Of a stretch of 50,105 nt of DNA, positions 1 through 50,105 are shown one piece after another. Every line of letters begins with the position of its first letter. Within the stretch, counting starts at the first letter, position 1. A model generated the notes under the pieces. That model saw only the letters and a program-made list of their open reading frames with translations, did not search any database and was not told the DNA's origin. The position numbers were made by a program, and so were the translations under genes. The stretch is from Ralstonia sp. A12 (GTDB lineage: Bacteria; Pseudomonadota; Gammaproteobacteria; Burkholderiales; Burkholderiaceae): the NCBI RefSeq assembly GCF_000801955.1, contig NZ_JSZO01000039.1:1-50105 (forward strand), in the 5' to 3' direction.

Positions 1-20
1 TTGCGGGCAGCTTCGAGCCC

Positions 21-890
21 CTAGGGGCAGGATGAGAACAAGTCGAGCTGCTCGCTCTGCGCAATGCGGCGCGTCACGATTGCCGCGCGGTGTTGTGCGA
101 GCGGTTCCGGCCCAGTCCGAAGGGTGTGCGCCGTTTCGCTTGCGATCTCATTGGCACCCTCTTCCTGGCCAACCTATTCCCGCTCTGCCTCTTCACGATC
201 ACGGCGGCGCAAACGCACGTCCCACAGGCCCATCACGTGGGCGGGCGTCACCCAATGGCCCCACACCGTGTCCGGCGCCAATGCGTTGCCGTGAATCACA
301 ATCGCGGGAACACGCAGCAGCGCCATTTGCACTTAGCACATGTGGCAGGCCATCGCGTCGATATCGATGAGCGTGGCATGCATGGTCTGTTGATAGTTGA
401 CGCCCTCATCGAGCAGTGCAGAAGCCGCCGCGATCACCATGCCGCCGGCGCCGGCGGCGGGCTCCATCAACGTGATAAAGCCCTTGCGCTCGATCTCGGC
501 CGCCGCGCCGGAGAACAGCATCTTGGCCATCAGGCGCGACACCTCCCATGGTGTGAAGAACTGACCGCGATAGTGGTCGGCCAACTGCAGCGCCTCGAAG
601 ATCGGACCCAGCGCATCCTTGTGACCGCCCTCCAACGACTCCAACAGGTGGGCCAGCATGCGCGGGAAGTATTCGACTTCCTCTCGCTCGTAGCGCTGGA
701 TGATCTCCAGGTAACGCGCTTCGCGTGCGTCGTACTGCAGCAGGTCGACACGGTTGCTGATGGACAGCGCTGCAAGTTCGCAGAAGTCGCGGAACACATC
801 ATGCCGCCGATGACGGCGTGCGCATTGCTCAATTAATCTCACCAACGCCTGCTGGTGGAGGTCCAAGTAGGTAGACTGGCGCTTAGCCAT
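21..890 (-). pseudogene. N-6 DNA methylase-like protein, interrupted by two stop codons
   Basis: Read on the minus strand from the ATG at 890, the frame encodes a helical N-terminal part, then FFTPWEVSRLMAKM (about residues 113-126), then a glycine-rich EPAAGAGGMV (about 144-153), which is the SAM-binding motif I region of type I-like N6-adenine DNA methylases, and then IDIDAMACHMC. A TAA at 333-335 follows, exactly where family members usually continue into a conserved segment; the same frame resumes with VQMALLRVPAIVIHGNAL. It meets a second in-frame TAG near 207 and then runs to a stop at 21-23. Methylases of this short type are commonly carried by integrative elements and plasmids as orphan genes. 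I infer inactivation by nonsense mutations. The reading through both stops is direct; the family call rests on the motif region. Confidence 0.7.
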
Positions 891-1041
891 AGTTCATGAG
901 CCTCCATGAAGAAAGTGGTCGGGAAGCCCTGGGCGGTTACAAGCTGCTTGGGGCTTTTTCTTTCTGAGAGGCGCATACGAGCGATCCTCTCGCTCGGCTT
1001 CCCTCGCTCCCGCCCTGGGGCGGGCGGGGGGTGGGAGTGTA

Positions 1042-1362
1042 GTGGTCTAATGAATCCGGACACTCACTTAGGCGAGAATGCTCGCTGTGAAGAGGTGTCT
1101 GATGGCCAAGCAACGTCGTTCGTTTTCCCCTGAATTCAAGCAGCAGGCTGCCTGCCTGGTTCTCGACCAAGGCTATAGCCATATCAAAGCAAGTCGCTCG
1201 GGCGGCATCGCCGAGTCGGTGCTGCGGCGGTGGGTGCAGCAGCTTCAGATGGAGCGCCAGGGCATCACGCCGCACGGCAAGGCCATGACCCCGGATCAGC
1301 AGCATATCCAGGAGCTTGAGGCGCGCATTGAGCGCCTTGAGCGCGAGAAGACCATTTTAAAA
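1042..1362 (+). pseudogene. IS3-family (IS51-like) element, left end plus truncated OrfA
   Basis: The terminus begins near 1042 (GGTCTAATGAATCCGGACAC), a typical left end of this IS group. OrfA starts at ATG 1102 (MAKQRRSFSPEFKQQ) and encodes the N-terminal helix-turn-helix followed by a leucine-zipper-like stretch (ELEARIERLEREKTILK). It is cut at 1362, inside the codons that normally read EKTILKKATALL, by the end of an IS1595-family element. No OrfB is found on the far side of that element, so most of this IS has been deleted. Confidence 0.8.
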
Positions 1363-2193
1363 GGTAATTCCTACCTAAATCGGATCAAAATGGGCCTGAT
1401 TTCAAGGGTAGGGGTTGCCTGTAGAAGCTTGCGTAGCAAGGGTCTCAGGTCTTCATCGCGGTGGTTGTAGCGATCGCAGGTTTCAGCCGGATAAAGATGG
1501 AAGAATTTGCTGGGTACGCCACGGTACGGATAAAGCCAGTTCTTGGCATAGCGTCAGAAACCCTCGATGCCGTTGATGTGATCCCGGCCGACCGGCTTAC
1601 CCTTCTCCTTGAGCACCACCACGTGGTCACCTCGTAGCCTCAAAGTGGCGTATGCCTGCCTGGCATCGGTGTAGTACAGCGACCCCTCTCGAGGGTGAGC
1701 CTGAATCTGGTCCATGATGGCCGCCCGGTCGTGCTGAGCGATGGGGGCAGCCTTCACTTAGCCATTGCGCTTGACGATGCCGAAGACCACCACCTTGCCT
1801 GCTGCACCCCAACCGCGTTTGCCGTGTCGAGCCCCCGCCAAACGTGGTTTCGTCGCATTCCAGAGTGCCTGCAAACGGCTCACGCAACTGCTCTTGCTGC
1901 GCCATGCAGGCACGGATGAGTCGGTAGAAACGCTCCCGCGACTTAGCGCTGACCGAAGTGTCGAAGCGCTGCCGGTAGACCGGCACACCAAGCACAAACA
2001 ACTCCAGCAAGTGCGTCTTCTCGCGACTGCTTAGCCGCACCGAATCCCATATGGAGGTCCAGCTAAAACGCTTGCCACAGACGCGACACTTGAACCATCC
2101 ATCTGACAGCTTGTACGGCCTGCTAGCGGAACACTCGGGGCATCGTTTCATCGTCGGACCAGGGTAACTCTGGTCCGGTTTGGGGGGATTACC
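1363..2193 (-). mobile_element. IS1595-family insertion sequence, decayed
   Basis: The element is bounded by imperfect inverted repeats: GGTAATTCCTACCTAAATCGG at 1363 and, on the opposite strand at 2193, GGTAATCCCCCCAAACCGGA. It holds one transposase gene, now broken. The 8 bases outside each end (TTTTAAAA on the left, AAAAAGAA on the right) do not match, so no target-site duplication is visible. That agrees with loss of the right half of the host IS3 element through a later rearrangement. Confidence 0.75.
1371..2151 (-). pseudogene. IS1595-family transposase, frameshifted and with internal stops
   Basis: The reading starts at ATG 2151 with an N-terminal zinc ribbon (CPEC near residue 3 and CRVC about 17 residues later), followed by the helical region and the first part of the DDE domain (GTLECDETTFGG). 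The frame then shifts near 1855 and continues as ARHGKRGWGAAGKVVVFG. It is interrupted by a stop at 1758-1760, resumes (VKAAPIAQHDRAAIMDQI), and is interrupted again at 1554-1556. The C-terminal YAKNWLYPYRGVPSKFFHLY region can be read down to the stop at 1371. At least three lesions make it inactive. Confidence 0.8.
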
Positions 2194-2495
2194 AAAAAGA
2201 ATGGTGTTCGCAAAGTTGTAGCAATCTGCCCCGGTGAACGCCGATGGGTGTGCCGCATTCCTGTTTCCGGGGCGCCGGCACGCCATGCGCACGGCCAAAC
2301 AAAGATGATGAGTCGTCAATAATTGACACTTCATCCTCAACAAACTTCACACAAATGGTCGCTCTATTGAGCGAAGTTGATGGGTTGTGCTACCTTTTTC
2401 GTGGCGGGTACAACCCTACTGTAGCTGGGTATCTGACACGCTTCCTGCGTATTCTCGCCCGCTGTGAAAACCAAAACAAACGAAGGGCGGGTGTG
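2194..2495. other. Intergenic region upstream of the alginate-lyase-like gene
   Basis: About 300 bases with no convincing gene. An open frame runs through it into the next gene, but it has no recognisable N-terminal domain and no codon pattern like the rest. I place the real start at 2496. The last 20 bases carry a purine-rich AAGGGCGGG that can serve as ribosome-binding site. Confidence 0.4.
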
Positions 2496-4730
2496 ATGAA
2501 CGAACCATTAGAAACGGCGCAGTCTGGTGCGCTCGCATTGCCGGATGCGGCGATCGAAAACATTTCCAGGCGGCATTTTTTCTACAGGCTTAGCGCCCTG
2601 CTGCTGACCGGCTGCGGGGGCCGCGAAGACGACGGCACCGAGGCATCGTCTTCCGACACGGCTGCCGTCTCCTCCGATTCGACGAATTCGACTGTCGCCA
2701 TCGAGGCGGCTGTCACGGTGGCATTTGTGCACCCAGGGCTGCTGCATACCGACGTCGACTTCACGCGCATGCGTAACAAGGTTGCCGCAAAGGCGTCGCC
2801 TTGGATCGACGGCTGGAACATGCTGGTCGACAACTACCACGCGAGCCTATCTCGCAACCCGAGTCCGTGTGCCGTCATTTCGCGCGGCACGGATCACGAT
2901 AACTACCCCACCCTCTTCAATGACGTGGCGGCAGCGTATGCCTGTGCCCTGCGCTGGAAGGTCTCGGATGACACAGCTTATGCCGAGCATGCCGTCAAGT
3001 ACCTGGATGAATGGTCGTCCACACTCACCGCGTTGGAGGGCAACAGCAACGTCGTCCTGGCCGCGGGTATCTACGGCTACGAACTCGCCAACGTGGGCGA
3101 GATCGTGCGCAGCTACCCCGGCTGGAGCGCTGCCGGGCTGACGAGGTTCCAGAAGATGATGCGTACCATCTTCTACCCCATCAACTACGCTTTCCTGAAC
3201 GGGCACAACGGCACCGACATCACGCATTACTGGGCCAACTGGGACTTGTGCAGCATTGCGTCGATTCTCGCCATCGGTGTGCTGTGCGACGATGCCGCGC
3301 TGTTTAACGAGGCCATCTTCTACTTCAAGAACGGTGCGGGCAACGGCTGCATCGAGCAGGCGGTGTACTACGTGCACCCGGGCAACCTGGGCCAGTGGCA
3401 GGAGAGCGGCCGCGATCAGGGGCACAACACGATGGGCATCGCGCTGGGTGGCGCCATCTGCGAGATGGCGTGGAACCAGAACGTCGACCTGTACGGCTAC
3501 GACAACAACCGTTTTCTGGCTGGTGCCGAGTATGTGGCCAAGACCAACCTGATCCAGTCGGGCAGCACCTACTACACCGTGCCCTATGTCACGTACCAGA
3601 ACGTGGACGTGACGCAGACCGGGCTATCGACGGTGGCACAGGGCATAGAACGCCCCTGCTGGGCGCTGGTGGCCAACCACTACATCAACCGCAAGGGCTT
3701 GGCCGCGCCGTACAGCAAGAAGTTTGCCGATCTGATCGAGCCCGAGGGCGGCGGCGGTAATTACGGCCCCAACAGTGGCGGCTTCGACCAGCTCGGCTAT
3801 GGCACACTCACTTGCACGCGCGATCCGGGCACTCCCGTCGCCACGCCCATCAACCTGATCGGCTACGCGAGCGCAGGCAGGGTGGTACTGTCGTGGTGGG
3901 GCACGTCCAATGCCAGGAGCTACAACGTCAAGCGTGCCATGATCTCCGGCGGTCCTTACACCACGATCCGCATTGGCATTACCGACCCGCTAACCTTCAC
4001 CGACACGCCGCCCTCGGTCGGCACGTACTACTACGTCGTCACGGCCGTGACGCCCTCGGGAGAAACCAAGCCGTCGAACGAGCGCAAGGTCGTTACGGCG
4101 CTTCACGTGCAGACCTACCTAGCCTTCGACGAAACCAGTGGTACCACCGCTGCCGATAGTTCCGCCAATGGTCATACCGGTACGTTGAAGGGAGGCGCCG
4201 CCCGGGCGGCAGGCCATGCAGGCAACGCCGTGTCGCTCAACGGCGCCGGTGCATACGTCGCATTGCCGTCCAACCTGATGGTGAATCTGTCCGATTTCAC
4301 CATCTCGGCCTGGGTGCTTTGGAACGCCTCGCAAACCTGGGCGCGCATCTTCGACTTCGGCGCCGGCACGGGCCGCTACCTGACGCTGATGCCGTGCAAC
4401 GGCGCCGGCGTAATGGAGTTTGCGACGACGGTCAACGGCCCTCATGGCACGCAGGGTGTCACGGGCGCCAGCGCCTTGCCGGTCGGCCAGTGGACGCATG
4501 TGGCCGTCACGCTGTCCGGCACCACCGCCACGCTGTATGTGAATGGCCGCGCGGTCAACGCAAACACGGAAATGTTCCTCGCGCCATTCCGCCTTGGCAG
4601 TACCAACCAGAACTGGCTCGGCCGCTCGCAGTTTGCCGCCGATCCGACCTTCAACGGGCGGATCGACGAATTCCGTATCCATCGTGGCGCGTTGACCGCC
4701 GCGCAGGTTGCCTCGCTGACGAATAGTTGA
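2496..4730 (+). CDS. Exported alginate-lyase-like lipoprotein with FnIII and LamG-like domains
   Basis: A 744-residue protein. The N-terminus carries SRRHFF (24-29, twin-arginine-type) followed by a short hydrophobic stretch and a lipobox LLTGC (36-40), so it may be a Tat-exported lipoprotein. A Ser/Thr/Asp-rich linker leads to an all-helical region (about 75-430) with features of alginate/chondroitin-lyase-type alpha toroids: NYPTLFNDVAAAYACALRWK, GHNGTDITHYWANWDLCSI and the HPGNLGQWQESGRDQGH segment, rich in candidate catalytic His, Tyr and Arg. A fibronectin type III domain (about 445-535) and a concanavalin-like LamG domain (about 545-740) follow, both common carbohydrate-binding attachments. 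The start is chosen from the ribosome-binding site AAGGGCGGG and from the signal sequence directly behind it. It lies 86 bases before a pectate lyase in the same direction. The true substrate (alginate, pectin or another uronate polymer) is not decidable here. Confidence 0.72.
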   Translation: MNEPLETAQSGALALPDAAIENISRRHFFYRLSALLLTGCGGREDDGTEASSSDTAAVSSDSTNSTVAIEAAVTVAFVHPGLLHTDVDFTRMRNKVAAKASPWIDGWNMLVDNYHASLSRNPSPCAVISRGTDHDNYPTLFNDVAAAYACALRWKVSDDTAYAEHAVKYLDEWSSTLTALEGNSNVVLAAGIYGYELANVGEIVRSYPGWSAAGLTRFQKMMRTIFYPINYAFLNGHNGTDITHYWANWDLCSIASILAIGVLCDDAALFNEAIFYFKNGAGNGCIEQAVYYVHPGNLGQWQESGRDQGHNTMGIALGGAICEMAWNQNVDLYGYDNNRFLAGAEYVAKTNLIQSGSTYYTVPYVTYQNVDVTQTGLSTVAQGIERPCWALVANHYINRKGLAAPYSKKFADLIEPEGGGGNYGPNSGGFDQLGYGTLTCTRDPGTPVATPINLIGYASAGRVVLSWWGTSNARSYNVKRAMISGGPYTTIRIGITDPLTFTDTPPSVGTYYYVVTAVTPSGETKPSNERKVVTALHVQTYLAFDETSGTTAADSSANGHTGTLKGGAARAAGHAGNAVSLNGAGAYVALPSNLMVNLSDFTISAWVLWNASQTWARIFDFGAGTGRYLTLMPCNGAGVMEFATTVNGPHGTQGVTGASALPVGQWTHVAVTLSGTTATLYVNGRAVNANTEMFLAPFRLGSTNQNWLGRSQFAADPTFNGRIDEFRIHRGALTAAQVASLTNS

Positions 4731-4816
4731 CGGTAGGTTGTCTGCTGTGATGGCGAAGCAGTAATAAAAATAAATTAGATTTATTTTTGTAAGTATTTAA
4801 AAACGAGGAAATCGAG
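4731..4816 (+). promoter_or_regulatory. AT-rich leader of the pectate lyase gene
   Basis: The gap between the two lyase genes is strikingly AT-rich (AATAAAAATAAATTAG, TTATTTTTGTAAGTATT) in an otherwise GC-rich neighbourhood, and ends in a good ribosome-binding site (ACGAGGAAATCGAG) before ATG 4817. It probably holds a separate promoter for the pectate lyase. No activator site can be assigned. Confidence 0.4.
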
Positions 4817-6061
4817 ATGTTTGTGAATAAGAAAAGCCTGAAAGCGGCTACCTTGGCGCTGGGTTGCTTGGCTCTATTTAGTGCGGCGCAAGTCAGCCAA
4901 GCATCGGATAATCCGATGGCGAGCATGCCGGAGGGTTTTGGCGCTGGCACGACCGGCGGAGCCGGCGGCGAGGTGGTCGTGGTCAACGACCCGATCAAGG
5001 GCCGCGAGCAACTGAAAAACGCGCTGTGCGGCAGTTATGACGGTACTGGGGCGTGCAATGACACCACGCCGCGCGTCATCCAAATCGCTACGACGATCGA
5101 CTACACCGGTACCGAGGGCAAAAGCCACCGGGCCGGCTGCTATCCGGGCAACGTCTGCGCCGCACCGTACAAGACCGAGGCGCTGGTTCTGCTGAATTCG
5201 AGCGATACGCACTGCACCGGCAAGTCGGTCACTCAGATCACCTATGACACCGCCGGCAACAACCCGCTGATGGTCGGTTCGAACAAGACAGTGATCGGTG
5301 TGGGTACGACTGGCATTCTCAAAGGCAAGGGCTTGCGGCTCAATGAGGTAAGCAACGTCGTCATCCGGAACCTGACGATTAGCGACATCAACCATGGCGT
5401 CATTTTCGTGGGTGATGGCATCTCGCTGGAGCATGTGGATCACGTGTGGGTCGATCACAACCGCTTCCATAACATCGGCCGACAGATGGTCGTGGACCAC
5501 TTCGGGCCGACCTCGAACGTCACCATCTCGTGGAACGATTTCGACGGCAACGACGTCTATTCGCCCGCCTGCAATGGCAAACATTATTGGAATGTCCTGA
5601 TGGACGCCTCCGAACAGACGGTCACGTTCTCCAACAACTGGTTCCACGAATTCTCTGGCCGTGAGCCAAAGATTCTCGGCAATCAAGCGGTGGTTCACTT
5701 GGTCAATAACTACTTCCAGGATGGGGCTTGGCATGCGCTGGACGCAAGGGAACAGTCTACCGTTCTGGTCGAAGGCAACTACTTCGATAACGTGAGTGTG
5801 CCGATCCTCCCGGATAACGGCTATGTCTTCGGTGCGCAGGGCGGGCCGAATGCGGCAACGCAGGCGCAATGCAAGGCGACGTTCGGACGCAACTGCTTGG
5901 GCAACGTAGTCCAGCCGGCCTCCGTGACAAGCGGTTTCACCCAGGATTCGATCGTCATGCATGCGTTCAAGTCGGTCGACAAATCTAAGATCGTCGTGCC
6001 GTACAAGGCGAGTGCCGTGCCGGAGGCGGTGAAGGCGCACGCCGGGCCTGGGCATATCTGA
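4817..6061 (+). CDS. Secreted PL1-family pectate lyase
   Basis: A 414-residue protein with a Sec signal peptide; likely cleavage is after VSQA (residue 29). The rest is a right-handed parallel beta-helix of polysaccharide lyase family 1. Seen directly: NVVIRNLTISD (180-190), GDGISLEHVDHVWVDHNRF (199-217, the vWiDH signature with acidic residues suited to calcium binding), TISWNDFDGND (236-246) and SGREPKI (280-286), whose Arg282 matches the catalytic base of the family. PL1 enzymes cut polygalacturonate by calcium-dependent beta-elimination in the extracellular space, here presumably after type II secretion. Length and motifs are complete, so it looks functional. It sits between an alginate-lyase-like lipoprotein and a metallopeptidase-like lipoprotein, all in one direction. 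The best-studied R. solanacearum pectinases are polygalacturonases and a methylesterase, so a lyase here is noteworthy. Confidence 0.88.
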   Translation: MFVNKKSLKAATLALGCLALFSAAQVSQASDNPMASMPEGFGAGTTGGAGGEVVVVNDPIKGREQLKNALCGSYDGTGACNDTTPRVIQIATTIDYTGTEGKSHRAGCYPGNVCAAPYKTEALVLLNSSDTHCTGKSVTQITYDTAGNNPLMVGSNKTVIGVGTTGILKGKGLRLNEVSNVVIRNLTISDINHGVIFVGDGISLEHVDHVWVDHNRFHNIGRQMVVDHFGPTSNVTISWNDFDGNDVYSPACNGKHYWNVLMDASEQTVTFSNNWFHEFSGREPKILGNQAVVHLVNNYFQDGAWHALDAREQSTVLVEGNYFDNVSVPILPDNGYVFGAQGGPNAATQAQCKATFGRNCLGNVVQPASVTSGFTQDSIVMHAFKSVDKSKIVVPYKASAVPEAVKAHAGPGHI

Positions 6062-6385
6062 GCGCGGTCTTAGCAACGAATCAGGTCGATAAGAAAGCAA
6101 GAAGGCGGAGCCCTTGGAATTCCACTAGTGCGACCCCAAGGGCCTGCGCTTTGATAGAGCCACCGGATTCCACACGGTTTGCGGAGACATCGTCCCTGTG
6201 CGAGCCATCACCCGAAGGCATCGAATGAAAAAGCGCTCGGGCGTCGGGTGTTTCGGTGCCCGGCAATAGCCGGGCGTATTGTCGTGCGGCCAATGGCGCT
6301 CAAGTCCTGGGGAGTGCGGCTTGCGCCCGCAAGATCAGTCCGGCTTGCATTCAAGAAAATTAACCTTATAAAGGGTGTATCAACG
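6062..6385. other. Intergenic region before the metallopeptidase-like gene
   Basis: 324 bases. An open frame extends upstream from the next gene to 6179, but the added residues are basic and featureless, whereas the signal sequence sits right after ATG 6386. An AAGGGTG motif at 6371-6377 gives a ribosome-binding site for 6386. No terminator or other gene is evident. Confidence 0.4.
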
Positions 6386-8512
6386 ATGTGCGCTAAGGAA
6401 GCTTCACTGTCGGCCGGCCTCGCCGCATATGCGGCGCCACTCCGGCGGCGTCTGCTCATTCTGGCGGTGGCAAGCAGTGCGTCGATACTGGCGGCCTGCG
6501 GTGGCGGCGATAGCGGTGACGACGCGACTGCCACGGCGGCTTCGACCGCTTCTGCCAAGATCGAAGTGGAATCCACGCAATGGGTCACGGTGGCCACGGA
6601 AGGCCAGTCGTTCACCATCAAGAACGGCGCCCATAGCGTGCGTTACGGCTTCGGCACAAAGTGGGTGATGCGCTCGGTTAGCGGCCAAGCTGAGTGCACT
6701 ACGGCGTATTTCGGTTCCGATCCGTATCCCGGCCAGGTCAAGCGTTGCCAGGCGCTGGCTCAAATTGCCACGACTAGCACGGTTGACAACGGTACGGTTG
6801 GCACGCAGTGGAACACTTCTGTCACCAGCAAGCCGCAGACCGTGAGCGGCACCTGGGTTGCAGGTGGCCCGTCTCCCGATCACCCAGGTTTCAAGCTGGT
6901 GAAGGAGTCGGCGCACTTTGCCTTCTATTCCGACGAGAACATTTCTGCGGCTAAGCTGACCGAAGCTGCCAACACGTTGGAGAACACGGTCTGGCACAAC
7001 CTGTTCGACTCCAATCTGTACATGCCGGAGCCGTTCTACAACACAGCCACCAAGATCAAGCCGTCCATTCACATCAGCTCGTCATTCGGGTTGAGCGGCG
7101 GGGGCTGGGCACAGGACCACCTCAGCATGGAGATGGGGCCCGACGGCTTGCTCGATCACTGGGGGCTGACGCACGAGTTCACTCACACCTGGCAGTACTG
7201 GTGGGCTTCCAACGGCGGTCTTTCGTGCTCGGACCCGAACAACTGCCGTTGGGTCTCGGAGAGCCACGCAAACTATACCGCGCACCAGTTGCCGGAGAAT
7301 CGCGACAACGCCCACTGCACCGAGATGCTGGCCAACGTGCCGCATCTGTATCTTGGGTCGTCCCGAGACATGTATTGTGACTGGCAGTTCATGGAGTTCC
7401 TCAAGGACAAGTACGGCCCGTCGGCGACCTCAGCAATCTTTACGACTGCCGGCTCGGACGCCTTCCTGAACATCATGAATTCGCGCGGGTGGAACCTGTC
7501 GCAACTGAACGACTTCTTCGGCGATTGGGCCATGCACAACGTGACCTGGGACTACAAGGTTTCGGGCAACGCCTTTCGCAGCACCTACGGCAACATCGCG
7601 CTGGCAAACAAGTCCGAGCGCATGCACCGCCTGCTGCCACTGGAAGCGCTGGACGACAACTGGACCAGCAACCACCGCTTCGTGTCGCCGTTCTACGGTG
7701 CCCCGCAGCGCTTCGGCTACAACGTCGTCCGCCTGTACCCGACCGCTGGAGCCAGCACGGTGACCATCAAGTTCCGCGGCGTCAATCAGCCGGGTTCCGA
7801 CGCAGACTTCCGCTGGGGGCTGGTGGCCACCGACCAGCAGTTCACCACAGCCCGCTATAGCGCACTGCGCAGGGGCCTGGACGGTCAGTTGACCTTCAAG
7901 GTCAACCTGGGCGAACCGCTGTTCCTGGTGGTCACGGCCACGCCGTCGGTCTATCAGTCCATCGTGGCGGAACAAGCCTATGGAACCATCTGGCGCTACC
8001 CGTACATGATCGAGCTGGACAATGCCTGGCCGCAGGGCTTCCAGAACGGGCAGCGCGCCGCCTGCCCGAGCGGCACCCAGCGCCATCCCAACGGAGGCGG
8101 CTGCGCACCGGCCGGCACATTGATGTCGGTATTCGTCGGTCCTTACGCCACGGTGATGCCGGGCGCACAGGTGAGCGGCAACGTGCGCATTGAAGACGAG
8201 GCGATCATCGCCAACGGCACCGTCACCGGCGGCACGGTGGGTGGCCTGACCGTGATCGGCGAAACCGGTAACGATGGCCCCAATAATGCCTTCTCCGTTT
8301 CCGGCTCCGCGCAGGTTCGCACAAGCTTCTACCCGCTAGGTTTCTTTGAAGACGGACAGGCCGCCTCGGGCAATGTGAACCTGCTGGGCGACGTGGAATA
8401 CCGCGGCCCCGGCCTGAATCTGAGCGCGGGCAACCTGTCAGGGTTCGTGGACGCCAATTCCACGACCGGCAGCGCCGATATCAACACTAAGGCCCAGATC
8501 CAGTGGCGTTGA
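6386..8512 (+). CDS. Exported lipoprotein with HExxH zinc-peptidase motif and beta-helical C-terminus
   Basis: A 708-residue protein. The N-terminus has basic residues, a hydrophobic stretch and a lipobox ILAAC followed by GGGDSG, the usual pattern of an outer-membrane lipoprotein. The central domain contains LTHEFTH (HExxH at 263-267) and, about 25 residues on, WVSESHANY with Glu292 as a probable third zinc ligand, which is a gluzincin-like layout. The surrounding WAQDHLSMEM and WQFMEFLKDKYG segments resemble the DUF6055-type putative peptidases. The last 150 residues (from about 570) show regularly spaced short turns such as ATVMPGAQVSGNVRIEDEAII, suggesting a left-handed hexapeptide or similar beta-helix, perhaps for binding carbohydrate or the cell surface. 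It is the third exported protein in this block. A substrate cannot be named. The start is chosen by the ribosome-binding site and the signal sequence. Confidence 0.65.
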   Translation: MCAKEASLSAGLAAYAAPLRRRLLILAVASSASILAACGGGDSGDDATATAASTASAKIEVESTQWVTVATEGQSFTIKNGAHSVRYGFGTKWVMRSVSGQAECTTAYFGSDPYPGQVKRCQALAQIATTSTVDNGTVGTQWNTSVTSKPQTVSGTWVAGGPSPDHPGFKLVKESAHFAFYSDENISAAKLTEAANTLENTVWHNLFDSNLYMPEPFYNTATKIKPSIHISSSFGLSGGGWAQDHLSMEMGPDGLLDHWGLTHEFTHTWQYWWASNGGLSCSDPNNCRWVSESHANYTAHQLPENRDNAHCTEMLANVPHLYLGSSRDMYCDWQFMEFLKDKYGPSATSAIFTTAGSDAFLNIMNSRGWNLSQLNDFFGDWAMHNVTWDYKVSGNAFRSTYGNIALANKSERMHRLLPLEALDDNWTSNHRFVSPFYGAPQRFGYNVVRLYPTAGASTVTIKFRGVNQPGSDADFRWGLVATDQQFTTARYSALRRGLDGQLTFKVNLGEPLFLVVTATPSVYQSIVAEQAYGTIWRYPYMIELDNAWPQGFQNGQRAACPSGTQRHPNGGGCAPAGTLMSVFVGPYATVMPGAQVSGNVRIEDEAIIANGTVTGGTVGGLTVIGETGNDGPNNAFSVSGSAQVRTSFYPLGFFEDGQAASGNVNLLGDVEYRGPGLNLSAGNLSGFVDANSTTGSADINTKAQIQWR

Positions 8513-8539
8513 TGAAGGCATGAACCCTGTACCCGGGTG

Positions 8540-8579
8540 TCGCCGGCAAGCCAGCTTCTGTTCAGTGCTTGCCCGGCGA
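8540..8579 (+). terminator. Hairpin after the metallopeptidase-like gene
   Basis: TCGCCGGCAAGC and GCTTGCCCGGCGA form a roughly 12-bp stem with one bulged base, 28 bases after the stop codon. No long T-run follows, so it may be a terminator without a classical tail, or an mRNA-end stabiliser. Confidence 0.4.
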
Positions 8580-8603
8580 TGTCAGGTCCTTGAAGGCATT
8601 GTC

Positions 8604-8750
8604 TTATACACAACTCGCAGAGTCGCCCACCGCACGTAGCGCCTGCAAGGCTTGAGCCGCGACATGAACTGCCTTGAGTCCAAGCTAGATTGCCTTGGCA
8701 CCGGATTCTCCATCGCCCTTGCGGCCAAGGAAGCCCCCACAGCTGGTGAT
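8604..8750 (-). pseudogene. IS4-family (Tn5-like) transposase, C-terminal fragment
   Basis: The minus strand reads GGFLGRKGDGESGAKAI, then a stop codon at a normally Trp position, then LGLKAVHVAAQALQALRAV, ending SASCV before TAA at 8604. This is the conserved C-terminus of IS4-family transposases related to Tn5. The adjoining CTTATACACAAC resembles the outer end of such elements. Only the last 45 or so codons survive, and they abut an IS66 remnant. Confidence 0.65.
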
Positions 8751-8762
8751 CAGGACACCCGA

Positions 8763-9056
8763 TCAGCACCGTAGCTGATGGTGTTGACGGCGGCTAACGG
8801 AAGCGTTATTGGAGGGGCGCGGTCTTGGCGGACGCCGGCAACGCTCAGCCACGTTCCATGGCAGCAATTCGCCGACGCGGTTGGCGGGGTGGTCAGCGAT
8901 GCGCTCGATGACGTAGTGCAAGTAGGCCTCGTGATCAAGCCCGTTCATTCGCGCCGTTCCGATCAAGCTGTACATCGCGGCAGCGAGTTCGCCTCTAGAA
9001 TCCGAGCCCACAAACATGTAGTTGCGGCGACCGAGTGCCGCGCCGCTTAGGGCGCG
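8763..9056 (-). pseudogene. IS66-family TnpC transposase, C-terminal fragment
   Basis: The frame entering from 9056 reads RALSGAALGRRNYMFVGSDS, then SLIGTARMNGLDHEAYLHYV and ADHPANRVGELLPWNV, the conserved end of IS66 TnpC (compare the intact copy at 22258-23859). Everything upstream was lost where an IS3-family element now begins at 9057; the missing part is not on the other side of that element. Confidence 0.8.
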
Positions 9057-9117
9057 TGACCTGCTCCCCGCGATTGGTACGTTGACGATGTAGAGTCCGT
9101 TCCCAAGAGGAGCGGTC

Positions 9118-9378
9118 ATGAAGAAGCGATTCACCGAAGAGCAGATTATTGGCGTGCTGAAGGAAGCCGAGGCAGGCCTGAGGCCGGCAGAGTTGTGCCG
9201 CAAGCACGGCATCTCGGAAGCGACCTACTACAACTGGAAGGCGAAATTCGGTGGGATGACGGTCTCCGAAGCACAGCGCCTGAAGGAGCTGGAGCAGGAG
9301 AGCAACAAGCTCAAGCGCCTGCTGGCCGAACCTATGCTCGACAACGCTGCGCTGAAGGACCTGCTGGCTCGAAAGTAG
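9118..9378 (+). CDS. IS3-family transposase OrfA
   Basis: An 86-residue protein beginning MKKRFTEEQIIGVLKEAEAG. It has a helix-turn-helix (CRKHGISEATYYNWKAKFGG, about residues 28-47) that recognises the IS ends and a C-terminal leucine-zipper-like stretch (EQESNKLKRLLAE). It is preceded by AAGAGGAGCGG, a strong ribosome-binding site. In this family OrfA alone regulates, and a frameshifted OrfAB fusion transposes. Confidence 0.88.
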   Translation: MKKRFTEEQIIGVLKEAEAGLRPAELCRKHGISEATYYNWKAKFGGMTVSEAQRLKELEQESNKLKRLLAEPMLDNAALKDLLARK

Positions 9379-9416
9379 CAAGCCCGCAGGCCAAGCGCGA
9401 AGCGGTCCAGATATTG

Positions 9417-10241
9417 ATGACCGAACGCGCCATGGGTGTCACCCGGGCCTGTGGGCTGGTAGGGATTTCGCGCTCGCTGTTTCGCTACGAATCACGCCGC
9501 CGAATTGACGACGAAGCGCTGACGGGTCGGATGATGGCCATCGCCGCGCAGAAGCGCCGCTACGGCTATCGCCGAATTCACGTGCTGCTGCAACGGGAGG
9601 GCTGGCTGGCCAACCACAAGCGCATCTGGCGGCTGTACAGCAAGGCGGGGCTGAGCGTGCGCAAGCGGCGACGCAAGCGCATTGCGGCTGTCGAACGCAC
9701 GCCACTGCCGTTACCAACGGGCCCGAACCAGAACTGGTCGATGGACTTTGTTTCCGACGGGCTGGCCTATGGTCGGCGGTTTCGATGCCTGAACGTGGTC
9801 GACGATTACACGCGCGAGTGCCTGGCCATCGAGGTTGACACCTCGTTGCCGGGCCTGCGGGTGAAGCAAGTGCTTGAACGGCTGAAGGAGATGCGAGGCT
9901 TGCCCGCCTCCATCACGGTGGACAACGGTCCGGAGTTCGCTGGTAAGGTGCTCGATGCATGGGCCTACGAAGCGGGTGTCACGCTGTCGTTCATCCAGCC
10001 CGGCAGGCCAGTGGAGAATGCCTACATCGAGAGCTTCAACGGGCGGTTCCGCGATGAATGCCTGAACGAGCACTGGTTCGTCTCAATGCGCCACGCCAGG
10101 CGGCTGATTGAGGAATGGCGTATCGAGTACAACACCGAGCGGCCTCACAGCTCGCTTGGCTACCTGACCCCGGCGCAGTTCGCGCAGGGGCACAAGCAGA
10201 AAGAGTTTTTAACCTCGGACTCCACCTGCGTTTCGTACTAA
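9417..10241 (+). CDS. IS3-family transposase OrfB (DDE integrase domain)
   Basis: This lies in the -1 frame relative to OrfA and is normally made as an OrfAB fusion, so the internal ATG at 9417 is only a convenience start; the frame is open upstream of the OrfA stop. It contains RRYGYRRIHVLLQREGW, the first catalytic Asp in NQNWSMDFVSDGLA, the second in ITVDNGPEF, and the Glu in AYIESFNGRFRDECLNEHWF, followed by YNTERPHSSLGYLTP. The DDE triad is complete, so the element may still be active. Confidence 0.85.
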   Translation: MTERAMGVTRACGLVGISRSLFRYESRRRIDDEALTGRMMAIAAQKRRYGYRRIHVLLQREGWLANHKRIWRLYSKAGLSVRKRRRKRIAAVERTPLPLPTGPNQNWSMDFVSDGLAYGRRFRCLNVVDDYTRECLAIEVDTSLPGLRVKQVLERLKEMRGLPASITVDNGPEFAGKVLDAWAYEAGVTLSFIQPGRPVENAYIESFNGRFRDECLNEHWFVSMRHARRLIEEWRIEYNTERPHSSLGYLTPAQFAQGHKQKEFLTSDSTCVSY

Positions 10242-10254
10242 AACCGGGGGCAGG

Positions 10255-10655
10255 TCACTCATGTGCAAGGAAGAGTCCGAGCGGTTGAATCCAGATAATT
10301 TCTGCACGATCCCGACCGACGCTCACACGAGCCGGGGCCAGCAGCTTGGCACGGAGCGTTTCGCGCTCGTATTCTGGTACGGATAACGTTGTCCACTTCC
10401 AACTGGCCCCCATAGTCTGCGCAGTCGGCACCCAAGCAAATAAGATTTTTCCCGTGCGGCTCAGATCGCTGAAAGGTAACACGGTTCGAAACAGATCCGT
10501 GCCGAGGCGAGGACCGTCACCATCGTGGAAAGCAGTCGTCAGCCAGCGTCCGGTCGCGCTACGCGCCAGCTGTCGACCAAGTACTTCGCATCGACAAGTG
10601 CTCGAATCTCGCTGCGTAGTGCCTCAGAGACGCCATCATCAATAGGGTCCAGCAC
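10255..10655 (-). pseudogene. Unknown gene, frameshifted and possibly truncated by the IS
   Basis: From GTG 10655 the minus strand reads LDPIDDGVSEALRSEIRALV and VDSWRVARPDAG. It then continues, after a frameshift near 10545, as LTTAFHDGDGPRLGTDLFRT, WVPTAQTMGASWKWTTLSV and AEIIWIQPLGLFLAHE to a stop at 10255, next to the IS end. Joining the two frames gives a coherent protein of about 130 residues. I do not recognise the family. It directly follows another broken gene, so the pair was probably one operon. Confidence 0.45.
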
Positions 10656-10669
10656 CGGGGTATGGACTT

Positions 10670-10880
10670 CTATTCTGTTTCCCGCATATCAGGGCTCGCG
10701 CTAGCCAGACGCGCGACGGGCAGGTCTGCCCGGTTGATAAGTTGGTCTCTATCCAGCTACTGCTCTTCAAAAGTTCTGAGCACAAGCAATTGCCCAGTCT
10801 CGTAAATCTCGAAGACGACATTGCGTCCGTTGAACTCATAGCCGCTCCCATCGACGCCGTGCAGGTAGGACGCTACGCCG
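10670..10880 (-). pseudogene. Unknown gene, 5'-truncated and with an amber codon
   Basis: The minus strand reads SYLHGVDGSGYEFNGRNVVF and EIYETGQLLVLRTFEEQ, then TAG at 10757-10759. The same frame carries on as LDRDQLINRADLPVARLA to a final TAG at 10670. The start is missing because an IS3 fragment joins near 10885. The residues look like a genuine small soluble protein, but no family is evident. Confidence 0.45.
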
Positions 10881-10887
10881 CCTCGCG

Positions 10888-11276
10888 CCCAGACGCTGAT
10901 CTGGTCAACTCCATGTTGGATGCTGCGATCGAGACGGTTGCATCCAGCAACGCGCGGCCTGTCGTGCACTATCGCTGGCCAGACTGGTTGACGCGCATTG
11001 CCGATGCGAAGCTGGTGCGCTCGATGTCGCGCAAGGGGTATTCGCCTGACAACGCGGCATGCGAAGGCTTCTTCGGTCGGATTAAAACCGAACTGTTCTA
11101 TCCTCGGAACTGGCATTCCACAACCATCGAGTAGTTCATCGTGGCTCTGGACTCCTATATCCGTTGGTATAACGAAAAGCGGGCCAAGATCTCGCTGGGC
11201 TCTCTGAGCCTTGTCGAGTACCGCAGGAGCCTTGGAATCTTCGCTTAACCAATCCAAGATTTCTGCCGCATCCCCC
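10888..11276 (+). pseudogene. IS3-family (IS150-like) OrfB, C-terminal fragment
   Basis: The frame reads RPDADLVNSMLDAAIETVA and then VVHYRWPDWLTRIADAKLVR, where a few codons normally holding the second catalytic Asp (SDRGG) are missing. SMSRKGYSPDNAACEGFFGR follows, then a TAG in place of Gln (11132-11134), and the frame runs on through SYIRWYNEKRAKISLGSLS to TAA 11246. The stretch after it to about 11276 resembles the terminal repeat. Not functional. Confidence 0.75.
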
Positions 11277-11317
11277 TCGAACCGGGATGGGTGTTTGTCG
11301 GATCATATACGGGGCGT

Positions 11318-13318
11318 TTAGTAGTTATCGGTCCGCCGGCCGCGATAGCTTGCCAAACCGGCAACCAACAGAGAAACCGCTAGCAACACCCGCACATGGC
11401 CGCCTCCACCGTTCCTACTTTCGGTTGGTGTGCCACCACTGCCTGGCTTACTCACCCCGCCCGTTTCACCAGGGATGGCGGCAGCCGTGATAGTTATCGT
11501 GGCCATGTCCGTCGCCAAACTGCCGTCACTTGAGGTCAAGGTAACAGTAAAGGCATAGGTGCCAGCGGCCGCCGGCGTGAACGTGGCCATCGCCGTGCCA
11601 TTGGCATCAGGCGTTGATGTCGTCAGCATAGCAGCCGGTCCAGCAGTTTGCGCCCAGGAGATGCCAGTGATGGACTTGCCGGGGCCCGCGACACCGACGG
11701 CCGTTAGTGTGATCGTGTTGCCAACCGTTCCTGTAGTTGCCGACGGCGCAACATGGAGCGTCGACTGACCTCCGGCCAAAGCGACAGCAGCCCCCACATC
11801 CAGCATACCCGCACCGCAGTCGTTGAGATGCAAAGCACAATAGGTGCCGGGTAGATACGGTCGCGCCGATTGCGCCAGCAGCGCCGTGATCTCGTCAGGC
11901 GCCAGTGTGGGGGTAACCGATAGCATAAGCGCAATTGCAGCCGTCACCTGCGGCGCCGACATCGAGGTGCCCCGTCTCAATATGTAGGCATCGCCCGCGG
12001 GTGAGGCTATCGGCGCGCTCGCCCCGAAGTTCGACAGCGATACAATGCGCGCGCCCGCCCCAACGATCACAGCGCCGTTTCCACCGCCCGGTGCGCTGAT
12101 GGCAACTTCAGGCCCCATATTGGCGTAGTCAGCCTTATCACCGTCAAAAGTGTGGGCTGTCACGGCGATGACACCGCGGCAATTGGCCGGCATGTTGACG
12201 ACATCCGCGTCGTTGCCCGCGGAGGCAACAATACTGGCGCCACGCGCGCGCACAGCATCGATAGTGCTCTGCACTGCACTGCTGCAGGGACCGCCACCGC
12301 CAATACTAGCGTTCACCACCTTAACTGGCGTGGAGTTGTCAGGGACACCTGGGACGCTGCCGCCGGTAAGCCAATTAATCGCATCGATGATATCGGAAGT
12401 TTCCCCACCGCATTTGCCCATCGCACGGGCCATCTGTAGGCGTACGCCGGGCGCGATTCCGGCGATGCCAATGCCGTTGTTACGCTGGGCTACGATTTGA
12501 CCTGCGACGAAAGTGCCGTGCCAAGTGCTAGCACTTGCACCTCCACACAGCACTGGGTAGCTGGTGGCCTCTGCGTCGGAAATCCAGTCTCCAGGGTCGC
12601 TCGGATCGGCATCCCGCCCGTTATCACCATCATTCTCAGTAAAACCGTTGGGAATGGCCTGGCCGGTCTGCGGATCCGCTTGTCCGGTCATAGCTGTGTT
12701 GCTGATGAAATCGAAACCGGGTGTAATCATGGCACCTGCCAGATCAGCATGCCCAGGAAGGAGGCCAGTATCAACGACGCCGACCACTACGGAAGGATTG
12801 CCCGTTGTTTTGTCCCACGCCGTCGTCACGTTTGCCCCGCTAGGCACAGTAGCGGGCGACATCAAATTCCATTGGCGAGACTCGAACAGCGGATCGGAAG
12901 CCAAGGCATGGGTATGCCATATATGGTCCACCGACACGTATTCGAATTGACCACTCGCTTCCATACGACTGGCAATCGTTTGCGCGTCGCCGACTGACAT
13001 AAGGTGCGGCAACCGCACAACATGGGCGCCGTCGGACATCGGCCGCTTGTATGCCATGGGCATTTGCGCAGCAGCCGACCAGCGCTGAATCGTGACAACA
13101 TCAACACGATGTGCCGCACTCGCCTTTGAGGATATCGCAGCAAGCTCCGTCTGCGCGAAAGCTACATTTTTCTCTTTCACGATCAATTGCGAAACCTGAC
13201 CGATTCTAGCCGCAGTCGTTGTGACCTTGTTCGCAGGTATAGCCTGCGAGAGAGGGTAGGCGATAACGCTAGTTGCAATGCATGCTTGGACGATCCGTAT
13301 CGGTCTAGTAATTTTCAT
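11318..13318 (-). CDS. Secreted subtilisin-family (S8) serine peptidase with C-terminal anchor-type tail
   Basis: A 666-residue protein starting at ATG 13318; the longer frame to 13399 only adds residues in front of a clear signal peptide (KITRPIRIVQACIATSVIAY). A propeptide (about 30-140) precedes the catalytic domain, with Asp183 in VVDTGLLPGH, His267 in WHGTFVAGQI, the oxyanion Asn in NASIGGGG, and Ser452 in RRGTSMSAP. An acidic calcium-type loop (ENDGDNGRDADPSDPGDW) lies between. A PKD/Ig-like beta domain (about 535-625) follows. The last 30 residues are GGGGHVR, a hydrophobic segment and a basic RGRR end, like the GlyGly-CTERM signals cut by rhombosortases. It is probably a surface or secreted protease. 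It stands alone, with no co-transcribed partner. Confidence 0.88.
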   Translation of the reverse strand: MKITRPIRIVQACIATSVIAYPLSQAIPANKVTTTAARIGQVSQLIVKEKNVAFAQTELAAISSKASAAHRVDVVTIQRWSAAAQMPMAYKRPMSDGAHVVRLPHLMSVGDAQTIASRMEASGQFEYVSVDHIWHTHALASDPLFESRQWNLMSPATVPSGANVTTAWDKTTGNPSVVVGVVDTGLLPGHADLAGAMITPGFDFISNTAMTGQADPQTGQAIPNGFTENDGDNGRDADPSDPGDWISDAEATSYPVLCGGASASTWHGTFVAGQIVAQRNNGIGIAGIAPGVRLQMARAMGKCGGETSDIIDAINWLTGGSVPGVPDNSTPVKVVNASIGGGGPCSSAVQSTIDAVRARGASIVASAGNDADVVNMPANCRGVIAVTAHTFDGDKADYANMGPEVAISAPGGGNGAVIVGAGARIVSLSNFGASAPIASPAGDAYILRRGTSMSAPQVTAAIALMLSVTPTLAPDEITALLAQSARPYLPGTYCALHLNDCGAGMLDVGAAVALAGGQSTLHVAPSATTGTVGNTITLTAVGVAGPGKSITGISWAQTAGPAAMLTTSTPDANGTAMATFTPAAAGTYAFTVTLTSSDGSLATDMATITITAAAIPGETGGVSKPGSGGTPTESRNGGGGHVRVLLAVSLLVAGLASYRGRRTDNY

Positions 13319-13682
13319 GCGATTGAAAATAAGACGATGAAAATGCAGAAATGAATTGTACTTTGGCTCTTGTTCACGCCATTTATAGTTAGCGTCCAAA
13401 GATCATAGCGTGTATTGTCCGGAATATTTAATCCAATTCCGATTGAAGTATTCTCAACAATTCTCATCGGCGACGTGCTTTAAATTCGCAACTGCGCGGA
13501 TGTACACGTATACTAGGCAGATGGCCCAGCAAACCAATCACGCTTGCGCGCGGCTGCGGCGACCAAATTCAAGCTGTATCAGTTTGCGCCGTCACCGTTT
13601 TGTGACCCTACACCAAGAAACAGTATCACTGAGAAGTAGAGAATCCGGCATGATTTTCACGATTTGAAATGGAAGACATGCC

Positions 13683-13949
13683 ATGAAGACGAGCAAGTTC
13701 ACCGAGGCGCAGATAGCGTTCGCGCTCAAGCAGGCGGAGCTGGGTACGAAGGTCGAAGAGGTGTGTCGCAAGCTGGGTATCAGCGAAGCGACGTTCTACA
13801 ACTGGAAGAAGAAGTACGGGGGTGTCGGCCCTTCGGAGTTGCGCCGGATGCGGCAACTCGAGGAAGAGAACGCGAAGCTCAAGCGGTTGGTGGCGGACCT
13901 GAGCCTGGACAAGGCCATGCTGCAGGACGTGCCGCCAAAAAAGCTCTGA
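13683..13949 (+). CDS. IS3-family transposase OrfA
   Basis: An 88-residue protein beginning MKTSKFTEAQIAFALKQAE, with helix-turn-helix CRKLGISEATFYNWKKKYGG (about residues 29-48) and leucine-rich EEENAKLKRLVADLSLDKAM for dimerisation. Its last codons contain the heptamer A-AAA-AAG at 13937-13943, in the correct phase for -1 ribosomal frameshifting into OrfB. Confidence 0.88.
   Translation: MKTSKFTEAQIAFALKQAELGTKVEEVCRKLGISEATFYNWKKKYGGVGPSELRRMRQLEEENAKLKRLVADLSLDKAMLQDVPPKKL
13937..13943 (+). promoter_or_regulatory. Slippery heptamer for -1 frameshifting (OrfA to OrfB)
   Basis: AAAAAAG in phase A-AAA-AAG relative to OrfA, two codons before its stop. This is the classical programmed -1 frameshift site of IS3-family elements, and OrfB is in exactly the -1 frame. 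Confidence 0.75.
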
Positions 13950-14824
13950 AGCCTTCCCGCAAGCGCACGCTGGTTGACGAGTTGCGTGACCGCTATCGAG
14001 TGAGCCTGACCAAAGCTTGGGCGTTGTTTCGCATGTCGCGCTCGTTGTACGGATATCGGTCGGTTGCTCGCGACTCGTCGGCATTGCTTGCACGCATCAA
14101 AGAGATTGCGGCCGCGCGCGTGCATTACGGCTATCGCCGTGTGCACGTGATGCTGCAGCGGGAAGGCTGGAAAGACAATCACAAACGCGTCTATCGCCTG
14201 TATCGAGCGGAGGGCCTGTCGTTACGGCATAAGCGCCCGAAGCGCAACAAGTCGGCGCGGCTGCGTCAGCCCAAGAGTATCGTGACCGCCATCAATGAAA
14301 TCTGGAGCATGGACTTCGTATCCGATGCTCTGTTCGACGGCCGGCGCTTGCGTGCGTTGACGGTCGTGGACAACTACACCAGGGAAAGTCTGGCCATCGA
14401 AGTCGGCCAAAGCCTGAAAGGGGAAGACGTTGTGCGAGTGCTCGATGCCGTTGTTGCCCCGCGCGGCACGCCTCAAACCATCAAGGTCGACAACGGCAGC
14501 GAATTCATCTCGAAGGCAATGGACCGATGGGCATACGAGCACGGCGTAGAACTCGACTTCAGTTGGCCAGGCACGCCTACCGACAATGCCAAGGTGGAGA
14601 GCTTCAACGGGCGGTTCCGGCAGGAGTGCCTGAACGAGCACTGGTTCTTGTCCCTGGAGGATGCTCGGAGCAAAATCGCCGACTGGCGGCGGTACTATAA
14701 CGAGAGCCGTCCCCACTCGGCACTGCAGTGGGCGACCCCCGCCGAATTCGCCCGTCAGGCAAGGAAAAACGCCTCGACGGACGATTCAACGACGCCGGAA
14801 ATCTCTACTTCTGCGCGGTACTAA
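13946..14824 (+). CDS. IS3-family transposase OrfB (DDE integrase domain)
   Basis: The -1 frame continues after the slippery site as ALKPSRKRTLVDELRDRYRV; the start given is the approximate entry point of the fusion product. It has HYGYRRVHVMLQREGWKDNH, the catalytic Asp in EIWSMDFVSDALFDG, the second Asp in IKVDNGSEFISK, and the Glu in AKVESFNGRFRQECLNEHWF. All three DDE residues are present and no stop interrupts, so it could be active. Confidence 0.83.
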   Translation: MKPSRKRTLVDELRDRYRVSLTKAWALFRMSRSLYGYRSVARDSSALLARIKEIAAARVHYGYRRVHVMLQREGWKDNHKRVYRLYRAEGLSLRHKRPKRNKSARLRQPKSIVTAINEIWSMDFVSDALFDGRRLRALTVVDNYTRESLAIEVGQSLKGEDVVRVLDAVVAPRGTPQTIKVDNGSEFISKAMDRWAYEHGVELDFSWPGTPTDNAKVESFNGRFRQECLNEHWFLSLEDARSKIADWRRYYNESRPHSALQWATPAEFARQARKNASTDDSTTPEISTSARY

Positions 14825-14931
14825 TTCCGGTGTAGGGTCAACATCCGAGCACCGCATGGAACACCAATCTTGGGTACGAGTACTGGAGGAGACTACAGAC
14901 CGAGCTGAAAACGCGTCCCAGCATTGAATCG

Positions 14932-15858
14932 TCATTGGACCCGATGCAGATTGACTCCGGCGAGCGTCAAATCCTGCGCATCATAGTGGGCGGCTAGTAA
15001 TCGGAGAAGTCCATGTACTTGATCGGGTGTGGCTTCGTACTCTCCGGAGTTTGGATCGAACAACTTTGTACGATTTCCTCTGGTCGCAACAGCAATTGCA
15101 TGGCCCTGACCACAGAGGAACCGCAGGCTGACGAGGTATCTGGTGTTGCTTTTCGCCAAATGTTCGGCGACGCCGCCTAACCCTCGGTAAGGAGAGCAAT
15201 AAATCGTCGTCGATGCGCCAATCTTTCGCAAACCTGCATCCCGCAAAATCGCCTTTGCGCCCTCGGTAATTGGTTCCTCTGCGCCGCTTCGGTGGGCGTG
15301 CGCGATAGCGTCATGGTATCGACCATGTCTCGCAGCAGCGGTGTCGTATGCTTCGCTCCCCAGCGCTAGTCTGTCTAGCCGACTGCTGGCGGTACCCGCG
15401 TCTTTTAAGCGCAGCCATTCCGTGGCCAAGCCTGCACAGATGTTGGCTCTATTGAGATCAGCTGATGCTACTTGATAGTCCGAAAGCTCATGGTCATTAT
15501 CGCTAAAGGAGTCAAGCACCGAAGTGGTAGAGTGACGCGGAGACATTGCGGACGACTGGTAGCTGCCCGAACGGGTTTGGCTTAATGAGGAACTGGCGCA
15601 GCCGTTGTCCGAGACCGCCTTGATGTCCAGCGAAGTTCTCCGAGCCAGTGGGCTCGTTGACCGAGGCGCGAGAAGAAGCGGTAGCCCTACGGTGACTTTT
15701 TTTGAGGATGGGCCACGCGGCGGCAATCCAAGCAATTCTCCAGTAGCCCGACGTGGGGTGACCGCCTGTGCAGATCCTACCGAAATTGCAGGTCCGGTTG
15801 TCCCCGACACGGATGACTTGTGAGGATCGATTTGAGCGGCCCCTGTCTTGACGCGCAT
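14932..15858 (-). CDS. ripT: RipT-like type III effector, YopT-family (C58) cysteine protease
   Basis: A 308-residue protein. The Ser/Thr/Pro-rich N-terminal half (to about 130) suits a type III secretion signal. The C-terminal half is a C58 protease with the expected triad and spacing: Cys141 in NRANICAGLATEWL, His253 in GQGHAIAVA and Asp268 in LFDPNSGEY. YopT-type effectors act inside the host cell, cleaving membrane-bound or signalling proteins. Residues 85-91 (N-GCASSS) form a Gly-Cys-x-x-Ser acylation motif of the kind that AvrPphB-type members expose by self-cleavage. The start ATG at 15858 has an AGGGGAG ribosome-binding site. A perfect TTCG-N16-TTCG box lies 70-90 bases upstream, implying control by HrpB. 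Upstream lies a truncated gene. I recognise this as RipT; the substrate is not inferable. Confidence 0.85.
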   Translation of the reverse strand: MRVKTGAAQIDPHKSSVSGTTGPAISVGSAQAVTPRRATGELLGLPPRGPSSKKVTVGLPLLLAPRSTSPLARRTSLDIKAVSDNGCASSSLSQTRSGSYQSSAMSPRHSTTSVLDSFSDNDHELSDYQVASADLNRANICAGLATEWLRLKDAGTASSRLDRLALGSEAYDTAAARHGRYHDAIAHAHRSGAEEPITEGAKAILRDAGLRKIGASTTIYCSPYRGLGGVAEHLAKSNTRYLVSLRFLCGQGHAIAVATRGNRTKLFDPNSGEYEATPDQVHGLLRLLAAHYDAQDLTLAGVNLHRVQ

Positions 15859-15925
15859 GGTACTCCCCTAATTTCAATTGAACTGGATTCTTATCGAAGA
15901 TGCACCATACACTCGAACGCTAGCG

Positions 15926-15949
15926 CGAAAAGGAAGACTTCTTTGCGAA
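15926..15949 (-). promoter_or_regulatory. hrpII box (TTCG-N16-TTCG) of the ripT promoter
   Basis: On the minus strand TTCG, 16 bases, TTCG exactly. This is the HrpB-dependent promoter element of Ralstonia type III effector genes, placed 68-91 bases before the ripT start. A third TTCG 15 bases further on is out of register. Confidence 0.75.
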
Positions 15950-16125
15950 AGCGATGAGCCTCTATGGGGATAGTCAAGCAATATGGGCGGTTTTCCGCGC
16001 GGGAGAGCAGGAGCGATTCTTCTGATCCGGATTGTTCATGGCAGGAACCCACATCTTGTTAGACGGGATTTGTATCGACGTGATCATCTCAGGCTCACCT
16101 CAGACATTCTGCCGGCACCAAGCCC

Positions 16126-16543
16126 TCAATTCAGCATGTTGCGAAGCGCGTTTGAGATGTCGTGCTCGAGCAGGAACTGTTTGACCTTTGACATCTCCAC
16201 TTCTGACAGCCTCGAAGCCAAACCATCGGCAGGTTTTTTCTGCCAATCCCGATAGGCCAACTCCACAAAATCCGTATCGGTCGAACGGAAAACGGTCTGC
16301 ACAGCCTCGACCTCGTACATCTCGGGGTTTCCCGGGGGAGCTTTGCCAATCAGATCACGAATCAACGGCCAGGAAACTCTGTCCGGGTCTCGCCTAGTGA
16401 TGGTGCCGTTCTGGATTCTGGCGATCGCTTCGTTGACCCACTGAACATTAAGCATTTCGTCGGCATTCAACGAGCCGTGTGAACTGGTGTACGGCAACAC
16501 CTCCGGAGGCAGAGGATTGGCGGATTTGATCTGGAGTTGCCCC
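16126..16543 (-). pseudogene. Unknown gene, 5' end removed by an IS2-like element
   Basis: The minus frame enters from the IS terminus near 16543 and reads QLQIKSANPLPPEVLPYTSS, NADEMLNVQWVNEAIARIQN, DRVSWPLIRDLIGKAPPGNP and ends EHDISNALRNMLN at 16126. The 138 or so surviving residues are helical and acidic-basic mixed, with a real-protein composition, but I recognise no family. It is read in the same direction as ripT and lies in an effector-rich neighbourhood, so a damaged effector is possible but unproven. Confidence 0.5.
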
Positions 16544-16544
16544 T

Positions 16545-17138
16545 GTAACTCAGGACACGCGAACACCGTTAGGTTGATGACGCGGCAGCACGTCTGAACT
16601 CGCGAGGAGAGCGGTATTTCAGGGCTTTGTGCGGGTGACGCTCGTTGTAATGCTCAAACGCAATAGCCAGACGCGAGAGCGCCGTTGGCGCATCGGGCTT
16701 GTCCATATAGGCGACGTAATTGTGCTTCATGGTCTTCACGAATGATTCGGCCATGCCATTGCTCTGCGGCGAACGCACGGGCGTGGTCAGTGGCTCCAGG
16801 CCCAGCTCGCGCGCAAAGCGGCGCGTGCGGTGGTCGATGTAGGCCGAGCCATTGTCCGTCAGCCATTCGATGGGCTGAGTAGCCTGCGTGGTGCCGAAAC
16901 GCTGTTCCACCGCAGCCAGCATCACGTCACGCACTACGTCACCGCTATGTCCGCCTGTGGTTGCCGCCCAGCTAATCGCTTCTCGGTCGCAGCAGTCCAA
17001 CGCGAACGTTACGCGCAGCGGCGTGCCATCGTCGCAACGGAATTCGAAGCCATCCGAGCACCAACGAGCATTGCTCCGGTCCACGGCTACCCGACCGTCG
17101 TGTCGCCGCTTGTCTCGACGCACGCCAGGACGGCCCGG
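16545..17138 (-). pseudogene. IS3-family (IS2-like) OrfB, C-terminal two thirds
   Basis: The minus strand reads [20 protein letters not shown], then [58 protein letters not shown] and [18 protein letters not shown] to the stop at 16569. The element end (TGTCCTGAGTTACAG) is near 16545. The three DDE residues are visible (Asp in WCSDGFEF, Asp in TDNGSAY, Glu in MAESFVK). The N-terminal OrfB part and OrfA are missing at the junction with an IS66 fragment near 17138, so it is inactive. Confidence 0.75.
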
Positions 17139-17622
17139 TGGCCAGCCAAATCGCTTCGATGCGGATCAACGCAACCACCCCTGCAACCACACGGCGCAGT
17201 CTGCCGCGGCCGAGCCCGGCCATCGAATGCTGACCGTCGCGGCACCGCGTCGCACTTCGATCTGTATATCCGGTATCAATGGCGTCGGCTCAGGATCGCC
17301 GATCTGCAGCGGGATGAACTCCGCTTGCGGCGCCGTCATCAATGCCCGGGCTTCGGTCGCGGTGTCCAGCCCTTCTTGCTCGGCGACCCAGCGCCGCAGC
17401 AGATTCGCGTTCAACCGATGGTGTAGAGCGACAGCTGCGATCGAAACACCCGGCTGCATGCAGTCTTGCACTGCTTTGGCCTTGAACTCGGCGCTGTGCC
17501 GACGTCGACGCTGTGCTGGCGCTCTCTCTTCGATAGTGTTCACGTGTCCACCAAGAATTTAGATGGACACGATGCTCCTTGCTCCGCTGCCTTCCTTCAA
17601 GATGGGTTCGCCGGGCGCTTAC
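17139..17622 (-). mobile_element. IS66-family element fragment: one terminus, tnpA and the start of tnpB
   Basis: The IS66 terminal repeat GTAAGCGCCCGGCGAACC starts at 17622 on the minus strand. It is followed by the usual leader, tnpA (17166-17543) and the first codons of tnpB ([11 protein letters not shown]), after which IS2-like sequence takes over. It interrupts a denD-like gene on its right. Confidence 0.8.
17166..17543 (-). CDS. tnpA: IS66-family accessory protein TnpA
   Basis: A 125-residue protein with an N-terminal helix-turn-helix region: RRRRHSAEFKAKAVQDCMQ, then SIAAVALHHRLNANLLRRWV (about residues 34-53). The end is a beta-rich domain with IPDIQIEVRRGAATVSIRWP. Complete TnpA of IS66 elements have this architecture and length. 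The gene is intact, but the rest of its element is missing, so it has no transposition role by itself. Confidence 0.8.
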   Translation of the reverse strand: MNTIEERAPAQRRRRHSAEFKAKAVQDCMQPGVSIAAVALHHRLNANLLRRWVAEQEGLDTATEARALMTAPQAEFIPLQIGDPEPTPLIPDIQIEVRRGAATVSIRWPGSAAADCAVWLQGWLR

Positions 17623-17649
17623 GTTTATTCGTTCAAACAAGCGGTTATT

Positions 17650-17878
17650 TCGTTCTTCGACAGTACGCGTGGGCGAGATGATGAAAGCGTTGCGCAAGGT
17701 GGCGGGCGACGCGCAGGACGCGCGTATTCGCAGGGAGCCGGACGCGCGCATCAAGGCCATCGTGCAAAGCTGGCCGGCGCGCTTCGATACTGCGCGCGCC
17801 GATGCGATGGGCTTTGCTCGCGACACCTCGTTCAAGGCGATGGTGCGCGAGTACGCCGAAAGCGTGCCGGCACGCTAA
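17650..17878 (+). pseudogene. denD-like NAD-dependent epimerase/dehydrogenase, C-terminal fragment
   Basis: The surviving frame reads VGEMMKALRKVAGDAQDARI, then EPDARIKAIVQSWPARFDTA and RADAMGFARDTSFKAMVREY, which matches the C-terminus of D-erythronate dehydrogenase (DenD)-type SDR enzymes. The N-terminal Rossmann part has been cut off by the IS66 end at 17622. It converges on the effector-like gene that ends 14 bases away. Confidence 0.6.
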
Positions 17879-17891
17879 GGCCGCTGCGGGG

Positions 17892-18911
17892 TCAGCCGCC
17901 GTCCGGCTCGCGAGCAGGCAGCGCCACCGGTGTAGTGAAACGCTCCTTGAGTGTGCTGCGGCGCTTGACCGGCCCCTCGCCCAGCCTTTGGGCGGCATGG
18001 AGTTCTTGGCCGAAGGTGCTCGGCAGGTGCACGCTCATGCCGTGGTAGCCGGTGACACTGGCTTGCGTGAAACCATCGGCATGCAATGCGTTGAGCAAGT
18101 GCACCGCCAGCGGCGCCTGGCGCCCCCGCCGCGCCTCTAGGTCAGGCTTGCCGGCGAATTCGCGCTCAAACCGCGAGAAGTTGTGCGGACGTGTGCGGTT
18201 GGCACTCCAGCACGCCCGAGACCGAATGTCTTTGAAGTCTTCCGGCAGGCCCGCCCCCTTCAATTGCATGGATAGCGCTTGCGCGCTGAGGAGTACCTGG
18301 GAACCGTCGGCGAGGAGATTGGCGACGCTTTCCGCGCCAGGTGCGCCGTGTCCACCGATATACAGTTTCGAGCGATCCGATTGCAGCTTGGTAAGCACCC
18401 CGGTTGTCTGGGCATCCAGCACTTGGAGGCTCTCGAGCGCATTCAGCATCAGGGCTTGCTTGGCGTTCTTGCTGGCTTGCTCTGCCGGCTTGCGTGTTCG
18501 CTTCGATGGCTTGGAGGCGGATGCCCGCATCCCCGTAATTTCACGCTTGACTTCCTCTACTTGCACCTGAAACGCTCTGGCATCAGCCTCATTGGCAACA
18601 ATGACAGGATACGGCGCTTTGCCGTTGGCAATGCGCCGCATCGCGTCACCCGCCACCGAATACACCGAACCATTGCCAACGAATGGCTGGTAGAAGTAAC
18701 CCTCCATGGCGGGCTGTGCCTTCGGCTGCGACGTCTCGATCTTCGGCCTCTTCCCCGACCTGTCGCCACGCTGCGGAAACGTCGACAGTACACCCTCGGC
18801 ACGGCGCGTTTTTCGTCCGCCATCGACTAGCGGATTTGCATTCGCTCCTTCAGCCTGACCGGGCGAACGCGCGGGCGGCAATGGCATACCTCGAGCAATG
18901 GTGTTTGTCAT
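17892..18911 (-). CDS. Candidate type III effector with a caspase-like GHG...C dyad
   Basis: A 339-residue protein from ATG 18911, chosen because GGAGAAACAC precedes it; the longer frame to 19091 crosses the promoter box. The first 70 residues are basic, Pro/Ser-rich and disordered-looking, as in type III effectors. A helical Lys-rich region (about 105-165) follows. The C-terminal domain contains KLYIGGHGAPGAESVANLL (His188) and, 46 residues on, DFKDIRSRACWSANRT (Cys234); a hydrophobic strand ending in GGHG and a strand ending in a C-[WY]-SA motif are the hallmarks of clan CD (caspase/gingipain/C80-like) cysteine peptidases. GYHGMSVHLP follows. A TTCG-N16-TTCG box lies about 130 bases upstream. 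I do not recognise a named Rip family; a self-processing or host-targeted protease is an inference. Confidence 0.6.
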   Translation of the reverse strand: MTNTIARGMPLPPARSPGQAEGANANPLVDGGRKTRRAEGVLSTFPQRGDRSGKRPKIETSQPKAQPAMEGYFYQPFVGNGSVYSVAGDAMRRIANGKAPYPVIVANEADARAFQVQVEEVKREITGMRASASKPSKRTRKPAEQASKNAKQALMLNALESLQVLDAQTTGVLTKLQSDRSKLYIGGHGAPGAESVANLLADGSQVLLSAQALSMQLKGAGLPEDFKDIRSRACWSANRTRPHNFSRFEREFAGKPDLEARRGRQAPLAVHLLNALHADGFTQASVTGYHGMSVHLPSTFGQELHAAQRLGEGPVKRRSTLKERFTTPVALPAREPDGG

Positions 18912-19041
18912 CTGTGTTTCTCCAAGAAGCCGCCGGCCACGGCCCATCCTGAGCGGCGTGCCGACGTGCATGCGCCAATCTTGGCGCGCTACGTACGTCG
19001 GACGAGTGTCCGCGAACGGCGGGAACGCATCAGCATAGAGA

Positions 19042-19065
19042 CGAATCGGCGGCGCCTGCAGCGAA
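19042..19065 (-). promoter_or_regulatory. hrpII box (TTCG-N16-TTCG) upstream of the candidate effector
   Basis: A perfect TTCG-16-TTCG on the minus strand, 131-154 bases before ATG 18911 and pointing at it. This spacing falls within the range expected for HrpB-regulated genes. A box of this kind should occur by chance about once or twice per 50 kb, so its weight comes from its position before an effector-like protein. Confidence 0.65.
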
Positions 19066-19099
19066 ACGACGGGCGCCAGTGCCCCTTGCACACCTTGTT

Positions 19100-19235
19100 G
19101 CTGGTCGGCGGTTGTCTACCTTTTGGGGCGTTGGCGGTACGACCAACGTGAGGTGCTCTTTGAGCGTACTGCGATACCGCCTGCGCCGATGCGATGGGCT
19201 TTGTCCGCGACACCTGCTTCGAGGCGATGGTGCGC
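19100..19235. repeat. Rearranged remnant copy of the effector 3' end and denD 3' end
   Basis: The minus strand near 19100-19165 encodes RSTLKEHLTLVVPPTP, resembling the effector's own C-terminus RRSTLKERFTTPVALPA. The adjoining plus strand 19167-19235 reads DTACADAMGFVRDTCFEAMVR then stop, closely matching the denD end DTARADAMGFARDTSFKAMVR at 17787-17860. It is a diverged partial duplicate of the locus on its left. Confidence 0.6.
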
Positions 19236-19320
19236 TAGTGTGTGGAAGGCGTGACATCGTCGCGCCATGTCGCCAACGGCAGATCATGAGGCCCGCCATA
19301 CACAATATTCACGGCTCGAC

Positions 19321-19542
19321 ATGCAGGCCGATATCAACCCGCCTGAGTTGCCCTGCCTCTTTGTACCAGGCATCTCTATTAAACCGGAGTACGCGGCCTC
19401 GGACCGTGATATCCACTCGGTTTGGGCTCATGATCCGGGTAGCGGCATTCCCATCAGTCGTCACGAGAAACGGCTCGGTTTTAGAAAGCTCTCGCAGGTG
19501 TCACGAAATAACTGCAAATTTGAACGAATAAACTGCAAATGA
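19321..19542 (+). CDS. Short hypothetical ORF, unrecognised
   Basis: A 73-residue frame starting MQADINPPELPCLFVPGISI. The first 50 residues have a natural composition (VWAHDPGSGIPISRHEKR) but the tail is Asn/Cys/Lys-rich, as if read past a break. No ribosome-binding site is clear. It may be the remnant of a longer protein. Just after it, around 19600-19655, the plus strand reads YEGSHYVDISISGHAGRVLH then stop, another orphan C-terminus. Confidence 0.25.
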   Translation: MQADINPPELPCLFVPGISIKPEYAASDRDIHSVWAHDPGSGIPISRHEKRLGFRKLSQVSRNNCKFERINCK

Positions 19543-19713
19543 GCGGGGCTCGTTAGTGCCGACATGTAGTCAGATGTCTATGGGCCAGTTCAGTACGAGG
19601 GCTCGCACTACGTGGACATCAGCATCAGCGGTCATGCAGGGCGCGTGTTGCATTGATCTTGCTCCGCACAGCTTCCCCATTTTGAGAATTTTGTTTGCCT
19701 TTGTTATTGAACC

Positions 19714-20148
19714 TTAGTCCTGGCGCACCGCGAACCGCTGCACATTTAGCTCCTTTACATGAGCGATCCAGCAGCTTTGCGCTACTACACCGTGACGGCT
19801 CCTCACGAAGATCTGGATGCCCCGGTAGGTAGTCATCATGCGCATTCCTATGCTGATGGTGGACGCCACCTTCGCTCGCTTCCTGAGATCAGCTGCGCAA
19901 TAGCTGCTGCGCGCTACTGTGATCGGATACGTCTCCATGTGTTTTCCCATCGAACAGCACCGTTCTTGCAGTGACTGCGCCACGTCCCCTTGCTCGGGTT
20001 GCACAGCGCTGTGCCGACCACAATGAGGGCACAGAATGGTTGCCAAACCGAAGTACATGACATTTCCTTGCATCAATTCGATGCCGACATAGCCAGGCGT
20101 TTTACTTGTAAATTGGACGCCAGCCAATGTCCGGCGCTCGGTCATCAT
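19714..20148 (-). CDS. Hypothetical protein, translationally coupled to the gene before it
   Basis: A 144-residue frame whose ATG (20148) overlaps the stop of the preceding gene (ATGATGA), so the two are probably translated together. It contains a CPHCG motif in LATILCPHCGRHSAV. The last 40 residues (YRGIQIFVRSRHGVVAQSCW, HVKELNVQRFAVRQD) look like a separate small domain and could also be expressed from an internal ATG near 19840. No family recognised. Confidence 0.4.
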   Translation of the reverse strand: MMTERRTLAGVQFTSKTPGYVGIELMQGNVMYFGLATILCPHCGRHSAVQPEQGDVAQSLQERCCSMGKHMETYPITVARSSYCAADLRKRAKVASTISIGMRMMTTYRGIQIFVRSRHGVVAQSCWIAHVKELNVQRFAVRQD

Positions 20149-20525
20149 CCTGTGAAACGCTCCAATTGCGACCGGAAGTGCGCTTCTGCGTCGTTGAACT
20201 TGGACTGAAACACAGCAGCGTCGGTACTGCCAGCCGCCACTGCATCACGGTACTCTTGACCTACCTTGCGCAGCGCTACCGCCGCCATCTCCAGCTCAGC
20301 GAGCGGTGGCAGCAGCACGTTTCGTTGAGCCTCCAAGAGCTGATCAAGGCAGCGCTGCATCTCGGCATAGGCTCGATCGATGCGCACCTGTGCGAGCTGA
20401 TTGTCGGCGCGGTTCGGATCGGGATGCCGCATTTGGCGAAGGGCATAGAGCTTGTTCAGTTCACGCTTGGCGGCATCGTAGGCCTCGCGGGCGGCATCTA
20501 CAGCCGCAAATAGGTTTTTGGTCAT
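20145..20525 (-). CDS. Hypothetical coiled-coil protein
   Basis: A 126-residue protein beginning TKNLFAAVDAAREAYDAAKR. Almost the whole chain is predicted helical with heptad-like spacing (LDQLLEAQRNVLLPPLAELE, RKVGQEYRDAVAAG), suggesting a long coiled coil. ATG 20525 is preceded by AGCAGG; an upstream ATG at 20549 is possible. It is coupled to the downstream gene by a 4-base overlap. Its function is unknown; small helical proteins of this sort are common in mobile elements. Confidence 0.5.
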   Translation of the reverse strand: MTKNLFAAVDAAREAYDAAKRELNKLYALRQMRHPDPNRADNQLAQVRIDRAYAEMQRCLDQLLEAQRNVLLPPLAELEMAAVALRKVGQEYRDAVAAGSTDAAVFQSKFNDAEAHFRSQLERFTG

Positions 20526-20840
20526 AACCTGCTCATCAGTGAAGATCAAAGTAGCCAGCGTTCGTGGCGCGCTTCATGTGTATCGTCCCTCCATTTCGGA
20601 ATACGCCCGAAATCAGACTTCGTTACGAGAGAGCAACGACCGACGCTCTCTTGCATCATAAGCTGACCTGCCTGGCCAAGGCCTCGGAAAAACAGACTAA
20701 CTACTACCCAATGTGCATTAGGTCATCGGAACCATGGCTCGTCAGGTAAGCGACATCTATCCCGGAGACTGCGACGTTAGGCGAAGCTCCGACTGCTGGC
20801 TCGTGTGAGATTCATCCGATTTCCGGGCGGGTGCCCCCTG

Positions 20841-21158
20841 TCAGACATTGGTAGGCGTTGTCCTCTCATCCTGCCGCAACAACAAATCGGTGATTGCGTC
20901 AAAGGCAGCCAAGCGCGCCGCCTCGCGGGAGTGGTACCCATCCCCCGCCAAGCTGACCTCTTCCGCATTGGCCGCTCGAAGTTCAAAGCGCCAGGCGACG
21001 TCACCGGTCTTAGTGACCTTGGTCCTGTAGCCATCCGCAGACAGCATCGAATCTCCTGCGGAGTTCTTTATCCATGCGCGAGACATCCACTGGTCACGCT
21101 TCGCGGCACGCATGCGCTCCCACACGCCCCAACCATTTGGAGACGGCGCACTCCTCAT
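20841..21158 (-). CDS. Hypothetical small protein
   Basis: A 105-residue frame; the conserved-looking part is SRAWIKNSAGDSMLSADGYR, then VAWRFELRAANAEEVSLAGD and SREAARLAAFDAITDLLLRQ, an alpha/beta arrangement with regular alternation that supports a true gene. Its ATG overlaps the stop of the preceding frame (ATGA). The start could also lie further in, at the Met before SRAWIK. No function can be given. Confidence 0.45.
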   Translation of the reverse strand: MRSAPSPNGWGVWERMRAAKRDQWMSRAWIKNSAGDSMLSADGYRTKVTKTGDVAWRFELRAANAEEVSLAGDGYHSREAARLAAFDAITDLLLRQDERTTPTNV

Positions 21159-21535
21159 CTCGCGGTACGAGGCAGCCAGCTAAATCTCAGCCCCCCCCTC
21201 AAGTCGGCCAAGCGAATTGAGGACGTTTTCGATGCACTGACCGCGCTAGGTAAGAGGTCCCCTCTCTCGGCAGTCTCACGTACCTGCTGATTCGGCTCAA
21301 CATCCTCAGCATGCTGGCCGAGCCCTACCCTCGCCTCCATGGCACCGCTCGGATCGAGTAGCAGCAGCCATCGTCGCCAATCTTTCACCCAGGTGTGCAG
21401 CACGGCCGTCGACATCCCCAAGTCACGCGCGGCCGCCCCGCCGGACGCTTGCCACCCCAGCATCAGCAACACTCGCCACGCACGCTCGGTAAGCGGTGCA
21501 CGAGTACCGTCTAGATTGATGTCAGAAGGCCCCCA
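21155..21535 (-). CDS. Hypothetical protein with a helix-turn-helix-like N-terminus, possibly degraded
   Basis: The frame enters near 21535 without an obvious start and reads SDINLDGTRAPLTERAWRVL, MLGWQASGGAAARDLGMSTA and VLHTWVKDWRRW, resembling a DNA-binding helix-turn-helix. The following 60 residues are low in structure (EARVGLGQHAEDVEPNQQ, SSIRLADLRGG). The lack of a good start and the odd tail suggest a remnant. It overlaps the next gene by four bases. Confidence 0.3.
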   Translation of the reverse strand, partial: WGPSDINLDGTRAPLTERAWRVLLMLGWQASGGAAARDLGMSTAVLHTWVKDWRRWLLLLDPSGAMEARVGLGQHAEDVEPNQQVRETAERGDLLPSAVSASKTSSIRLADLRGGLRFSWLPRTAR

Positions 21536-21562
21536 CGCCTGGCCGGCCTACACGGGCAGCAA

Positions 21563-21901
21563 TCAGAGACCGGGGCCGCAAACCATTCGATGTTCGGTGT
21601 CCAGGTAATACCCGCATGCGAGCGCAATGTTGACCATAAGGCCAGCGCAGACGACGAGGCAGGCGGTAGCTGCCACGACATTTTTCGTCTGTCGATTCCT
21701 CCATGCCTTGGCCATGACGCGGGCCAGACCCAACAAATAAACGACCAGCGCAGGAACGGCAAACAACAGCACCTCAATCGGACCATCGCAATCGATACCC
21801 CCTGATCCCATCGCCTGGTATTCGTTGGGGGATGAAATGATCCCGAGCAAGGCAAGAGGTGTAAACACAGCGATTAGAACAACAAGGCCCCGGTCTGCCA
21901 T
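21563..21901 (-). CDS. Small inner-membrane protein, unknown function
   Basis: A 112-residue protein from ATG 21901. Three hydrophobic segments are visible: residues 5-22 (GLVVLIAVFTPLALLGII), about 42-60 (IEVLLFAVPALVVYLLGLA) and about 75-95 (VVAATACLVVCAGLMVNIAL), with a basic loop (KAWRNRQTK) between the last two. The composition is that of a real membrane protein. No neighbour gives a clue to its role. Confidence 0.5.
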   Translation of the reverse strand: MADRGLVVLIAVFTPLALLGIISSPNEYQAMGSGGIDCDGPIEVLLFAVPALVVYLLGLARVMAKAWRNRQTKNVVAATACLVVCAGLMVNIALACGYYLDTEHRMVCGPGL

Positions 21902-22081
21902 CGATTAGCCGCCAAGATGATGTGTGTTAGTCAGGACGCCATCTAGCAGATGTTCGGTCCAGTGACCTCGTGATTTTGGTCCTGTCATCGCTGTCTTCTG
22001 CTTGTGCTGCTTATAGTAACGAAGTACGCGCTGCTTGACTGCCGTGTTAAGAGGGTAAGATGGACTGCTTTCAGACGCTCG

Positions 22082-22247
22082 ATGGTAGTGATGACTCTAC
22101 GCGACGGTAAATACTTGGCGAGCTGTAAGGAGAGGAATGCTCTCTCTGCTGCAATGAATGGACACGGTGCGGTGTTTCCACAGGCACGGTGCACGGTAGC
22201 AAAGGGGCTCGCGATCTTCGATCGAGACGGGAAGGAGGTCTGGCGCT
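22082..22247 (+). pseudogene. Hypothetical protein truncated by an IS66 element
   Basis: From ATG 22082 the frame reads VVMTLRDGKYLASCKERNAL, SAAMNGHGAVFPQARCTVAK and GLAIFDRDGKEVWRC, a plausible small soluble protein. It is cut at 22248, where the IS66 terminus begins; the residues that follow come from the insertion. The 3' part is not seen on the other side of the element. Confidence 0.4.
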
Positions 22248-22257
22248 GTAACTCCGC

Positions 22258-23859
22258 CTACGCGGAAACGCATTTCAGGCTCGAACGTATTGAATGACCA
22301 GCTCTCTCGGCTGGGGTTACTTTCCAGGGAAGTAGTTCGTCGACGCGGTTGATCGGGTGATCCGCGATGTGTGCCAGCACGTGTCGCAGATACGCCTCGG
22401 GATCAACGTCGTTGAGTTTCGCCGTACCAATCAAGGTGTAGATGGCAGCCGCGCGCTCACCACCCGAGTCGGCACCCGCGAACAGGTAGTTCCGCCGTCC
22501 GATGGCCACGCCGCGCAGCGCGCGTTCAACCGGTAGGTTGTCGATCTCCAGGTGCCCATCGTCGCAATAGCGCGTGAGTGCCTCCCATCTATTCAGGGCA
22601 TAGAGAATCGCCCGGCTCGTGTCGGATTTGCGCGAGAACGTCTCCAGCGTGGCGCTCAGCCACGCATGGAGTTGATCGGGCCAGGGCTTGGCGTGCGTCT
22701 GCCGGTACGCCCGACGTTCATCGGGCGGTTTGCACCGGATCGATTCTTCAATCTTGTACAGCGCGCCGATGCGCTCCAGCGCTTCGGTATTCAAGGCATT
22801 CGGCCGTGCAGCATGCAACTCGTAGAACTGCCGTCGAGTATGGGCCCAGCACGCCGCTTCAGCCACCCGGCCGGTTTCGTAGATCGCTTGGTAGCCGCCA
22901 TAGGCATCGGCCTGCAGCGTGCCGTTGAACGATGCGAGATGCTGCTGCGGATGGATGCCCTTGCGGTCGGGTGTATAGGCAAACCAGACCGCCGGCGGCG
23001 TCATGTCGCCTGAGTTCCGGTCGTCGCGCACGTAGACCCACAGCCGACCGGTTTTCGTCTCGCCATTGCCAGGCGCCAGCACCGGTACCGGCGTATCGTC
23101 GGCATGCAGCTTCGTTGCCGCCATGACGTGCCGACGTAACGCATCGACCAACGGTTGCAGCAGGTTCGCGCAGTGGCCTACCCATTTCGCCAGTAATGAG
23201 CGATCCAGATCGACGCCCTCACGTGCATAGATCGCCGGGCGGTACAGCGGCAGATGGTCCGCGAACTTCGAGACCAGCACATGGGCTAGCAAGCCCGGAC
23301 CAGCCAGGCCACGCTCGATGGGGCGACTCGGTGCCGCCGCTTGCGCGATGTGGTCGCAGCACGTGCACGCCAGTTTGGGGCGCACATGGCGAATCACGCG
23401 GAAGCTAGCAGGTACATATTCGAGTTGCTCGGAGGCATCTTCACCGAGCTGCTTCATGGGGCCGCCACACGCCGAGCAGGTTTCACCCGATTCCGGCCAG
23501 TACGTCAGGATCTCGCGGGGCAGATGCTCGGGGAGTGGTTTGCGTGGCGCCTGTTCCGGCGCAATGCGTGGCGCCTTTGGAACCTCGATGGAGGCTGCGC
23601 CTTCGTCAGCTTCAAGTTCTTCCAGTCGCAACTCGAGTTGTTCGATCTGGTGGTCAAGCTTCTCGGAGCTGCGGCCGAACTGCATGCGGCGCAGCTTCGC
23701 AATCAGCAGTTTCAGGTGCTCGATCTCGGCCTTGGCGGTAGCGTTTGCCGCCTTGTGCGATTCGACCACGTCTTCCAGATGTCCGATGCGTGCATCGCGC
23801 TCAAGCAGTAAAGCCTTGAGCACTTCGATGTCGTCCGGATAGGCGTCTGCCGCGGTCAT
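22258..23859 (-). CDS. tnpC: IS66-family transposase TnpC
   Basis: A 533-residue protein, full length for the family. The N-terminus is a long coiled coil ([20 protein letters not shown] to [13 protein letters not shown]), followed by the zinc-finger-like CSACGG and CTCC pairs, then the DDE domain with [12 protein letters not shown] and [14 protein letters not shown], and the C-terminal [18 protein letters not shown] and [16 protein letters not shown]. No frameshift is present, so the protein could be made, but the element lacks one end. Confidence 0.85.
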
Positions 23860-23888
23860 GCCGGCAGTTTACGCGGCGACCGGTAGGT

Positions 23889-24152
23889 TTACAACGCCGA
23901 TGTCGGCTCCGCCGTACGGACGGGCTGTCGCCAGTCGATGCCTTCGAGCAGCATCGACAGTTGCGCCTGGCTCAGGCACACCACGCCACCATCGGCACGT
24001 GGCCACACGAACCGGCCACGTTCCAGGCGTTTCATCAGCAAGCACATGCCGTCACCGCTCCACCACAGCACTTTGACCAGATCGCCGCGCTTGCCTCGGA
24101 ACACGAACACGTGGCCACTGAACGGATCTCGCTCCAGTGCGGTCTGGACCTT
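23889..24152 (-). pseudogene. tnpB: IS66-family TnpB, C-terminal part
   Basis: The frame reads LERDPFSGHVFVFRGKRGDL, VKVLWWSGDGMCLLMKRLER and GRFVWPRADGGVVCLSQAQL, ending in the usual GIDWR region; this is the conserved part of the IS66 accessory protein TnpB. About 30-40 N-terminal residues are missing at the junction with the autotransporter gene. Confidence 0.75.
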
Positions 24153-26184
24153 GGCGGACAACGGCCTGGTGCGCTTCCAGCAGGACACGAATGACAGCTA
24201 CGCCGGCCAGATTTCGGGTGCGGGCGCGGTGGAAAAAACCGGCACCGGGACGCTCACGCTGGGGGCGGGCAATACGTACAGCGGCGGGACGACCATCACG
24301 CAAGGCACACTCGCCATTGGCGCGGACAGCGCCTTGGGTGGCACGGCGGGCGGGGTGACGTTCAACGGCGGCACGCTGCAACTCACGGGCAACCTGAACG
24401 TGGCGGCAACGCGCGCCATCAGCATCACGAGTGCTGGCGGCACCATCGACACCCAGGGCTTTACGTCGACCGTCAGCCAGGGCATGACGGGTGCCGGCGC
24501 ACTCACCAAAGCGGGCAGCGGCACGCTGGTGCTGACCGCAGACAATACCTATCAGGGCGGCACCACCATTGCTGCCGGTACGCTAGCTGTTGGCGACGCC
24601 ACCCACACCACGGCCGCGCTGTCTGGCGGCGGCAATGTGCAGATCGCAGCGAACGCCTCGCTGGGTGGCTACGGCAGCGTGAGCGGCGCCGTCACGAACA
24701 ACGGCACGGTGGCGGTTGCCGATGCGCTGGCGGCGTTTGCCAACACGGGCAGCGGCAGCCTGACAATCAACGGGGCACTCAACAACGCCGGCACGGTGCA
24801 GATTGGCGGTGCGGGCGTGGGCAACAAGCTGGTGGTCAATGGCAACTACGTCGGCAATGGCGGTGTGCTGGCCATCAACACCAAGCTGGGCGCTGACAAC
24901 TCGCCCACCGACAAGCTTGTCATCTCAGGCGGCACCGCCAGCGGCAATACATCGGTGCGCGTCACCAACGTGGGCGGCGCTGGCGCCAAGACTACGGGCG
25001 ACGGCATTGAAGTCGTGAGTGCCATCAACGGTGCGACCACGCAAGCCAGTGCCTTCTCGCTCGCCAGCCGTGTGGTTGCCGGCCCGTATGAGTACACGCT
25101 GCAACGCGGTGGTTCGGCCAGCGCGGATAGCTGGTATCTGCGCACCCTGCAGACCTCTACCCAGGCCACCAACGGCGGCACCACGGGCACCACGCAGCCG
25201 GCGCTACGCCCAGAAGTTTCGCTCTACACCGCCATTCCGCAACTGACGTTGCTGTACGGCCGTGCGTTGCTCGATACGCTGCATGAACGCGTGGGCGAGG
25301 AGAGCAACCAAGCTGCGGCACCCGCAGGGACATCGCCTGTGCTGCGCACGGGCTGGGCGCGCGTGATCGCGCAGAAGGGCAGCCGCATGTCGGACGGCAA
25401 TGGCGTCTACGGCAGCCAAGGCCCGGCGTTCAGCTACGACTTTGGCAGCGTGCAGGTCGGGGCGGATGTCTATCAACGCCAGCGCGAAGACAGCAGCCAC
25501 GACCACGCCGGCGGTTACTTCGGCACAGGCCGCATCGCGGCGGATGTGACCCATGCCGATGGCGCCGACGCCGGCAAGGATGCCGTCAACGCGAACACGG
25601 TCGGTCTGTACTGGACGCACTTCGGCCCGTCGGGCTGGTATCTGGATGGCGTGGTGCAGGGCACGCGCTATGACGCCGATGCCTCGCCGATTGGCGTGAA
25701 CGGCCTGAAGACGCACGCGCTGGGCTACGCCGCATCTCTCGAAGCCGGTTATCCGATCGCGCTGTCAGACCAGTGGCGTGTTGAACCGCAAGCGCAAGTC
25801 GTGGTCCAGCGTGCCGCGTTTGCGGAGGCCAACGATGGCGCCGCCGATGTGCGCTTCAATTCGGTGAATTCGATGCTGGGCCGCCTGGGCGTGCGTGTGA
25901 GCAAGCGCTGGGGTGAATCGCCGGAGCGTCAGCACACCGCGTGGGTGCGCGCCAATGTATGGCACGAATTCCGTGGCCAGACGGGCACGCAGATGTCGTC
26001 ACCGGACGGTGGCTTTGTGCCGTTCAGCTCGGAGCTGCCACGTACCACGCTGGAACTCACGGGCGGGCTGACCGCGCAGGTGGCCAAGAATGGCGTGTTC
26101 TACGTCAGCACGGGTTACCAGATCAGTGCGGATCGGCGCCTGCATGGCCTCAATGGAAAAGCGGGTGTGCGCTGGGGTTGGTAG
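24153..26184 (+). pseudogene. Autotransporter (type Va) missing its signal peptide and N-terminal passenger
   Basis: From about 24153 the frame encodes 13-20 residue beta-helix turns typical of AIDA-type passengers: ADNGLVRFQQDTNDSYAGQI, GTGTLTLGAGNTYSGGTTIT, GSGTLVLTADNTYQGGTTIA and ALSGGGNVQIAANASLGGYG. Then comes a junction region, then the beta-barrel domain (RTGWARVIAQKGSRMSDGNG to the end, about 280 residues), finishing in a terminal aromatic (VRWGW), as outer-membrane barrels do. No signal peptide or start exists, because the IS66 element replaces the 5' end; an artificial open frame continues back into the IS. The 3' part is intact. It is a decapitated adhesin or enzyme autotransporter and presumably not exported. 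Confidence 0.85.
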
Positions 26185-26197
26185 TTGATTGACTACG

Positions 26198-26229
26198 CGG
26201 CGCCGCAGATGGCGTGGCGCCGTGTTTTG
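26198..26229 (+). terminator. Rho-independent terminator after the autotransporter gene
   Basis: CGGCGCC (26198-26204), an 11-base loop, GGCGCCG (26216-26222), then TGTTTTGT. A strong 7-bp GC stem with a short T-tract, 14 bases after the stop codon. Confidence 0.7.
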
Positions 26230-26323
26230 TCAGGATGACCAACTCGTATCTGCCGGCTGCACGGTCTTCGTAGTGATTGCCCCTGCCTCGGCAGATGTCG
26301 CAGGCCAACAGACAGCGACAACC

Positions 26324-27361
26324 TCAGCGTTTGCGCACCTGCTCGACAAACTTGTTGGTATAGGTGCGCGAGAGATCGATGTGCTTGCCGCGTGCGTTGG
26401 CATTGCTGGCGGCGAGGACGCGCAGGACGGTGGGTGGGCCATCGTCCGGCATGCGTCCGTCGGCGCTGAACGTGGGTAGCGCGGTGGCAAGCGTTTTGAC
26501 GTAGAGCTCAGGGTGTTCGCCATGGAACTCGGTCGGCATGCGCGCGGCAATGTCCTCCGCGTTGCGCGCGTGCATGTAGCGCAGGGTCCGCACGAACGCC
26601 CGGGCCAGTTTGGCGGCAATGTCCGGATGGGCTTCGAGCCATTCGGTTTGCAGATACAGGCATGCAGCGGGATACGAGCCGCCCAGTGCCGCACGCGTGT
26701 TCTCCAGCGTGCGCAAGTCGAGCAGTACGCGGGCCTCGCCGTTGCGCACCAGGCGCGAGACGGTCGGGTCGGTGGTCATGCCGGCATCGATGCGGCCATT
26801 GCGCAGTGCGCTGATGAAGCTGCGCTCGGCGCCGACCGGCAGCATGGTGTAGTCACCCGCCGACAGCCCCTGCTGTGCCATCAGGTAGCGCGTGAGAAAG
26901 CTGGTGGACGACCCCAGCCCCGTCACCCCAAGTTTGTGGCCGCGCAGATCGCGCATGGCTTCTACCGTAGCGGGCAGCCGCGTGGAAACCACCTCCGCCT
27001 CGCCCGGCACCTGGCTGAACACGACGATGGCGCGCACTTCCTTGCCCTTAGCCTGCAGAGTGTGGTCGTAAAAGCCGACCACGCCCTGCGCGAAGCCGGT
27101 CAGCAGTTCGCTTTCGGCATCGACGCCGGCAGGCTGCGAGAGCAGTTCCACCTCGAGCCCCTCGTCGCGAAAATAGCCCAGGCGCTGCGCCAGCGTGGCG
27201 GGCAGGTAGATCATCTTGGCGGTGCCGCTGACCATGAGGGTCAGGCGCGTGGGGTCTTGCGCCAATGCATGCGAAGCCACGGCTGCCATGCAGGCAGCGA
27301 GCAACGGCGTAATCCAGCCACGGAGGCGCAAGTATGTGCCCCTGCAGGTAAGGTCACTCAT
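26324..27361 (-). CDS. ABC transporter substrate-binding protein (NMT1/ThiY-like)
   Basis: A 345-residue protein from ATG 27361 with a Sec signal peptide (WITPLLAACMAAVASHALAQ). The mature part has the two-lobed periplasmic-binding fold of the NMT1/THI5-like family: ARLTLM-type first strand (PTRLTLMVSGTAKMIYLPAT), LAQRLGYFRDEGLEVELLSQ, GHKLGVTGLGSSTSFLTRYL and RIDAGMTTDPTVSRLVRNGE. Such proteins capture sulfonates, nitrate-like or thiamine-precursor ligands for import. No permease or ATPase gene is adjacent, so it is an orphan receptor and its ligand cannot be named. The frame is open for 96 codons before the chosen start, but these have no protein-like features. Confidence 0.78.
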   Translation of the reverse strand: MSDLTCRGTYLRLRGWITPLLAACMAAVASHALAQDPTRLTLMVSGTAKMIYLPATLAQRLGYFRDEGLEVELLSQPAGVDAESELLTGFAQGVVGFYDHTLQAKGKEVRAIVVFSQVPGEAEVVSTRLPATVEAMRDLRGHKLGVTGLGSSTSFLTRYLMAQQGLSAGDYTMLPVGAERSFISALRNGRIDAGMTTDPTVSRLVRNGEARVLLDLRTLENTRAALGGSYPAACLYLQTEWLEAHPDIAAKLARAFVRTLRYMHARNAEDIAARMPTEFHGEHPELYVKTLATALPTFSADGRMPDDGPPTVLRVLAASNANARGKHIDLSRTYTNKFVEQVRKR

Positions 27362-27805
27362 TGAAGTGTCTCTCGGCTCCTGTTTTTCTATTCTCACTGC
27401 GAACGGAGACTTCATCACGCGGCCATTCGCCGCAGATGGTCGATCATGGGCCGATGTTCGTGGGAAGCGATTTTCGCACGGCAGGACCGTGGTTGCGCCC
27501 TTGCCGATAACCCCGGAAGGAATATGCCGTTTGCGGAACCTTACATTGCCTGCTTCGGGATAATTGGTGGCGGATCGCTTGCGATAATGGGGATCGCAGG
27601 CTGTCGTTAGGGCTTGGCTTGCGTTGTGCTCTCTCTCAAGAAAAAGCAACCAAGTCGGCGGTGCTGTCGGTAAGCATCGACACGGCCATCGCTGCGTTCA
27701 AGCTGGCGTGTGCCCCGCAACGCGGGCTCCACAGCCAAGCAATCGCATCAAATATTGCATTGCCCGAACGATCGCCCCGTCTCGCGCTCAGAATCTCGCG
27801 CAGAA
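27362..27805. other. Intergenic region
   Basis: About 440 bases between the binding-protein gene and a small zinc-ribbon gene. Overlapping short frames occur on both strands, but none has a ribosome-binding site or a recognisable protein pattern. I see no repeat or RNA gene. Confidence 0.35.
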
Positions 27806-28015
27806 CTATCGCACCGTGTATGTCCTGAACCAGCGCGCCTCGCCCAGGTAAACCCGTCCAGATTCGATCGCCAGATTGCCGCATTGGCACGAGGCTTGTT
27901 TTGCTGTAATCGACGGCAGCCTCACACCGCAGGCCAGGCAATAGTAGTAGATCCCCATTCCCGCCGGGAACCATTTTGATCGCGCGTCCGCGAGCCCGTG
28001 CTTCATTGCATCCAT
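27806..28015 (-). CDS. Small protein with a possible zinc ribbon
   Basis: A 69-residue protein from ATG 28015 (DAMKHGLADARSKWFPAGMG). It contains YYYCLACGVRLPS and, 20 or so residues later, ASCQCGNLAIESGRVYLGEA: two Cys pairs (CLAC and CQC) that could bind one zinc. It lies 65 bases after the binding-protein gene on the same strand and may be co-transcribed with it. The family is unknown to me, but the composition and Cys spacing support a genuine gene. Confidence 0.5.
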   Translation of the reverse strand: MDAMKHGLADARSKWFPAGMGIYYYCLACGVRLPSITAKQASCQCGNLAIESGRVYLGEARWFRTYTVR

Positions 28016-28080
28016 ATCGTTCCTCCGCATCGCACGAAAAGCCCGCTTTGCGTCAACCGGTTCGCAGACGGTGATGCCCC

Positions 28081-28971
28081 TCAGTTACCTGCGTTGTCTG
28101 TCGGAAAGCGGAACGAGTCTCGCAGCAGCAAGCTCATCGGAATACCGAGATTGACGTTGTTCGGCGGAATCGGCTGTTGGAACCACTTCTTGTACAGCCG
28201 CTCCGCTTCACCATCGAGGATGGTCTTCGTCATCGCCTCGTCAACCAGCTTCTTGAATGTCGGATCATTCTTGCCAAGCATGATGGCGTAGGGGACCACC
28301 TGCTGGCTCTTGCCGACGATCATGAAGTCCGCCGGATTCTTCGCATTGGCCCTCAGACCTGCAAGCAGCACATCATCCATCGCGAACGCCTGCGCCTTAC
28401 CGGACGCCACCATCGCAAATGCCTCGCTATGGTCGCTCGCTTCCACAACGGTGATGTTCAGGCGCCCCGCGTCGCTGAGCTGGCGCACCAGGTCACCATT
28501 CACGCTTCCTTGCGTCGATACAACGGTCTTGCCCCGCAGATCCTCCAACTCCTGGATGCCGGACGTCGCCTTCACCAGCATGCGGCCCTTGGCAAGGTAG
28601 TGCGGAATGGTAAAGGCGACTTTCTCGCGGCGCTCGCGCGCATTGTTGGTCGACGCGCACTCAAGGTCCGTCTTCCCGCTCATGATGGCGTTCATCCGCG
28701 TCGCCGGGGTGACCTGCACGTACTGGACCTGCAGGTCGGGCCGTTTGAGTTGCACACGAATGGCATCCACCAGTCGCATGCAGAGATCCATTGAATAGCC
28801 GACGGGCTTGCCGTTGGCATCCAGATACGAAAACGGCACCGAACTCGCACGATGTGCGAGACGAATCGTGCCGGTCTCGCGTATGCGATCCAGGGTCGGG
28901 CTGGCGGCGATTGCGTTGAGCGCGGTAAATGCAATGGCTGCTGTCAGCAACCTGCGAACAGAGGACAGCAT
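28081..28971 (-). CDS. ABC transporter amino-acid-binding protein (family 3, GltI-like)
   Basis: A 296-residue protein from ATG 28971 (a GTG at 28983 is possible). The signal peptide is LSSVRRLLTAAIAFTALNAI ending in AIAAS. The mature protein shows the SBP_bac_3 pattern: LDRIRETGTIRLAHRASSVP, FSYLDANGKPVGYSMDLCMR, VTPATRMNAIMSGKTDLECA, LRGKTVVSTQGSVNGDLVRQ and AFAMDDVLLAGLRANAKNPA. These match glutamate/aspartate-type receptors. The permease and ATPase genes are not next to it. A truncated, frameshifted paralog lies at 44298-44880. Confidence 0.83.
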   Translation of the reverse strand: MLSSVRRLLTAAIAFTALNAIAASPTLDRIRETGTIRLAHRASSVPFSYLDANGKPVGYSMDLCMRLVDAIRVQLKRPDLQVQYVQVTPATRMNAIMSGKTDLECASTNNARERREKVAFTIPHYLAKGRMLVKATSGIQELEDLRGKTVVSTQGSVNGDLVRQLSDAGRLNITVVEASDHSEAFAMVASGKAQAFAMDDVLLAGLRANAKNPADFMIVGKSQQVVPYAIMLGKNDPTFKKLVDEAMTKTILDGEAERLYKKWFQQPIPPNNVNLGIPMSLLLRDSFRFPTDNAGN

Positions 28972-28983
28972 GATGAAACTCAC

Positions 28984-29687
28984 CCGGTAATTTTTTTCTT
29001 TTTCAACAACAGAAGCCGACTGAAGAAGCCGAAGGCCTTCACCCGGCGGAACACATTGCGCTAAACACTAACGGCGAGTCCGTATCCTGCGGACTTGCGC
29101 ACGCGACGGCCGGCTTCCAAACTGCCTCTGAATCCGTGTTGGATCGATCAGTTGCCCGACCCTCAGGCTGCTCTCCATCACCAGATAGACGCCTACCCAC
29201 AGCATGGCGAGGGTGGGCAGCTTCTGAATGGATTGGCCCAGCGCCGCGCCCTTTGCGGTTTGCACGCCCGTCTGACACCGGACGGCTTGGACTCGGCCTG
29301 TCGCTTGTCTGTCCGGGCCGATACATTTCCGCTTGTAGGCGCCATCGGCTCTCACTCCCCGTACTTTCTTTTGTTTTGCTTGCGGGCCGTAAGCTAGCAG
29401 AACTGCCCGCCAATGAATCTCATTATTTATCAAATAAACAATTCTTAAGGCGGAAGGGCCGCCAAAGATTGCCGCGAACCAGATTGGCCGATTAAGGGGC
29501 ACGTGCACGCATTGAGACGCAGGTCTCGAGGATTTGCAAAGCCCACGGATAACCGCTGAGGCTGAGCATCGCAAGCACAACCCCTTGGGCTGGCACGCGA
29601 TTTACACTATCCTTGCGGCGAACAGCGCGTTCGTACACACGGTACGCTGATGCTGGGTGGTCCACTCACCTAGCACCAATTTCTCCT
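28984..29687. other. Intergenic region, possibly holding a decayed gene
   Basis: About 700 bases. On the minus strand a 170-residue frame (29068-29580) includes a hydrophobic LPTLAMLWVGVYLVMESSLR and a basic tail, which might be the end of a lost membrane protein, but the rest of the frame does not look like protein. The bases 29395-29450 are AT-rich (TTATTTATCAAATAAACAATTC) and may carry a promoter for a leftward transcript. Confidence 0.3.
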
Positions 29688-30098
29688 ATGGCGACCAAAG
29701 CTAAGATCGCAGTAAAGAAGGCGACCCCGAAGAAAGCCGTACCGGCAAAGAAGCCCGCCGCCGGTGCAGTGTCCGTCAAACCTCTGAAGGACACCTTCAC
29801 CAAATCCAGCCTCGTGAGCCATCTGGCCGAACAGGCCCAGGTCGACGCCAAAGCGGTCAAAGCGGTGCTGCTCCATCTGGAGAACACCATCGTCAGTGCG
29901 CTACACAAGAAAGGCGCCGGCGAATTCACGCTGCCAGGTCTCTTCAAGGTGGTGTCGGTGAAAGTTCCGGCCACCAAGCGACGTTTCGGCAAGAACCCGT
30001 TCACCGGGTTGGAGCAGTGGTTCGAGGCGAAACCGGCAACCGTGCGCGTGAAAGTTCGAGCGCTGAAGAAAGTCAAGGACGCCGCTCTGAACGGGTAA
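29688..30098 (+). CDS. HU/IHF-family DNA-binding protein with Lys/Ala-rich N-terminal extension
   Basis: A 136-residue protein from ATG 29688 (ATKAKIAVKKATPKKAVPAK). Residues 1-32 are Lys/Ala/Pro repeats like eukaryotic histone H1 or AlgP tails. The rest (about 33-130) is a bacterial HU/IHF fold: FTKSSLVSHLAEQAQVDAKA, KKGAGEFTLPGLFKVVSVKV, then the DNA-wrapping arm KRRFGKNPFTGLEQWFEAKP and VRVKVRALKKVKDA. It bends and compacts DNA and may act as a nucleoid or silencing protein. An H-NS-like gene lies 1.6 kb downstream. A hairpin with a T-run follows the stop. Confidence 0.88.
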   Translation: MATKAKIAVKKATPKKAVPAKKPAAGAVSVKPLKDTFTKSSLVSHLAEQAQVDAKAVKAVLLHLENTIVSALHKKGAGEFTLPGLFKVVSVKVPATKRRFGKNPFTGLEQWFEAKPATVRVKVRALKKVKDAALNG

Positions 30099-30109
30099 CC
30101 CACCACAAA

Positions 30110-30137
30110 GGAAGGGGGCCATCGCTCCCATTTTTTT
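30110..30137 (+). terminator. Terminator after the HU-like gene
   Basis: GGGGG, a short loop, CTCCC, then seven T residues (30131-30137). The stem is short (5 bp with one G-T pair) but the T-run is clear. It ends directly before the next predicted ATG. Confidence 0.55.
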
Positions 30138-30473
30138 ATGCTGAATCACGAAAAAGATGGCGCCGCCGAGCCACAGGACAGTGCACTGCCTAGCCTGACC
30201 GAACTTGCTACTGCCTTCGATTCCGCAGCCATACTGCTGACGCCAGCCGAAGCACATGCGATCTCGCAGGAACTACGCGCAGTTGTTCGCACACTGCAGC
30301 GAAGCGATCATTCTGGATCATCGCGTCGAACTGCCTCGGCGCAGGCACTCACGGCATCTGCACAAGGCAATCTGCTTTGTGAGCAGGATGCTCATGGGTT
30401 CTTGTCCGCTTCGCACCCCACCGATCCAACGCCGCCGCTATTTGTCCCACCGGACATCGACATCGTGCAATAG
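30138..30473 (+). CDS. Hypothetical protein
   Basis: A 111-residue frame beginning LNHEKDGAAEPQDSALPSLT, with a helical TELATAFDSAAILLTPAEAH and AISQELRAVVRTLQRSDH segment, then a Ser/Ala- and Pro-rich tail. The start follows a T-run with no visible ribosome-binding site, so either the true start is further in or a leaderless transcript begins here. The distribution of charged residues resembles the similar-sized gene at 31207-31518, perhaps a distant duplicate. Confidence 0.35.
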   Translation: MLNHEKDGAAEPQDSALPSLTELATAFDSAAILLTPAEAHAISQELRAVVRTLQRSDHSGSSRRTASAQALTASAQGNLLCEQDAHGFLSASHPTDPTPPLFVPPDIDIVQ

Positions 30474-30812
30474 GTGTCCGCTGAGGATGTAGTCACCCAA
30501 GGCCTGAGCTTTGGCCTCCAGCTTCTCCAGCTCGCCGGTCGGCAAGGCATTCAGGTCGAAATAGCAGTAAAGGTTGTGCTGACGGAACGTGGTTTTTGCC
30601 CGCGTGAGTCCGGCCACCAGCGCGGCCAGTGATTGAACGGCGATATTTTCCTGGCTGCGAAATTCCACTCGAATCCCAGCCTTCTAGCCCATGCGGCCCA
30701 ACTCCACGGCATCCTGCCAGCCGGTTTCGTAGTCCAATTCGATAACTGCGACTCCATCCACCTTCAGCAGCCGCAACGCTTCCTCTCGCGTACCAGCACG
30801 CGCTGTTGCCAT
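30438..30812 (-). pseudogene. Hypothetical gene interrupted by one amber codon
   Basis: From ATG 30812 the minus strand reads ATARAGTREEALRLLKVDGV and AVIELDYETGWQDAVELGRM, then TAG at 30684. It continues in the same frame KAGIRVEFRSQENIAVQSLA, ALVAGLTRAKTTFRQHNLYC and ALGDYILSGHLLHDVDVRWD to 30438. A single base change separates it from a full 124-residue protein. The family is unrecognised. A partial copy of its first 25 codons lies at 31540-31625. Confidence 0.55.
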
Positions 30813-31206
30813 CCCTTCCCCTACCCTTATTCGTGAGCGCGCACCAACCGCGTACTGCACCCGCCCTATTGTAGCCAGCCGGAATCGGTCGCTCCCTTGC
30901 GACTGTCGAGCCTTGTGCGGCATCAGCAAAGCGTCCCACCGGCAAGGCGCAATCACCGTGACAAATGTTCATCTTTTCTCAAGTGAAATTTTTTTACTAC
31001 AGATTATCAATCGGTAGCCGATTGCCTGAGAGCGGCCTCGCAGAGGGCAGCCGCCCAGACTGGCATCAATGCGCCCCAACACATGCGCTGTTCGAAATCA
31101 GCACAATAAGAATCGAAACGGGAAACTTCACTGCGACCACTCATTTGCACTGCGGGCCGCCCCCATCAGTTTCTTGCTTCCCGATTCTTCTCCCCGAAAA
31201 AGTCCC

Positions 31207-31518
31207 ATGACGACAAACAAGCACAACTCCGGCACAGAAAACGTAGAGGCTTACAAGCAAGTCATCGCGTCCAACGCCGAAGCGATATCCCGCTTTGGTG
31301 GGCGCCTTGCCGTTCTATACAAGTTCACAACTGCAGTCCTGCCACAGTTGGATTCCACTCAGCGAATCGAGGTGGCGCGGCGCCTACGGGCGGGTGTCGA
31401 TGATGTAATGTCCCTCACTGACGATATTGCCCTTCCCGGCGAGTATCACGACGCTCTACTGGCGCAAACCAATATCCTGCTGACGGCGCTCGAAACACAG
31501 AGCGCGAACCCACAATAA
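31207..31518 (+). CDS. Hypothetical helical protein
   Basis: A 103-residue protein from ATG 31207 (TTNKHNSGTENVEAYKQVIA). It is mostly helical: SNAEAISRFGGRLAVLYKFT, TAVLPQLDSTQRIEVARRLR and EYHDALLAQTNILLTALETQ. It has no Cys or Trp and a clean end. CCCCGAAAAAG upstream gives a weak ribosome-binding site. No family or partner is evident, though it sits between fragments of the same small gene. Confidence 0.5.
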   Translation: MTTNKHNSGTENVEAYKQVIASNAEAISRFGGRLAVLYKFTTAVLPQLDSTQRIEVARRLRAGVDDVMSLTDDIALPGEYHDALLAQTNILLTALETQSANPQ

Positions 31519-31539
31519 GAGTTATCTCCGCTTCGCAAG

Positions 31540-31625
31540 CCGGTACCACACCTGCGATGCCATCCGTCTTCAGCAGTCGCAACGTTTCCTCTCGTGTACT
31601 CGCACGCGCCGTTGCTTCCCTTCCC
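31540..31625 (-). repeat. Partial copy of the N-terminus of the gene at 30438-30812
   Basis: The minus strand encodes ATARASTREETLRLLKTDGIA, matching ATARAGTREEALRLLKVDGVA of the gene starting at 30812, after which the similarity stops. This indicates an ancient tandem duplication followed by decay of the second copy. Confidence 0.65.
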
Positions 31626-31656
31626 GATTCTTAACAACTCCCAGAGCATCTCTCCG

Positions 31657-31944
31657 TCATGCTCCAACTCGGAAGTGCTCCGGGCTCTGGCCAGCATTGA
31701 CGGCACGCCGTAGCCAATCCGGCATCTCGCCCTCTCCATCCCACGTTTGCCCATCAGCACTTCGGTATCGTGCCTTCGACGAAGCCCGACGACGCGCAGG
31801 AAAACATCCTGCCGCCGCCAGATCAGCATACATCAAGCCGTAGCGCGCAATCTGCGTACGGACCCAAGCGATAGCCTCGGCCCGTCGCCGCAACATCGCG
31901 GTGGGGCTGGACTCCATTACAGATAGATCGGCACGATTCGGCAT
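31657..31944 (-). CDS. H-NS-family nucleoid protein (short, C-terminal-domain type)
   Basis: A 95-residue protein; the ATG at 31944 (PNRADLSVMESSPTAMLRRR) is preferred, with an internal Met nine codons on as the alternative. The helical part AEAIAWVRTQIARYGLMYAD and LAAAGCF is followed by the H-NS DNA-binding core ARYRSADGQTWDGEGEMPDW, then LRRAVNAGQSPEHFRV. In the family the loop normally reads TW-x-GRGR-x-P-x-WL; here it is TWDGEGEMPDW, the acidic variant often seen in Ralstonia accessory regions. It would bind AT-rich, transferred DNA and silence it. It lies beside such a region (32.4-32.6 kb). Confidence 0.8.
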   Translation of the reverse strand: MPNRADLSVMESSPTAMLRRRAEAIAWVRTQIARYGLMYADLAAAGCFPARRRASSKARYRSADGQTWDGEGEMPDWLRRAVNAGQSPEHFRVGA

Positions 31945-32619
31945 GTTGCAGAGCGCTTGGTACGAAGGAGAGGTGCATACGGTCCGTGCGTCAATGGATG
32001 TCCCAATGTTGCGCACATACGCCATTTTGCGCCAGACCATACCACCCTCGCCGCAGTTGATCATCCAGCATACGTGCACTGCGGGATGGCTACTGTCCGC
32101 TGGCCACCATTGGTGTAATGATTGATATCGAATGCCGCTTGATCGCTGGCCGGGGGGCAGCCCCAACCATCAAAGCGCTAACGCCCAGGGCCGTCGGCGC
32201 GTGGCCGCGTCTGGCACTGCACTTCCGCCGCTAACAACCAACGATGGTGATTGCTGACGCAGGCCATCGACTGCGGCTCCAAGTTCTCTGCCTGCCCTTT
32301 CCTGCCTGAAATCTTCTGCTCCGTGCGCGGGCGGATTCAACGCGCGGCTATGGCGATCGCCCGGTCAGTTAGCCCAGGCATGCGGGGCACGCTGGCTGAT
32401 CCGGAAGTAACTACTGAAGTAACGAAATTTCAATAGCGATAAGGATGTCGCATTATTAGTCTGCTGATGAAAACTAAATTTACAAACGAAAAATGGAGTG
32501 GGAATTTAATGAAGATTTTTTCATAAATCCAATGGATTAGATCATTTTGTCGCCGCCTCACGAAATCTTGTGGAGTGGCGTGATGACGTGTGCCCTTATT
32601 TCAATATCGGAGACTTATC
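31945..32619. other. Intergenic region with an AT-rich promoter-like segment
   Basis: No gene is supported between the H-NS-like gene and the next. The last 200 bases (about 32410-32600) are strongly AT-rich (GATGAAAACTAAATTTACAAACG, AATTTAATGAAGATTTTTTC), unlike the surroundings, and probably contain the promoter of the gene at 32620. An AT-rich block like this is also a natural H-NS binding region. Confidence 0.4.
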
Positions 32620-33516
32620 ATGAGCAACAATATCTCGCAACTCAATGATTTCGTTACCTGGCTTGATCGGCACGAGAACATCAGCCCCTCGGCGGAGAGT
32701 CAGCGCACGCTGTCTCTCCTAGCGACGCCATCCGCTGCAGGCAGCCCTAGCGTGTCCGGACAAAATTCCATCCCTTCGGGAAACGGTGCTCCGGAAGCAT
32801 CGAAACAGGGCAATGCGCTGGATGAAGCTGTCCGCAAGGGAGACAAACAGACGATAGTGGACCTGCTCACCCAATCGACCGCCAATGCGGTATCGAGCAT
32901 CTTGGGCTTGTCACAAACGCGTTCGGGGTGGAACCCTCTTGACCCGACCGAAAAAGAGAATGCCCAAGGCTTCCAGCGGTTCGTCGAGCAAATCTTGAAA
33001 GTGCCGTATTTCAACACGACCCAGGCGGAGACGAAGACCGTCCATTACCAAGAGTCGAACTACAATTCGCTCATTGATAAGGTGGTCGATCTGTACGATG
33101 GCGTGACCCAGCAAGATAAGGAAAAAATCAAGCGGAGCATTGTCAACCTGGCCAAGGCATGCACCAGCCGCGTGAACCAAAAGAATACGCAGACGCTGTT
33201 TGTGCAGAACACGATGCACGCGCCGGGCAACAGTCGCAACATTGTTGTTCAACTCGCCCAGACCTTCATGATGATGGAGCTTGATCACCGAACCGGCAAG
33301 GGCGCGCCGCAGGATCAGTTCAAGACCGAAATCTCGGTTCGGGTTCTGGAACTGACATTCCAAGGCGACATCTGGGACCGTAGCGCTGCGGAAAAGCTTG
33401 CCGCCAAATTCGTACAGAGCTGGGATGACTGGCTGAATGACTCGACGACCCCGCCGTCGCCTCAACAGCGGAAGATCGCATTCTGCTTCAGCCCGCGAGA
33501 GATCGCCTCAGTCTGA
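32620..33516 (+). CDS. Unknown protein, probably horizontally acquired
   Basis: A 298-residue protein from ATG 32620, preceded by ATCGGAGACTT (GGAG). It has no signal peptide. The N-terminus (SNNISQLNDFVTWLDRHENI, then a Ser/Pro-rich linker to about 65) is followed by a helical globular domain: LDEAVRKGDKQTIVDLLTQS, NAQGFQRFVEQILKVPYFNT, YNSLIDKVVDLYDGVTQQDK, IVNLAKACTSRVNQKNTQTL and a closing VRVLELTFQGDIWDRSAAEK. I do not recognise the family. The gene is visibly less GC-rich than the neighbouring genes, follows an AT-rich leader and ends in a good terminator, so it looks like a self-contained acquired unit. The Ser-rich N-terminus would suit a secreted effector, but no hrpII box is present. 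Confidence 0.6.
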   Translation: MSNNISQLNDFVTWLDRHENISPSAESQRTLSLLATPSAAGSPSVSGQNSIPSGNGAPEASKQGNALDEAVRKGDKQTIVDLLTQSTANAVSSILGLSQTRSGWNPLDPTEKENAQGFQRFVEQILKVPYFNTTQAETKTVHYQESNYNSLIDKVVDLYDGVTQQDKEKIKRSIVNLAKACTSRVNQKNTQTLFVQNTMHAPGNSRNIVVQLAQTFMMMELDHRTGKGAPQDQFKTEISVRVLELTFQGDIWDRSAAEKLAAKFVQSWDDWLNDSTTPPSPQQRKIAFCFSPREIASV

Positions 33517-33545
33517 TTCGGTCGCTTTTTGTCTTTCCGTAGTAG

Positions 33546-33576
33546 GCCGGCTGTGTATCTGCATAGCCGGCTGCTT
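33546..33576 (+). terminator. Terminator after the unknown gene
   Basis: GCCGGCT (33546-33552) and AGCCGGC (33565-33571) form a 7-bp stem followed by TGCTTT. It is placed 30 bases after the stop codon. Confidence 0.6.
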
Positions 33577-33729
33577 TACTGTCTATGGTGACCATCAGCC
33601 CGCGAAAATTCCTCGTTGTGGCCTCGCCAGTTGAGGCGCGGCAACTTCAAGGTCCAGAAACGTCGTGGGAAGCGCATCGCCAAACAGTCATGGATGGCAC
33701 AACTTGCCGGCCCACACTCACCGACTTGC

Positions 33730-33993
33730 TCATCTCTCCGGAGGATCTTCAAAGAAGCCGCAGAGCCCCAAGTAGGCACGCAACTTTCCAGGCGTTTCGG
33801 CAAGTGCGTGATAAATGCTGGTCTCCCAGATTTCCCCGACTCGATAGCCGTATTCATTTTCAAAGACAACGGCAACCTTGCTGTCTCGGTCTGCGAGCTG
33901 CGCCTTGAGGATTTCCCACGCGACTTCCAGGGATTCACCGTCCTCGAACTCACTTACGTGCTCACCTACGGCAATACGCACAATGTTTGCCAT
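33730..33993 (-). CDS. Hypothetical small protein
   Basis: An 87-residue protein from ATG 33993 (ANIVRIAVGEHVSEFEDGES). Later segments LEVAWEILKAQLADRDSKVA, VVFENEYGYRVGEIWETSIY and LRAYLGLCGFFEDPPER give a compact alpha/beta protein, acidic overall. A longer frame on the opposite strand covers the same bases but lacks protein character. It stands alone, and no function can be assigned. Confidence 0.5.
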   Translation of the reverse strand: MANIVRIAVGEHVSEFEDGESLEVAWEILKAQLADRDSKVAVVFENEYGYRVGEIWETSIYHALAETPGKLRAYLGLCGFFEDPPER

Positions 33994-34332
33994 TACTGTT
34001 CCTACGTGGACGACTCGGCCGAGATGATACAGGCTTGGTTTCCTTGCTATCGCAGCGCGTGAGAGTGCCTCTGGGTGACAGTCGCGCGCAGCAGGGCTGA
34101 CGAATTCGCCACCAGCGCTGCATCGAGCATAGTTACTGCCCCAATCATGGCGGCTTTGTTTGCTGACGCTCCATTGTGATCGACCGTGGGCACCATGCCC
34201 GCACGCCCAATTGAGTCATACATCCAGAGATAGGACGGAGATGGTTCTGTGACCCCGGAAGTATCCGAGACGCGCGCCGTCAGGCGACTGGCCTGCTTCG
34301 TGTCGGCGCATACGCTCGTCGCCAGCCCTTCG

Positions 34333-34548
34333 ATGGAACCACTGAATGAAGTTGAGGCGGCTGAACTAGCCCGCGCGTACTATGAAGCGTGGAACGCGTG
34401 GGGAAAGCCAGTGGACACGCACCACAAAGGGCTAGCAAAACTGCTGTACGGCGATCGACCCGCTCATCCAGGGCTCCTTGCCCAAGCGCTCAAAGCTTCG
34501 CTGGAAACGTACGCGCCTGGCTGGCGCCTCTACATCACCGGCGGATAA
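34333..34548 (+). CDS. Hypothetical small protein
   Basis: A 71-residue protein from ATG 34333 (EPLNEVEAAELARAYYEAWN); the frame is open back to 34249, so a longer form is possible. Middle and end: KPVDTHHKGLAKLLYGDRPA, HPGLLAQALKASLETYAPGW. Helical, possibly a small regulatory or partner protein. It ends about 340 bases before the three-gene module, in the same direction; any link is unproven. Confidence 0.4.
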   Translation: MEPLNEVEAAELARAYYEAWNAWGKPVDTHHKGLAKLLYGDRPAHPGLLAQALKASLETYAPGWRLYITGG

Positions 34549-34886
34549 AGGCTAGCCCAGAACACTACGCATCAATCCGGCAATCCGCTGCGGCTGGGCT
34601 TGGCCGTCCGCAAGCCGCTCCCCTTCATGGGCTGACTGCTTTGCCAGTCGATCAGCACAACTCGGACCAGTGGATCAGTATCATTGCCGCCCGCTCTGCA
34701 CAACTCTTGTGGCACACACAAGCTCTGACCGCATGTCGCTCTACGTCAGCGCGTCAATACGCCACGTCCAGGAATGTGGGCTCCTGCGGGTTGCACTGGA
34801 GTTACGCTGCAACTGCGTGCGACATACACGTAGGTCTTACAAACCAGTGCTATATTCCCTGTTCCCCTCTCATTTGGACATTCCGA
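34549..34886 (+). promoter_or_regulatory. Upstream region of the three-gene module, with an extended -10 promoter
   Basis: The region has no supported gene. At 34848-34856 TGCTATATT matches an extended -10 (TG-n-TATATT), about 30 bases before the first ATG of the module at 34887. No clear -35 hexamer is seen, as is usual for extended -10 promoters. There is no obvious operator. Confidence 0.45.
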
Positions 34887-35684
34887 ATGATCCACTACCG
34901 GGACCGCGCGGTGTCGATCGTAGTGCTCGGTGAGTTCGCGCCGGCGCGTTTTCATCCTGAATGGTTCCTACGGAATCATTTGATGACTAGTGACGACCTC
35001 GGCGATGTGGTAATCGCCATGGTCGGCCCTGGAGCTACTCAGTGGACGCACCCACGCTTCGGCGATTTCCTTGCGCTCCCCGATCGCGTATCGCTCACTT
35101 GCAAGATCGAGGCGCTTTGGATGGTCGCTCGCGATCTTGTTGAAGGAATCATCGGCCTTGACGCAGGCAACGCCATCCGGGCATTGGGGATTAACCTGCA
35201 CATGGTTGCGGTTCTCGAAGACGACGATGCGAATCCTGGCGTATGGAATGCCCTTGGGGACGTGCTTGCCCCGAAGGAGCTTTGGCGAGAAGCCTTGGCT
35301 CTCCCTGACAAAGACGGCTTCCCGGGACTGGAAGGTATCAAGCTGGCCGTTCCAGATCCCGACCTGATCGGATCGAAGCGTGTATTTGCATTCGAGCCTG
35401 ACTTGGCTACCGTGTACAACCTCGCTATTCTCGTTAATAACCACTTTGACATTACTCGAGCCTGCATATCCAGACAGGTGGGCGAGACTGAAGCTAACGC
35501 AACTGACGTTACGGATTCTCTGGGGCTCAGTCAGGCCGAACTCTCGATGCAGTTGCTCTTCGAGCGATACGAAACGGCAATATCCGATTCCAGAGAGCAA
35601 ACAGAAGCAATTCTGTCTGCTGCGGTGAAACAAGCGCGGCTATCTGCGGTGATTATCGAAAAACGACGAGCGAAGGAAAATTGA
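34887..35684 (+). CDS. First protein of an MBL-fold three-gene module, unknown family
   Basis: A 265-residue protein (IHYRDRAVSIVVLGEFAPAR). The N-terminal 180 residues form a compact alpha/beta domain: FHPEWFLRNHLMTSDDLGDV, VSLTCKIEALWMVARDLVEG, IIGLDAGNAIRALGINLHMV, EVWNALGD-like NPGVWNALGDVLAPKELWRE, then YNLAILVNNHFDITRA. From memory, the pattern FxPxWF ... ALGIN ... W-x-x-LG-x-x-LAPK is shared by uncharacterised proteins in mobile regions, usually beside a protein like the next gene. The C-terminal 60 residues (LGLSQAELSMQLLFERYETA and following) are a helical tail, possibly for assembly. There is no signal peptide, so it is cytoplasmic. One base separates it from the next gene. Its role is unknown; sensor or regulator is a guess. 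Confidence 0.65.
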   Translation: MIHYRDRAVSIVVLGEFAPARFHPEWFLRNHLMTSDDLGDVVIAMVGPGATQWTHPRFGDFLALPDRVSLTCKIEALWMVARDLVEGIIGLDAGNAIRALGINLHMVAVLEDDDANPGVWNALGDVLAPKELWREALALPDKDGFPGLEGIKLAVPDPDLIGSKRVFAFEPDLATVYNLAILVNNHFDITRACISRQVGETEANATDVTDSLGLSQAELSMQLLFERYETAISDSREQTEAILSAAVKQARLSAVIIEKRRAKEN

Positions 35685-35685
35685 T

Positions 35686-36330
35686 ATGCTGAACGCCACA
35701 ATTCCCCAAGCTGATAGCGTAGCGACATCTTCCTTGCCGAACGTATTTCCACTGGATCGATATTCCTACAACGAATTAGCCTCGATTGACATTGATCGTT
35801 TCGGGGGCAGCGCACTTGAGGTACTTGTCCCCTCCGTTAAAAAAACAGCGCCGAAGATAGCCGCATTACATCTTCCCGCAGCGGTGTACACAACGATTGC
35901 ACAATGGGTAGGTTCAGTCGAAGAGGTTCTTTCTGACGGTAGCCTTGTCGCTCATCTTCGTGCGCTCTCACTCGTGGGGCATGCTGCGCCACCTTCGTCC
36001 GAAGGGTTCGAAGAGTGGACAACGATTCCTAGGTCGCAGATCGAGCCCGAAGATATTCGCTATGCGCGAGCAGGGGCCACCTTTTATATGACGGTCGTAA
36101 AGGAGAGACGTCAAGGCGCACTGCTTGGCGGAACTTCGGTAGTTATAGTCTTTCGTAAGGTGCCCGTTTGGAACCGGTCGCAGGTAGAGCTCTACCGTCA
36201 GCGAGCTGCCGAACTGTTTGCCAAAATCCATGGGGAAGACAAATCGAAGGTTTTGACCAACGACCGGCCTAGGCCTGAACTATCTGTTCCTGAAAAACCA
36301 AGATCTGTCCGAGTGACCATCCATAAGTGA
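35686..36330 (+). CDS. Second protein of the three-gene module, unknown family
   Basis: A 214-residue protein (LNATIPQADSVATSSLPNVF), with start codon ATG 35686 directly after the previous stop. The N-terminal half contains a segment like TIAQWVGSVEEVLSDGSLVA. Then comes a beta-rich domain: TIPRSQIEPEDIRYARAGAT, FYMTVVKERRQGALLGG and VVIVFRKVPVWNRSQVELYR. The order SQIEPED, AGATFY and FRKVPVW is, as far as I can recall, a recurring uncharacterised motif set found beside proteins like the previous one. It is cytoplasmic. The stop overlaps the GTG start of the MBL gene (AAGTGATCG), so translation is coupled. I infer that it works in a complex with its neighbours. Confidence 0.62.
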   Translation: MLNATIPQADSVATSSLPNVFPLDRYSYNELASIDIDRFGGSALEVLVPSVKKTAPKIAALHLPAAVYTTIAQWVGSVEEVLSDGSLVAHLRALSLVGHAAPPSSEGFEEWTTIPRSQIEPEDIRYARAGATFYMTVVKERRQGALLGGTSVVIVFRKVPVWNRSQVELYRQRAAELFAKIHGEDKSKVLTNDRPRPELSVPEKPRSVRVTIHK

Positions 36331-37433
36331 TCGCGACTTTTGGCGGCGCTCCCGAGCCCGACACAAACGAAATAACCACTTTCGGGAAAGGCTTCGGAGA
36401 GGCAGTCGTCCTACATCGCCGGGGCGAGTGGTTCATTATCGATTCGTTCTACGACGAACCAGTAAGCGACAAAACTCCAATAGCGGCGCGATATTTGGAT
36501 GAACTCGGCGTCCCTGCAAGCGCGGTGAAAATCATCGTGGCAACGCACTGGCACGATGACCACACGCCAGGTGTCTCCCAGCTTTATGAGCGCTACAGCA
36601 ATAGCAAGTTTGCTTGCGCAGCCGCGCTTACGACGCAGGAATTCCTTGCCTTGGCTGAGTCAACAGGCATCGCATATTCAGGCTCGCTAAAGCAATCTCG
36701 CCTCGCCGAATGGCGAAAATTATTGTCGGCCAATGATTTCCCGGGGCGACTATTGTCTGTATCTGCGGGGACAAGTATTTGGCGGACTCAGGCAGACGAT
36801 TTCGAGCTCTATGCTCTCAGCCCGTCTGGCGCGGAAGGACTGCGAATGCAAAAGGCTATCGCGCAGATGCTCCCGCAAAGCGGTTCCCAGCAATTGCCTC
36901 CGCCAAAACGAGGTTTGCCGAACCACGCTGCGATCGCCATCGTTGCGCGATTTGGGCGCATGTGTGTGCTTTTGGGATCAGATTTGGAGGTTAGCAATAT
37001 TCCAGGATGCGGTTGGGGCGGAGCCATTTCGCATTTCACGAGCCAAATCTCGACTTGGAAGTCTTTTCTATTCAAGGTCGCACACCACGGCAGCGTTACA
37101 GCGCATGATCAATCGATCTGGAAACATGCACTGGAGAACAAGCCAATATCTGTCCTAACTCCTTTTATCAATGGGAGCGTCAGATTACCGACGTCTGATG
37201 ACGTGTCACGGGTAAAAAGGCTGAGCAGCAATCTACTACAAGCGTCTGTTCAGAAAGTCCAGCAAAAGACCGCCAATTCGACCGCCCAGACGATTCTGAA
37301 TCGTGTTGGCATCAAGGTGCAAAGGTACAGGCCAAGTTTGGGCGCTGTTCGCGTTCGATGGAAAGACGGCATCGACGGCATCGACGTCCAGTCATTAGGG
37401 AGTGCTCTGGAAATAACGGGCCATAAGAGTTGA
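36327..37433 (+). CDS. ComEC/Rec2-type metallo-beta-lactamase-fold hydrolase
   Basis: A 368-residue protein with GTG start, overlapping the previous stop by four bases. Metal-binding motifs of the MBL fold are complete: THWHDDH (His74, His76, Asp78, His79), the second-site Asp219 in VLLGSDLE and His253 in KVAHHGS. NHAAIAIVARFG before the GSD motif is the ComEC-type arrangement, where the domain is a nuclease or phosphodiesterase. No transmembrane segment or signal peptide is present, so it is a stand-alone cytoplasmic enzyme. The C-terminal 100 residues (LSSNLLQASVQKVQQ and following) are basic and may bind nucleic acid. It is the only clear enzyme of the module, and the likely effector if this is a defence or conflict system. 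The substrate is unknown. Confidence 0.8.
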   Translation: MIATFGGAPEPDTNEITTFGKGFGEAVVLHRRGEWFIIDSFYDEPVSDKTPIAARYLDELGVPASAVKIIVATHWHDDHTPGVSQLYERYSNSKFACAAALTTQEFLALAESTGIAYSGSLKQSRLAEWRKLLSANDFPGRLLSVSAGTSIWRTQADDFELYALSPSGAEGLRMQKAIAQMLPQSGSQQLPPPKRGLPNHAAIAIVARFGRMCVLLGSDLEVSNIPGCGWGGAISHFTSQISTWKSFLFKVAHHGSVTAHDQSIWKHALENKPISVLTPFINGSVRLPTSDDVSRVKRLSSNLLQASVQKVQQKTANSTAQTILNRVGIKVQRYRPSLGAVRVRWKDGIDGIDVQSLGSALEITGHKS

Positions 37434-37910
37434 TTCGCGCATCGCGCGGCGTTGATGTTGCGAAATCGAGCGTAAGGACGCAGTAGTCGTCACGACGCCG
37501 GGACCCGCTGACCAACAGACGGTGGTATGAAGCCCCTTTTTATTGGCGTAGTTAGGTGGGATCGAGCGGTCGCTTGTCGGGTGGAAGCGGTCGCTCACAT
37601 GTCCAAGTGGCGGCCTCCTAGGACGACGCATCATGGCCGAACTCAGCCTGTGGGTCGGCCCTTGAGGTGCTTTCCCAGGGATCGGCGATGAACCGTTTTT
37701 ATGCGCAGCGCGGACGCAAATCACACGCCGATCCCCACCATTTGTAACACCGCCTGGCTTCAGTGCCTTGCGCAGAAAACGCTCAACCCGTTGATTTGTA
37801 AGCGGAATAGGGCACTACAGATCCTTACAATTTAAAACGGTATCCAACCGGACGATCGACCAAACTTTCTCCATCAACAGACCACATGCACTGGTCACGG
37901 GAGAACGAAG
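37434..37910. other. Intergenic region
   Basis: About 480 bases without a supported gene. The minus-strand frame 37395-37724 overlaps the MBL gene end and has an Arg/Pro-rich composition unlike a real protein. I could not recognise repeats, an attachment site or an RNA gene. The last 20 bases hold GGGAGAACGAAG, a ribosome-binding site for the next gene. Confidence 0.35.
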
Positions 37911-38642
37911 ATGAACAACACGCAACCGAACACTCAGGGTCAACAATATGCCGGCGCGTCGCTGGGCCAAGTGCCGCAGTCGCGCCGCATGCATCCGCTG
38001 ATGGCCGGTGCTGCCGTCGCGGTGATCATCGCAAGCGTGACGGCCGTGGCCGCCATCACTGGCGTGCTGCCCACCTCCAAGGCCACGCAGGGCAGTACCA
38101 ACCCGAACGTTGCCGCACAATCGGCCTCCGCACCGCTGGCGCTGGCTGCGCCCGGCCAGACGGCGGTGCCGAATCAAGCGGCCCCGGCCTATCCGGCACA
38201 GCCGAACGCGGTGCGGCACGCAGTGCATCACCCGGCACCGTCGTATGCGGAACGTACCCCTTCGTCGAACGCTGACTACGCACAAACACAGCCACGTCCG
38301 GCAGCCAACCCGTATGCCGGTCAGGTGACCGCAGTCACACCGATCACCACGCAGCAAGGCAACGAAACCGGTCTGGGCATGATCGGAGGTGCAGTGGTGG
38401 GTGGCTTGCTGGGCAACCAAGTCGGTAAGGGCAATGGCCGCACGCTGGCGACCGTCGCGGGCGCGGTCGGCGGCGGCTATGCAGGCCATGAAGCGGAAAA
38501 CTACTATCACCGCGACACGTCCTACAACGTCAGCGTGCGCATGGACAACGGCGCCACCCGCACCTTCACATATAAGGCAGCACCGGGCTTCCAGGTGGGC
38601 GACCGCGTGCATGTGGAAAATGGGAGCCTGGCAGCGGGCTGA
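37911..38642 (+). CDS. Glycine-zipper 2TM-domain membrane protein (SlyB/17-kDa-antigen type)
   Basis: A 243-residue protein from ATG 37911 (NNTQPNTQGQQYAGASLGQV). An N-terminal membrane segment, MHPLMAGAAVAVIIASVTAV, is near residue 27. A long Ala/Pro/Gln-rich periplasmic linker (about 60-145) leads to the glycine-zipper 2TM motif LGMIGGAVVGGLLGNQVGKG and TLATVAGAVGGGYAGHEAEN, then a C-terminal beta domain (YNVSVRMDNGATRTFTYKAA). Such proteins stabilise the envelope or outer membrane. There is no lipobox, so it is anchored by the N-terminal helix. It appears intact and stands alone. Confidence 0.85.
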   Translation: MNNTQPNTQGQQYAGASLGQVPQSRRMHPLMAGAAVAVIIASVTAVAAITGVLPTSKATQGSTNPNVAAQSASAPLALAAPGQTAVPNQAAPAYPAQPNAVRHAVHHPAPSYAERTPSSNADYAQTQPRPAANPYAGQVTAVTPITTQQGNETGLGMIGGAVVGGLLGNQVGKGNGRTLATVAGAVGGGYAGHEAENYYHRDTSYNVSVRMDNGATRTFTYKAAPGFQVGDRVHVENGSLAAG

Positions 38643-38743
38643 TCGCCACACGCTGCTACAAGCAGGCCTTCGAGGCTAAGGCGGTTCAGCTAAGCACCGC
38701 CCTGCTTTGCAGAGAGTCAGAAACAAACAAGAAGGCCGCTCCG

Positions 38744-39953
38744 TGAACTGCACCCCAAAAGTTGGACATCTGTTCAACCTTTGGGGTGTTTTTCATGGCG
38801 AAGTATGAAGAGGCGTTCAAGCGCCAAGTAGTTCAGGAGTATTTGAGGGGGCCACTTGGGACTGCAGGGCTGAGCCAGAAGTACGGGGTAGGCCGCACTG
38901 TGATCCGGCGCTGGATCAACGTGTGGCAGCGCCACGGGAAATCTGGACTACGCAAGAAGCATGAAGCGTATAGCGCCGAGTTCAAGCTGGCGGTGCTGCA
39001 GCGCATGTGGCGCGACGAGTTGTCCTATCAGCAAGTCAGCGCGGTGTTCGATTTGCGTGAGGCTGGCGGCGTCAGCCGCTGGGACCGCCAGTATCATGAG
39101 GGCGGTTTCGACGCCCTAAAGCCGCGCCGCAAAGGCGGAGCACCCATCATGTCCCGGTCCAAGCAAGATCCCCAACCCGCTATGCAGCCGGCTCAAGACG
39201 AGCGCTCGCGCGAGGATTTGCTCAAAGAAAACGAGTGTCTGCGCGCGGAGGTGGCGTACCTAAAAAAGTTGGATGCCCTGCTGCGGGCCAAACAGCAGCA
39301 GGCCCCAAAGAAAAAGCGCAAGTCGTGAGTGCGCTGCGTGAGCGGCATTCATTGTCGAGTTTGCTCAAGGCCGCGAATCTCGCACGCAGCACGTACTACT
39401 ACCAGATGGCGACAAGCCAGGCAGAGGATCGCCACGGCGCGCTCAAGGAGCGCATTCAGCACATCTATGCGCAGCACATCTATGCGCAGCACAAGGGCCG
39501 GTATGGCTACCGCCGGATCACGGCGACACTCCGTCGGGCAGGGACGTTGGTGAATCACAAGACCGTACAGCGATTGATGTCGGCGCTACAGTTGAAGTCA
39601 CTCGTGCGGCCGAAGAAATACCGCTCTTACCTCGGGCTAGTCGGGCGGGTCGCTCCCAATCTGCTACAGCGCGAGTTTGAGGCGAGCAAGCCGAACGAGA
39701 AGTGGGTAACGGACGTGACGGAGTTCAACGTTGACGGCAAGAAGCTGTACCTGTCGCCCGTCTTGGACCGGTACAACGGAGAGATTGTCGCCTGGCAAAC
39801 CAGTGAACGGCCTGATTACACGTTGATCCGGGAAATGCTCGACAAGGCGTTGCGCAAGCTGCGTCCTTGCGAAACGCCGATGCTGCATTCGGATCAAGGC
39901 TGGCCGTATCAAATGGCAGAGTATCGTCGCAAACTTGCCGCGCAAGGCCTGCG
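38744..39953 (+). mobile_element. IS3-family (IS150-like) element, 3' truncated
   Basis: The left terminus TGAACTGCACCCCAAAAG is at 38744. OrfA is intact; OrfB is lost after the AAQGLRQ codons (about 39953), before the catalytic Glu. A 15-base tandem duplication lies inside OrfB. The sequence on the right of the break is unrelated. Confidence 0.8.
38795..39328 (+). CDS. IS3-family transposase OrfA (two helix-turn-helix domains)
   Basis: A 177-residue protein starting AKYEEAFKRQVVQEYLRGPL. The first helix-turn-helix is GLSQKYGVGRTVIRRWINVW (about residues 26-45) and the second QQVSAVFDLREAGGVSRWDR (about 77-96), followed by a coiled coil EDLLKENECLRAEVAYLKKL and a Lys-rich end. This two-domain layout is normal for the IS150 group. 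The GAAAAAG near its end is a possible -1 frameshift site into OrfB. Confidence 0.85.
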   Translation: MAKYEEAFKRQVVQEYLRGPLGTAGLSQKYGVGRTVIRRWINVWQRHGKSGLRKKHEAYSAEFKLAVLQRMWRDELSYQQVSAVFDLREAGGVSRWDRQYHEGGFDALKPRRKGGAPIMSRSKQDPQPAMQPAQDERSREDLLKENECLRAEVAYLKKLDALLRAKQQQAPKKKRKS

Positions 39954-39960
39954 CCAGCCT
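39325..39960 (+). pseudogene. IS3-family transposase OrfB, truncated
   Basis: In the -1 frame from OrfA it reads ALRERHSLSSLLKAANLARS, GRYGYRRITATLRRAGTLVN, KWVTDVTEFNVDGKKLYLSP (first catalytic Asp) and MLHSDQGWPYQMAEYRRKLA (second Asp), then departs from the family before the catalytic Glu. The segment HIYAQHIYAQH is a duplicated pentapeptide where relatives have one copy. Inactive. Confidence 0.78.
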
Positions 39961-40271
39961 CGTCGTCGGGCACCTACTCGCCTACCACATGCTCGGTGCA
40001 AGACCAGCGTGCTGATCGACAACCGGCTTCTCACGATCGTGAAACGAAGGCCCCCCTTTTCAACTGCCGCTCACGTTGTAGGGGGCCGGTGGGAACTAGA
40101 CGACAGTGGCGTCGCTCTTTGAGAAATCGTATTGATGGCTGGCGACAGTGTGAGGGTTACTCACACCAACTAGCGATTTCAGTTGCTGCGCAAGGGCAAG
40201 TGAAGTTCCGATAGGCACAACCGTCAGCCCCTCTTCAATGGCGGCGTTTACTTGGTGAAACCCTTCGGCCC
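39961..40271. other. Junk between the IS and the minor-pilin operon, with a strong hairpin
   Basis: The frame continuing from OrfB is nonsense. GGCCCCC at 40050-40056 and GGGGGCC at about 40080-40086 can pair, forming a perfect stem that might terminate either flanking transcript. A minus-strand frame (40096-40287) reads DALSVRAEGFHQVNAAIEEG and could be a small gene behind the pilin operon, but support is weak. Confidence 0.3.
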
Positions 40272-42185
40272 TCACAGATAGCGCGTCCATACAACACTGA
40301 CCGAAGGCGTGCCGTTCGAACCACCAGTCGTTTGATTCGGGATCTGGCCAGGATTGAACGTGGAGGGCAGTTGGCTGACATCGATCGTCGTGCTCGCCCC
40401 CCAAGCCGACCCAGAGGAATTTCCGCCCTGGTTGGCGACGGTGATGTAGCCCTGGATCGATGTACTGCCGCCTGTGGAGAGGATGCCACCCGCCAGAATG
40501 TCGCCGAAGATGCTGTTGGATGCACCCAGCGAGATGTTGCCGCCGGAGAACGTGTTGTTCTGGTAACCACCGGCCAGCAGCGCAACGTTGCCGATGGCGC
40601 TAGGCGTGTAGGCACCGGCCGAGCAGAAATTCGTCGGATACAGTGCTGGGAATGCCGCATTGCTACATTGCTCGCTGGCCCCACCATAGTTGAGTGCATG
40701 AACGACCGTACTACCACTTGTGGTGATGTTGCCTGTCGCTATCACGGTGTTTTCGTACGTACCGACACCCAGATTCAGGTCACCGTGGAACCACACCACG
40801 CCTGGCGCCATAGTCGCGCCGTCGGTTTTCCATGCGCCGTTGACGTACGAAAAACAGCTGTTGTAAGCAGAGAACCCGTTGCAGATCTTCGCCACGCATT
40901 GATTGGCGTTGTACGTCTTGGTAGTGCATAGCCAATCCTGGTTGCCGTCGCTGCCCGTCAAATAGTACGTACCGTCTGGAATCGTGTTGACGTTGGAAAC
41001 CGTGACCTGCATGTTGTTTTGCGCATCGACATCAAATACATAGTTGGCTGCGCTCTTGAGCGGCCAAGCGTCAATAGTCGCGGTCTGAATAGAAGCCAGT
41101 GTGAGCGGGGTTAGCGATACGGGCGACCAGGGGCTTTGCGTGACATGCACCTTACTGCCGTTCCACGAGGGAATGGACACGGAGCCCCCCACGGTACCGT
41201 TGCTGACACTCCCCCCGCTGCTCGATTGGGTGAAATTGCCCTGGGCATTCAGGGTTGTGATCGTGCCCCCATCCTCCAGCACATTGCCCTGCGCGTTCAA
41301 TCTCGTGATCGTGCTACTCGAAGTATTCGCATCACCATAGGTACTGATGGTATCGACCTGGGAACCCGGTCCCACCTTCACGCCCCCGATGGCGTTTATT
41401 TTGGTCACATTGTCGCTGCTCACCAATGTGGTCAACCCATTGCTAGTGATGGTCCCTACGGTAATACGGTTGCTGACCATCACGTTTTTCATCGACTTGA
41501 CCTCCATGTATTGACCGGTCGCGTTGATGTTGACGTCGCCCTGCGCGGCAACTACGTTGGCGCTGGCGCCGCCATTCAGGTTGATCGTCCCGGTTGCATA
41601 AAGCAAATTGAAACCACCAATGCTGCCGGACGAAGTGATGTCACCATTGACCATGAAACTCGTACTGCCCGTAGTCCCAGCATTAGCCTGTACCGAACCG
41701 GTCAACTGCAGATTGCCGTTGATGTTGATCATGTTCGACAGCGTGGCGGTAGCCGACGATGCGCTGCCGACACAGTAGACGCTTTGCACCGTGGCATTGG
41801 CGCCGCCACTCGTGCCCGTGATGTTGGCCGTAATCTGAGTACCTTTCTGGCATGCGGAAGTGTTGGCCTGCGCTTGCACGACCGTACCCGAGATACCGCT
41901 CATACCGGAAAGCGCTATTGCGCTACCTGCCGTCGGTAGCTGCGATGTTCCGCTCACCTGATACAGATATTGACGGAAGGCATCAACGCCGTTCCATGCC
42001 TTCATCTGAGCCTGCGTGAGCGCATGTGTGGTTCGGGAAACATCCTGGGTGCTGCGAATGTAGTGCATGGTGCCTAACGCGGCGACGGACAGTGCCATGC
42101 CAACGATCAACACCACCTGAATTGCAGCAATGCCACGTTGCCTGCTCTTGAGGCAGGAGGAGCGATATGGAGCAGACATGGTCAA
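40272..42185 (-). CDS. PilX-like minor pilin with a large beta-rich C-terminal domain
   Basis: A 637-residue protein from ATG 42185. The class III-type leader ends RQRG (cleavage before Ile) and the membrane helix follows (IAAIQVVLIVGMALSVAALG). Position 5 of the mature chain is Gln, not the usual Glu, as in tip-located pseudopilins such as GspK. Behind the pilin part (to about 150) come long runs of short repeating strands (MININGNLQLTGSVQANAGT, AQGDVNINATGQYMEVKSMK, NAQGNVLEDGGTITTLNAQG, LLAGGYQNNTFSGGNISLGA), a beta-helix-like fold reminiscent of polymer-forming or adhesin domains, with paired cysteines in CVAKICNGFSAYNSCFSYVN. It is the last gene of the minor-pilin operon, directly behind pilW (stop and start adjoin). 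Probably a pilus-tip adhesin; PilX proteins are usually about 200 residues. Confidence 0.75.
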   Translation of the reverse strand: MTMSAPYRSSCLKSRQRGIAAIQVVLIVGMALSVAALGTMHYIRSTQDVSRTTHALTQAQMKAWNGVDAFRQYLYQVSGTSQLPTAGSAIALSGMSGISGTVVQAQANTSACQKGTQITANITGTSGGANATVQSVYCVGSASSATATLSNMININGNLQLTGSVQANAGTTGSTSFMVNGDITSSGSIGGFNLLYATGTINLNGGASANVVAAQGDVNINATGQYMEVKSMKNVMVSNRITVGTITSNGLTTLVSSDNVTKINAIGGVKVGPGSQVDTISTYGDANTSSSTITRLNAQGNVLEDGGTITTLNAQGNFTQSSSGGSVSNGTVGGSVSIPSWNGSKVHVTQSPWSPVSLTPLTLASIQTATIDAWPLKSAANYVFDVDAQNNMQVTVSNVNTIPDGTYYLTGSDGNQDWLCTTKTYNANQCVAKICNGFSAYNSCFSYVNGAWKTDGATMAPGVVWFHGDLNLGVGTYENTVIATGNITTSGSTVVHALNYGGASEQCSNAAFPALYPTNFCSAGAYTPSAIGNVALLAGGYQNNTFSGGNISLGASNSIFGDILAGGILSTGGSTSIQGYITVANQGGNSSGSAWGASTTIDVSQLPSTFNPGQIPNQTTGGSNGTPSVSVVWTRYL

Positions 42186-42956
42186 TCAGGTGGTGAAGTT
42201 CGGAAGGCAGGACAACCATGAGCCGGAGCCAGTCTTTGTGGCCCAATTCATTTGGATTTGCAGACCTGCGGTGTTCTGGCTTGCATTGGAGATGCCTTTC
42301 TCGGACCCAATTTGCGCCGACAGGGTTGTCGAGGGCATTTCCGAGCCGTAGGGCCAGCATGGACTGTTGTGCACAGCGGTCGCCCCGAAAGTAACGGGCG
42401 CCGGCAAAGCGATGTCAGCGACCAAGCGGGTGATGGTCCATTGTTGTGTCGCCCAGCTTGTGGGAAGTGGATCACATGCGCCGGCCGCCTGCAGCCAATA
42501 CAGCGCCCCCGTCGTCTGATTAGAGACCAAGCCCTGGCAAGACCATGCTGCGGTGGAAGAGGACTGCGTGGGATTGCTTTCCCAGAAGATCGCGTTGCCG
42601 GTAGTGCTGGTCGAGCCGATGGTTTGCAGCGTGGTGCCGGTGGTTTGAAGCGTGCTCGTGCCACCCGCTCCACTCAACACAAGACCGCTGACGAGAACGA
42701 AATTCGTGTTGACGGTGGGCGATGCTATGCCAAAGCCGGCACCCTGCAACATGTTCTGGGCGGTCAACAAGGCGCTCGCTACCTGCCGATCCTGGATGGC
42801 ACGCGGCTGCATGCCAGAATCCTTGTCGAACACATTGCGCGACACCGCGCGAAACAGGCCAAGCATGGCCAGGATGGCCAGCAGGGAGATGATCTGCCCT
42901 ACCATCAAACTGATGAGCGATATGCCCTGCTGACGCGTACGAAAATGGAATGCCAT
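42186..42956 (-). CDS. PilW-like minor pilin
   Basis: A 256-residue protein from ATG 42956 (AFHFRTRQQG, then the mature ISLISLMVGQIISLLAILAM). The leader, the cleavage after Gly and the helix fit a type IV minor pilin, but residue 5 is Ser instead of Glu. The soluble part (FDKDSGMQPRAIQDRQVASA, LLTAQNMLQGAGFGIA, then Ser/Thr-rich strands) resembles PilW. It lies 2 bases after the PilV-like gene and adjoins the PilX-like gene, so one transcript is likely. PilW helps start pilus assembly and primes the tip. Confidence 0.78.
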   Translation of the reverse strand: MAFHFRTRQQGISLISLMVGQIISLLAILAMLGLFRAVSRNVFDKDSGMQPRAIQDRQVASALLTAQNMLQGAGFGIASPTVNTNFVLVSGLVLSGAGGTSTLQTTGTTLQTIGSTSTTGNAIFWESNPTQSSSTAAWSCQGLVSNQTTGALYWLQAAGACDPLPTSWATQQWTITRLVADIALPAPVTFGATAVHNSPCWPYGSEMPSTTLSAQIGSEKGISNASQNTAGLQIQMNWATKTGSGSWLSCLPNFTT

Positions 42957-42958
42957 GA

Positions 42959-43423
42959 CTATTGGCCCGCGTTCTGGAACAGCAGGGAGGTACTTCCCAT
43001 TCTTTTGTCCGAAACCTCATAGGCGAGGACAGGAACCAATACGGACTTCGAGGTCGCACCGACACTGACGGTCAGTTGCTGGTAAGCGCATTTCAGGGTG
43101 GTTGGCGCAGCAGTTCCACCAATCACGACGGCTGCCTTGTTGGAACTACCGTCGCTTGCGTTATCGCCATTCCCTTGCCCAGAGTTTTTGGAGTTCAACG
43201 CTGCCGCATTGGCGCAAACCGAGTTCATACCCTGCGTCTGCAATTGCGAGCGCAACTGGGTCACGGCTTGGTTTTGTGCGCCGAGTGTGGCCTGCCCCAC
43301 GGCGGCCCGACTCAAGGTAAATGCCATGCCCACGCCAACGATCGCCGTCAAGATGACCGAGATCAACGACTCCACCAACGTACTGCCCGATTGATGGGAC
43401 TTAGTTAAGGATGCCAGAAGCAT
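42959..43423 (-). CDS. PilV-like minor pilin
   Basis: A 154-residue protein from ATG 43423, reading LLASLTKSHQSG, then STLVESLISVILTAIVGVGM. Cleavage follows Gly, with Glu at position 5 of the mature chain. The soluble domain has a Ser/Gly/Asn-rich loop (LNSKNSGQGNGDNASDGSSN) and Cys in SVCANAA and LKCAYQQ that may pair. It overlaps the FimT/GspH-like gene by 23 bases, so translation is probably coupled. The second pseudopilin of the tip complex. Confidence 0.78.
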   Translation of the reverse strand: MLLASLTKSHQSGSTLVESLISVILTAIVGVGMAFTLSRAAVGQATLGAQNQAVTQLRSQLQTQGMNSVCANAAALNSKNSGQGNGDNASDGSSNKAAVVIGGTAAPTTLKCAYQQLTVSVGATSKSVLVPVLAYEVSDKRMGSTSLLFQNAGQ

Positions 43424-43868
43424 TGGCTCCTCCGCTGTTCAAAACGAAATTCCCCGTCGTGGAGCAAGACACCCCCCCAACTGCCGCAGTGGTAGGTAGG
43501 CCAACGTTGCTGTAGGCAATGCACTGGGTATCAGAACCATCCAGAGTTGCCGCCACCGGCATCGACGCCGACCATACTGCGCCAGTGCAATTCATGGACG
43601 ACGGTGCTTGCTCTTGCACACATACCGAGCGATTGATCAGCAGGAGATACGCCGCGCCAACGCCTCCCGTTGCATTGCTGGTATTGCGCAGCGCGCGCGC
43701 TTTGGCGTGCGCTGCTCCCTGCACGAGCAAGGTCTGTCCGAGACTCACGTTGGCCTGTGTAATCCACGTTCCACTAAGCGGCACAACCGCCAAGGCAAGC
43801 AGGGCCACGATGATCAGCACAACAGCGATTTCCGCGAGGGTCACCCCGCGTTCGTACCGGGTTCGCAT
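43401..43868 (-). CDS. FimT/GspH-like minor pseudopilin
   Basis: A 155-residue protein from ATG 43868, reading RTRYERG, then VTLAEIAVVLIIVALLALAV with Glu5. The domain has the GspH/FimT pattern: a helix with SLGQTLLVQGAAHAKARALR and two Cys in ITQ-like QCIAYSN and VSCSTTG near the end. It lies 7 bases after the stop of the pilin gene. In minor-pilin operons FimT/FimU begins the initiation complex. A complete gene. Confidence 0.75.
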   Translation of the reverse strand: MRTRYERGVTLAEIAVVLIIVALLALAVVPLSGTWITQANVSLGQTLLVQGAAHAKARALRNTSNATGGVGAAYLLLINRSVCVQEQAPSSMNCTGAVWSASMPVAATLDGSDTQCIAYSNVGLPTTAAVGGVSCSTTGNFVLNSGGANASGILN

Positions 43869-43875
43869 GGTGCCA

Positions 43876-44301
43876 CTACCAGGAAGTAAATCCGCAAGCG
43901 CTGGTCGCCGTGCGGTTGTTGTTCTGATCCAGCGTCAAGACACAGCCAGACATCATTCCGGATGCCCCGGTTGCGGTCAGCAGATAGGTGGTCGCAGTGG
44001 TGGTTCGGGTGTAGTTAAAGTTGGATTTCTCTGCCGGATTCCAGCCGGAAAACGACGTGCCGTCGACGACCGTGTTGGACGCAAGCGGGTCGGGGTACTG
44101 AAACTTGAGTTGATAGGCGTTCTCCAGATTCAGCGACAATGCAGTCAAGTCACCAGCAGCGCCTTTTGCGTGGCTCTTCACGATATAGCGCGTATACGAC
44201 GGAATCGCAATCATCGCCAGGATGGCGACGATAACAACGACGATCATCAATTCCACCAGCGTAAAGGCCCCCGCCTTAGATTTCGAGTTACCAGGTCTCA
44301 T
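43876..44301 (-). CDS. Type IV pilin (PilE/PilA-like), first gene of the minor-pilin operon
   Basis: A 141-residue protein from ATG 44301 (RPGNSKSKAGA, then FTLVELMIVVVIVAILAMIA, PSYTRYIVKSHAKGAAGDLT). The mature helix has the standard FTLVELM with Glu5, but the residue before Phe is Ala where the prepilin peptidase normally needs Gly; Ala can be tolerated. The globular part has Cys in SGCVLTL and SACGFTSW, forming the usual C-terminal disulfide (D-loop). This class in minor-pilin operons is PilE-like. The start overlaps the stop of a broken binding-protein gene (ATGA). Confidence 0.8.
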   Translation of the reverse strand: MRPGNSKSKAGAFTLVELMIVVVIVAILAMIAIPSYTRYIVKSHAKGAAGDLTALSLNLENAYQLKFQYPDPLASNTVVDGTSFSGWNPAEKSNFNYTRTTTATTYLLTATGASGMMSGCVLTLDQNNNRTATSACGFTSW

Positions 44302-44880
44302 CTTAAATTGAACAGATCGTGGTTCTTCGCCTCGATGATCTTCATGTTCAGCACCTGCGTGTCTTTCAACTTGCGCAACTCATTGACACTGGTGGTGCCC
44401 TGGGTTGTCACCAGATTTTTTCCACAGAGGTCGTCCCACTTCCGAATGCCCGAGGAAGTTCTTGTGATCATCCGGATGCCGGCGATGTAATGCGGGATCG
44501 TGAACGCCACCCTCTCACGGCGCTCCCGAGCATTGGTGGTTGACCCGCATTCAAGATCAGCTTGGCCTTGCTCAATGGCAGTCATGCGGGTCGACGGCGT
44601 CACCATCAGGTAGCGCACCTTCAGGTCCGGTCGCTTGAGGTCCGTACGCAACTTGTCGACCACGCGTTGACAGAGGTCGAGCATATCCGATGGGTTGCAT
44701 ATCGACGTCGTTGTAGGCGAAAGGGATGGCGCTCTCGCGGTGCGCCAAGCGCACGATGCCGGTGTCACGGATGCGATCGAGAACCGGCGTGGAGGATGCC
44801 AGGCTGACAACCGGCATGGCAGCAAACAGCAAGAGACCCAGCAGCACTGTCCTGCGCAGTGCCAACTTGCTAGGCAGCAT
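44298..44880 (-). pseudogene. Amino-acid-binding protein (family 3), frameshifted and truncated
   Basis: From ATG 44880: signal peptide (LALRRTVLLGLLLFAAMPVV), then STPVLDRIRDTGIVRLAHRE and SAIPFAYNDVDMQPIGY. A frameshift near 44690 moves to the frame of LDLCQRVVDKLRTDLKRPDL, VTPSTRMTAIEQGQADLECG and WDDLCGKNLVTTQGTTSVNE, ending EAKNHDLFNLR at 44298. The second half of the two-lobed protein is missing. It is a close paralog of the intact receptor at 28081-28971. The truncation point coincides with the start of the pilin operon. Confidence 0.8.
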
Positions 44881-45322
44881 GATTCTTCCCCGAATGACCT
44901 TTAAATTAGCAGCACTGTTATGTAATCGTGTCCGGCTTTTGGCTGGAGGGCCGGTTGCATGATAGTTCACAATACGGGCCACATCTCCACACAAAATAAA
45001 ACGCCTGCGCGGGAAAACAACAAATATTCAAAAATACTCAAACCCAAGTCCTCACGAATCCCTAACAACTTGATCGTGAAATAATGCCGAAAGGAATACC
45101 GTGTTATCGTAAATAAATTCAGACTCACACTAGGGTCGGGGAACTACCACAGCGTGGTCCGATAGCGGCCGGGCATCTTGGATTTTGCAGAGACAGCCTA
45201 GAATCGGATCGACCCTGCTCGCGAGCGTTTGGTTGTTGCTCGCACTAAACGAGTGCTTTTTGCATTTCGATTTGGTGGAACATTGGCTCTCCGATCAAAA
45301 ACACTGAACGGGGCGCCTGCCT
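44881..45322. other. Divergent intergenic region between the pilin and GTPase operons
   Basis: About 440 bases. The left part served the binding-protein pseudogene and may now also drive the pilin operon behind it. AT-rich bases 45000-45120 (AAACAACAAATATTCAAAAATAC, TTATCGTAAATAAATTC) are likely promoter territory for one or both directions. No RNA gene or repeat is evident. Confidence 0.4.
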
Positions 45323-45691
45323 ATGCAGCCTGAATTTCTCTATCGACGTGTCTACCTGCATGCTTGGCCGGATTTGATCGGCATGCCTGCAGATCAACTG
45401 CCCGCAATGGCACGCATTTGCGCCTTGGTTAACCGCAAGCCGATGGTTGCGTCGTTGATTCCCCTGATCCTGGATCTTCCCAAGACCGAGGTCTTCATCG
45501 CATTGGAACGGCTGCGCGATCTGTCCTGCATCCACATGCCGGCCTATGAAGCGGTGGTGGCAGACCGCCTTTCATCGGCGCACGCTGAACCAGCTAACAC
45601 ACCTGCGATGGTTCCGGAAGACATGCCGCTGGTCGCTCCGGGATTCATCACCCGTCTGTGGACTCGCCTGAACACGGCTTCGCGCAGGTGA
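45323..45691 (+). CDS. Winged-helix-like protein, first gene of the GTPase/Roadblock operon
   Basis: A 122-residue protein from ATG 45323 (QPEFLYRRVYLHAWPDLIGM). The part DQLPAMARICALVNRKPMVA, SLIPLILDLPKTEVFIALER and LRDLSCIHM has the order seen in DprA-type winged helices and in DUF4388-like partners of small GTPases: a helix, a turn at NRKP, and a recognition-type helix. The C-terminal 40 residues form a flexible tail. AACGGGG precedes the start. Six bases separate it from the GTPase gene. It may bring the GTPase to a target or act as a DNA-binding or protein-binding adaptor. Confidence 0.55.
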   Translation: MQPEFLYRRVYLHAWPDLIGMPADQLPAMARICALVNRKPMVASLIPLILDLPKTEVFIALERLRDLSCIHMPAYEAVVADRLSSAHAEPANTPAMVPEDMPLVAPGFITRLWTRLNTASRR

Positions 45692-45697
45692 GATAAC

Positions 45698-46276
45698 GTG
45701 GAACGCGGCGTACTATTTATCGGTCCGGTAGGCTCGGGAAAAACGCGGGCGATTGCCAGTGTGTCCGAAATTGATGTGGTCAACACCGATGTGTGCGCCA
45801 CCGACGAAACCCAAGCAATCAAGTCGCACACAACTGTCGCCATGGATGTCGGCACCGTCCATCTGGGAGATCGGGACAAACTGCGCCTCTACGGTGCCCC
45901 TGGACAGTCACGCTTTGACTTCATGTGGGACATCCTGCTGGACCAATCGCATGCGGTGGTGCTGCTGCTGAACCACTGCAATCTTGATCCGCTAGCCGAT
46001 CTGGGTTTCTATCTGGAAGCACTCGAAGCACGGTTGACGGGGCGAACCATGCCGCTGATCGTCGGAGTTACGCATACCGATCTGACCCACGATACGTCCT
46101 TGCATTCGTACCAGCGCTGGCTGGAACAGTATCCCTGCCACTTCGCCCGGGGGACTCCACCCGTCTTGCGACTGGATGCACGCCAGCCCGAGCACATGCG
46201 GGCATTGCTAGTTACCGTGGCAGCCCTGCTGGAAATGGTGGAACGCTACCCGCGCGAAGCGGCCGGCCGTCACTGA
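45698..46276 (+). CDS. MglA/CvnD-like small GTPase (COG2229 type)
   Basis: A 192-residue protein with GTG start (ERGVLFIGPVGSGKTRAI); CAGGTGAG precedes it. The G1 loop is GPVGSGKT (9-16). The switch region contains TTVAMDVGTVHLG. G3 is YGAPGQSRFDFMWDIL (65-80), with APGQ in place of DxxGQ, as in the COG2229/MglA-related group. G4 is VTHTDL (124-129), THxD instead of NKxD. These variations are those of the prokaryotic GTPases paired with Roadblock proteins, as in Streptomyces conservons and MglA/MglB polarity systems. The protein would cycle between GTP and GDP under control of the Roadblock partners encoded downstream. Length and motifs are complete. Confidence 0.8.
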   Translation: MERGVLFIGPVGSGKTRAIASVSEIDVVNTDVCATDETQAIKSHTTVAMDVGTVHLGDRDKLRLYGAPGQSRFDFMWDILLDQSHAVVLLLNHCNLDPLADLGFYLEALEARLTGRTMPLIVGVTHTDLTHDTSLHSYQRWLEQYPCHFARGTPPVLRLDARQPEHMRALLVTVAALLEMVERYPREAAGRH

Positions 46277-46280
46277 GACG

Positions 46281-47627
46281 ATGGTGAGCGCCTCTGCGAT
46301 TCAATTGCTCGGCTTCAGCCTGTCTTTCGGACGGGGAGCCGTGCTTGATCGGCTCAACCTGAGCGTACCGAGCCATGGCTGCACGGTATTACTCGGACCA
46401 TCGGGAACAGGCAAGTCCAGCCTGCTGTACTGCCTGGCAGGTCGCCTCGACGGCCATCCCCATGTCCGCCTCGACGGCGAAGCCCGCTATTTCGGCAAAG
46501 CGCTCAAGAACGGCCATCGGCCCGCGCTAGTCGAACAGAAACCCCACCTGCTGGTTCAGTCGGTACGCGAAAGCCTGGTGAGTCTATGGCCTCGACGCGA
46601 CTCGTTGAACTACGTGCAGCAGACCAAGCAACTGGTCCAAGCCTTGTGCTCTTGGCAGTTGTACGCACTGGCGGACAAGCTGGACACTTGCGTGATCGAA
46701 CTGGCGCTCCACGAGCAGCGTATGGTCGCCATCCTGCGCAAGTGGCTGGCCGAGCCAGGACTGCTGATGGTTGACGAGCCCACGGCAGAACTCTCGGATA
46801 TCGCTGCTGCAGAAGTACTTGCTCTGATCAATCGACTCAAGCGTGAGCGACCCATACTGGTGGTTTCTCACCATCTACAGCAGACCCGGCAGTTGGCTGA
46901 CCACGTTCTGCTCTTGGCCAGCGGTTGCCTACAAGAAGCCAGCACGTGCAGCAGTTTTTTCGAGCACCCGCGCAGCGAAGCTACACGCCAATTCATCCGC
47001 ACAGGCTCTTGTCCAGAACTGGCACGCGATACCGCCGAACTTGAAAATGCCTTTGGGTGCGGACTCCGGCCCACGGAGAGTCAAGACACACCACCGCGCC
47101 GGCAGCTTGCCCACTCGGTTGGGCGCGGCCCGGAAGGGTTCGTCTGGTTGCTGCCCGGCCAGCTTGCAGGCACACCCTGGCCAGGTGCGTTCCATCCACA
47201 AGAGCATGACCTGCAGGCTCTGCGCGACACAGGCGTAACACGATTGCTGTCTTTGACGGAAGCGCCGTTCAGCGAGCAAGTGGCGTCAGCGTACGGTCTG
47301 AAAGTGGCTTTCGAGCCTATCCCTGATAGAACCCCACCGACCATTACGCAGGCCGAACGGCTGTGCCGGCACATCGATGCGTGGCTGCAAGCCCAAGATG
47401 CCGTGGCGGTGCACTGTCATGCGGGCCTTGGCCGAACCGGCACCGTACTCGCTGCCTATCTTTTGTGGCGCGAACGTGGACAAGCACTCACGCCCGACGC
47501 CTCAATGGCGCTCCAGCGGGTGAGGCGCTTGCGGTGGGGCATGGTCCAAACGCACACGCAAGAACGCTTCCTTTTTCAGTTCGCCCAGCGACTCGCTACC
47601 TCACAAACCACTTTCCAACCCCTCTGA
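46281..47627 (+). CDS. Fusion of an ABC-type ATPase and a dual-specificity protein phosphatase
   Basis: A 448-residue protein from ATG 46281, 4 bases after the GTPase gene. Residues 1-240 form an ABC ATPase: Walker A GPSGTGKS (39-46), Q-loop Gln86 in ALVEQKPHLL, Walker B LLMVDEP (161-167) and the H-loop His197 in VVSHH. The signature LSGGQ is replaced by LALHEQR (141-147), so normal ATP-sandwich function is doubtful. Residues 285-448 form a tyrosine/dual-specificity phosphatase: general acid Asp349 in EPIPDRTPPT and the P-loop HCHAGLGRTG with Cys379 and Arg385. Both active sites look intact apart from the ABC signature. No membrane partner of an ABC transporter is encoded here, so it is unlikely to be a transporter. 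I infer a signalling enzyme coupled to the GTPase/Roadblock proteins. Confidence 0.8.
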   Translation: MVSASAIQLLGFSLSFGRGAVLDRLNLSVPSHGCTVLLGPSGTGKSSLLYCLAGRLDGHPHVRLDGEARYFGKALKNGHRPALVEQKPHLLVQSVRESLVSLWPRRDSLNYVQQTKQLVQALCSWQLYALADKLDTCVIELALHEQRMVAILRKWLAEPGLLMVDEPTAELSDIAAAEVLALINRLKRERPILVVSHHLQQTRQLADHVLLLASGCLQEASTCSSFFEHPRSEATRQFIRTGSCPELARDTAELENAFGCGLRPTESQDTPPRRQLAHSVGRGPEGFVWLLPGQLAGTPWPGAFHPQEHDLQALRDTGVTRLLSLTEAPFSEQVASAYGLKVAFEPIPDRTPPTITQAERLCRHIDAWLQAQDAVAVHCHAGLGRTGTVLAAYLLWRERGQALTPDASMALQRVRRLRWGMVQTHTQERFLFQFAQRLATSQTTFQPL

Positions 47628-47641
47628 CTGAGAAGAAGGCC

Positions 47642-48049
47642 ATGAGCACACTCGATAGTTCCCTGCAAAAAGCCGTAACGGGCATCCCTGATTGCGTAGC
47701 CGCCGGCTACGTCGACTTGTCTTCCGGCATGGTGCTGAGCATCAAGACGGTCGATTCGCACCCGTCGGCGGTAATCGAACTGCTGGCTGCCGCCACTGCC
47801 GACATGTTCCAAGGCCCCAATGTTTCTGCCATCGAGCGCATGTTCCGCAAGGCGCGCGGTCTGCCGGAGAACCAGGATGCCCACTACTTCCAGGAAATCA
47901 TCGTGAACAGTGAGAATCTGATCCACGTGTTCCTGCGCAGCAAGCGCCAGCAGCAGGTTGCGGCATTCGTATGTCGCAAAGGAGCCAACCTCGGCATGGT
48001 ACTGACCAAGGCGCGCATGGCTATGCCGGAAATCGAAGCTTCGCTTTGA
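47642..48049 (+). CDS. Roadblock/LC7-like protein
   Basis: A 135-residue protein from ATG 47642 (STLDSSLQKAVTGIPDCVAA). The order GYVDLSSGMVLSIKTVDSHP, then VIELLAAATADMFQGP, FQEIIVNSENLIHVFLRSKR and QQQVAAFVCRKGANLGMVLT follows the five-strand, two-helix Roadblock/longin-like fold. Such proteins dimerise and act as GTPase partners, as MglB does for MglA. GAAGAAGG precedes the ATG. It is one of three or four Roadblock-type proteins in the operon. Confidence 0.65.
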   Translation: MSTLDSSLQKAVTGIPDCVAAGYVDLSSGMVLSIKTVDSHPSAVIELLAAATADMFQGPNVSAIERMFRKARGLPENQDAHYFQEIIVNSENLIHVFLRSKRQQQVAAFVCRKGANLGMVLTKARMAMPEIEASL

Positions 48050-48079
48050 TCCCGCGACATCCTCGGCCCTGAACATCGC

Positions 48080-48469
48080 ATGACGAATCCGTTGAAACAG
48101 CCTGCAATGGCGGGCCGAGTGCGTAGCATTCTCAGGAATCTGCAGGCAAGTTCCGCACATATCGAGGCATGCGCGGTGGTGACGCTGGACGGTCTGCTGA
48201 TCGCCTCCGTCATGTCGGACGAGGTGAATGCCGACCGCTTTGCCGCCATGTGCGCCTCGCTGCTGACACTCGCTTCACGTGCCGCCCAAGAAATTGCACG
48301 GGGCGATCTACGTCAGATCATCCTGGACGGAAGCGAGGGTCAGATGCTCCTGACCCATGCCGGCGGCTGCGGGGTTCTCGCCGTGGCCGGGCGCCCAACG
48401 GCCCAGCTCGGCAAATTAATTCTCGATGCCCGATCGACGGCGCGCGAGCTTGCCGAACTGGAAGGGTGA
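48080..48469 (+). CDS. Roadblock/LC7 (MglB-like) protein
   Basis: A 129-residue protein from ATG 48080 (TNPLKQPAMAGRVRSILRNL). Central fold: HIEACAVVTLDGLLIASVMS, FAAMCASLLTLASRAAQEIA, LRQIILDGSEGQMLLTHAGG and CGVLAVAGRPTAQLGKLILD. This is the classic Roadblock pattern (strand with A-x-V-x-T-x-DG, helix, strand with R-Q-I-I-L), the group to which the GTPase-activating protein MglB belongs. The best candidate for the direct partner of the GTPase. 30 bases separate it from the preceding gene. Confidence 0.8.
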   Translation: MTNPLKQPAMAGRVRSILRNLQASSAHIEACAVVTLDGLLIASVMSDEVNADRFAAMCASLLTLASRAAQEIARGDLRQIILDGSEGQMLLTHAGGCGVLAVAGRPTAQLGKLILDARSTARELAELEG

Positions 48470-48475
48470 TACGTC

Positions 48476-49042
48476 ATGAGCCCCGCGCCATCCTGGCTGA
48501 GCGCGCACCCGGTCGGGGTACTAACCTGGTTGCTCCAGGCCGGGTTCAGCCAGGAGCGCGCTCTCTTTGAATACTTGCTCTTGCGGGACAATGCGACGCG
48601 CACGGATGCGCAGTCATTAGCCCAATCCACCGGACAAAATCCCAGCACCGTGGTGCGCGCGCTGTTCGCATTGGTGCGCACAGAGAGTCTCTCGGTCCAC
48701 GTGGAGCCGCCCGCACCGTTCGTCTACCGAAAAGGCGGGTTGACATATTTGCAAGCAGACTTGCTCGATCTCGCCCAACCAGGGCAGAAACTGCTGCTGG
48801 CCAGCCGTGAAGGCTTCTGCCTTGCCAGCGTCGGCTGCACACGCTATGAGGAAGCCGTGCTAGCCGCTTCAGCGGGCAATGCAGGCGGCGCAATGCACGA
48901 CCATGCGTTGCACTTTGCAAATCACCGTATCCATTTGATGGCATCCCGCCCGATTGACGGGCGCAACCCCGCGCTGCTCCAGCTAGGACGCCGTCTATTG
49001 GTTTTCTATGGCAGTCTGGCATACGGAGATATGCAATCGTGA
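48476..49042 (+). CDS. Winged-helix plus Roadblock-like protein
   Basis: A 188-residue protein from ATG 48476 (SPAPSWLSAHPVGVLTWLLQ). The N-terminal part (about 20-75) is a winged helix: RALFEYLLLRDNATRTDAQS, LAQSTGQNPSTVVRALFALV. It is followed by a strand-rich half, GQKLLLASREGFCLASVGCT and DHALHFANHRIHLMASRPID, resembling a Roadblock or longin-like domain. Mixed proteins like this may link DNA or another partner to the GTPase. It has a 6-base gap to the previous gene and a four-base overlap with the next (TCGTGATCC). Confidence 0.55.
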   Translation: MSPAPSWLSAHPVGVLTWLLQAGFSQERALFEYLLLRDNATRTDAQSLAQSTGQNPSTVVRALFALVRTESLSVHVEPPAPFVYRKGGLTYLQADLLDLAQPGQKLLLASREGFCLASVGCTRYEEAVLAASAGNAGGAMHDHALHFANHRIHLMASRPIDGRNPALLQLGRRLLVFYGSLAYGDMQS

Positions 49043-49410
49043 TCCCGCCCCTCACTATCCACGACGTCTTTAGTGAACTGACAGAGCACTGCACCGAATT
49101 GAAGGGCGCTGCCGTGGCTACTCCGGAAGGCCTGATGTTGGCCGCGACCGGCGCCTTTGACGGCGATGTGCCGGCTGCCTGCGCTGCCGGCCTCGCGGCA
49201 AACATAGACAGCCACCTGTCGTTCGTCACGCCCTCGCGGTTCAACGATAGTTTGATCTGGACTGACTCCGGCATCTGGCACCTCACACGCTTGCCGTATG
49301 GCCATCTGTTACTGATCTGGTCATCCCCCGAAGAACATGTTGGCAGGCTGCGGATTGCCACGCACCGCGCAGCGCAGCAGCTCGTGCCCATGCTGTGTTC
49401 GATGAAGTAG
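49039..49410 (+). CDS. Roadblock/LC7-like protein, last gene of the operon
   Basis: A 123-residue protein with GTG start 49039 overlapping the previous stop. The segments VFSELTEHCTELKGAAVATP, EGLMLAATGAFDGDVPAACA, LAANIDSHLSFVTPSRFND and GIWHLTRLPYGHLLLIWSSP follow the Roadblock strand-helix order (the A-A-V-A-T-P-E-G turn is typical). It is the fourth Roadblock-type domain in the operon, suggesting several different dimers. No gene continues; the next feature is IS debris. Confidence 0.68.
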   Translation: MIPPLTIHDVFSELTEHCTELKGAAVATPEGLMLAATGAFDGDVPAACAAGLAANIDSHLSFVTPSRFNDSLIWTDSGIWHLTRLPYGHLLLIWSSPEEHVGRLRIATHRAAQQLVPMLCSMK

Positions 49411-49469
49411 CGTCATTTGCCGCTTGATTGACCAAGCGCTGCTTAGTCGGTCCTGAACAATTCTCCCGG

Positions 49470-49486
49470 GCCTTGCGGGGCAAGGC
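49470..49486 (+). terminator. Weak hairpin after the GTPase operon
   Basis: GCCTTGC and GCAAGGC flank a 3-base loop, followed by TTTGC only. It lies 60 bases after the last stop. A possible terminator, not a strong one. Confidence 0.3.
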
Positions 49487-49589
49487 TTTGCAGCCCGAAG
49501 GACATTGCTGCAATTGCAGGAATCAAGCATGTTGATGCGGCACTCCGTAAGCGGTCTTTTGAGGGCATCCTTGCAATCTGTGGGAGCGC

Positions 49590-50105
49590 GAGTTAGTCGG
49601 CCCAGAACAATCCGCTTTCCCTGCCGCCCAGTTTCATGCAGCCGACATGAGTGGGCATGTGTGAGCAAACAGAGTGCCCAGAATCCAGGCATAAAGAAGC
49701 CGCAGCTTCCTGAGGATCATGCGCAGGTTGTGGCCAGCCTCGCAGAGCACCGCGTGGATTGCATCGCCCACAGCCCCTTTGAGCGAGTTCCGATCGAGCT
49801 TGCCGTCGGCCTTCATATGACCGATGACGGGTTCGATCGCGCTGCGTCGCCGGATCATCGCCCGCAGGCCGCGCGTCACTGAGAATCTCCGCCTGCTCCA
49901 GCGCCTCGGCCAGCGTGTGCCCATCGTATGGATTGCCCGGCATCGAGCGCACACCCAGCACGAACCCCTCCTTGTGCGTCGTGGTGATCGATACCTTCAC
50001 GCCGAACTCATAAGGCGTGCGCGCCTTGCCCTTGCTGATGCACTCGACTTCTGGCGCATGCAGCGCCTAGAGCTTGCCCTTGTCTTTTGACCCTGCCTCG
50101 TTTTC
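49590..50105 (-). pseudogene. IS5-family transposase, decayed, runs past the window end
   Basis: The minus frame entering from 50105 has a TAG in the codons before ALHAPEVECISKGKARTPYE. It continues FGVKVSITTTHKEGFVLGVR, MPGNPYDGHTLAEALEQAEI, then a deletion shifts it to another frame reading TRGLRAMIRRRSAIEPVIGH, MKADGKLDRNSLKGAVGDAI and HNLRMILRKLRLLYAWIL, down to 49634. This is the catalytic core and C-terminus of an IS5-type transposase; the region that normally includes the second Asp is lost. The terminus GTTAGTCGGCCCAGAACAA at 49590 recurs, diverged, as CTTAGTCGGTCCTGAACAA at 49440, a second decayed end. Confidence 0.75.

Follow-up and report, generated by a model that had tools for sequence, protein, structure and literature searches.

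Our analyses indicate that three adjacent genes, here called g1, g2, and g3, form a real conserved unit across very distant hosts. We propose that this trio is a mobile conflict system, most likely directed against phages or plasmids, in which g1 and g2 would control a DNA nuclease without the involvement of a protease, a reading to which we assign a probability of roughly 0.55. In the window analyzed here (the whole stretch of 50,105 nucleotides), all three genes lie on the forward strand: g1 at 34887-35684 (ATG start, 265 aa), g2 at 35686-36330 (ATG start, 214 aa), and g3 at 36327-37433 (GTG start, 368 aa). As the initial annotation had pointed out, the genes are tightly coupled, with a single base separating g1 from g2 and 4 bases shared by g2 and g3, and they are poorer in GC than their surroundings (0.536 in the trio vs. 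0.596 in the window outside 31950-37630); of 476 equally sized windows, counting that of the trio, 0.6% have GC this low. The reading frame of g1 stays open upstream of its start to 34389, and the alignable part of its homologues starts near 34887. The extended -10 promoter proposed upstream of g1 fared less well: the weak candidate element TGCTATATT is present on the forward strand at 34848-34856, but 13 instances of the loose pattern TGNTANNNT are found on that strand of the window, and a sigma-70 scan of 34200-37900 returned zero sites.

Support for the trio as a fixed unit comes from loci collected by means of g3. Searching IMG/VR with a three-row profile of g3 yielded 30 loci, several of them near-duplicates, and g1 and g2 stand directly upstream of g3 in all 30 of these viral-contig loci. 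Among GTDB species genomes, a 24-row g3 profile gave at least 591 candidate stretches, and the best 80 of the 113 relatives among those listed make up our set of genome loci; in 73 of these best 80, g1, g2, and g3 follow each other on one strand and in one order. Five of the seven loci without a recognized g1 end at a contig edge (L043, L048, L056, L071, and L096), and g1 was not seen at L078, with 1.1 kb left before the contig end, or at L112, with ~8.5 kb left. In the 60 loci with all starts assigned, intergenic gaps of -30 to +12 bases separate g1 from g2 in 49 and g2 from g3 in 59, the single large gap (1163, in L059) stemming from the start picked for a long open frame. On plasmids, tblastn with g3 found two relatives, one in Adhaeribacter swui (Bacteroidota) and one in Pantoea agglomerans, with 30-31% identity; in each case, the two genes before it are annotated as hypothetical and can be aligned with g1 and g2. 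By record title, the hosts include Pseudomonadota, Bacteroidota, Actinomycetota, Nitrospira, Chloroflexota, Acidobacteria, and one Thermoplasmata MAG; because most are MAGs, some of these assignments may be wrong. The conserved mobile module with a ComEC-type metallo-beta-lactamase (MBL) protein that had been postulated from the window is thus recovered in the viral contigs and the genome loci alike. In two of the IMG/VR loci, L020 and L034, the contig ends inside g3.

The reverse search, starting from g1, gave the same picture. Five of 398 genomes of the phylum, the window's included, carry g1, and g2 and g3 are adjacent to it in all five; g2 occurs in these five genomes and in a sixth, G500, where the contig stops right after g2 and an upstream g1 was not recognized. 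In a sample of 185 genomes of the class, g3 scored above 300 bits in four, each with g1 and g2, and all other matches stayed below 37 bits; the g3 family is therefore sharply bounded. Among 247 Bacteroidota genomes, g1 was matched in three: the centre genome with its known trio, a contig-edge copy beside g2 and a g3 fragment, and a chance-like match of 20 bits. In 39 genomes chosen as g3 carriers, a set biased towards carriers of the trio, g1 was found in 37, with 38 strong places and three fragment matches. Next to each strong g1 match in these searches stand g2 and g3, the latter in whole or in part, and nowhere in the genome surveys did g1 and g2 occur routinely without the MBL gene or in a housekeeping context. 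A second complete trio (L184) is present in genome G972.

The three proteins have also diverged together. Over 84 non-redundant trios, the median pairwise identity is 26% for g1, 22% for g2, and 32% for g3, and the window proteins share at most 28%, 26%, and 34% identity, respectively, with any relative among them. The distance matrices of the same 84 trios correlate with a Mantel r of 0.792 for g1-g2, 0.849 for g1-g3, and 0.807 for g2-g3, against a permutation maximum of 0.175. This co-variation shows joint inheritance, as expected of any operon, and is no proof of contact.

The genomic surroundings of the trio are those of mobile DNA. In the window, it sits in an accessory stretch (31950-37632) with no counterpart among the matches listed in 15 other genomes of the genus, for each of which up to 18 candidates were scored, and g1 is absent from all 15. 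From ~37633 onward, matches return in the form of a block of which the window's own genome also has multiple copies; in two relatives, 8.0 and 1.6 kb were taken on the left side of this shared block, and neither piece matched window positions 25001-37684. Of 5426 E. coli genomes, 14 carry a trio with 99.7-99.8% identity to locus L015, and a more distant search matched 17 of 5426, adding F5, SX45, and Ec-U1. In all five E. coli regions viewed, the trio lies between the holin and antiterminator Q genes on the opposite strand, a site that is a prophage cargo position. The RefSeq product of the E. coli g1 protein (WP_000143147.1) reads 'anti-phage protein' in 2 of the 14 genomes and 'hypothetical protein' in the other 12; the accompanying g2 protein is WP_001024069.1. 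The prophage, plasmid, and accessory contexts, together with this product name, fit the role in anti-phage or inter-element conflict that the initial annotation had suggested, which is in this respect partly supported. The name 'anti-phage protein' is an annotation label, and its source was not found.

The patchy spread of g1, in 5 of 398 genomes of the phylum and in none of the 15 other genus genomes, fits a mobile module. It also bears on the idea of an operon for DNA uptake or processing, in which g3 would act as a ComEC nuclease in trans, g2 would bind single-stranded DNA, and g1 would serve as a scaffold. ComEC is indeed the nearest solved relative of g3, and the model of g2 contains an OB-like domain, but a distribution this rare and patchy, the prophage cargo slot of the E. 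coli copies, and the presence of just one ComEC-family competence protein among 150 sampled flank proteins (with 25 of 124 Pfam families listed) make such a function very unlikely in our judgment.

These flank proteins were drawn from 520 called within 5 kb of the trio at 65 genome loci (47,464 aa). The control of 123 proteins (47,018 aa) came from 17 of these genomes, each sampled at another place over a single 10-kb stretch. At 1e-10, 148 PADLOC families were matched in the trio flanks vs. 54 in the control, counts that refer to redundant models and not to proteins, since one protein can match many models. Among the matches listed, flank families include PtuA (E 2.4e-118), HmaA, HmaB, HmaC, and PbeA, and control families include C3a139 (E 7.4e-107), Orf5, SspE, and DrmD. 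Ten of the first 25 flank families listed model a single protein type, PtuA. The expected enrichment near defence genes is therefore visible in the counts, but it is suggestive only. The 25 of 124 flank Pfam families listed comprise three phage integrases, two resolvases, and two Eco57I methylases, along with ordinary metabolic genes.

Judged by its sequence, g3 is a stand-alone protein of the MBL fold and of the ComEC nuclease type. The window protein matches Pfam Lactamase_B (E 1.8e-8), and the ComEC nuclease domain is the best PDB relative of the family profile (E 1.7e-10). The complete metal site reported by the initial annotation is borne out by 90 g3 sequences (84 once near-duplicates are taken out), in which H74, H76, D78, H79, D219, H253, and H254 are 100% conserved; E25, D39, E128, P166, N199, W230, and K250 are likewise invariant, and S256 is conserved in 97%. 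Of 77 genome loci, 76 encode a g3 of 352-415 aa, and the remaining one (L066) is split; the length of g3 and its profile both agree with the predicted absence of a membrane part. With the nuclease domain of ComEC/Rec2, g3 shares the metal-site layout N...G/A-D-L-E...K-x-x-HHGS. It differs in reading HxHxDH where the ComEC sequences compared read HxDxDH, in being a separate protein, and in having longer segments with the invariant residues E128 and W230. The segment from HxHxDH to N/ADLE is ~44 residues longer than in the ComEC domain and combines parts of variable length (33-51 and 26-41 residues) with the invariant E128 and P166. In PADLOC, the window g3 matches RTasMBL, LmuA, and Avs1a partially and weakly (best E 1.6e-4), and no component of the window trio matches a full-length model; RTasMBL and LmuA are each matched by 23 of 24 g3 proteins, RTasMBL with E-values down to 1.5e-17. 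These relationships suggest that g3 is a DNA nuclease.

Another MBL activity, the hydrolysis of a cyclic nucleotide in the manner of Apyc1, would make g3 an enzyme of counter-defence or signal degradation with g1 and g2 as its carriers. The window g3 does match Pfam Anti-Pycsar_Apyc1 (PF23023) weakly, as well as PDB 7u2s (E 0.044); its 16.6 bits, however, fall far below the curated cut-off of 50, the family profile ranks ComEC first with 7u2s at E 0.031, and g3 is unmatched in 50,697 phage records, so we regard this activity as highly improbable.

The other two proteins have little resemblance to known families. Neither g1 nor g2 of the window matches Pfam or PADLOC, and the single NCBIfam match of g1 is sub-threshold (13.7 bits vs. 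55). For 86 g1 members, Pfam and NCBIfam returned only scattered single matches at chance level, among them the sporadically distributed family TIGR04255, matched by 1 of 86 at E 0.038, which is far from a curated match and may be chance. For 82 g2 members, DUF7239 is the sole Pfam family found in more than one member (six; best E 0.018, chance level). By these comparisons, g1 appears to represent a new family. The motifs first noticed in the window do recur, as the initial annotation had expected of both proteins: conservation is at least 91% at P19, P24, W26, D83, G101, N103, P129, and N184 of g1 and at least 90% at G76, D123, and F133 of g2. The motifs of g1 are FxPxWF, ALGIN, LAPK, and N-x-H. 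The predicted structure of g1 consists of a beta-alpha domain (domain pLDDT 91.7) followed by a long C-terminal helix, and that of g2 begins with ~60 low-confidence residues, probably a disordered tail, followed by a small OB-like beta-barrel (residues 66-158). Both look like binding proteins more than peptidases. Pfam matches of the 86 g1 and 82 g2 proteins include neither peptidase nor caspase families; the fold lists of g1 and g2 also lack a caspase, an absence that proves nothing in such lists.

We therefore considered how g3 might be controlled. Because no protease was found in g1, g2, or the annotated neighborhoods viewed, g3 is most likely controlled by binding. In the mechanism that we propose, g3 would be the effector, a DNA nuclease of the ComEC/HamM/CanC type that depends on metal and is held inactive until needed, and g1 and g2 would jointly be its sensor and regulator. 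The OB-like barrel of g2 with its tail, together with the beta-alpha domain of g1, may bind a signal of foreign origin, either nucleic acid or protein, upon which the pair would license g3 through binding or release and not through proteolysis. Active g3 would then degrade the DNA of the invader or, should it lack selectivity, that of the cell itself, leading to abortive infection. We infer the resting-state inhibition of g3, the identity of the sensing partner, and defence itself from the features described above. A more far-reaching version, which we offer tentatively and hold to be somewhat doubtful, is that the trio is a so far undescribed immune system of prokaryotes at large, whose ComEC-type nuclease is switched on by the binding of an obligate pair of new-family proteins that sense foreign nucleic acid.

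Proteolytic gating as in HamM or CanC would require a protease that is encoded elsewhere or hidden in g1. Consistent with such a pro-nuclease, g3 falls in the same broad group of MBL proteins and carries a segment longer than that of ComEC, with parts of variable length. Yet besides the Pfam results for g1 and g2, no protease was recognized by Pfam among the window neighbors or annotated beside the trio in the two plasmids and five E. coli regions, one strict trypsin pattern (used without a positive control) had no match in loci L003-L114, and the invariant E128 and P166 in the longer segment are unlike a purely disordered gate. We accordingly consider a hidden protease improbable.

A different kind of control is conceivable if g3 were a constitutive nuclease toxin held in check by g1 and g2, the trio being an addiction module of prophages and plasmids with phage resistance as a by-product. 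Translational coupling, the position of the presumed toxin gene last, and the association with mobile elements would all agree with this, as would the tail of g2, which has low predicted confidence and is probably disordered; such tails are reminiscent of antitoxins. On the other hand, very distant hosts keep three genes, and not two, in a fixed order, the model of g1 shows a large, well-folded domain (pLDDT 91.7), and several loci are on large chromosomal contigs, where addiction is less needed. A toxin-antitoxin function is thus unlikely in our view, and signal degradation, DNA uptake, and a hidden protease rate below it.

The conflict system with binding-controlled g3 that we favor can be set against defence operons with related nucleases. 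According to PMC12799240, several immune systems of bacteria use trypsin- or caspase-type proteases to gate MBL pro-nucleases, among them Canu (KaeCanABC), a three-gene operon with a caspase-activated MBL nuclease in which CanC is the ComEC-like MBL nuclease and CanB an auxiliary gene without known function. Canu, as described there, resembles the trio in its three genes, ComEC-like MBL nuclease, auxiliary gene, and mobile or defence-island contexts; its first gene encodes a caspase with an Ig-like fold, whereas g1 has a predicted beta-alpha domain and no peptidase match in Pfam. The trypsin-MBL modules of HamM, Avs1a, Lamassu, and DRT contain MBL proteins of the same broad group as g3, as the RTasMBL and LmuA matches show, but g1 and g2 include no recognized trypsin-like protease, helicase, STAND, SMC, or RT protein. 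We keep the trio apart from the protease-nuclease modules because their protease was sought and not found. With g3 in the ComEC-type nuclease group, the trio may nevertheless work like these MBL-nuclease defence operons.

We found no description of the trio in the literature searched, which included passages of PMC12799240, PMC13092281, PMC9519451, PMC13190303, PMC7159879, and PMC12724215; a tested E. coli member may exist, and Brenes and Laub (2025, Cell Host Microbe) may describe one. If our proposal is correct, binding would be a second way of gating a ComEC-type MBL nuclease, beside the protease activation described in PMC12799240. It would also provide functions for two protein families unmatched by Pfam and PADLOC. 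The trio is directly testable because intact copies are present in E. coli prophages, that of strain ECOR29 among them.

In all five E. coli prophage regions viewed (L146-L150), the trio, i.e. the g1-g2-g3 operon, lies on the opposite strand and fills the gap between the holin gene and the gene for antiterminator Q; this gap is likely a hotspot for other cargo.

Elsewhere, two loci carry a g2-g3 pair in which g1 is not recognisable despite upstream room of 1.1 kb (L078) and about 8.5 kb (L112), respectively; these loci are possibly two-gene variants or carriers of a diverged g1. Genome G972 has two full trios, the second g1-g2-g3 set being located at C1:3229000-3234500 (L184). In genome G959, the intact g1 has a decayed neighbour copy about 2 kb away, a g1 fragment interrupted by an in-frame stop (C1:997461-997652).

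In the window, the accessory stretch 5' of the trio contains two ORFs (32590-33516 and 33730-33993) for which the Pfam search gave no match. Downstream, about 200 bases separate the end of the trio from the start of a block (37633-38743) that includes a gene for a glycine-zipper 2TM protein (37911-38642), and this block has 72-84% matches in 15 of 15 other genomes of the genus as well as further copies elsewhere in the window's own genome (72-88% match). Also shortly 3' of the trio is an IS3-type transposase encoded in two overlapping frames with HTH_28 and rve domains (38762-40122). The minus strand then carries a series of ORFs (40272-44825), two of which were checked against Pfam and had no match; within this run, 41371-44275 has a counterpart with 74% identity on contig C38 of the same genome.
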